30,611 bases of DNA from a virus (IMGVR_UViG_3300009285_000553:1-30611), one strand, 5' to 3'. Positions 1 through 30,611 are shown, counted from the first letter of the stretch. The notes: generated from the letters alone by a model not told the origin. Made by a program: numbers and translations.

Positions 1-423
1 CCGGCTCTTGAGATCGTCCACCTTGCACCAGCCGTTGACCTTGGCGTTGCGGTACGGCTGGCCCGTGGCCGGGTTCTCCTTCCGGCTGTCCTCGTGCAGC
101 ACCTCGACGCCGACGCTCTTCCCCACCAGGTCCTGGGCGTCAATCACGCAGTCGGCATCCTGGAGCATTTCCTTGAAGCCGAGTTCCGCAAGAAACCACT
201 TCTTGCGCCATGCCGACTTCTCCGTCCCGCTCACGTAGTCGCGCAGGGTGAGGGAGTCCGCCGGGCCGTCAATGATGATGTAGTCCACCATCGCCACGGG
301 GTTCCCCGCATCGCTCGTCCCCTCCACCACCGCCGTCACCTGGGCCAAGTGCCACCCTTCTGGGATGAGTTTCTTCGGGCCTCCCCCCTCGATCTTTGAC
401 GGATTGCCAGTGAAAAACGTCAT
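1..423 (-). CDS. DUF669-like ssDNA-associated protein, 3' end outside window
   Basis: A minus-strand frame opens with ATG at 423 and stays open to the window edge (141 codons). It begins MTFFTGNPSKIEGG and contains IPEGWHLAQVTAVVEG, a SEKALW-like stretch (SGTEKSAWRKKW), and DLVGKSVGVEVLHE followed by NAKVNGW. This order matches the DUF669 family, phage proteins normally found beside recombination genes and thought to bind single-stranded DNA. The Shine-Dalgarno GGAGG lies inside the end of the upstream Sak4-like gene, and only three bases separate that stop from this start, so the two are probably translationally coupled. The family call is from pattern memory. The role as partner of the annealase is inferred from the pairing. 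Confidence 0.75.
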   Translation of the reverse strand, partial: MTFFTGNPSKIEGGGPKKLIPEGWHLAQVTAVVEGTSDAGNPVAMVDYIIIDGPADSLTLRDYVSGTEKSAWRKKWFLAELGFKEMLQDADCVIDAQDLVGKSVGVEVLHEDSRKENPATGQPYRNAKVNGWCKVDDLKSR

Positions 424-426
424 GGG

Positions 427-1314
427 CTACGCCTCCTTTTTCTTGGCCGCCTTGGGGGCGGTTGCGGGTTGGCCTTGGATCATCTTCTGAATGTAGGCGA
501 CGCAGGCATCCACCTGCTCCTCCGTCATGTCCTTCCAGGTGTCGGCCCCGGCCTTGGTGAGCCACTTGGCCGTCTCAGCCTCGGGCAACTTCACCACGCC
601 CAACAGGCGCTCCAACTCAGCCACCTTGTCGGCAGAGGCCAACTTCACGTTCTCGCGGGCCTTGGTCATGCCCTCGCCGCCGATCTTGGCAAACTCCTCC
701 GCCGTGAACGTGAAGGTCCGGGGCACGACACCCCGGGGATCCTCCGGATCGCGCCGCCACTTGATGACGCGGGCGATGGAGGGGTAGCCCGCCCCCTTCA
801 CGTGCTGGAGGTAGAGCACGATATGAACATCGCCCTCCATGTTCTTTGCCCCGTCCACCTGGATGCCGACCACCTTCTCATTCTGGTACTCGGACTTGGT
901 GTGCGCGGTGACGAACAGGTTGCAGTCCAGGCCGCGCAGGGTCTCCCTGATCTTCCGCCACTCGCCCGTCGCCTTGGCATTACCCCTGCCGTAGTCGCTA
1001 TCGCCGGTGGGGTTGTGCCGCTGGTTCGCCTCTTGCTGGAGCATGGTGGCGTGGTCAATGCAGACGTTGGTTTTCAACGTCCCGGCCCCGGCGCGCTTGC
1101 GGATGTCGTCCAGGATGGCCGCGTAGGAGGATAGTGCGACCCGCTCTGAGCCGTTGCGCTTGATGCGCGCGTCGGCGTAGGCCAGGCCGCCTCCCAAGTC
1201 CGTGTCGTAGATCACGGCGTCCTTCAGGTTCGCCAGGAAGAAACTCTTTCCGCTCCCGGAATCGCCCCCGATCGCGGCGATGATCCGCTCGGTTGAAACC
1301 TTTTCTGCTGGCAT
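427..1314 (-). CDS. Sak4-like RecA-fold ATPase (single-strand annealing/recombination)
   Basis: The 295-residue product has a Walker A motif GDSGSGKS at residues 17-24, a Walker B-like strand VCIDHATML around residues 84-92 with its Asp at 87, and a later FVTAHTK strand typical of RecA-fold phage ATPases. Sak4 proteins are RecA-related ATPases that help anneal single-stranded DNA during phage recombination. The ATG at 1314 is chosen over an upstream start at 1407 because AAGGAGGAG sits directly before it and the added N-terminus looks like out-of-frame sequence. The gene follows the 67-residue gene with a two-base gap and precedes the DUF669-like gene, the usual Sak4 neighbourhood. Related AAA/RecA phage ATPases cannot be excluded. 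Confidence 0.8.
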   Translation of the reverse strand: MPAEKVSTERIIAAIGGDSGSGKSFFLANLKDAVIYDTDLGGGLAYADARIKRNGSERVALSSYAAILDDIRKRAGAGTLKTNVCIDHATMLQQEANQRHNPTGDSDYGRGNAKATGEWRKIRETLRGLDCNLFVTAHTKSEYQNEKVVGIQVDGAKNMEGDVHIVLYLQHVKGAGYPSIARVIKWRRDPEDPRGVVPRTFTFTAEEFAKIGGEGMTKARENVKLASADKVAELERLLGVVKLPEAETAKWLTKAGADTWKDMTEEQVDACVAYIQKMIQGQPATAPKAAKKKEA

Positions 1315-1316
1315 GA

Positions 1317-1520
1317 CTACTCCTCCTTCTGCTGAACTGGGTTCGAATCTTCTGCTCCAAAATCTTCCGGCCACCGGTACGGCCTCGGCTTCCCGACGCA
1401 GTCGCACCGCCCCTCAAGTCTGCACATGCGCGGGATGTCGTCCATGACGATGTAGTGAAGTCCGTCAAAACCGGAGTGATAAATCCGGTGCGCGCCCCCG
1501 CGTCTCACCTCGATGGCCAT
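1317..1520 (-). CDS. Small conserved-looking protein of unknown function (67 aa)
   Basis: This 67-residue frame starts at ATG 1520 and stops two bases before the Sak4-like start. Its last codons (VQQKEE) carry the Shine-Dalgarno of the next gene, which supports co-translation. It contains YHSGFDGLHYIVMDDIPR followed by three clustered cysteines (MCRLEGRCDC), so a small metal site or disulfide is possible. No family is recognised. The ribosome-binding site upstream is weak. A longer in-frame extension to 1775 exists but overlaps the membrane-protein gene and is Arg/Gly/Pro-rich like a shadow frame, so the short form is preferred. Confidence 0.6.
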   Translation of the reverse strand: MAIEVRRGGAHRIYHSGFDGLHYIVMDDIPRMCRLEGRCDCVGKPRPYRWPEDFGAEDSNPVQQKEE

Positions 1521-1531
1521 CCGTAAACGTT

Positions 1532-1720
1532 TTAGCGGGAACAGTTGACACCTCCCCCTGCCCGTTGCCCCTCGGCGATGCGGCGCCAGGCTTCCATCTT
1601 GGCCTCGATCCGCTTCCTCTCGGCGCGGAACCTGGACGCCATGGCCGCAAAGACCAGGGCCAGGATGAACGGGAGCCAGATGGTCAGGATTGCCACGAGG
1701 CCCTCCGGGGAGGCGCTCAC
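1532..1720 (-). CDS. Small single-pass membrane protein (62 aa)
   Basis: A GTG start at 1720 overlaps the upstream TGA as GTGA, the same four-base junction used by the preceding gene pair. A second GTG at 1726 would add two residues. Residues about 7-28 (LVAILTIWLPFILALVFAAM) form one hydrophobic segment. It is followed by a charged, helix-prone tail rich in Arg, Lys and Glu (FRAERKRIEAKMEAWRRIAE), so the protein looks like a short membrane anchor with a cytoplasmic amphipathic helix. Function is unknown. Phage early operons often contain such small membrane proteins, but nothing here identifies a specific role. Confidence 0.6.
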   Translation of the reverse strand: MSASPEGLVAILTIWLPFILALVFAAMASRFRAERKRIEAKMEAWRRIAEGQRAGGGVNCSR

Positions 1721-2001
1721 GAGCACACCGCGCCCATCCAGGCCATTGACCCCGGGGCCAGGGCCGGTCCGTCACAGCACGGGCTACGGCCTTCCTGCGT
1801 CGGCTTCACGGTCTGGCCGCAGGCCCGGCAGATGAACCTGCTGGGCTCGCACGGGGGAAGGAGGCCGAGGCCCTTCCGATGCTCGGCCTGGACGACGCCC
1901 CAGGCCTCCTCGGCCTTGGCCGCAAGGGCTGTGTCGTCCGGCCGTAGGCGAGCGCGGACGAAGGCCGCGTCGTAGGCGTCCCAGGCGTCGGCGTAGGTCA
2001 C
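1717..2001 (-). CDS. Zinc-ribbon protein of unknown function (94 aa)
   Basis: The start GTG at 2001 overlaps the stop of the 25-codon upstream frame as GTGA, so translation is probably by re-initiation. A GTG at 2052 is open in the same frame but has no ribosome-binding site. The N-terminal half (TYADAWDAYDAAFVRARL, then ALAAKAEEAWGVVQAEHRKG) looks alpha-helical. The C-terminal half carries CRACGQTV, then SPCCDGP, a CxxC...CC pattern fitting a small zinc ribbon. Function is unknown. Its position second in an early operon suggests nucleic-acid handling or host takeover, but that is inference only. Confidence 0.65.
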   Translation of the reverse strand: MTYADAWDAYDAAFVRARLRPDDTALAAKAEEAWGVVQAEHRKGLGLLPPCEPSRFICRACGQTVKPTQEGRSPCCDGPALAPGSMAWMGAVCS

Positions 2002-2075
2002 AGGCGCACCGAGATCCCGGGCGCAACCGGGACGTTGACGATTGCCTTGCACATCATCCTTTTCGCGGTTTCCAT
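1998..2075 (-). CDS. 25-residue leader or micro-protein with a strong ribosome-binding site
   Basis: ATG at 2075 is preceded by GAGAAGGAGGAGAG, the strongest Shine-Dalgarno on the minus strand in this window. It opens a frame METAKRMMCKAIVNVPVAPG that ends in TGA at 1998-2000, giving 25 residues. The stop overlaps the GTG of the zinc-ribbon gene. The micro-ORF is the first frame after the predicted leftward promoter, about 58 bases into the transcript. It may be a true micro-protein or a leader peptide that delivers ribosomes to the otherwise poorly initiated GTG gene. Confidence 0.5.
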   Translation of the reverse strand: METAKRMMCKAIVNVPVAPGISVRL

Positions 2076-2139
2076 CTCTCCTCCTTCTCCCGGGTTCGCT
2101 CCGGGTATCGCGTGCGGGGCACCCGCCCCACCCGACAGG

Positions 2140-2168
2140 ACTCTACACTATTGGTATTCTGGCGTCAA
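2140..2168 (-). promoter_or_regulatory. Predicted leftward promoter of the early minus-strand operon
   Basis: On the minus strand, TTGACG (2168-2163) is followed after 17 bases by TAGAGT (2145-2140). Transcription would start near 2133 and give a leader of about 58 bases before the 25-codon frame. The sequence TGTTGACGCCA around the -35 box is repeated exactly in the second leftward promoter at 2374, which could be a shared operator or simply a shared promoter core. The -10 form TAGRNT recurs in all five promoters predicted here. Confidence 0.65.
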
Positions 2169-2179
2169 CAGGAATATCT

Positions 2180-2338
2180 TTATTTCTTTTCGGACGGGCG
2201 CCCGGCATGGCCTGGAACGTAGCCGGTAGCCTTCCGCTTCCTGGACCTCCATGCGAGTGAGCGGTGGGAGGCGCAACAATAGCGAGGGATCGTCGTCTGC
2301 ACTCGGCCCCCGCACCACGCGCACTTGATGATGTCCAT
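2180..2338 (-). CDS. Small zinc-ribbon protein, phage CxxC...C type (52 aa)
   Basis: ATG at 2338 begins MDIIKCAWCGG, followed by PRYCCASHRSLAWRSRKRK. This CxxC, then RYC-x(3)-H/C, then basic-tail layout is typical of short phage zinc-ribbon proteins of about 50 residues. The usual fourth cysteine appears here to be His (CASHRSLAWR). No Shine-Dalgarno precedes the ATG. Instead a promoter -10 box ends about 8 bases upstream, so the mRNA would be nearly leaderless. The gene ends just before the -35 box of the next leftward promoter, so it is probably its own transcription unit or reads through into the early operon. A nucleic-acid-binding role is inferred from the fold only. Confidence 0.65.
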   Translation of the reverse strand: MDIIKCAWCGGRVQTTIPRYCCASHRSLAWRSRKRKATGYVPGHAGRPSEKK

Positions 2339-2346
2339 GCCGGGAG

Positions 2347-2374
2347 AGTCTACACGTGAAAATCGTGGCGTCAA
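2347..2374 (-). promoter_or_regulatory. Predicted leftward promoter giving a nearly leaderless mRNA
   Basis: On the minus strand TTGACG (2374-2369) and TAGACT (2352-2347) are separated by 16 bases. The expected start point, near 2340, falls two bases before the ATG at 2338. Its -35 box lies 11 bases from the -35 box of the rightward promoter at 2386, so the two polymerase sites are back to back over an A/T-rich spacer (caaaaataatc). Confidence 0.6.
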
Positions 2375-2385
2375 CAAAAATAATC

Positions 2386-2413
2386 TTGACACCCGCCAGG
2401 GAACGGGTAGAGT
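2386..2413 (+). promoter_or_regulatory. Predicted rightward early promoter
   Basis: TTGACA at 2386-2391 is a perfect sigma-70-type -35 box, followed after 16 bases by TAGAGT at 2408-2413. Transcription would begin near 2420, exactly at the 5' edge of the first helix of the structured leader (2421). It would drive the 66-residue gene and the D5-type helicase. Confidence 0.7.
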
Positions 2414-2419
2414 GGGTTC

Positions 2420-2560
2420 CGCTGTAGGTCACCTGCTCGGAGGCTCAGTTGCGCGTTACCAAGTCCGTCACCCGAAAGCGAGATCAGCCTTTCCCTCCGG
2501 GGTCGGGCCTACAGCACCTCGTTAGTAGGGTGGCGGACTTGGTGACTGCGCGGAAGGAGG
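2420..2560 (+). promoter_or_regulatory. Structured 5' leader RNA with interleaved long helices
   Basis: Three long complementary pairings can be read directly. Helix A: 2421-2430 with 2506-2515 (10 bp, one G-U). Helix C, nested in A: 2436-2443 with 2494-2501 (8 bp, one G-U). Helix B: 2458-2473 with 2528-2543 (16 consecutive pairs, one G-U), extending to 2451/2551 with one bulge. B interleaves with A/C, so the RNA forms either a pseudoknot or two mutually exclusive folds. The 7-base linker between C and B makes a full simultaneous fold sterically doubtful. The ribosome-binding site GGAAGGAGG (2552-2560) abuts the foot of helix B. No frame in this stretch looks coding, and no known riboswitch class is recognised. 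Confidence 0.65.
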
Positions 2561-2567
2561 ATTGAGG

Positions 2568-2768
2568 ATGGATATGGAAGACCTGGATAATGTCGTCGGG
2601 GCGATTCAAGACATCGCAAAAGCGATCCGCGACCACGCGGAAGCCGTGGGAAACCTGAGCCATGCTGTCCATCGGCTCGGGGTCGCAGATGCATTGACCC
2701 CAATGGGCGCACTCGAAGCGCACGGAAAGATTCTGAGCGAAGCCATTCAGTCTCTACGACATGACTGA
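2568..2768 (+). CDS. Small helical protein of unknown function (66 aa)
   Basis: ATG at 2568 sits seven bases after GGAAGGAGG. A TTG at 2562 in the same frame is too close to that site. The product (MDMEDLDNVVGAIQDIAKAI, then regular heptad-like Ala/Ile/Leu spacing to AIQSLRHD) looks entirely alpha-helical and could form a coiled coil. No family is recognised. Its stop overlaps the helicase start by eight bases, so the two genes are co-translated, which suggests a replication accessory role without proving it. Confidence 0.7.
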   Translation: MDMEDLDNVVGAIQDIAKAIRDHAEAVGNLSHAVHRLGVADALTPMGALEAHGKILSEAIQSLRHD

Positions 2769-4206
2769 CGCTGTCGTCCAACTCGCGCAGTCCATCCTGG
2801 CCAAGCCGAGTGCCGTTGAACCTCGGCTTGATCCCGATCTCACGGATACAGGCAACGCAGAGAGACTGGTTCGTAATATCGGCTCGGAAATCCGCTATGT
2901 CCCTGGCCTCGGATGGTTCGTATGGGACGGCAAGCGTTGGCGCGAGGATCACTTGGCGATGGTGGTCGAACACGCGAAACTAACAGCTAGGGCCATCTTC
3001 TCCGAGGCTGTCCGCGCGGAGAGTGAAGGGAAACAAAAGGAAGTGGCGAAGTGGGCGCTGAAAAGTCAGGACCGAAACCGGATCGAGGCGATGCTCGCCT
3101 TGGCCCGCTCTGAACCAGGCGTAGGCATCATGCCCGATGAGCTGGACCCGGACCCATGGCTCTTCAACTGCCAAAACGTAACTGTGGACCTCCGTACGGG
3201 GAAGATGAAGCAACATGACCCGGCGAATCTCATCACCAAGATAGCGCCTGTGGTCTACGATCCCACCGCCACATACCCGAAGTGGGAGGCGTTCCTGACA
3301 AAGATATTCCCGGGGAAGCCCTACCTTCCGTTCTTCCTCAAACAAGCCGTGGGCTACAGCCTCACAGGGAACACGAGGGAACAGTGCATCTTTATTCCCT
3401 ATGGGACAGGCCAGAATGGGAAGTCGACGTTCATCGACACCATCAGCCGTATTATGGGGGAATACGCGGGAAACGTCCCGGTCGAAGCCATGCTCATCTC
3501 GAAAAGGGACGGGGACAGCGCGGCCATCGCTAAGCTACGCGGGGATCGTTTCGTCACGGCGAGCGAGGCGGAAGCCGGTAAACGCTTGGCTGAATCTCTG
3601 GTGAAGCAGATGACTGGCGGGGAAAAGATGACGGCGAAGCTCCTCTACAAAAACTATTTCGACTTCTATCCCCAGTTCAAACTCTGGCTCTCAACCAACA
3701 ACAAACCTGTGATCCGTGGAACGGATGAAGGGATCTGGAGGCGTATCCGTCTCATCCCCTTCGACTACCGGATCCCGGATCAGGAGAAAATACCGGACTT
3801 CCACAAGACATTCGAGGACGAGCTCCCGGGCATCCTGGCCTGGGCCGTCGCGGGGTGTGCAGAGTGGTTCGAGAACGGGCTCATCGTCCCGGACGAGGTG
3901 AAGGTCGCCACCAAGTCCTATCGAGCCGACATGGACATCCTCGGTAACTTCCTCGACGAATGTTGCACTGTCGCGGATGGATTGCAGATTCGGTCATCAA
4001 TTCTATACCAAGAATACGTGGTCTGGTGTGACAAAAATGGGGAGTATAAGGCCTCGAACAAGGCGTTTTCTGGTGCCCTGACGGCCAGGGACTTCGGTCG
4101 TCGCCATACCCGTGACGGATCGGTTTGGCATGGAATTTCTGTCGTAAACCTAGAGAAAACAGAGACTTATATCCAAAATAACGGTGTGACAGGTGATGGA
4201 TCATAG
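2761..4206 (+). CDS. D5/SF3-family replicative helicase (primase C-terminal type)
   Basis: The 481-residue product matches phage/plasmid primase-helicases of the P4/D5 class without the N-terminal primase domain. Residues about 45-150 resemble the D5_N region. The SF3 ATPase follows, with Walker A GTGQNGKST at 215-223, a Walker B-like RFVTASEAE near 263-271, motif C LWLSTNNKP near 308-316 and the arginine-finger segment GIWRRIRLIPF near 324-334. A C-terminal winged-helix-like region ends the protein. Such enzymes unwind DNA at the phage replication origin. It overlaps the preceding 66-residue gene and has no strong ribosome-binding site of its own, consistent with coupling. No primase is visible in this window. 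Confidence 0.9.
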   Translation: MTDAVVQLAQSILAKPSAVEPRLDPDLTDTGNAERLVRNIGSEIRYVPGLGWFVWDGKRWREDHLAMVVEHAKLTARAIFSEAVRAESEGKQKEVAKWALKSQDRNRIEAMLALARSEPGVGIMPDELDPDPWLFNCQNVTVDLRTGKMKQHDPANLITKIAPVVYDPTATYPKWEAFLTKIFPGKPYLPFFLKQAVGYSLTGNTREQCIFIPYGTGQNGKSTFIDTISRIMGEYAGNVPVEAMLISKRDGDSAAIAKLRGDRFVTASEAEAGKRLAESLVKQMTGGEKMTAKLLYKNYFDFYPQFKLWLSTNNKPVIRGTDEGIWRRIRLIPFDYRIPDQEKIPDFHKTFEDELPGILAWAVAGCAEWFENGLIVPDEVKVATKSYRADMDILGNFLDECCTVADGLQIRSSILYQEYVVWCDKNGEYKASNKAFSGALTARDFGRRHTRDGSVWHGISVVNLEKTETYIQNNGVTGDGS

Positions 4207-4208
4207 AG

Positions 4209-4261
4209 CGTTTCCAGGAGTTGTCCATACGCGCGCGCGGATGGGAAAGTTCCTGAAAACG
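4209..4261. repeat. Imperfect inverted repeat after the helicase gene
   Basis: CGTTTCCAGGA at 4209-4219 pairs with TCCTGAAAACG at 4251-4261 with one mismatch in 11. The loop contains an alternating GCGCGCGC tract. It lies immediately after the helicase stop, between two transcription units, and so could end the early transcript. It lacks the T-run of a standard intrinsic terminator. Confidence 0.5.
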
Positions 4262-4270
4262 AGGCTTGAT

Positions 4271-4296
4271 CCGTCACCCGTCACGTAACCCGTCAC
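4271..4296. repeat. Three CCGTCAC direct repeats upstream of a promoter
   Basis: CCGTCAC occurs at 4271-4277, 4278-4284 and 4290-4296, with start-to-start spacings of 7 and 12 bases. The cluster ends 21 bases before the -35 box of the packaging-operon promoter, where an activator or repressor site would be expected. A replication iteron role is also possible because the helicase gene is adjacent. Confidence 0.5.
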
Positions 4297-4317
4297 GCTC
4301 GGTTCCGGCATACCCGC

Positions 4318-4346
4318 TTGACGGCCGACGAAGCCGGAGGTAGGAT
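4318..4346 (+). promoter_or_regulatory. Predicted promoter of the packaging operon
   Basis: TTGACG at 4318-4323 is followed after 17 bases by TAGGAT at 4341-4346, giving a start near 4353. The transcript would begin with a leader of about 72 bases containing the perfect hairpin GACAGC-AAC-GCTGTC (4374-4388), then reach the ATG at 4425 with a good ribosome-binding site. The TTG inside the -35 box also opens a 69-codon frame, which I regard as accidental. Confidence 0.6.
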
Positions 4347-4424
4347 TCGGGCCGTGCAAACCGAACGCATGAAGACAGCAACGCTGTCACCGGCAGCGCT
4401 GGATCGAAACGGGAAGGAGATCCC

Positions 4425-4685
4425 ATGGGAGGCGGTCTCGGCTGGTTTTGCTACTGCCTCCGGTGCTGGCGGCCCTACCGCGTCTCCCGCTCAGACAGCC
4501 CTCGCGGCCTCTGCGAGCGGTGCGTAGATGGAGATCGTGGCCGGCAACAACGGCAACCAGACCGCCTACGACTGGCCGAAGATCGGCACGGAATACATCG
4601 AGGGCGACCCTTCCGTCACACTGGATTTTCTCGTCGAGAAGTACGGATGCGGGATTCGCAACCTCGCCCAACACTCCTCCGATGA
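4425..4685 (+). CDS. Possible zinc-ribbon protein overlapping the start of TerS
   Basis: ATG at 4425 has a good ribosome-binding site (AAGGAG, five bases upstream) and is the first well-supported start after the predicted promoter at 4318-4346. The N-terminal 35 residues (WFCYCLRCWRPY, then SPRGLCERCVDGD) show a C-x-C-x2-C...C-x2-C pattern that looks like a genuine small zinc ribbon. The remaining 50 residues overlap TerS in another frame and are Arg-rich, as shadow frames are. It may be a real 86-residue protein, or its main effect may be to carry ribosomes across the TerS start, which has no Shine-Dalgarno of its own. Confidence 0.45.
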   Translation: MGGGLGWFCYCLRCWRPYRVSRSDSPRGLCERCVDGDRGRQQRQPDRLRLAEDRHGIHRGRPFRHTGFSRREVRMRDSQPRPTLLR

Positions 4686-5100
4686 AAACTGGGTCGCAAA
4701 GCGCCACGAGTTTAGGGAAGAGATCGCCCGCAGATTCCGCCACGAGGCGATCAAGCGTCATGTCAAGATTCGCCGCGAGCTTCTCGACCACCAAGCCGCG
4801 CTGATCGCCTCTGCGCTCCGCAAGCTCTACGACCCCGAGACCAAGACCCTGCGCGGTGACGTGGCCCTGCTGGATCTCGACCGACTCTTGAACACCTACG
4901 ACAAGTTCGTGTCTCGCGAGACCGGCGAGAGCACGGTGGAGGGCGGCACGCAGTATCACATCCACCTGGCCGAGGCCTTGGTCGCAGTAGGGATCGGCAA
5001 CGAGGTTGTCGAGGGGCTCCTTGAGCGCGTGGCTCGGATGAGGCGTGGCGCCCTGCCGAATGGGGACGGCGCCCCACCAACCGGGACCGATGGCCAGTAA
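4528..5100 (+). CDS. Terminase small subunit-like DNA-binding protein (TerS)
   Basis: The 190-residue product has an N-terminal helix-turn-helix-like segment (SVTLDFLVEKYGCGIRNLAQ) followed by a basic helical region (KRHEFREEIARRFRHEAIKR) and a long helical middle. This layout is typical of small terminases that recognise the packaging site and assemble into a ring with TerL. It lies 138 bases upstream of TerL, the standard order. The ATG at 4528 directly follows an in-frame TAG, so no longer form is possible, and there is no clear ribosome-binding site, pointing to coupling with the frame that begins at 4425. Confidence 0.75.
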   Translation: MEIVAGNNGNQTAYDWPKIGTEYIEGDPSVTLDFLVEKYGCGIRNLAQHSSDENWVAKRHEFREEIARRFRHEAIKRHVKIRRELLDHQAALIASALRKLYDPETKTLRGDVALLDLDRLLNTYDKFVSRETGESTVEGGTQYHIHLAEALVAVGIGNEVVEGLLERVARMRRGALPNGDGAPPTGTDGQ

Positions 5101-5242
5101 GAAAGCCCGTCGCCTTGGCCGTGCGATGGCGGCGGAGGTCCGGCGCAGGCGGATGCACCTGGCGCCGGTGAACCACACGCTCGGGCACCAGCGATCCATC
5201 CCGGCATGGGTGTCGAGGCCGACGGGGTCCGTGGTGCGATGA
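5090..5242 (+). CDS. Small basic protein between TerS and TerL (50 aa)
   Basis: ATG at 5090 overlaps the end of TerS, and the frame ends in TGA that overlaps the TerL start as ATGA. The product (MASKKARRLGRAMAAEVRRR, then HLAPVNHTLGHQRSIP) is very basic at its N-terminus and could bind DNA or RNA. No family is recognised and the ribosome-binding site is poor. The tight overlaps on both sides argue that it is translated as a link between the two terminase genes. It could instead be a chance frame bridging a short gap. Confidence 0.45.
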   Translation: MASKKARRLGRAMAAEVRRRRMHLAPVNHTLGHQRSIPAWVSRPTGSVVR

Positions 5243-6609
5243 ACCTTGCCGGCGAATCCCGCGACCTCACGTTGACCCCGACTCAGGGGAAGTTCATCAA
5301 CCTCCCCGCGCCGAAGTTTCAGGCCTTCATGGGCGGGGTGGGAAATGGGAAGACGACCGCAGGCATCATCAAGGCCGATCTGATCGCCGAGGCGTACCCG
5401 GGGAGCCGGGGTCTGGTAGGCCGGCAGGACTTCACCGATCTTAGCCGCACCACGTGGCGCGAATTCTTTGCGTGGAGGCCCGACCTCGGAAAGAGGTACC
5501 ACGGCACCAGCCACGTCCTGCGCTACCCAAACGGGTCCGAGATACTGTTCTCCGAGCTCTCAGACCTTCCCGGGCTCATGTCGCTCAACCTCGACTGGTT
5601 CTACGTTGACCAAGTCGAGGAGTTGTGCGAGGACGCGTTCCTGGCTCTGGCCGGGCGGCTGCGCGGAAAGACCGGCCCCCGCCTCGGCTTTATGACCGGC
5701 AACCCTGCCGGGCACGACTGGATTTGGAAGCGGTTCAAGCAGGCCGTCGCCGGTGGCGAATACGCACTCTTCGAGAGCCCGAGCCAAGAGAACGAGAAGA
5801 ACCTGCCTTCGGACTACCTTCCAACCCTCCTGGCCAACGCGCCCGAGCGGTGGATCAAGCGCTACGTCTACGGCTCTTGGGATTCCTTCGAGGGCCTGAT
5901 CTGGCCCGAGTTCATCGAGGCCATCCACGTTGTGACCCCGTTCAAGATTCCTTCCGAGTGGCGGCGCATCGTCTGCGTGGACTTCGGCTATCGGCATCCC
6001 ACGGCTGTGCTCTTCACCGCCGAGGACCAGGACGGGACGCTATGGGTCTATGACGAGTACCGATGCACCGGGACCAGGATCGAGGACACATGCCGGGAAA
6101 TACTTTCGCGGATGAAGGCCGAGGACGTGGACGAGAGCCAGCGGTTACGGCTTGGCGATCCGTCCATGTTTGCGGAGGACCGTGAGGACGCCATCGGCAT
6201 CACCTCAGTTGCGGATCAATTTGTCACGCATGGGTTGTCTCTGAGTCGCGCTAACAACGACGTGCGCGGCGGCATAGACAAGGTCGCCGAGTACCTGAAG
6301 ACCCAACGGCTGAAGGTCTTCCGTAACTGCATCATGTTCCGGGAGGAGATCGGCGACTACCAGTGGGAGAAGTTGAAGGGCACCCTGCTCGGGGTGAAGC
6401 TCGATCCGGAGAGGCCGAGGAAGATCAATGATGATCTGTGCGATTGCGCTAGGTATACCGCCAACAGCCGGGCCTTTTTCCGTCCCCCGAGTGCACCCGG
6501 CCAGAGAATTCACATCCCGCGTCCCGTGAATCTCGGCGGCTTCATGGGCGGCGCTCGCAGGGAGGATCGTGGCCCCGTGCGCATCGGCTCCGAGGGGTGG
6601 AAGCGATGA
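5239..6609 (+). CDS. Terminase large subunit (DNA-packaging ATPase/nuclease)
   Basis: The 456-residue product has all parts of a TerL motor. Walker A is GGVGNGKT at 32-39, Walker B WFYVDQVEE has its Asp at 124 and catalytic Glu at 127/128, and a coupling motif is seen at FMTGNP. The RNase H-like nuclease has acidic residues at D248 (CVDFGYRHPTAVL), D307 (LGDPSMF) and D398/D399 (INDDLCDCARY). TerL cuts the concatemer and pumps DNA through the portal. The ATG at 5239 is preferred over one at 5206 because it overlaps the upstream TGA as ATGA and the extra residues do not resemble the family N-terminus. It is the last gene before the late promoter. Confidence 0.93.
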   Translation: MNLAGESRDLTLTPTQGKFINLPAPKFQAFMGGVGNGKTTAGIIKADLIAEAYPGSRGLVGRQDFTDLSRTTWREFFAWRPDLGKRYHGTSHVLRYPNGSEILFSELSDLPGLMSLNLDWFYVDQVEELCEDAFLALAGRLRGKTGPRLGFMTGNPAGHDWIWKRFKQAVAGGEYALFESPSQENEKNLPSDYLPTLLANAPERWIKRYVYGSWDSFEGLIWPEFIEAIHVVTPFKIPSEWRRIVCVDFGYRHPTAVLFTAEDQDGTLWVYDEYRCTGTRIEDTCREILSRMKAEDVDESQRLRLGDPSMFAEDREDAIGITSVADQFVTHGLSLSRANNDVRGGIDKVAEYLKTQRLKVFRNCIMFREEIGDYQWEKLKGTLLGVKLDPERPRKINDDLCDCARYTANSRAFFRPPSAPGQRIHIPRPVNLGGFMGGARREDRGPVRIGSEGWKR

Positions 6610-6624
6610 TGAAGGCGAATAGTA

Positions 6625-6652
6625 TTGACATCCCCTTGCAGTCGTGTAGGTT
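6625..6652 (+). promoter_or_regulatory. Predicted late promoter before portal
   Basis: TTGACA at 6625-6630 and TAGGTT at 6647-6652 are separated by 16 bases. A transcript starting near 6659 would run about 125 bases through three hairpins before reaching the intrinsic terminator at 6738-6790. Confidence 0.7.
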
Positions 6653-6658
6653 ATGGGC

Positions 6659-6790
6659 AATGCGGGGGCTGAGTATCGCGTAAACCAAGAAGAGCGGCAC
6701 GGCTGATCCCCGTGTCGTTCCACAACTTCGCGACGTGGAAAACGCCCGTGTGCTGGTCTGACCAGGGCCTGCACCGGGCGTTTTCTTTTT
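6659..6790 (+). ncRNA. Short structured leader transcript ending in a terminator
   Basis: The predicted transcript holds three successive hairpins. The first is CGGCACGG (6695-6702) with CCGTGTCG (6710-6717), 8 pairs with one G-U. The second is TTCCAC (6718-6723) with GTGGAA (6735-6740). The third is the terminator stem starting at 6738. Hairpins one and two are directly adjacent, and hairpin two shares three bases with the terminator stem. The 195 bases between TerL and portal contain no convincing gene, although the portal frame is open upstream to 6712. The layout resembles late leaders controlled by antitermination, such as lambda pR'/tR' or the put RNAs of HK022, but no sequence relation to those is claimed. 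Confidence 0.5.
6738..6790 (+). terminator. Intrinsic terminator between late promoter and portal
   Basis: GAAAACGCCCG (6738-6748) pairs with CGGGCGTTTTC (6775-6785) over 11 bases. An inner extension pairs GTGC with GCAC, and a CTGGT/ACCAG mini-hairpin lies inside. The T-rich run TTTTCTTTTT ends at 6790. The portal ribosome-binding site (GAGGAGA) follows at once, so unmodified polymerase would be expected to stop before the late genes. Confidence 0.75.
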
Positions 6791-6804
6791 GGGTTGAGGA
6801 GAAC

Positions 6805-8835
6805 ATGGCAGACGAACTTGACGCCAAGGTAGACCCATCCGATCAGGAAGTCCTGATCCGGACCTTCCTTGGCAGAGCGAAGGACGCCTTCCAGGCCAGG
6901 TTGACCTGGTTCCACAACCAGCTGAAGAGCCAGAGCATCCGGAGGGGAATCCTCCAGACGGTGGACTGGCCCTATCCCGGGGCATCGAATCCGAACATTC
7001 CCGTGACCGACGCCATTGTGCGGCGCAAGAAGAGCGGCGTCCTGAACGTCCTTGCGATCCGGCCCATGGTCCAGGTGGACGTGCCGGATGAGGGGGCGAG
7101 TCCGAATCTTGGGTTGAGGCTTCAGCAGTGGATGCTGGACACCTACGACCAGATGCGCGTCAGGCGTTTTTACGAGCCTTTGGTGGACGGGTGGCTTGAG
7201 CGGTCGTCCTACTTCGTCAAGGTCGGCCACAAGTACGAGCGGACCTACCAGAGCACCGTGATAGACCTGGATCTGATGACCTCCCTGGACCAGGCCATGT
7301 TCAGCGCCATGCAGCAGATCAGTCTCCCGGAGGCTTTCGCCGCGGCCTACAAGATGGACCTGGCCGACGAGCAGGACGCCGAGGAGATCGCCAAGGCCGT
7401 GAAGCAGTACGAGGCCGGGAAGCGCCGCATCCGACTGAAGCGCAAGGTCGTGACGGCGGACATCCCGGACTGGGACGTGATCTGCGGCGAGGACATGATC
7501 CGCGAGGCTTCCGCGCCCAAGGACATCCAGGCGCACCACTGGTTCATCCATCGGTTCAAGCAGAAGGTCGCCCATATCCGGCGCAAGGTCGAGGACGGCT
7601 CATACGACAAGGCCGCGTTGGAGATGGTGAAGAATGCCCGCGGAGCCGACTGGTTCGGGGGCGACGGCGAACAGGCGGCAGAGCAAGCTCAGGAGGTTGC
7701 CGAGGGACTGGCCATTCCCCAGATGCGCGGCCAGGGCTCCGACAACCAGGACGTCGACAACGAGAACGTGGAGATCGAGACCTACGCGATGTTCACCTGG
7801 TGGAGTCCAGATCCAGAGCGCGAACCCGCACGCCGCGCCTGCTTCACGCTTTTCCCAGCCTACCACGGCGGGAAGTTCGTGAAGATGGAGTGGCTGGATG
7901 AGGAGTACTGGCCGTTCCAGGAGTTTGACTACGACAATCCGTCCCATGACACCTACGGCGGGCGCTCGGTCCCGCTGATGAACGAGACCTTGGCGGTGGA
8001 GATCAACAGCCTACACAAGTCCTTCCTCGACATGCTTCCGTGGGTAAGTGCCATGGCTGGGACCTACGATCCGGACAAGCTGGTTGGGAGCAGCGGGGCG
8101 GCCTTCACGCTGTCGCCTGGCGAGTTTGCCCCGGCCCGTGGTGGTCAGGCGTTGTTCCCCGTGGCATCACCACGCGGTGGCGCCGAGATTGTCGGCGAGG
8201 CCAACGCCCTCCAGAGCCACAGCGAGAACCTGTTCGGCCCGTTGCAGGCCACCCTGAATCGCCGACAAGGCGGAGGCGACCCGACCAAGTACGAGGTCCA
8301 GACCATGCAGGGCGAGGACAACAGCCTCCAGGCGATGGAGATAGATTCCTTCCAGGAGAGCATGAACTTCGTTCACCAGATGACCATGGACGACATGATC
8401 AAGAACATGCCTCCCGTGGTCAGGTTCCCGTTCCGGGCTCCGGACGGTTCGCTTCAGCACGAGGAGGTGAGCCGCGACGAGGTTCAGGGGATGAAGATCC
8501 GGGTCAAGGCTCACGGCAACCTGAGGAATGCGAATCCGCAGGACGAGATTCAGTTCCTGCTCGGGGTCATCAACATGGCTCCGACGCTCGTGCAGTTTGG
8601 CGTGATGCCGGACATCCGGAAGATCGCGCAACGGATCATGGCTCTGCACGGCGAGAGGAATCCCCAGGAGTTCATCCCGGATGCGCCGGCCATGCCGGCA
8701 GGAGGACCAGGTGGGCAAGATCCTCGGTTGGCTCAGCTCATGGCGCAGATGCAGGGTGGTGGCGGAGCCTCTCCCGGGCGCGGTGCGCCTGTCCAGGCTC
8801 CTCCACAAGCGGTCCCCGCAGGAGCGGTTGCGTGA
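6805..8835 (+). CDS. Portal protein (head-to-tail connector, 676 aa)
   Basis: ATG at 6805 follows GAGGAGAAC. An in-frame GTG at 6712 lies inside the leader and is rejected. The 676-residue product is of podovirus-portal length. It has an N-terminal helical clamp region (FLGRAKDAFQARLTW), a YPGASNPNIPVTDAIVRRK segment, a central wing region, and a helix-rich C-terminal third (NEVQT-like stretch YEVQTMQGEDNSLQAME) ending in a Gly/Pro/Ala tail. Portals form the dodecameric ring through which DNA is packaged and ejected. It sits directly after TerL and ahead of scaffold and capsid, the canonical order. The call rests on this order, length and general pattern. Confidence 0.85.
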   Translation: MADELDAKVDPSDQEVLIRTFLGRAKDAFQARLTWFHNQLKSQSIRRGILQTVDWPYPGASNPNIPVTDAIVRRKKSGVLNVLAIRPMVQVDVPDEGASPNLGLRLQQWMLDTYDQMRVRRFYEPLVDGWLERSSYFVKVGHKYERTYQSTVIDLDLMTSLDQAMFSAMQQISLPEAFAAAYKMDLADEQDAEEIAKAVKQYEAGKRRIRLKRKVVTADIPDWDVICGEDMIREASAPKDIQAHHWFIHRFKQKVAHIRRKVEDGSYDKAALEMVKNARGADWFGGDGEQAAEQAQEVAEGLAIPQMRGQGSDNQDVDNENVEIETYAMFTWWSPDPEREPARRACFTLFPAYHGGKFVKMEWLDEEYWPFQEFDYDNPSHDTYGGRSVPLMNETLAVEINSLHKSFLDMLPWVSAMAGTYDPDKLVGSSGAAFTLSPGEFAPARGGQALFPVASPRGGAEIVGEANALQSHSENLFGPLQATLNRRQGGGDPTKYEVQTMQGEDNSLQAMEIDSFQESMNFVHQMTMDDMIKNMPPVVRFPFRAPDGSLQHEEVSRDEVQGMKIRVKAHGNLRNANPQDEIQFLLGVINMAPTLVQFGVMPDIRKIAQRIMALHGERNPQEFIPDAPAMPAGGPGGQDPRLAQLMAQMQGGGGASPGRGAPVQAPPQAVPAGAVA

Positions 8836-9136
8836 CGCCAAGGACATCGAGCAGGTGCTTGCGGACCCCCGGGCGGCGAAGCTCTTCGAGTATGCGGCAA
8901 TCTCGCTTGATGGCCAGTGGCAGTACGCCAGCGCGGACACGTTCCGTGAGTGCCAGGGGATGGCGCGGATGCTGAACCTGCTTGCCCGTCTCCCGGAGGC
9001 CGTCGGCGCCCAGGCCATGAAGGAGATCGAGGCCCAGGATGCGGCCAAGAAGCAGGCCCTTATCCCTGAGATGCGGGAGGATGGGCTTGCGGCTGTCTTA
9101 CAAGGATTGAAGCATTTCGAGAGGGAAGGGAACTGA
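8828..9136 (+). CDS. Small helical head protein of unknown function (102 aa)
   Basis: The frame after portal encodes a helical protein (LRDAKDIEQVLADPRAAKLF, then WQYASADTFRECQGMARMLNLL, ending LKHFEREGN). The probable start is TTG at 8828, three bases after AGGAG and overlapping the portal stop by eight bases. A GTG at 8783 in the same frame is an alternative with a weaker site. Small helical proteins are common between portal and scaffold in podovirus-like operons. No family is recognised. Confidence 0.6.
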   Translation: MRDAKDIEQVLADPRAAKLFEYAAISLDGQWQYASADTFRECQGMARMLNLLARLPEAVGAQAMKEIEAQDAAKKQALIPEMREDGLAAVLQGLKHFEREGN

Positions 9137-9282
9137 TGGAACTGGACGCGACCCGCCTCAACGGGGAGAAAACTGTGCGAGTCGCTACCGTAAGTAGCGA
9201 ACTGCGTCCCGGCTTGCAGGACCCGTCAGCCTGCACGACCTGCTGGCAAGTCGTGAAACCGCCTGGAGGAGGTGTTCAGTGA
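9136..9282 (+). CDS. Possible 48-residue protein between portal and scaffold genes
   Basis: ATG at 9136 follows GAGAGGGAAGGGAAC and overlaps the upstream TGA by one base. The frame runs 48 codons, includes SACTTCWQVVKPPGGG, and stops as GTGA over the scaffold start. Position and tight overlaps suggest a real gene. Against this, it uses codons such as GTA, AGT and CGA that seem uncommon in neighbouring genes, and the DNA is unusually rich in hairpins (see 9182-9255). It may therefore be a structured spacer or translated regulatory segment. No function is recognised. Confidence 0.45.
   Translation: MELDATRLNGEKTVRVATVSSELRPGLQDPSACTTCWQVVKPPGGGVQ
9182..9255 (+). other. Hairpin-dense segment with two alternative folds
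   Basis: TCGCTAC (9182-9188) and GTAGCGA (9194-9200) form a perfect 7-bp hairpin with a CGTAA loop. Downstream, GGCTTGC (9211-9217) can pair with GCAAGTC (9246-9252), or CACGAC (9234-9239) can pair with GTCGTG (9250-9255). These two helices share bases and exclude each other. GCAGG/CCTGC (9216-9220 with 9230-9234) is a third pairing. The segment ends about 15 bases before the scaffold gene's ribosome-binding site. Confidence 0.45.
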
Positions 9283-10343
9283 GTGAAGCCGCAACCGTGG
9301 AAGCACCTACAAGTCAGGCGGAAGGCGCAGGTCTTGACGTGACCGATGCCCAGATGGACGCTGCGCTTCGTGCGCAGGGGCCATTCGGGGCGAAGCGCGA
9401 AGAGATCGCGTCCAAGCACGATGCGGAACTCGTGCCCGCAGAAGTCGTCCGAAGTCTCATCGGGAAGATCGAGGACGATGCCCGGGTGAGCCTTGACGGC
9501 AAGTCTACGGAGCCGGCGAAGGTGGACGAGATGAAGGCTACCCAGGAGCCGGAGAAGAAGCCTGCTTCAGGTGCCCCGACCGTGGAGGCATTGCAGGCCG
9601 AGATTACGGCCCTGAAGGAGTCCACCCAGAAGCGCATGGACGAGCTCACCGCCCAGCGCAAGGATGCCGAGGCGAAAGCCAAGGCCGACCCGAACCGCCC
9701 CAAGACCATGGCGGACCTGACCCCGGAGCAGTTGGAGACGACCTGGCTCCAGGCGGAACAGCGCCAGATTGGGGTGACGAAGGACGAGGCGACCGGGGAG
9801 ACGCTTCCCGGCGATCCCGTCCACAACCTGAAGATCAAACTCGCCATCGAGAAGGAGATGAGGCGGAGGGACGCCGAGACCGAGGCTCAGCCACAGAGGA
9901 CAGCCCAGGCCAGGGACGCCGCTCATGCGGCTTCCATTCAAGGCATCCTGACGGATCCCCAGCTCCGCAAGCACTTCCACAAGACCGTCGAGAAGGACGG
10001 CAAGAACGTCGAGGTGTTCGATGGGACCATGCCCGTGGCCAAGTTGGCAAACGAGAAGCTGGCCGCGTGGGCAAAGGACGAGTCCGATCTCTACAACCGC
10101 AAGGACGCGCCCCGGAGGGCGTTGAACGAGGCACTGGCCGAGTTGAACGTCGGAGGGGACGCGCTGATCGCCAAGAGAGCCCATCAACTCGAACTTGAAA
10201 ACCAGGATTTGCGTGCGAAGCTCGGCATGGATCGGGGAAGTCCCGGAAGCGCGCCGACACGGAAGACCGCGCCGGAAGCAGTATCCGACCGGGACATCGT
10301 GAAGGAGCGTCAAAGGGCCTTCTCCAGGACGACCGGGAACTAG
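9279..10343 (+). CDS. Probable capsid scaffolding protein (354 aa)
   Basis: GTG at 9279 follows GGAGGAGGTGTTCA. The product is highly charged and predicted helical, with a long coiled-coil-like stretch near residues 105-145 (LQAEITALKESTQKRMDELT) and a second near the C-terminus (KRAHQLELENQDLRAKLG). It lacks cysteine and has a disordered Ala/Glu/Pro-rich N-terminus. Scaffolding proteins with these features guide procapsid assembly and are encoded directly upstream of the major capsid protein, as here. Scaffolds are poorly conserved, so the call depends on position and composition. Confidence 0.75.
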   Translation: MSEAATVEAPTSQAEGAGLDVTDAQMDAALRAQGPFGAKREEIASKHDAELVPAEVVRSLIGKIEDDARVSLDGKSTEPAKVDEMKATQEPEKKPASGAPTVEALQAEITALKESTQKRMDELTAQRKDAEAKAKADPNRPKTMADLTPEQLETTWLQAEQRQIGVTKDEATGETLPGDPVHNLKIKLAIEKEMRRRDAETEAQPQRTAQARDAAHAASIQGILTDPQLRKHFHKTVEKDGKNVEVFDGTMPVAKLANEKLAAWAKDESDLYNRKDAPRRALNEALAELNVGGDALIAKRAHQLELENQDLRAKLGMDRGSPGSAPTRKTAPEAVSDRDIVKERQRAFSRTTGN

Positions 10344-10362
10344 CACGGGAAAGGCATAGACC

Positions 10363-11343
10363 ATGGCACAGTTGCAGTTTGGTGTAGCGGCGGAAGGCGG
10401 ACGGCTTTCCACCCCGCACCTGTCCAAGATGTTGCGCCACAGGGCGCAGCCGTTCATGCGGATCAGGCATCTTGCGGAGCCCATGGAGGGCGGCGAGACG
10501 ACTGGGCGCGGGGACACGCTCTACTTCAGCAAGGTCGGGGACATCGCCGTCACCGGCTCTTCGCTTGTGGAGAGCGCAACGATCCCGTCCGGGAAGCCTC
10601 CCATCACCCAGGGGTCAGTGGTGATGAAGGAGTGGGGCTATCAGGTGCCGTTCACCAGCAAGCTCGGGACGCTTTCCGAGTACGACATCAAGAAGCTCAT
10701 CAACAAGACCCTGACCAACCACGCCGCCAAGACCCTGGAGAATGCGGCTGGCGTGGCGGCGACAAGCCGTCTGCTCAAGTTCTCCTGCACGGCGACCGCG
10801 GCCGGCATGATGACGACCGATGGGACCTTCGGGGCCACGGCGTCGTTTCAGATGAACCTGGATCACGTGAAGGACGTGGTGGACTTCTTCAACAAGAACT
10901 CCATCCCTCCGTTCGATTCCCAGGGCAACTACGTGTGCGTCGCCACCGTGGCGGCCATGCGTGGGCTCAGGGACTCGCTGGAGAGCACCCTGGCTTACAC
11001 CGAGAGCGGCCAACAGGCCAAGGAAGGCGGAGGCATCGGACGCGGCCTGTCCAAGCTCCCCGGGGAGCTGGGCAAGTTCTACAACGTCCGGTTCATGCTG
11101 GCGACGAGCTTCCTGTCCCAAGCGGTCGGGACGAGCACCAACAAGGGGGAGGCCCTGTTCTTCGGTGGGGACGCTCTGAAGGAGTTCGCGGCCATCAATG
11201 AGGAGATCCGGATCAAGGTGCCCCAGGATTACGACCGCGACCAGGGCATCGCTTGGTATTGCATGACGGCTTTTATCGCTCCCTGGCTTTGGAGCGATGA
11301 TTCTCAGGAAAACATCTGTCATTTGGGAAGTCTTATGTCTTAG
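10363..11343 (+). CDS. Major capsid protein, HK97-fold (N4 gp56-like)
   Basis: The 326-residue product begins MAQLQFGVAAEGGRLSTPH and has features of N4 gp56-type capsid proteins: an early GRGDTLYFSKVGDI strand, WGYQVPFTSKLGTLSEYDIKK leading into the long spine helix (LINKTLTNHAAKTLENAA), a peripheral-domain segment FQMNLDHVKDVVDFFNKNS, and a C-terminal YDRDQGIAWYCMTAFIAPW beta-strand region. It forms the icosahedral shell. GGGAAAGG lies nine bases before the ATG. It directly follows scaffold and precedes a possible decoration protein. Capsid fold is confident. The exact family is from memory of sequence pattern. Confidence 0.85.
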   Translation: MAQLQFGVAAEGGRLSTPHLSKMLRHRAQPFMRIRHLAEPMEGGETTGRGDTLYFSKVGDIAVTGSSLVESATIPSGKPPITQGSVVMKEWGYQVPFTSKLGTLSEYDIKKLINKTLTNHAAKTLENAAGVAATSRLLKFSCTATAAGMMTTDGTFGATASFQMNLDHVKDVVDFFNKNSIPPFDSQGNYVCVATVAAMRGLRDSLESTLAYTESGQQAKEGGGIGRGLSKLPGELGKFYNVRFMLATSFLSQAVGTSTNKGEALFFGGDALKEFAAINEEIRIKVPQDYDRDQGIAWYCMTAFIAPWLWSDDSQENICHLGSLMS

Positions 11344-11353
11344 GCCCCACACA

Positions 11354-11373
11354 CTCCGGCCACAGAGCCGGGG
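11354..11373 (+). other. Small hairpin in the capsid-decoration intergenic leader
   Basis: CTCCGGC (11354-11360) pairs with GCCGGGG (11367-11373) around a CACAGA loop. The 3' arm overlaps the G-rich tract that is the only plausible ribosome-binding element for the ATG at 11392, so it might adjust translation or mRNA decay. It has no T-run. Confidence 0.4.
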
Positions 11374-11391
11374 GGAAAGCGAGATCGGACC

Positions 11392-11802
11392 ATGGGAGAC
11401 AGTTATGCAGATTCGCGTTTCGGTGGGGTAAAGATCGACTCCCTGCCGACCTTCAACGCCAACTCGGCAAACGCCCGGAAGGTTGTATGGAACGCGCCGA
11501 GGACGGAGAAGGGATCAATCGGGACGGTGAAGGTCCTGCGGGTGAGCATCACGCCCACCACGGCAGGCACGTCCACCGGGGGAAACCTCAAGGCGGAAGT
11601 CCTGAAGAATACGTCAACCCTGGGCACGGTGACGCTGAACTCCGCCACGGCGGGGTCAATCAACGCCATTCAGGGCTCCCCGTTGGGGACGTTCACCACG
11701 GGGGACCTGCTCAGCATCGGGAACATCGGTTCGGATGCGGCAGGGGTATTCCAGCCCGCGGTGGAGTACCAGGAGCAGTTCACCGGGACGGCTACGGACT
11801 AG
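11392..11802 (+). CDS. Possible capsid decoration protein (136 aa, beta-rich)
   Basis: This 136-residue protein is rich in Thr, Ser, Gly and Ala (VSITPTTAGTSTGGNLKAEV, then SINAIQGSPLGTFTTGDLLS) and has the alternating pattern of an all-beta domain. It follows the major capsid gene and is itself followed by a terminator-like hairpin, the usual place for head decoration or cement proteins that bind the outer shell. No specific family is recognised, so the role is inferred from position, size and composition. Confidence 0.55.
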   Translation: MGDSYADSRFGGVKIDSLPTFNANSANARKVVWNAPRTEKGSIGTVKVLRVSITPTTAGTSTGGNLKAEVLKNTSTLGTVTLNSATAGSINAIQGSPLGTFTTGDLLSIGNIGSDAAGVFQPAVEYQEQFTGTATD

Positions 11803-11816
11803 GCATCAAGGCCACG

Positions 11817-11850
11817 GGCAGGGGGAGCGACTTGCTCCCCCTGCCTTCTA
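11817..11850 (+). terminator. Perfect 12-bp hairpin after the capsid genes
   Basis: GGCAGGGGGAGC (11817-11828) pairs perfectly with GCTCCCCCTGCC (11834-11845) around GACTT, followed by TTCTA. The stem is very stable but the T-run is short. It may be a partial terminator or a 3' stabiliser that raises capsid mRNA over downstream genes. The next gene's AAGGAGG follows directly. Confidence 0.65.
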
Positions 11851-11863
11851 CAAGGAGGATTGA

Positions 11864-12304
11864 ATGCCTCAGAACGTGACTGAGATTCCGCTACGGGACG
11901 AGGCCGGGCAGATGGTCCGGGACGCCAACGGCAAGCCCGTGGTGTGCCGGGAGATCAACGGCAACGCCGAGAAGGACATCCCTCCGGGGATCGAGGGTAA
12001 GGAGTGGGCCAGGACCTATCCTCTGAAGGAGACCGTGGACGCATGGGTGCTGAGGGGCAAGACCGAGGCCGAGGGGAGGGCTCGGCTTGTCGCGGTCATC
12101 ATGCACGAGGCTGGGGAATGCGTGAAGAACGAGCACGCCGTGAACGAGCCGTTCCCGATCTGCCGTCCCGCGCTGAATGGGGACATGCTGGTGGGGTGGT
12201 ACAGCGGACCGCCGGCAAAGTTTGCCGGGCACGCGGCGAGGGAACACTGGAAGCGTCTCGACCGCCAGGCGCTCATGCAGGGGATTTTCAAGGCACTCGA
12301 CTAA
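11864..12304 (+). CDS. Unknown virion-operon protein (146 aa)
   Basis: ATG at 11864 has a strong ribosome-binding site (AAGGAGG, seven bases upstream). The 146-residue product begins with a DEAGQMVRDANGKPVVCREI hairpin-like segment and ends in a helical, His/Arg-containing region (AGHAAREHWKRLDRQALMQG). Three cysteines are scattered rather than paired. No family is recognised. It lies between the capsid genes and the glycosyltransferase cassette, in the head operon. Confidence 0.7.
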   Translation: MPQNVTEIPLRDEAGQMVRDANGKPVVCREINGNAEKDIPPGIEGKEWARTYPLKETVDAWVLRGKTEAEGRARLVAVIMHEAGECVKNEHAVNEPFPICRPALNGDMLVGWYSGPPAKFAGHAAREHWKRLDRQALMQGIFKALD

Positions 12305-12314
12305 GGAGCCGACC

Positions 12315-12488
12315 ATGATGAAGAAGATGTCCGGAGCCCCGATGCCTTCCGGGATGTCGCCCAGGAGCGATGGGCAGAAGGTGGACAAGCCCTTCGAGGG
12401 CAAGGCCCGGGTGATGGGGATGGGCAAGGCGCATGGCCACGTCACCCAGCGCATCTCGATCCCGAAGCGGAAGCCCGTGGCGCGCTGA
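12315..12488 (+). CDS. Small Met-rich basic protein (57 aa)
   Basis: ATG at 12315 follows AAGGAGCCGACC. The product (MMKKMSGAPMPSGMSPRSDG, then KARVMGMGKAHGHVTQRIS) is basic, rich in Met, Gly and Pro, and probably disordered. Short proteins of this kind occur in virion operons as minor structural or DNA-condensing components, but no homologue is recognised. It immediately precedes the methyltransferase-glycosyltransferase fusion. Confidence 0.6.
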   Translation: MMKKMSGAPMPSGMSPRSDGQKVDKPFEGKARVMGMGKAHGHVTQRISIPKRKPVAR

Positions 12489-12519
12489 TGCCGTCCTGCC
12501 TGTGACTTGGAGCAAGACC

Positions 12520-14139
12520 ATGGAGCCGGATCTGGAGTGCCGCAAGGCCAGGCCCAGGGTCGCCAAGTACTTGAAGGGTCTTGGTCTTGACCTCGGGGGC
12601 GGCGCGGAGCCCATCACCTCGAACGCCCTCGTGGTGGATTTGGGGTGTCCCACGGCGACGTTCATGCACGACCTTGGGTCCCCGGGCGCGCTCCGTCCTT
12701 TCGCGGACGGCTCCATGGACTTTGTGTTCAGCGCCTTCACCCTGAACGAGATCGTGGACCCGAAGATGGCTCTGGGCGAGTGGTGGAGGGTCTTGAAGAA
12801 CGGGGGACGGCTGATCCTCTACCTCCCGCACAAGGCCCTCTACCCCCTACCAGGCAAGGAGGGGGCAAGCCCGAGGCACCGCCACGCATGGGACTCCTCC
12901 GACATCCTGGCGGCTATCCCTGGGGGGTATCAAATCGAGGAGAACACCATCTGCGACAAGGATCAGGAGTACGCCTTCCTGCTGGTCCTGCGGAAGATCG
13001 TCGGCATCGAGGGTATTTTCAAGATGATGCCACGATACGACACCCGTCCTCGCGCTTGCGTGTTTCGCGCCGGTGGGTGGGGCGACTGCCTGATGGCTAT
13101 CCCTGTCCTGCGCGAGTTGAAGGCCCAGGGCTATCACGTGACCTTCTACACCCAGAAGCAGGGCGCCGAGGTCATGCGCCACGAACCCTCGATAGACGAG
13201 CTGGTGGAACTCTTCGAGGACCAGATCAACCCCTATCTGCTTGGGGACTTCCTGGCCCGTCTCTCGACGCACTTCGACCGCTTCATCAACCTAAGCCAGA
13301 CCTGCGAGCGCGTCCTGCTCTTCCGTGGCAAGGGCGGCAAGCACTTCGAGGACTCTGACGAGCCCCAGGATGCGCAGTACGCGCTGCCTTACGAGGAGCG
13401 TCACAAAATCGCCGACAGGAACTATCAGGAGTACGTGAATGAGATTTCGGGTCTCCCGAATCTCTCCCCTGTGCCGCAACCGATGGTCCTGACAGAGCAT
13501 GACAGGGGGATGGGCGCACTGATCCGGGAGGACCACAAGGACAACTTCCTGGTTCTCCTCAGCCTTGGAGGATCATCGAACCACAAACTCTTCGTCCGGG
13601 CCAAGGAGTTTGTGCATCGGTTCCTGGCGGCCTGTCCCAGGGCCAGGTTTATCACGTCCGGGGACATCGGAAAGCAGATGCTGGAATGGAAGCAGGCCGG
13701 GGTGGCAAACAGGTGCGGGCTCATGCCGTTCCGCTCCTCCGCCATCGTTGCCTCAGTGGCCGATCTCGTGGTGACGCCGGAGACCGGGCTGGCCTGGGTC
13801 GCGGCTGGGTTCAAGACTTCGCAGATCGTCCTCCTGTCCCACTCATCCGTGCAGAACCTGACCAAGCACTGGGCGAACACCGTCTCCATCCTGCCTACCG
13901 TCCCGTGCGCCCCGTGCCACCAGATCCACAACACGCCGATGGACTGCGTGACCGACGACGCCCACCTCCTGCCGCAAGGCCCGACCCCCATTCCGATCTG
14001 CGCCTCCCGGCTGGACATGGACGCCTTGATGAGCGCGGCCACCCTCCGCTACGAGGCGTGGCTGGCAGGCTGGATAGAGGCCCAGGATACGCTGGTGCCC
14101 CAAAACGGGCGGTTACAGGCGGCTTTGGTGACGGCATGA
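12520..14139 (+). CDS. Methyltransferase-GT9 glycosyltransferase fusion (539 aa)
   Basis: Residues 1 to about 165 look like a class I SAM-dependent methyltransferase: motif I LDLGGG at 23-28, DLGC in a second strand, FADGSMDFVFSAFTLNEIVD, and WWRVLKNGGRLILYLP. From M170 a GT-B glycosyltransferase of GT9 type follows: VFRAGGWGDCLMAIPVLRE near 181-199, a central strand FLVLLSLGGSSNH, the nucleotide-sugar site VVTPETGLAWVAAG, and a Cys motif PCAPCHQIHNTPMDC. GT9 enzymes transfer heptose or related sugars. ATG at 12520 follows TTGGAG. A GTG at 12502 is an alternative. It heads a four-gene set joined by ATGA overlaps. Acceptor and sugar cannot be told from sequence. Confidence 0.8.
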   Translation: MEPDLECRKARPRVAKYLKGLGLDLGGGAEPITSNALVVDLGCPTATFMHDLGSPGALRPFADGSMDFVFSAFTLNEIVDPKMALGEWWRVLKNGGRLILYLPHKALYPLPGKEGASPRHRHAWDSSDILAAIPGGYQIEENTICDKDQEYAFLLVLRKIVGIEGIFKMMPRYDTRPRACVFRAGGWGDCLMAIPVLRELKAQGYHVTFYTQKQGAEVMRHEPSIDELVELFEDQINPYLLGDFLARLSTHFDRFINLSQTCERVLLFRGKGGKHFEDSDEPQDAQYALPYEERHKIADRNYQEYVNEISGLPNLSPVPQPMVLTEHDRGMGALIREDHKDNFLVLLSLGGSSNHKLFVRAKEFVHRFLAACPRARFITSGDIGKQMLEWKQAGVANRCGLMPFRSSAIVASVADLVVTPETGLAWVAAGFKTSQIVLLSHSSVQNLTKHWANTVSILPTVPCAPCHQIHNTPMDCVTDDAHLLPQGPTPIPICASRLDMDALMSAATLRYEAWLAGWIEAQDTLVPQNGRLQAALVTA

Positions 14140-14816
14140 CCCTTTCAGCCTTCCGGCCTCCGATCACGCTCCCAAGGGGCTCCTTGGCCCACCTGACCCT
14201 CAAGGACGGCTCCGTGGTGGGTCAAAACGAGGGGCGGCTGGACCTGATGACAGCCTGGATGCAGGAGCACCCCGAACTCTTCGAGGGGCGCCGCGTGCTC
14301 GACCTCGGGTCAAACTGCGGACATTTCCCCATCATCATGGCCCAACTCGGGGCGGATGTGTCCGCAGTCGAGCCCAGGCCTGGGATGTGCGCAGTATTCC
14401 GCGCCCTGTTGGAGAACACGGAGCACAAGGGGATCGTGGTCATCCACCAAGAAGACCTCCGGCACGTTGATTTCCGCGGGCTCCGGTGCGACATCCTCTC
14501 GTGCCTCGGGTTGATCTACCACTTGGAGGAACCCTGGAAGGTCATGGGGCGCATCCTGGACCAGCTCCACCCGTCCGTGTGGCTGGTGGAAAGCCAGCTC
14601 TTCGACATGACCCACCGGGCCATGGAGGGGGGGCACACCACCAACTCAACTCTGGCCTGGGAGCCCGGGCCGGTCTTGCAACCAAGCGCCGAGGAGGTCG
14701 AGCGCGGCATCCGGTCCTGTGGCTACGAGCCGGAGCGCGTGGACTTGGGAAAGGACTACCACTCGGACAACGGCGAAGCCAGAGGGCTCTGGATCGCCAG
14801 GCGGGTGTTCACATGA
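14136..14816 (+). CDS. Class I SAM-dependent methyltransferase (226 aa)
   Basis: The start overlaps the upstream stop as ATGA. The product has a clear motif I (VLDLGSNCGHFPIIMAQLGA), a second-strand acidic residue (VSAVEPRPG), DILSCLGLIYHLEEPW at the usual motif IV position, and a C-terminal beta region. DILSCLGLIYHLEEPW is reminiscent of the CmoB/DUF1698 branch, in which related domains modify tRNA or sugars. The neighbours are glycosyltransferases, so a sugar or glycoprotein substrate is more likely. It overlaps the next gene as ATGA, keeping the cassette in one translational unit. Confidence 0.8.
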   Translation: MTLSAFRPPITLPRGSLAHLTLKDGSVVGQNEGRLDLMTAWMQEHPELFEGRRVLDLGSNCGHFPIIMAQLGADVSAVEPRPGMCAVFRALLENTEHKGIVVIHQEDLRHVDFRGLRCDILSCLGLIYHLEEPWKVMGRILDQLHPSVWLVESQLFDMTHRAMEGGHTTNSTLAWEPGPVLQPSAEEVERGIRSCGYEPERVDLGKDYHSDNGEARGLWIARRVFT

Positions 14817-15956
14817 TCGAGACCCTAGAAGGAATGGGACCAAAAGACCTCGCTGGCAAGCGGGTCATGGCCGTTCGCTGGGGGGCGCTTTGGCGACTCA
14901 GTGGCACTCAGCCCTTTCCTTCGCTGGCTGAAGCGGGAGGGTGCTGAAGTGGTGCTGAACACTTCTGAACGTGGGCGGCATGTCCTGCACGGCCTCCAGT
15001 GCATTGACTGGTTCGACCTCTACCGGACGGATTCCGTGCCGGTGGACAAGTGGAAGGAGTACATGCGCACCCGGGCGGCAGAGAACAAGTGCGACATCCT
15101 CCTGGACTTCTGCGGGTCCATCGAGTCCTCCCTGTCCCCGTCTGCATCGGAGCCGCTGTACAAGGTGCCGAAGAGCGAGCGCCATGCCCGGTGCAACGTG
15201 AACTACTACGAGCAGATGTGGCACTACTGCGGGGCCTCCTGGGCGCTCCCGGACTTGACCTCTGCCGACCTCCGGCCCGAGATGGCCCTGTCCCATTCTG
15301 AGGTCCGAGTGGTGGAGGAGTTTCTTGGCAACGGGCTCTCCAATGGCAACCGCCTCATGGTCGTGTGCTGGACAGGCTCCAGCCCGGCCAAGCGCTACCC
15401 ATGGATGAAGGACGTGATCGGGGAGATCATGCGCCTGCACCCGGAACTCTACTGCGTCGTTGTCGGGGACCAGACGGTTGACCTCCGGGGCCTGGCCCAG
15501 GAAACCGGGGGGCGCATCTGCTCCCGGATGACGCACTGGTCCTTCAGGAAGGCCTGTGCCGCGGGCTCTCTGGCCGACGTGACCGTGGCACCCGATACCG
15601 GCTTCCTCCACGCCATGGGGGCATTCCCTGTGCCCAAGGTGGGCATTTTGGGCGCGAACACCATCGAGAATCTGACCAAGCACTTCCTGAACGACTTCTC
15701 CATCGAGGCGAACAGCCGGACGGTGGGGTGCTCCCCGTGCCATCGGCTGATCCAGGACAGCGCCATCCAGTGCGAGACCGAGCGGTTCCCGTGGGAAGGG
15801 TCCCCATCCGGTACGGCCGACATCGCCTGGTGCTTGAGCCTTGGAATAGACCCCGATGATGTCGTGGCGCGGATCGAGGCCGGCTTGGCTGTCGAGAACC
15901 CCCTGGCCTGGTCCCGACTCCACCCGGTGAAGGAGGCGGCTCTTGTCTGCGCCTAG
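14813..15956 (+). CDS. GT9-like glycosyltransferase with a +1 frame discontinuity
   Basis: Translation should begin at ATG 14813 (ATGA overlap) and gives MIETLEGMGPKDLAGKRVMA then VRWG, but this frame stops at 14945. The family continues in the +1 frame as GDSVALSPFLRWLKREGAEV. Joining the two at 14880-14891 restores a canonical GT9 N-terminus (R-x-G-x-x-GD-x-x-x-xxP). The distal part has a PDTGFLHAMGA donor-site motif and a Cys motif CSPCHRLI, both parallel to the fusion enzyme upstream, so the two are paralogous. The joined product would be about 380 residues. The break may be a G-run indel, programmed frameshifting or an assembly error. Confidence 0.7.
14880..14891 (+). other. Frameshift site: six-G run followed by CTTT
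   Basis: Bases 14880-14885 are GGGGGG, followed by CGCTTT and then GGCGAC. Removing one G gives RWGRFGDS in frame. Alternatively, a +1 slip on CTT to TTT would give RWGALGDS. Both restore the glycosyltransferase. The arrangement of a G-rich Shine-Dalgarno-like run shortly before CTT T resembles the prfB site, but TGG replaces TGA. Confidence 0.6.
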
Positions 15957-16734
15957 CATCCTGCTTCCGGAGAAGGAGACCAAGGTGCTCCCTGGGTTGG
16001 AGACGTGTCCAGTGTGCCTTGAAAACGCCTGCTTCCCGTGGCTGGTTGAACATGCCGGAGCGTCAAGGGCATGGATGCTCTGCGAGTGCGGGACGTTCTT
16101 CCAGGTCTCCGGGCAGGCACCGCTGGCACCGGAGGACCGCACCAAGGACATCGAGCGCTTGGCAGACCAGAAACTCAGGGGAGAATGGCTGGAACGCTAC
16201 ACCTGGAACGCCCGCCTCTACCTCCCCCTGATCGAGGACATGCAGTTCGGGCGCAAGGTCCTGGTCTACCGCTACGCTCACAAGGACTCCTTGGAGTGGA
16301 TGCGGGACAGGGGCTGGCTCCCGGTCGGGGTGGACGACTGCCCCGCAGCGGATCCCGGTGAGAATCCGAATCAGGGATGCGACTTCATGTCCATCGTCCC
16401 GGTGGAGCCGTTCAGGAGGTTCAACCTGATCTGGATGCAGGACTCGATCCAGAGCGTTTCGCATCCAGGGCCGCTCCTGCTCAGGGCCTACGCCATGCTG
16501 GAGAAGGACGGCCTTCTGTTCGTCTCGGCCCCCGAGGTGTCGTTCTTCTTCCGTGTCCATCCCGAGCGCTTCGGGCACTTCGATCCTGTGGCGAACCGGC
16601 TCCTGATGCGCGGGGAGACCTTCGCCAAGGTCGCAGAATCGCTCGGCTTCAACGTGATCCTTCTCAGGAAGTCCGCGTCCAGATGCGGGATCGTGAACCA
16701 GCAGTTTCACGTGATTTTACAGAGGAGGGCCTAG
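15943..16734 (+). CDS. Zinc-domain methyltransferase-like protein, probably degenerate (263 aa)
   Basis: TTG at 15943 is six bases after AGGAGG and overlaps the preceding gene. The N-terminus has CPVCLENACF and LCECGTFF, four cysteines in the pattern of a zinc-binding domain often fused to sugar C-methyltransferases. The rest follows a methyltransferase plan (RKVLVYRYAHKDSLEWMRDR, then FNLIWMQDSIQSVSHPGPLL, then AYAMLEKDGLLFVSAPE). The glycine-rich SAM loop is replaced by VYRYAHKD, so SAM binding is doubtful. It ends the modification cassette, and the connector gene starts directly after its stop. Confidence 0.65.
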   Translation: MSAPSILLPEKETKVLPGLETCPVCLENACFPWLVEHAGASRAWMLCECGTFFQVSGQAPLAPEDRTKDIERLADQKLRGEWLERYTWNARLYLPLIEDMQFGRKVLVYRYAHKDSLEWMRDRGWLPVGVDDCPAADPGENPNQGCDFMSIVPVEPFRRFNLIWMQDSIQSVSHPGPLLLRAYAMLEKDGLLFVSAPEVSFFFRVHPERFGHFDPVANRLLMRGETFAKVAESLGFNVILLRKSASRCGIVNQQFHVILQRRA

Positions 16735-17670
16735 ATGCGTCAGAATCTCGGCCAGCTCGTCACCCGCATCCAGGCGAACACGGGGATCAACGCGGCCACC
16801 TACGACACCAAGGTTAAGGCATGGCTGAACGAGGTCTACGAGGACGTGTACGACACATTCCTCTGGCCTGGGAGCCTGATCCGGGGGAGTCTGTCAACCG
16901 TCGTAAGCCAGGACTTCCTGGTGATGCCTCCCAACGTGCGGCGCGTGATCTTCCTGAGCCAGGAGTCGAGTCCCGAGTGGCTCCGGTTCTCGGACACCGC
17001 GCAGTTTGTGCGCTCCTTCTTCGCCAACTTCGGGAGCACCGGGACACCGACGGACTGGACTGACGACGGGGAGAGTCCCGTCCTGGCCCAGCCGAGCGCC
17101 GCGTCCGTTCTCGCCATCGCCTCGGCATCGGCCTCCGACGTGGCGCAAAGCATCCGCATCCAGGGGCGCGACGCCAACGGCGTGTTCCTGACGGAATCGG
17201 TCCAGCTGAGCGGGCTTACCCCTGTCAACTCCGCCAACTCCTACACCTCGATCGAGATGATCTCCAAGACGGACACGACGGTGGGGATCGTGACCATCAC
17301 GTCCAACGCCGCCGCCGTGACAGTTGCCAGGATCGCGCCCCGGGATTTGGATTCCAAGAGCGTCCGGGTGCGCCTGAATGCTGTCCCGAGTGCGGTCATC
17401 TCGATCTACTACATCGCCAAGCGGCAACTCTACCGCCTGGTGAACGACGAGGACCAGTTGCTGATTGACGTGGACTCTGCCGTCGTGGCCGGTGCGACTG
17501 CCCTTGCCCTCCGGGAGCAGGGAGACCCATCGAGCGAGACCTGGGCCGCCCGTGCCGGGAGCGAGATTCAGAAGCGCCGCGACGAGATTCTGGGGCAGGG
17601 GATGCGGACGCTGAAACTGCAACCGGACGCGGCCCGCAACCGCAGGTCAAACTTCTTCGGGAGTTGGTGA
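16735..17670 (+). CDS. Head-tail connector/adaptor-like protein with beta insert (311 aa)
   Basis: ATG at 16735 follows GAGGAGG. The N-terminus (LGQLVTRIQANTGI, then VKAWLNEVYEDVYDTFLWPG) is helical and resembles podovirus adaptor proteins that dock under the portal. Residues about 115-220 are Ser/Thr/Ala/Val-rich and look like an inserted beta-sandwich. The C-terminal helices (VAGATALALREQGDPSSETW) return to the adaptor style. The gene restarts the virion operon after the modification cassette. Connector assignment is from position and pattern, and an accessory tail protein is possible. Confidence 0.6.
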   Translation: MRQNLGQLVTRIQANTGINAATYDTKVKAWLNEVYEDVYDTFLWPGSLIRGSLSTVVSQDFLVMPPNVRRVIFLSQESSPEWLRFSDTAQFVRSFFANFGSTGTPTDWTDDGESPVLAQPSAASVLAIASASASDVAQSIRIQGRDANGVFLTESVQLSGLTPVNSANSYTSIEMISKTDTTVGIVTITSNAAAVTVARIAPRDLDSKSVRVRLNAVPSAVISIYYIAKRQLYRLVNDEDQLLIDVDSAVVAGATALALREQGDPSSETWAARAGSEIQKRRDEILGQGMRTLKLQPDAARNRRSNFFGSW

Positions 17671-19187
17671 TGAGCGTAGGCGACCGTCTCACCTATCTGT
17701 TCGAGGGCCTGCAACGCGGGCAGTTCTCGAATGCCAACGCATCCATCATCCCGGACGGGTACTGCGCCTCCCTGGTCAACGTCAGCCTGAACAAGTTCGG
17801 GATGTTGCAGAAGATCCCGGGGCGATCCAACACGGCGGGGGGCCTGACCAGCGGGCAGTTGAGGCGCCTGCTCTTCTACGCTCCCGCCGGCGGGACGCGG
17901 GAGTTCCTGGCCTACCAGGGGACAGCGCTCCACAACTGGCCGAACTCGGGGACGTGGGCGACCATCACGGGAGCCACCGGCCTTGCCGATGAGCCGGTTG
18001 ATCTCATCCAGGCAGGGAGTTACGTGTTCCTCCTGAAAAAGGGAGAGGTCTGTCGCTATTGGGACGGGACCATCATCACGGCCTTCACCGACACGAATAC
18101 CGATCCCCCCAAGGTGAAGTACGGCATCTACATGCTGGGCTGGATGCTTATGTGGGATGCCGACTTGCTCTACTACCCGACCAACGGGACTCCTGCCGTC
18201 GGATGGAACCGGACCTCAAAGGCCCTGGCGGTCGGGCTCGGGGAGGGCGGAGACGCCACGGGATTGAAGCAGTGGTCCAACCAGGACCTGATCCTGACCA
18301 AGGAAGGGCGCATCTACTCCGTCACGATCAACAACGCCACCCCGACAAACTGGACCATCACGCCCATCACGGACGACATCGGGTGCGTGTCCGGGCGCAC
18401 CATGAGCCAGTTCGGGGAAGAGTTCTTCTTCCTTGCCCAGGATGGCATCCGGTCCCTGACCCAGAGCGCCCAGGACAAGAAGCGCGGAGCGGCTCTCCCG
18501 CTCTCCTGGCCGATCCAGGACGTGATAGACACGATCAACTGGCAGTATGCCAAGGACGTGGCCTGCGCGACCCAGTGGAAGGGGGAGTACTGGCTTTCCT
18601 TCCCGACAGCGGCCAGCCAGGTGAACAACAAGACCGTGATCTACAGTCCGAGATCCCAGGGATTCACCACGTTGGACCAGGGTTTCGCCGACTTCAACGT
18701 GGGGCGCTTCTCGAACAGTCCGCGCCTCTACTCCGGGAGAGGGGTTGCAACCGGGGGTGTGGACCTTGAGGACGACGGTTTCGACGACCGGGGGAGCGCC
18801 AAGACCTGGACCGTCAAGACCAAGCGCGTGAACGGTAACAACGGGAGCCCTGCCCCGCACATCTATAAGCGCGGCGGGGAATTGGAAGCGTTCTTCGAGT
18901 CCACCGGCTCCTATGTGGTCAGCGTCTACGCCTCGATTGACGGGGGTTCCAACACGTTGCTTGGGACCATGACCCTGACGGGGAGTCTGCCGCAACTCTC
19001 GATTGACCTCCCGTTCAACCTGGCGGATCAGAGCATCAGCCGGAAGAAGTTCTACCTCGATCTTCTTGGCCGCTGGCGGGACGTGGATTTTACTTTCGAG
19101 TGCACCGACCTTGAAGCCGACGTGCGGTTGATCCGGGCGATTCTCTCGACGATCCCTGCGGATTATGTGAGGGGGGACGATCAATGA
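17670..19187 (+). CDS. Large beta-rich tail hub/nozzle protein (505 aa)
   Basis: ATG at 17670 lies seven bases after GGAG and overlaps the upstream TGA. TTG and GTG codons directly upstream are alternatives. The product begins with LFEGLQRGQFSNANASIIPD, GYCASLVNVSLNKFGMLQKI and PGR, a pattern seen in podovirus tail proteins of the P22 gp10/T7 gp12 kind. It then shows repeated blade-like beta units (GSYVFLLKKGEVCRYWDGT; DLILTKEGRIYSVTI; EEFFFLAQDGIRSLTQ), suggesting a beta-propeller. Such proteins form the tail hub or nozzle below the connector. Direct homology is not proven. Confidence 0.65.
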   Translation: MSVGDRLTYLFEGLQRGQFSNANASIIPDGYCASLVNVSLNKFGMLQKIPGRSNTAGGLTSGQLRRLLFYAPAGGTREFLAYQGTALHNWPNSGTWATITGATGLADEPVDLIQAGSYVFLLKKGEVCRYWDGTIITAFTDTNTDPPKVKYGIYMLGWMLMWDADLLYYPTNGTPAVGWNRTSKALAVGLGEGGDATGLKQWSNQDLILTKEGRIYSVTINNATPTNWTITPITDDIGCVSGRTMSQFGEEFFFLAQDGIRSLTQSAQDKKRGAALPLSWPIQDVIDTINWQYAKDVACATQWKGEYWLSFPTAASQVNNKTVIYSPRSQGFTTLDQGFADFNVGRFSNSPRLYSGRGVATGGVDLEDDGFDDRGSAKTWTVKTKRVNGNNGSPAPHIYKRGGELEAFFESTGSYVVSVYASIDGGSNTLLGTMTLTGSLPQLSIDLPFNLADQSISRKKFYLDLLGRWRDVDFTFECTDLEADVRLIRAILSTIPADYVRGDDQ

Positions 19188-19690
19188 ACCCGCGAGTCAA
19201 TCGTGCGCTCTGGGAATCGAAGCGGCTCGTGGTCGCGTTGCAAGTGCATCGCGGCGTGGCGCCGACCGGCGCATGGTGTCGCACCCGGGACAACTGCCCC
19301 TGCAACAGTCCGGAGGAGTCCGAGAGCCGGTTCGTGGCGCACCACTGCGAGCTCAAGGAGTTCGAGTTCGGGATGCGTTGGACCTTCGTGCTCGCGGAGC
19401 ACAAGTACCCGGAGCAACACGCGGCCATGGCGAATGTGCAGATGAGCATGCGTTCGGCGAAGCCGCAGGCGCTCAAGGCGCTGGATGCGGAGTTCATCAG
19501 GCTCGCCATGCTCGGCGGCGCGACGTTCCGCGTTGATCTCGATGTCTACCGGGACGGAAAGTTCCAGGAGACGTTCACCTTCTCGGACTCCAAGACGGAG
19601 TTCAATTCCTATCTCAGGGCGGAAAACAAGATGCTGGAGGTAATGGGCGTGCCCATCGTTGCGCCGTACCTCCTGAAGGAGGTCGCGTAA
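19184..19690 (+). CDS. Unknown tail-region protein (168 aa)
   Basis: The start overlaps the tail hub stop as ATGA. The product is mixed alpha/beta with a cluster RTRDNCPCNSPEESESRFVA holding three closely placed cysteines and a later FRVDLDVYRDGKFQETFTFS beta region. Tight coupling to the hub gene suggests a tail component or chaperone, but no family is recognised. Confidence 0.65.
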   Translation: MNPRVNRALWESKRLVVALQVHRGVAPTGAWCRTRDNCPCNSPEESESRFVAHHCELKEFEFGMRWTFVLAEHKYPEQHAAMANVQMSMRSAKPQALKALDAEFIRLAMLGGATFRVDLDVYRDGKFQETFTFSDSKTEFNSYLRAENKMLEVMGVPIVAPYLLKEVA

Positions 19691-19691
19691 C

Positions 19692-20963
19692 ATGGCAGGA
19701 GAATATGCCAGCGGTAAAAGTTGGGGTGCCACGGAAACTGTGACAGCGGCGAAACTCGCCCTGATGTTTACGGCGGGGCAGTTGGCCAGTGTCGCCCGTT
19801 CCCACTTCAACAGCGTCACCCGTCCGAACACCAACGGCTCTGCGGTGCCCACGTCAAGTGTCATCGGTGGGGACCTGCACTACCTGAACACGATAGACGC
19901 CCAGCTGGTCTATCTCGCCGGGCTTGCCAAGTGGGGTGCAATCCCTGTCGTGAGTTACCTGACCAACAAGAGCGGTGGAGGCGTTGTTGCTGGGGACGTG
20001 ATCGTGATAGACACCACGACCGCATCCTCCTTCACCACGATTGCGACAGCGGCGACAGCCGGGATCATCGGCGTTGCCCTGGACACCATCGCCTCGAATG
20101 CCTCCGGGCCGGTGCAGTTCTTCGGGATGGCCTACGTGAACGTCACCGGGGCGACGGCCATCGGCGACTACCTGGCGACCTCCACGACGGTGAAGAAGGC
20201 GGCCCCGTCGGCAAGCATCCCTGCGGCAACCGGCAACTGCTTCGCCAGGGCCTTGACGACGAGTTCAACCCAGGTGTTGGCGCTCCTAGGCGGCATGACC
20301 GGTTCAGACTTCGGCTCTGTAGCGACATCCGTCAGCAAGGAGTTCGATCCGGCGCAGAGGTTCCACTTCCGTGATGACTTCATCGGACACGGCGCGGATT
20401 CGACAGGGGCCGGGGTGTGGTACGGAGGGATTCCATACTACACCAGCGGGACCGGAATCACGTACCGCGCTACCACGGATGGTTTCGGCATCGTCGAGAT
20501 CCCAGGCGGTCAAAATATTTACCTATGGGCCGGTGCCTCTACAACGTCCGACAAGCCGTTTCTTGCGACCAAGACCAATTTCTCATTCAAGACACGCTGG
20601 TGTCTTCATGTCCAGGCCGGAGGCGCCAACTGGGTGGCTCTCACTTCCAACGAGACCAGCATCACGGCCGCTGCGGTAGGATTCAGGATCACCGGTGCGA
20701 CAGGCAACATTTTTGCCTTCATGGTGACTGCAAGCGGGACTGAGGTGACGCTGGATACTGGCGTCGCTTCCGCCTTGGACACGTTGCACAGCATGGAGGC
20801 GAAGCGCACCGGCGCGGCGGTTGTCTCGATCTACATTGACGGGGTGCTGAAGGGGACGCTTGCCGGCACGATTCCGACGGAACTTCTCACCTTCTCAGCG
20901 AAGAGCGCAGGAGCGGGTGACACCATTGACCTTGATTACTGGGATGTTTCGTTCGATATGTAA
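19692..20963 (+). CDS. Fibre-like virion protein: beta domain plus lectin-like domain (423 aa)
   Basis: ATG at 19692 follows AAGGAGG. Residues about 75-200 (GGGVVAGDVIVIDTTTASSF, IIGVALDTIASNASGPVQFF, then GDYLATSTTV) resemble the DUF2190-like beta fold of capsid-decoration and fibre-base proteins. From about residue 215 a jelly-roll domain follows (FHFRDDFIGHG, FSFKTRWCLHVQAG, AVVSIYIDGVLKGTLAG), similar to concanavalin/LamG-like carbohydrate-binding modules. The N-terminus (MAGEYASGKSWGATETVTAA) is a likely attachment region. It is probably a head or tail fibre that binds the host surface, with Ala/Thr/Gly-rich composition typical of fibres. Confidence 0.65.
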   Translation: MAGEYASGKSWGATETVTAAKLALMFTAGQLASVARSHFNSVTRPNTNGSAVPTSSVIGGDLHYLNTIDAQLVYLAGLAKWGAIPVVSYLTNKSGGGVVAGDVIVIDTTTASSFTTIATAATAGIIGVALDTIASNASGPVQFFGMAYVNVTGATAIGDYLATSTTVKKAAPSASIPAATGNCFARALTTSSTQVLALLGGMTGSDFGSVATSVSKEFDPAQRFHFRDDFIGHGADSTGAGVWYGGIPYYTSGTGITYRATTDGFGIVEIPGGQNIYLWAGASTTSDKPFLATKTNFSFKTRWCLHVQAGGANWVALTSNETSITAAAVGFRITGATGNIFAFMVTASGTEVTLDTGVASALDTLHSMEAKRTGAAVVSIYIDGVLKGTLAGTIPTELLTFSAKSAGAGDTIDLDYWDVSFDM

Positions 20964-20974
20964 AGGAGACCCCT

Positions 20975-21568
20975 ATGCCTCTTGACTTCGGAACCATAGC
21001 GGCGCGAGGCATCAACACGGCCATCGCGGGCCAGGCCCCGACCATCCAGTCGAACCTGACCAACGTTCCCGGCCTTCAGAAGCGGATCAACCTGTTCACG
21101 GGGCAGATGGAAGACCCCATGAGTGAGGAAGAGATGGCCGGGCTATTCGGCCAGCAGAGCGCCCAGGCCGGGCTCCGGGGCCAGGCGCAAAGCCCGGCGC
21201 AGATCCTCCAAAACGTGTTCGGCGTCCAGGCCCAGAGACGGGACATCCAGAACACGGCGGCGCAAAACCTCGGACAGGCCACCCAATTCATGCAGTTGAA
21301 TCCCTTCCAGCCTTCCGAGGGTGTGCAGGGCGCCCTGAGCGCAGAGAGCCAGAACGAGCAGATCGCCGCCCAGGACGCCTTGCAGAGCCGGGCCCTGGGG
21401 CGGGGACCCGGGGGGCCAAGCACCCTGAGCCAGTTTGCAGGCATGGCGGCAGGGGCGTTGGCGCCGAGTCTGATGCCGAGAGGTGATATGAACCCGTCCC
21501 AGCTGGCCGCCTTGCGGATGTACGGTGCCGGGGTCGGCGGTCAGCTTGGGGGTCAATTTTTCCGCTAG
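20975..21568 (+). CDS. Gln-rich internal virion/ejection-type protein (197 aa)
   Basis: ATG at 20975 follows AAAGGAG. The product is rich in Gln, Ala, Gly and Asn (LFGQQSAQAGLRGQAQSPAQ; TAAQNLGQATQFMQLNPFQP) with a Gly-rich C-terminus and no cysteine. Small Gln/Ala-rich helical proteins in this position are typical internal virion or ejection proteins that leave the capsid with the DNA. The following gene and the giant protein form a likely ejection set. No specific family is recognised. Confidence 0.5.
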   Translation: MPLDFGTIAARGINTAIAGQAPTIQSNLTNVPGLQKRINLFTGQMEDPMSEEEMAGLFGQQSAQAGLRGQAQSPAQILQNVFGVQAQRRDIQNTAAQNLGQATQFMQLNPFQPSEGVQGALSAESQNEQIAAQDALQSRALGRGPGGPSTLSQFAGMAAGALAPSLMPRGDMNPSQLAALRMYGAGVGGQLGGQFFR

Positions 21569-21577
21569 GAGGTTCCC

Positions 21578-22546
21578 ATGGCAGGCGAATTCGATCCGTC
21601 GGGACTTTTCGAGATGGGCAGACAGATCCAGACCATTGACCAGTCCAACCGCCAGCTCGCGCAGAATCAGCAGGAGCACGAGATGCGGAGCCGGCAGTTG
21701 GACATGCAGGAGAAGCAACTCGGCTCCCAGTTGGAGATGAACCGGATCGCGGCCATGCGGGCCGGCATAGCGATCGAGAAGGACGGCTCGGCACGCGACA
21801 TGACGCCTGCCGAGATCGCCAACCGGGACGCCGCCCAACAGGGTCTTGCCGTGTCCCCCGGCGTGAACACCTGGGAAGCCCTGGGGATGGTCCCGAAGGG
21901 CGCGAGTGCCGACGAAGCGCTCCGCGTCATCCAGTCCAGCATCAGGAAGCCGTCCTACCGCCACGCCGTGACCGGGGAGGAGTTCGTGCCCACCGAGAAG
22001 GGCTTCATCCCCAAGAGCCAGCGCGAGTTGAACCAGCGCGTCGAGGCCGCCCGGGCCAAGCAAATTGAGGAAGGCGGCGAGACGGTGACGGTCCCGGGGC
22101 TTGTGGACCCCGAAACCGGCCAGCCCATGCAAGTCCCGCTCAGGTACGCGGCGGCATTTACGCGGAGCGGGGGGTGGGTATCCCCGGGGGCGCAGGAAAG
22201 GACCGCACTTCAGATCGGGGATCTAGAAGCGAAGGCTACAGCCTTGCAAGAAGAGCTGGACACGCTTTCTAAACCCGCGCTCACAAGCGATGGGAAGCCG
22301 GTGAGTTCAGCCTTGGATGCCATCCTGAACAAGGGTAGGGCCGAAAAGATCGCTGGTCTTCAAGCGAAACTGACCGAGGCGCGAGGCAAGATCGCGGCTA
22401 GACGCAAGACTACTGCGCCGCCTGCTTCGGCGCGGCCTTCCGTAGATGAGGCTGAGTTCCCGAAGGGCACCAAGAAGCAAAAAAACCAAGACACCGGGGA
22501 GATTCGATACGTTCTCCCGGATGGATCGGTGGTGAATGCCCGATAG
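21578..22546 (+). CDS. Coiled-coil internal virion-type protein (322 aa)
   Basis: ATG at 21578 follows TAGGAGG, whose first bases are the stop codon of the previous gene. The first 60 residues (IQTIDQSNRQLAQNQQEHEM, then DMQEKQLGSQLEMNRIAAMR) form a Gln/Glu-rich coiled coil. The middle includes VTVPGLVDPETGQPMQVPLR and a second coiled coil (LEAKATALQEELDTLS). The tail is basic and ends DTGEIRYVLPDGSVVNAR. It overlaps the giant virion gene by 11 bases. A role in DNA ejection or as a partner of the giant protein is inferred from neighbours. Confidence 0.55.
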   Translation: MAGEFDPSGLFEMGRQIQTIDQSNRQLAQNQQEHEMRSRQLDMQEKQLGSQLEMNRIAAMRAGIAIEKDGSARDMTPAEIANRDAAQQGLAVSPGVNTWEALGMVPKGASADEALRVIQSSIRKPSYRHAVTGEEFVPTEKGFIPKSQRELNQRVEAARAKQIEEGGETVTVPGLVDPETGQPMQVPLRYAAAFTRSGGWVSPGAQERTALQIGDLEAKATALQEELDTLSKPALTSDGKPVSSALDAILNKGRAEKIAGLQAKLTEARGKIAARRKTTAPPASARPSVDEAEFPKGTKKQKNQDTGEIRYVLPDGSVVNAR

Positions 22547-25500
22547 ATGGGAAGATGTCGGGATCGTCGGCGAAGCACCGGATGACTTCGGACGCTGGGA
22601 GGATGTCGGCGTCGTAGGGACGCTTGAACCCCCTGTTGCTCCCGCCAAGCCACCGGATGAGCCCAGCCTGTTCAGTAGATTCGGGACATCCCTGAAGCGA
22701 ACCTTCCGGGAGCAGACCGGAGGGCTGGATGCTGGCAAGTCTGGCTACCCTCTGGAATCCCTCTCTCCACAGGATCGCTATGGCATCGAGCGCCACTTCG
22801 CGGTCAACGAGATGGACCCGGACTGGAACGCCTACGACAAGGCTCAGCAGGATACCTTGCTCCGGCATACCAGAACCCAAGCTAGGATGCAGACGCACCC
22901 CGAGGAGTTCGGATCGCCTGCCTTGGACGTTGCCGGGCGGATGTTTCGAGGTGCGATGTCTCCTTTGATCTACACCGCGAAGACGGCAGTTGCCGCCGCC
23001 GAACTCGGATACCGACAGTTGAAGGGTGCGGTTTTCCCGACGCCAGCCGTCACAGGCCAGGAAGCGTGGGACACCCTGAAGGATGAGTGGAAGAAGGCAA
23101 CGCTCATCTCCTTCCCACCCGTCGAAGGCAAGCCACCGTACCTCCAGGTTGATCCGAAGGAGTGGGCCGACGAGTTAGCCGAAGACCTTAACAAGGCATC
23201 GGGTGGAGAGTTGAGCGGTGTGCGCGTCCCCATCCCTGGCTATGGCGACGTAGACCCGAAGGTATTCTTTACGCAGATCGCCGCGAATGCCGTTCAACTT
23301 ATCCCTGAGTTGATCGGATCAGGATTCATTCCGGCCTACACCTCGAAAAAGGGATTCTACTTCCAGCCTGTCATACCGCCCAGCCCAGTAAAGCCTGGTG
23401 CGAAACCTCGCGTAAGGCTGCCAAGTCCAGAAGAAACTCGTCAAGCGGCCTACGCGCATACCGAGAAAGTCCTATTCGAGGGGGACTTCGGCGCTCGTCT
23501 TGCTGAGAATCCTACGCCTACTGATGTGGCAATCGCCAACAGGACTGCCAAGGCAATCTACAGAAGGTTTGGCATCGAGGATCAGGCTGTAACCTACACC
23601 GCAGAGGATCTAGCCAGTGGGAAAGGTGGCGCTGGACTATCAGTGACGCCTACCCCCGTAACCCCTTCTGGCAAGGCGCTGATGGCCCCAGGAGAGGCCG
23701 AAGCCCCTCCAGTGCCCCGGAAGGTCGCCGCGGAACCCGTAGCCCCAGCAGGGGGAGAATGGCGGGATGTCGCCATTCTCGGGGAAGGCGGAGCTGGCGC
23801 GGAGGCTCCTGCCGGTGTAGCAGTGAAGATCCCAGGGGTAGGCCAAGTCCCGCTTGGGCCGTCGGCACCGGCGCCTTCTCCCAAGACGAAAGAACCATGG
23901 CAGATGACTAGGGCGGAAGCGGTCGGCGAGACTCCTGTTGTTCCGGATGGCAATACCTCTACACTCAAGAAACGTTACGGGGCGACAGGTCCAACACCGG
24001 CTCAGGCCAAAGCGTTCCGTCAAGTGGATGCGGAGCGGTCCAAGGCACTGAAACTCTACAAAGCGTACGTCGAGCACAGCAACGCTCACATGGAGGCTGT
24101 GCGGGATGCTGTCAAGGCCGGCAAGCCGGTGCCCATGGAAGTGCTGGCCGAGTACCCATCACTTGCTCCGGAATCTCCGGCCTCCACGCCCAACGAGCCG
24201 ATGCCGCCAGCGCCTGTCGCCCCTGGCTCCCCCGATGTCGTTGTGGCTCCGCACCCTGAGACTGATGAGAGCCTGTTCACGCACGATGCTTCCGGGAAGC
24301 CGTTGAAGGAATCCGAGCGGACGGGGCTGACCAAGCCGCAGACGGACTACTTCGTCAAGGCCCTCCAGAAGGCTCAGGAGGGGGCGCCGCTTGCAGCGGA
24401 TGTCGAAGCCTTGAAGGACCTGCCACCGAATCGGGCTAGCACGGCGTTCATGGACCCGAAGGAGCTGGCCTCCCTCTACAAGGAGATCGTGGCCGTCACG
24501 ATCCAGGTGCCTGGGGACGGGGAGTTCACCGTGGTCCGGACGGCAGAAAACCTCGCGGAGATGCTGGATACCCTCGGGGTGAAGCCGGAACCAAACCCGG
24601 TCAAGGCGTGGGTGCCATTCGCGGCCAAGGAGAACGGACGCTACGCCATGAAGGCAGTCATGGTCGAGAAGGGCCAGGTGACGGCGACGGATGGCCGGTT
24701 GCTCGTCCGAACCAAGATGGACACGAGCAAGTTGCCGCAGGGCATGACGGATTCCGCGACAGGCCAGCCGATGACTGAGGGTTCCTTCCCAAAGACAGAC
24801 GAACTGTTCGCGCTGAAGCTGAAGCCTCTTGGTTCCATTTCTGTTGAGGATCTGTCAAAGGCAGTCAGGAAACCAGCGCCTGATGGAGGCAAGTCAGATG
24901 TCGTGATGTTCGGGCCGACGGCAATCAGCACCAGCTTCGCAAAGAAGGTCGCCGTGTTTCTCAAAGGACAGGGAGAGCAGTCCGTGCAGGTCTTCGGCGG
25001 AGACTTCGACAAGTCGGTCCAGTTCGTCGCCGGCAACCACCACATTATCGTCATGCCAAGGGTGGACCCATCAACTGAAGTGTCCGCGCCGTGGACTGAC
25101 ACGGCCCGCGCCGTCAGGGCGATGGACACCAAGAGCGCCTACGGGAAGAAGGTGCGTGTCGCGGGTGAGACGCAGGGGTCCAGGGCTCGGATGGAAGAGG
25201 CCTCTGCTTCTCAAGCGGTAGCGGAGAAGACTCCGTCGGAGGCGTTTGAGAATCAGTCTCCCATGGATCAGGTGCCGTCGCGTCAGGAGATCATAGACAA
25301 GATTTCCAAGGCGCTGGCCCTCCCGATCCGTATCGGCCATTCCAGGCTGTTCAGCCGAGGGATCGCATCGGGGATCTTCAAGGGCAAGACCGGCTACAAC
25401 GTGGCGCGTCTCGCCAAGGCGCAGGACGTTGCGGTCGCGGCCCACGAGGCTTTCCACCATCTCGACGCGATATGGAAACTCCAGCTCAGGCCCTACTACG

Positions 25501-28367
25501 CAGAGTTGAAGGAGATTGCTTCCAAGCCACTCGGGAAGCCCACCAAGCTCAAGATCGCCGCCGAGGGCTTCGCGGAGTGGGGGCGTCTCTACGTCACCGA
25601 ACCCTCCACGGCCAGGGCCAAGGCGCCGGAGTTCACCGCCTTCATGGAAGACTTCCTGAAACACGAACAGCCGGAGATCCGGCAGGTCATGTTGGATGCG
25701 AGGGCGGCCTACCAGCGCTGGATGGATTCTCCTGCGGCGGCAAAGGTCGGCTCACACATCAGCAAAGGGCCACCACCTGATGCCAGGACTCTCGCGGAGC
25801 GCATGAGTTCCGCTTGGGACAGGTTCACCATGAAATGGAGGGATGGCCTCAATCCGTACCGCCTTGTTGTGGAGGAGCTGAAGTCTAAAGGCGTGGACTT
25901 GACAGCGGGTGAGAACCCGTTCCTTTTGGGCCATCTGTTGGCCGGGACTGGGGGGAAAGCGAATGCCTTCATCGAAAACAAGTCGTTCACCACGAAGGGC
26001 ATTCCGTTGAACGAGGGCTTGGGTCCGATCATGCGCCGGATCACGGAAGGTAGATGGGATGATTTCGACATCTACCTAACAGGGAAGCACGCCGTTGAAG
26101 TCAGCGCCAAGGGTAAGGAGACGGGGATCTCGGTTGATATTGCTCGGGATGCCGCGAGCCAGATGGCCGCAAAGCACCCGGACTTTCCGAAGGAGGCCCA
26201 GGGCGTCCATCAGTGGAACAGGGACGGCCTGCGCTATGTCAGGGATTCCGGCTTGATGAGTCAGGATTCCTACGAAAAGATCATCAATGCGTACGCTTTC
26301 TACGTGCCGTTCAACCGGGTCATGGAAGAGGCTGTCGCACAAGGTTTCATCGGAGGGAAGCGCACGGCGAATCTTGCAAGTCCGGTGAAGCGCATGAAGG
26401 GTTCTGCCCGGGAGATCGTGAGCCCAACAGAGAGTATGTACAAGAACATCCACAGCATGATTGACGTGGCAGACCGAAACCGGGTGCTCCTCGCCCTTGT
26501 TGATGCCGCGAAGAAGCATCCTGGTATGGGGAAGTTCGTCGAGCGCATAGACAGGCCCATGACCAAGGCTGCCAGCGTGTCGTTGTCGGAATTGCTCGGG
26601 GAGCACAACCCCGTCTTGGCGGAAATTGCCGAGGCAGGGATTGATCCAGAGGCGATAATGAACATCTACCGCCCCGCCTTCGACATCCCGGGCGCGAACA
26701 TCATCCATGTCATGCGCGACGGGAAGCCGGAGTTCTACCAACTCTCGGAAGACCTCTACACGACCACGATGTCGCTTCAAGAGAGCAAGGCGGGTGACCT
26801 GACAAAGGTTTTGCAGTTCTTCACGCGCACCCTACGCATGGGCGTTGTGCTGGACCCCGCGTTTGCGCTTCGGAATGCCGTGAGAGATCAATTCTCGGTC
26901 TTCTTCCAGAGCATGACCGGGATCGCGCACCCAATAGATGCTGTGCAGGGACTGGCTTCCTACCTCAAGGAAGACGAACTCTACTGGCGTTACATGATGA
27001 GTGGTGCCGCGAAGGGAACCCTCCAAAGCATTTCCAGGGAGCATGTGCGCACGGGACTCAGAGACTCCATACGAGACGAGGGCAATGCGCTCAAGAACCT
27101 GCCGAATACGGTCGTCTTGGACCCCGGGCGTCTGCTGATCCAGGGGCATCCGCTGGATGCAGGACGACAGGTTGTGCGCGGGGCGCTGGATGAACTCGCC
27201 GCTTGGGGGAACATGATTGAGGAATCCACCCGCATGGGCCAGTTCAAGCGCATCCTAGATCGTCCCGGGACGCCTGGGAGTGACTTCGACGCCTTGGTGC
27301 AGGCCGCCTACGGTTCCAAGGAAGGCACCGTGAACTTCACCAGGATTGGGACGAGCATGAAAGCCTATGCCCCGCTCAAGGCTTTCTTCAATCCTATGGT
27401 TCAGGGGTTGGACAAGTTCGTGCGCGAGATTCATGCCAATCCAGGAAGGGCGGGAGCAAAGGGGTTTCTTCTTCTGACCATCCCCACGTTGCTTCTGTAT
27501 GAGGCGAACAAGAGGAACGAGAGATACCAGAGACTCCCGAACTGGCGCAAAGACCTGTTCTGGAACTTCGACATGACAGGTGATGACGGGGTGGAGAAGT
27601 GGTTTTCGATGCCAATACCGTATGAGTGGGGTCTTCTGTTCAAGACCCTCCCGGAACGGATGCTCAGGTGGCGGGACGAGGGGCCGTCAGCGTTGCCTTC
27701 GGCAGGCGAGATCGGAGCCGGGGTGTTGGAGCAGGCGGAAAGCATGATGTTGCCCACCGCGATCCAGGCTCCTGTTGAGGCAGTGACCAACTTCGACATC
27801 TTCCGCCAGAGGCCGATCGTGCCTCGCGGGACTCAAGGCCTCCTCCCCGAAGAGCAGATCTCGCAACGGACCAGTGAAGTGGCAAAGCACATCGGAGGGC
27901 TGATCGGCGTGGCACCACTGAAGGTGGATCACGTCATCCGCGGCGAGACCGGCGGCCTCGGCAAACTCGCAACGGAAGCGGCGGACGCCCTGCTCAGGGC
28001 AATCGGCACCTCGCCTCAGAGGACGACGGAGAGAGCCCTGACCGAGTACCCGCTGATCCGGTCCTTCATCACGGAGGCATGGGGATCCTCGGACGCCACA
28101 AACCGGTTCTACGAGCAGGCCAATCGCATCGAGGCTGCCTACCTGAGCGCAAAGAGGGCGGCGGAGTCCGGCGATGTTGCCAAGGCCGAGACGTTCCTGA
28201 AGGACTACCCGGAGGTTGCTCATCGGGACAGCTACTTGGCGATGGCGGAGGCGTTGGGTAATCTGTCGCGGGCGCGGAGGCAGGTAAAGACCGTGTTGGA
28301 GCGGCAGGCTATTGAGAGACAGATGCACGACTTGGCGGCGGAATTCTTGAAGATCCAGAACCCCTGA
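22536..28367 (+). CDS. Giant polyvalent virion protein with zincin and clamp-like regions (1943 aa)
   Basis: The N-terminus repeats a W-x-D-V-x-(I/V)-(V/L)-G motif at W5 and W21, with a third copy at W409. A Pro/Ala-rich linker follows (about 380-560). Residues 689-843 resemble a DNA sliding-clamp domain: TATDGRLLV at 716-724 and HHIIVMPRV ending at 843. Residues 930-1060 form a zincin-like domain with HEAFH at 970-974 and a downstream EGFAE (E1010/E1014) as possible third ligand. From about 1425 (DPAFALRNAVRDQFSVFFQ at 1440) to the end it resembles LPD38, with a hydrophobic segment GFLLLTIPTLLLYEA near 1643-1657. Such proteins are packaged and injected, and the protease may act on capsid or host proteins. 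Confidence 0.8.
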   Translation: MPDRWEDVGIVGEAPDDFGRWEDVGVVGTLEPPVAPAKPPDEPSLFSRFGTSLKRTFREQTGGLDAGKSGYPLESLSPQDRYGIERHFAVNEMDPDWNAYDKAQQDTLLRHTRTQARMQTHPEEFGSPALDVAGRMFRGAMSPLIYTAKTAVAAAELGYRQLKGAVFPTPAVTGQEAWDTLKDEWKKATLISFPPVEGKPPYLQVDPKEWADELAEDLNKASGGELSGVRVPIPGYGDVDPKVFFTQIAANAVQLIPELIGSGFIPAYTSKKGFYFQPVIPPSPVKPGAKPRVRLPSPEETRQAAYAHTEKVLFEGDFGARLAENPTPTDVAIANRTAKAIYRRFGIEDQAVTYTAEDLASGKGGAGLSVTPTPVTPSGKALMAPGEAEAPPVPRKVAAEPVAPAGGEWRDVAILGEGGAGAEAPAGVAVKIPGVGQVPLGPSAPAPSPKTKEPWQMTRAEAVGETPVVPDGNTSTLKKRYGATGPTPAQAKAFRQVDAERSKALKLYKAYVEHSNAHMEAVRDAVKAGKPVPMEVLAEYPSLAPESPASTPNEPMPPAPVAPGSPDVVVAPHPETDESLFTHDASGKPLKESERTGLTKPQTDYFVKALQKAQEGAPLAADVEALKDLPPNRASTAFMDPKELASLYKEIVAVTIQVPGDGEFTVVRTAENLAEMLDTLGVKPEPNPVKAWVPFAAKENGRYAMKAVMVEKGQVTATDGRLLVRTKMDTSKLPQGMTDSATGQPMTEGSFPKTDELFALKLKPLGSISVEDLSKAVRKPAPDGGKSDVVMFGPTAISTSFAKKVAVFLKGQGEQSVQVFGGDFDKSVQFVAGNHHIIVMPRVDPSTEVSAPWTDTARAVRAMDTKSAYGKKVRVAGETQGSRARMEEASASQAVAEKTPSEAFENQSPMDQVPSRQEIIDKISKALALPIRIGHSRLFSRGIASGIFKGKTGYNVARLAKAQDVAVAAHEAFHHLDAIWKLQLRPYYAELKEIASKPLGKPTKLKIAAEGFAEWGRLYVTEPSTARAKAPEFTAFMEDFLKHEQPEIRQVMLDARAAYQRWMDSPAAAKVGSHISKGPPPDARTLAERMSSAWDRFTMKWRDGLNPYRLVVEELKSKGVDLTAGENPFLLGHLLAGTGGKANAFIENKSFTTKGIPLNEGLGPIMRRITEGRWDDFDIYLTGKHAVEVSAKGKETGISVDIARDAASQMAAKHPDFPKEAQGVHQWNRDGLRYVRDSGLMSQDSYEKIINAYAFYVPFNRVMEEAVAQGFIGGKRTANLASPVKRMKGSAREIVSPTESMYKNIHSMIDVADRNRVLLALVDAAKKHPGMGKFVERIDRPMTKAASVSLSELLGEHNPVLAEIAEAGIDPEAIMNIYRPAFDIPGANIIHVMRDGKPEFYQLSEDLYTTTMSLQESKAGDLTKVLQFFTRTLRMGVVLDPAFALRNAVRDQFSVFFQSMTGIAHPIDAVQGLASYLKEDELYWRYMMSGAAKGTLQSISREHVRTGLRDSIRDEGNALKNLPNTVVLDPGRLLIQGHPLDAGRQVVRGALDELAAWGNMIEESTRMGQFKRILDRPGTPGSDFDALVQAAYGSKEGTVNFTRIGTSMKAYAPLKAFFNPMVQGLDKFVREIHANPGRAGAKGFLLLTIPTLLLYEANKRNERYQRLPNWRKDLFWNFDMTGDDGVEKWFSMPIPYEWGLLFKTLPERMLRWRDEGPSALPSAGEIGAGVLEQAESMMLPTAIQAPVEAVTNFDIFRQRPIVPRGTQGLLPEEQISQRTSEVAKHIGGLIGVAPLKVDHVIRGETGGLGKLATEAADALLRAIGTSPQRTTERALTEYPLIRSFITEAWGSSDATNRFYEQANRIEAAYLSAKRAAESGDVAKAETFLKDYPEVAHRDSYLAMAEALGNLSRARRQVKTVLERQAIERQMHDLAAEFLKIQNP

Positions 28368-28380
28368 AAGGAGCCATTCC

Positions 28381-28713
28381 ATGAAGCCAGAGTATCTCAC
28401 CTCGCTCACCGCTCTCTCGACCGGGACAGTCCTCACCTTGGTTTCCGGCACCCCGGGGGCGGGGCGCCGTCTCCTCATCCACGGGGCCATCGGCGGAGGA
28501 CTGACCTCCGGGGGCACGTGGCAGTTGAAGGACGGCTCCACCGTGATCCACCAGGGCTTCTTCCTGGCCGGGGCGGATGGAGGCCTGGTCATCGGAGGCA
28601 ACAAGGGCATCCCGATCACCCCGGCGACCGCCGCGTCTCTGGTCGTGACCCCAACCAACTCCACCGTTCTCTCAGGGAACCTTGCCGTGTCAGAGGAAGG
28701 ACCGGGGGAATAA
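28381..28713 (+). CDS. Small beta-rich virion protein of unknown function (110 aa)
   Basis: ATG at 28381 follows AAAGGAG. The product is Gly/Thr/Ser-rich and beta-patterned (LSTGTVLTLVSGTPGAGRRL, GGTWQLKDGSTVIHQGFFLA, then VVTPTNSTVLSGNLAVSEEG). It resembles small phage proteins with a jelly-roll or barrel core, possibly a fibre accessory or trimeric surface protein. It opens a three-gene run with the 84-residue protein and the LamG/TIG fibre. Function is not identified. Confidence 0.65.
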   Translation: MKPEYLTSLTALSTGTVLTLVSGTPGAGRRLLIHGAIGGGLTSGGTWQLKDGSTVIHQGFFLAGADGGLVIGGNKGIPITPATAASLVVTPTNSTVLSGNLAVSEEGPGE

Positions 28714-28716
28714 GTC

Positions 28717-28971
28717 ATGGCTGACATTTACTTTCTTGTTTCAGCGACCGCCTCGAAGCCGGACACGGAGTATAAGGGCGTGCGGCGGTGGCGGTACGGG
28801 GCGCATTCGCCGGATGGGAGCCAGGTCATCATCGCCGCAGAGTTTGGTGCCTTGGATGATGTGGCGATCAAGGGTGCTGGGGGGACGCGGTTGACGAGGA
28901 GCGCCGCAGCGGCTCAAGCAAGGGCGTGGGACCCAGTTGATCCGACAGCGGGCGGGACGAGGGCGGTCTGA
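28717..28971 (+). CDS. Small protein of unknown function before the fibre gene (84 aa)
   Basis: ATG at 28717 follows GACCGGGGGAATAAGTC. The frame stops overlapping the next ATG by one base. The product (MADIYFLVSATASKPDTEYK, then GSQVIIAAEFGALDDVAIKG) looks like a compact alpha/beta unit with a low-complexity Ala/Arg tail. No family is recognised. Coupling to the fibre gene suggests an accessory or chaperone. Confidence 0.6.
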   Translation: MADIYFLVSATASKPDTEYKGVRRWRYGAHSPDGSQVIIAAEFGALDDVAIKGAGGTRLTRSAAAAQARAWDPVDPTAGGTRAV

Positions 28972-30242
28972 TGAGCAATAGCGCTCTTAGAGCGTCACTT
29001 GTTGCAGCCTGGGATTACCGTGAGGCTAGCGGCGACCTGACAGACTGGGTCGCGTCGCTTGCCGCCGCGATGGCCGACGGCACCTACGCCCAGGCCGGGA
29101 TAGGGCTTACCAAGAGCATCACGCTGGACGGGTCAACCGGCAGGGCAAACATTGCGGACAATGCGGCCCTGCAATTCGAGAGCGGATCGTTCACGATCAT
29201 GGTTTCTGCCGCGTCGTCCCAGACATGTATGCTCTTGCAGTTCGCGGTGGACTCGAATGGCAAGAGAGTGCAGATGTACATCGACTCCAACGGCATCCAG
29301 GTCAGCGCGAATGACGGGACGACTGGCTACACCCCGGCCCAGGACGCCACGAGTGATATTGATGGTGTCCAGAGAGTGTTCTGGGTCGTAGTGGATCGGG
29401 ATGCGAATGTCATCAAGGCGTACCGGAATGCCGCACAGGTTGGGAGTTCGGTCAGCATCGTCGGGGCCGGGACATTCAACGGCGGGACTTTCAACGGCAT
29501 CGGATATCGCCGCCAGACGGCAAGCCTGTGGCAGGCTGGGAAGTGCGGACCGGTTAATGTGTGGAAGAGGGCGTTTTCGAGTGCCGATATCACAGAGGTC
29601 ATCAACGGTGGGAGTCTCCTGCCGCTTCGCACCCCGACCATCTCGTCCATCACGCCGAACAGCGGGGCGCGCGGGGGCGTGGTCACGATCACGGCGATGG
29701 CTGGCAACCACTACGCCGGGAACGCCAAGACCTCGATCCTTCTGAGGAAGAGCGGGGAGACCGACGTAACCGGGACATTCACGCCGTCCTCGATCACGGC
29801 AGGCACCGGGTCCATCACGCTCGCGGCTGACATGGCCGTAGGGGTATGGACCGCCTTCGTTGTGGTGAACGGAGAAGAGGCTGCAAGCGGGGTGAACTTT
29901 ACAGTTGCCGCGTTACCGATAGTCACCTCGATCACCCCTGCCACGCACAGCAACTCGGGGACGCTGACCGTCACGGACCTCGCCGGGAGTTACTTCACCG
30001 GGACGACCATGGTTCGCCTCCAAAAGGCGGGCCAGGATGATGTGTTTAGCACCACAAAAACTGTGGTGAGTGATACCCAGATCACCTGCACATTCGTTGT
30101 CACCGGGATTGCCCTTGGGTTATGGACCGTTGAGGTCACGAATGGAGCCGGGGCTGGATCATTGACGGATGGGTTAGAAATCACCCAGGCCCCCACGGCC
30201 GGCTCTCCTGGATCTGCCGGATTGCTGAGGGGTGTGCTGTGA
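28971..30242 (+). CDS. LamG-like plus two IPT/TIG-domain fibre protein (423 aa)
   Basis: Residues 1 to about 205 form a LamG/concanavalin-like domain (LVAAWDYREASGDLTDWVAS; ITLDGSTGRANIADNAALQF; then VNVWKRAFSSADITEVIN), a fold that often binds glycans. Two IPT/TIG immunoglobulin-like repeats follow, from TPTISSITPNSGARGGVVTI (about 220-312) and from LPIVTSITPATHSNSGTLTV (about 313-402), then a short Gly/Ser/Pro tail. This design is common in phage head or tail fibres. ATG at 28971 overlaps the preceding TGA by one base. It is the second lectin-fold candidate in the window and may give a second receptor specificity. Confidence 0.75.
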   Translation: MSNSALRASLVAAWDYREASGDLTDWVASLAAAMADGTYAQAGIGLTKSITLDGSTGRANIADNAALQFESGSFTIMVSAASSQTCMLLQFAVDSNGKRVQMYIDSNGIQVSANDGTTGYTPAQDATSDIDGVQRVFWVVVDRDANVIKAYRNAAQVGSSVSIVGAGTFNGGTFNGIGYRRQTASLWQAGKCGPVNVWKRAFSSADITEVINGGSLLPLRTPTISSITPNSGARGGVVTITAMAGNHYAGNAKTSILLRKSGETDVTGTFTPSSITAGTGSITLAADMAVGVWTAFVVVNGEEAASGVNFTVAALPIVTSITPATHSNSGTLTVTDLAGSYFTGTTMVRLQKAGQDDVFSTTKTVVSDTQITCTFVVTGIALGLWTVEVTNGAGAGSLTDGLEITQAPTAGSPGSAGLLRGVL

Positions 30243-30611
30243 ACGTCCCCGTCGCCTACGCTTGCGTTTCCGCCGGTCTGCTCGGGGTGGCGTTCCCGGA
30301 TCCCGCGTCCGATGCCACGGTGTGGGCACAGTGGGGCCTGGCCGGGATGGTCGTCGGCTCGCTCGGGACGCTGGGCCTGCAGAAGATGCACGAGCCGCTG
30401 GGGGCGGGGGACGTGTGGATGCTGGGGCCGATAATCCCGCCCTGGGAGCCGTTCTGGCTGCGACAACTGCCGAGGGTTCCCGAGGGCTGGAGCAAGACTA
30501 TCTACATCGGCGCTGACGATGGCGGGCGTCTGCACTATTTCCTGGTGATGTGGCCGATTGCCGGCGATCTGAGGTACACGGCTATTATCGAATTTGCCCT
30601 GGGCAACCCCG
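30239..30611 (+). CDS. Hypothetical protein with hydrophobic N-terminus, 3' end outside window
   Basis: GTG at 30239 overlaps the fibre stop as GTGA and the frame is open to the window edge (124 codons). The N-terminus has two hydrophobic stretches (VAYACVSAGLLGVAFP and WGLAGMVVGSLGTLGL) that could cross a membrane. They are followed by a Trp/Pro-rich part (DVWMLGPIIPPWEPFWLRQL) and YIGADDGGRLHYFLVMWPIA. A membrane or lysis-related role is possible, but it does not match a known holin closely. The start is chosen for the overlap, as no strong ribosome-binding site is seen. Confidence 0.55.
   Translation, partial: MNVPVAYACVSAGLLGVAFPDPASDATVWAQWGLAGMVVGSLGTLGLQKMHEPLGAGDVWMLGPIIPPWEPFWLRQLPRVPEGWSKTIYIGADDGGRLHYFLVMWPIAGDLRYTAIIEFALGNP

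Follow-up and report, generated by a model that had tools for sequence, protein, structure and literature searches.

The best-known GT9 glycosyltransferases, WaaC and WaaF, act on the lipopolysaccharide (LPS) core. Glycosyltransferase genes are also borne by phages in the seroconversion gtrABC clusters, which depend on membrane proteins. Virion glycosylation has been demonstrated in a few Actinobacteria phages, and the mycobacteriophages concerned are Che8, Rita and those of cluster O (Freeman et al. 2023, via PMC11256854 and PMC11600133). The cluster O mycobacteriophages carry an O-methyltransferase and three glycosyltransferases, and their capsid and tail tube are reportedly modified (PMC11600133). 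The autotransporter heptosyltransferase TibC (4RAP/4RB4) uses Asp110 and Lys230 and binds iron via Cys 339, 342, 358 and 370 (PMC4358343). In the P. aeruginosa prophages D14C, D14O and D14Q, a GT9 gene adjoins a SAM-dependent methyltransferase gene, for which the authors suggested DNA or O-antigen modification (PMC10449497). The locus described here holds a GT9 domain fused to a methyltransferase in a phage head operon. Since related gene sets share this spot in hundreds of uncultured phages and also in prophages of sequenced bacteria, the sequence comparison suggests that many phages equip their own heads with methylated sugars.

Genomic organization of the locus

The window, i.e., the whole analysed stretch of 30,611 bases, is an IMG/VR virus fragment (IMGVR_UViG_3300009285_000553) with a podovirus-like head and tail operon, all features of which lie on the + strand. 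The operon included TerL (5206-6609; phrog_2, 5e-35), a portal-position gene (6712-8835) assigned by its position in the head operon, and a major capsid protein (MCP) gene of the N4/PTXU04-like group (10363-11343) assigned by homology, the product of which had 30-33% identity to the 'putative major capsid protein' of Escherichia phage PTXU04 and to Vibrio podophage homologues. Directly after the MCP gene, a small head protein of 136 aa (11392-11802) could be predicted as a candidate decoration protein and a candidate acceptor. Its Ser+Thr content of 23.5% was the highest among the window proteins examined. ORFs of similar size come after the MCP gene in relatives, and because cassette-free PTXU04 has a comparable small protein, Ser/Thr richness alone is not specific and was rejected as a diagnostic sign of the acceptor.

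A four-gene set between the head genes and the connector had been proposed in a sequence-only reading of this DNA, and this arrangement could be confirmed: four consecutive + strand genes occupy 12520-16734, with the MCP gene and small ORFs before them and a connector-position gene after them. They encode a methyltransferase-GT9 (MT-GT9) fusion of 539 aa (12520-14139), characterized by Pfam, alignment, AlphaFold and VIA; a second methyltransferase of 226 aa (14136-14816); a second GT9, the gene of which is frame-broken in this contig (14813-15956); and a zinc-ribbon methyltransferase-like protein with a TTG start (15943-16734). The head-tail connector/adaptor gene (16735-17670) was assigned by its position and because it is homologous to the gene that in relatives precedes the one for the gp10-like protein. 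Its product shared 35% identity with that of the connector-position gene of phage ctKR88, and Pfam SU10_adaptor was matched by the gene at the equivalent position in four contigs, namely L149 and L139, where it is the gene after the fusion, L219 and L294. The next gene encodes a gp10-like tail/stabilisation protein (17664-19187), assigned by homology, with 33% identity to the 'phage stabilization protein' of ctKR88 and a match to the virion structural protein phrog_3287 (2.8e-8).

The ATGA-type overlaps by which the set was thought to be joined were present at two junctions only (14136-14139 and 14813-14816), while the third gene overlaps the TTG-started fourth gene by 14 nt, and the fourth gene abuts the connector gene (TAG followed directly by ATG). 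GC and GC3 of the cassette were those of the neighbouring genes; thus, the cassette shows no sign of recent import, and its interpretation as a one-off insertion was rejected on this ground and because the content of the slot recurs. No membrane-span-like stretch was found in the four cassette proteins (maximum 19-residue hydropathy 0.89-1.47), and therefore the acceptor should be cytoplasmic or located at the inner membrane face.

Pfam analysis recovered both the fusion (Methyltransf_11, 2.8e-9, with Glyco_transf_9, 4.2e-4) and the second methyltransferase (Methyltransf_23, 7.8e-10) as they had been read from the sequence. The second methyltransferase had a weak PDB match to EvdMO1 (9.3e-4), and no homologue of it was found among the related MCP-connector slots compared. 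The DUF1698 domain anticipated for the cassette was reduced to a sub-threshold match in this second protein. In the third gene, the frame of ATG 14813 runs to a stop ending at 14947, and the glycosyltransferase body is open in another frame (14829-15956), where the first start codon is GTG 14901. The GD motif (RFGDS) is read in the body frame and not in that of ATG 14813; it comes just after a six-G run (14880-14885), near which the frame switches. Because the body and the GD motif align straight through to the intact homologue L294:5959-7011 (31.6%, E 6e-52), the second GT9-like enzyme proposed earlier is a genuine GT9 gene, but it is not one open frame here, being broken near 14880-14885. 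This break may stem from an indel introduced during sequencing or assembly, from a recent mutation or from programmed frameshifting.

The fourth protein carries zinc-ribbon Cys residues at C22, C25, C47 and C49, and all four were conserved in a homologue at the same position in the loci L292-L294 (E 7e-16). Its designation as a zinc-domain methyltransferase-like protein fits a Methyltransf_23 match (1.7e-7) and the four Cys, while the Gly-rich SAM-binding loop (motif I) was unrecognisable by eye in both the fourth protein and the L294 homologue. The AlphaFold model of this protein, built on two sequences, was poor (pLDDT 50) and too weak for judging the fold.

Domain architecture and predicted fold of the fusion protein

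The methyltransferase domain of the fusion spans about residues 1-163 and the GT9 domain about residues 175-516. Against a cut-off of 22 bits, the Glyco_transf_9 (PF01075) score of the fusion was 20.1 by hmmscan and 22.2 with neighbouring stretches; the second GT9 of the window scored 13.2, and the L294 proteins GT9a and GT9b scored above the cut-off with 24.7 and 28.6, respectively. That the two glycosyltransferases of the window are paralogues was upheld by 25.5% identity over 302 aa (E 3e-19). The (E/D)TG and C-x2-C-H motifs ascribed to the pair were present in both, while the GD motif of the second GT9 lies off-frame from its ATG.

The AlphaFold model of the fusion, built on 35 sequences, had a pLDDT of 85.2 and a pTM of 0.85. 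VIA-align of the glycosyltransferase half revealed Z scores of 22.7 to 3tov, 21.6 to WaaF, 20.1 to TibC and 19.6 to WaaC; plant NDH subunit-like chains were also matched (Z 19.8), and the next group consisted of UDP-GlcNAc 2-epimerases (Z 14.4). The methyltransferase half aligned with class I methyltransferases (Z about 14). The modelled glycosyltransferase half is accordingly classified as a GT-B fold of heptosyltransferase type. When the PDB was searched by sequence alone, GT9 structures were matched weakly (3tov, 0.011), and TibC emerged only from the fold comparison.

In the 35-member fusion alignment, the invariant residues were R183, G188-D189, S352, K356, R405, E421, W451, C463, C466, H467, H470, C476 and C494. 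The predicted catalytic Asp of the N-terminal GD motif, D189, was kept in 35 of 35 fusions, and Asp189 and Lys356 may be taken from their motif context as counterparts of TibC Asp110 and Lys230. The four invariant Cys and two invariant His have a spacing unlike that of the TibC iron finger. Given the WaaF/TibC-like predicted fold, ADP-heptose is our best guess for the NDP-sugar donor.

Distribution and genomic neighbourhood of the fusion family

When viral contigs were scanned with one protein at a time (the fusion, the second GT9 or the capsid protein), no match was obtained, and alignments were needed. The alignment of the connector offered no stretch of sufficient conservation for such a scan. 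Among 50,697 sequenced phage records, tblastn with GT-bearing proteins or their homologues recovered methyltransferase pieces only and no GT9. A scan with the two window GT9 domains revealed 52 viral contigs, in nearly all of which an MT-GT9 fusion follows a window-type capsid gene at a distance of about 1 kb, and a scan with the 35-member fusion alignment revealed at least 577 confirmed stretches in viral contigs. Among 153 loci, in which some contigs are counted twice, a capsid gene precedes the fusion on the same strand in 104 of the 108 that extend at least 4 kb upstream, and in 81 of the 96 that extend at least 3 kb downstream a connector-type gene follows within 2 kb, at a median distance of 21 nt. 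When sequences at least 90% alike were dropped, 105 fusions remained. Of the 82 with 4 kb or more of upstream sequence, 76 have an MCP gene on the same strand no more than 4.5 kb before the fusion, and of the 79 with 2 kb or more of downstream sequence, 67 have a connector-type gene no more than 1.5 kb after it. These loci were seeded by the glycosyltransferase, and the counts describe where it lives, not how often capsid loci carry one. Standalone GT9s occupy the same MCP-connector place in many further phages, and 18 loci contain a TylF-type methyltransferase (macrocin O-methyltransferase family), in most cases immediately before the fusion.

The sequence-only reading had matched the composition of the cassette to no named system. 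The exact four-gene set was indeed not found beyond the window in the loci compared, but its parts recur at the same place, and the most similar whole cassette is that of L292-L294: between the capsid gene and SU10_adaptor these loci have two GT9 genes and a zinc-ribbon Methyltransf_23 protein, with the fourth-protein homologue last. Contigs L219, L220 and others combine a GT9, a zinc-ribbon methyltransferase and the fusion.

Sister phages were collected independently of the glycosyltransferases by using the gp10-like tail protein as bait, which revealed the podophages ctKR88 (L004), L008, L009, L010 and L054. In all five, a GT2-TPR-GT4 fusion of 760-810 aa was located directly upstream of the connector side and, where the capsid gene was in view, after an SU10-type capsid gene; some sisters add further glycosyltransferases and methyltransferases. 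This protein is non-homologous to the MT-GT9 fusion, yet it occupies the same slot, and a scan with it revealed about twenty more contigs in which it likewise comes soon after the capsid gene. By annotation and ORF reading, no glycosyltransferase was found in the MCP-connector interval of the more distant relatives L038, L055 and L029 or of the isolates PTXU04, Bas95 and Vibrio 234P8, and the interval of some relatives holds fibre-like or small structural genes. The interval is thus a variable slot, often a sugar-enzyme slot, since the sisters fill it with GT2-TPR-GT4 and distant relatives and isolates have no glycosyltransferase in it. The assumption that only structural genes are expected at this position does not hold, as the interval often contains glycosyltransferases and methyltransferases in these phages. 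Compared with what the sequence-only reading supposed, the setting is more ordinary and the pattern far larger.

A scan of bacterial genomes with the fusion gave 28 matches in bearers including Paraburkholderia, Zoogloea, Aromatoleum, Pseudothauera, Polaromonas and Magnetococcales, mostly Gram-negative Pseudomonadota. The environmental strains Paraburkholderia rhynchosiae WSM 3937 (L190) and Aromatoleum anaerobium LuFRes1 (L196) are among those with the fusion. With respect to the earlier concern that such genes might be widespread as unlinked host genes, at least 24 of the 28 matches adjoin a phage capsid gene (19 a window-type MCP, five HK97-type); these point to prophages, and a borrowed host gene was rejected. 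In the HK97-type prophages, the fusion is flanked by a gene for a protease-capsid protein (Pfam Phage_capsid, 3.8e-31) on one side and by a head-tail joining gene (Phage_attach, Phage_connect_1) on the other. On the 106-row fusion tree, the HK97-type bearers require at least two independent changes. Judged from these sequence relationships, the fusion gene has moved between unrelated capsid lineages while keeping the same kind of neighbours, and it has arrived in HK97-type phages on at least two occasions, each time at this position. This transfer is the strongest argument that the fusion works on the head.

Proposed function and alternative explanations

The cassette is regarded, with moderate confidence, as a head-operon glycan module for cytoplasmic glycosylation and methylation of a head protein. 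The gene anatomy, homology, predicted fold, conserved catalytic-type residues, fixed capsid-gene linkage and recurrence of unrelated sugar enzymes in the slot are observations, and the donor, acceptor, order of steps and benefit given below are inferred. The fusion would be made late, together with the capsid protein, and the soluble enzyme would transfer an activated sugar (an NDP-sugar, perhaps ADP-heptose-like) onto a head-protein hydroxyl in the cytoplasm. The acceptor may be the capsid protein or the adjoining small Ser/Thr-rich head protein. The sugar would then be methylated by the methyltransferase half of the fusion and the neighbouring methyltransferases, and the second GT9 may extend it. 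Virions would in this way be coated with a short methylated glycan, which could confer shielding, stability or altered adsorption.

This head modification is favoured because the capsid-connector position is fixed across podovirus-type and HK97-type phages and because the sister group fills the same slot with the non-homologous GT2-TPR-GT4 fusion and methyltransferases. It is further supported by the GT9 fold with invariant Asp189 and Lys356, by the standalone GT9s sharing the slot and the TylF-type methyltransferase in 18 loci, and by the precedent of the cluster O mycobacteriophages (PMC11600133). The virion modification put forward earlier can be retained in the form of a head-linked, late-operon sugar modification, which the synteny across unrelated phages strongly favours. 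The reading is weakened by the GT-free slots of PTXU04, Bas95, Vibrio 234P8, L038, L055 and L029, by the GT-seeded choice of loci and by the Ser/Thr-rich head protein of cassette-free PTXU04.

It is also weakened because WaaC/WaaF, the best-known GT9 enzymes, act on the LPS core, for which reason modification of the host LPS is the main rival. According to this explanation, the GT9s would modify the LPS inner core at the cytoplasmic face as WaaC/WaaF do, with the methyltransferases capping the product, so that superinfection is blocked or progeny exit is helped. The GT9 fold and similarity to WaaF/WaaC, the mostly Gram-negative Pseudomonadota among sequenced bearers and the well-established LPS work of soluble GT9s in cells all agree with such a role, and the GT9 and methyltransferase of P. 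aeruginosa prophages were interpreted in this way or as DNA modification (PMC10449497). However, the capsid-connector position is fixed in unrelated phages with at least two independent HK97-type arrivals, late expression is poor timing for a superinfection block, and the sister group has non-GT9 enzymes in the same slot; host-surface modification is therefore considered rather unlikely. The slot could instead hold parked cargo, the MCP-connector junction being merely permissive for insertions and the enzymes acting elsewhere in metabolism. Unrelated genes do fill the slot in different phages, including fibre-like or small structural genes in some relatives, but the fusion seldom occurs without a capsid gene nearby (of 108 loci extending at least 4 kb upstream, 4 had no recognised MCP), its catalytic-type residues are invariant over deep divergence, and different slots have repeatedly been filled by sugar enzymes, not by random genes, which makes this explanation improbable. 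Phage glycosyltransferases of the T4 type can modify DNA, and the sugar and methyl groups might thus be put on phage DNA bases for nuclease resistance. This was the other role offered for the prophages with GT9 and methyltransferase (PMC10449497). Nevertheless, the fold relatives are LPS or protein heptosyltransferases, the methyltransferases match small-molecule/sugar-type families and not DNA methylases, an unsystematic look at the 30.6-kb fragment noticed no hydroxymethyl-base gene, and the cassette is located in the head operon; DNA modification is thus very improbable.

If the head-operon reading is true, virion glycosylation would be common in phages of Gram-negative bacteria, via a heptosyltransferase-type enzyme fused to a methyltransferase that reached unrelated capsid lineages and took up the same place in the operon each time, and capsid glycans would be a general variable of phage biology (stability, adsorption, recognition). 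Prophages in sequenced environmental strains make the head-glycan reading directly testable. A bolder version is offered only tentatively and seems doubtful as a whole: MT-GT9 fusions would be protein O-heptosyltransferases, TibC-like in working and not in membership, forming widespread, undescribed capsid glycosylation modules that pass horizontally among the head operons of unrelated phages and lodge between the genes for capsid and connector, with many phages of Gram-negative bacteria having methyl-heptose-coated heads.

Comparison with known systems

The window system resembles the gtrABC clusters in its phage-borne glycosyltransferase genes, but a membrane flippase and membrane-embedded glycosyltransferases are expected there, whereas the four window proteins have no membrane-span-like stretch. 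WaaC and WaaF have the same GT-B fold (Z 19.6 and 21.6) and the GD and D/E-TG motifs; unlike them, the fusion is located in a phage head operon, is joined to a methyltransferase and has an invariant C-x2-C-H-x2-H-x5-C...C element, with about 12-14% identity in the structural alignment. The D14C, D14O and D14Q prophages (PMC10449497) are alike in gene pairing, with a GT9 beside a SAM-dependent methyltransferase.

TibC (PMC4358343) shares the GT-B fold (VIA Z 20.1, rmsd 3.3 A over 270 residues), the catalytic-type Asp and Lys, and a four-Cys element near the C-terminus. However, TibC has an N-terminal beta-barrel where the window fusion has a class I methyltransferase, its Cys spacing is x2, x15, x11 against x2, x9, x17 in the window, and its substrate is an autotransporter. 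The fusion was not filed as a TibC family member, as it has no beta-barrel and another Cys spacing.

The GT9-methyltransferase fusion, its fixed MCP-connector location and its breadth in phages of Gram-negative bacteria appear undescribed in the literature searched, which consisted mostly of work outside subscription journals. Virion glycosylation as a kind is already known from mycobacteriophages, which are alike in having phage-encoded glycosyltransferases and an O-methyltransferase and for which capsid and tail-tube glycans are reported. Those systems belong to Actinobacteria phages, and in Maravista the genes lie near the 3' end of the genome; the window system has its GT9 fused to a methyltransferase, occupies the MCP-connector position and has sequenced bearers mostly among the Pseudomonadota.

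Variants of the fusion and neighboring genes

In L188, the methyltransferase (4990–5502) and GT9 (7827–8930) halves of the methyltransferase-GT9 fusion were encoded as two separate genes approximately 2 kb apart, and this split pair was still located downstream of the capsid gene. A further fusion gene, at L189 (4504–6086), contained a frame break close to its C-terminal end. GT9 genes without the methyltransferase half were observed immediately 3′ of capsid genes of the window type in many viral contigs (L298–L371).

Several phages carrying the fusion had capsid genes that were split by inserted elements. Group I introns, which were assigned using Rfam (RF00028), separated the two capsid halves in L322 (1877–2087) and L196 (8082–8366), while another was located close to the capsid end in L152 (2076–2308). 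LAGLIDADG-like ORFs separated the capsid halves in L152 (683–1279) and L139 (5013–5654).

The virion operon of the window also encodes a 1943-aa protein (22536–28367) with a metallopeptidase-like motif, AHEAFHHLDA. At the fragment's left end, the opposite (minus) strand encodes an AAA-type ATPase (427–1407; motif GDSGSGKS).

In the sister podophage group, a GT2-TPR-GT4 fusion of 760–810 aa was encoded downstream of SU10-type capsid genes; its bearers were L004, L008, L009, L010, L054, and many of L058–L090.
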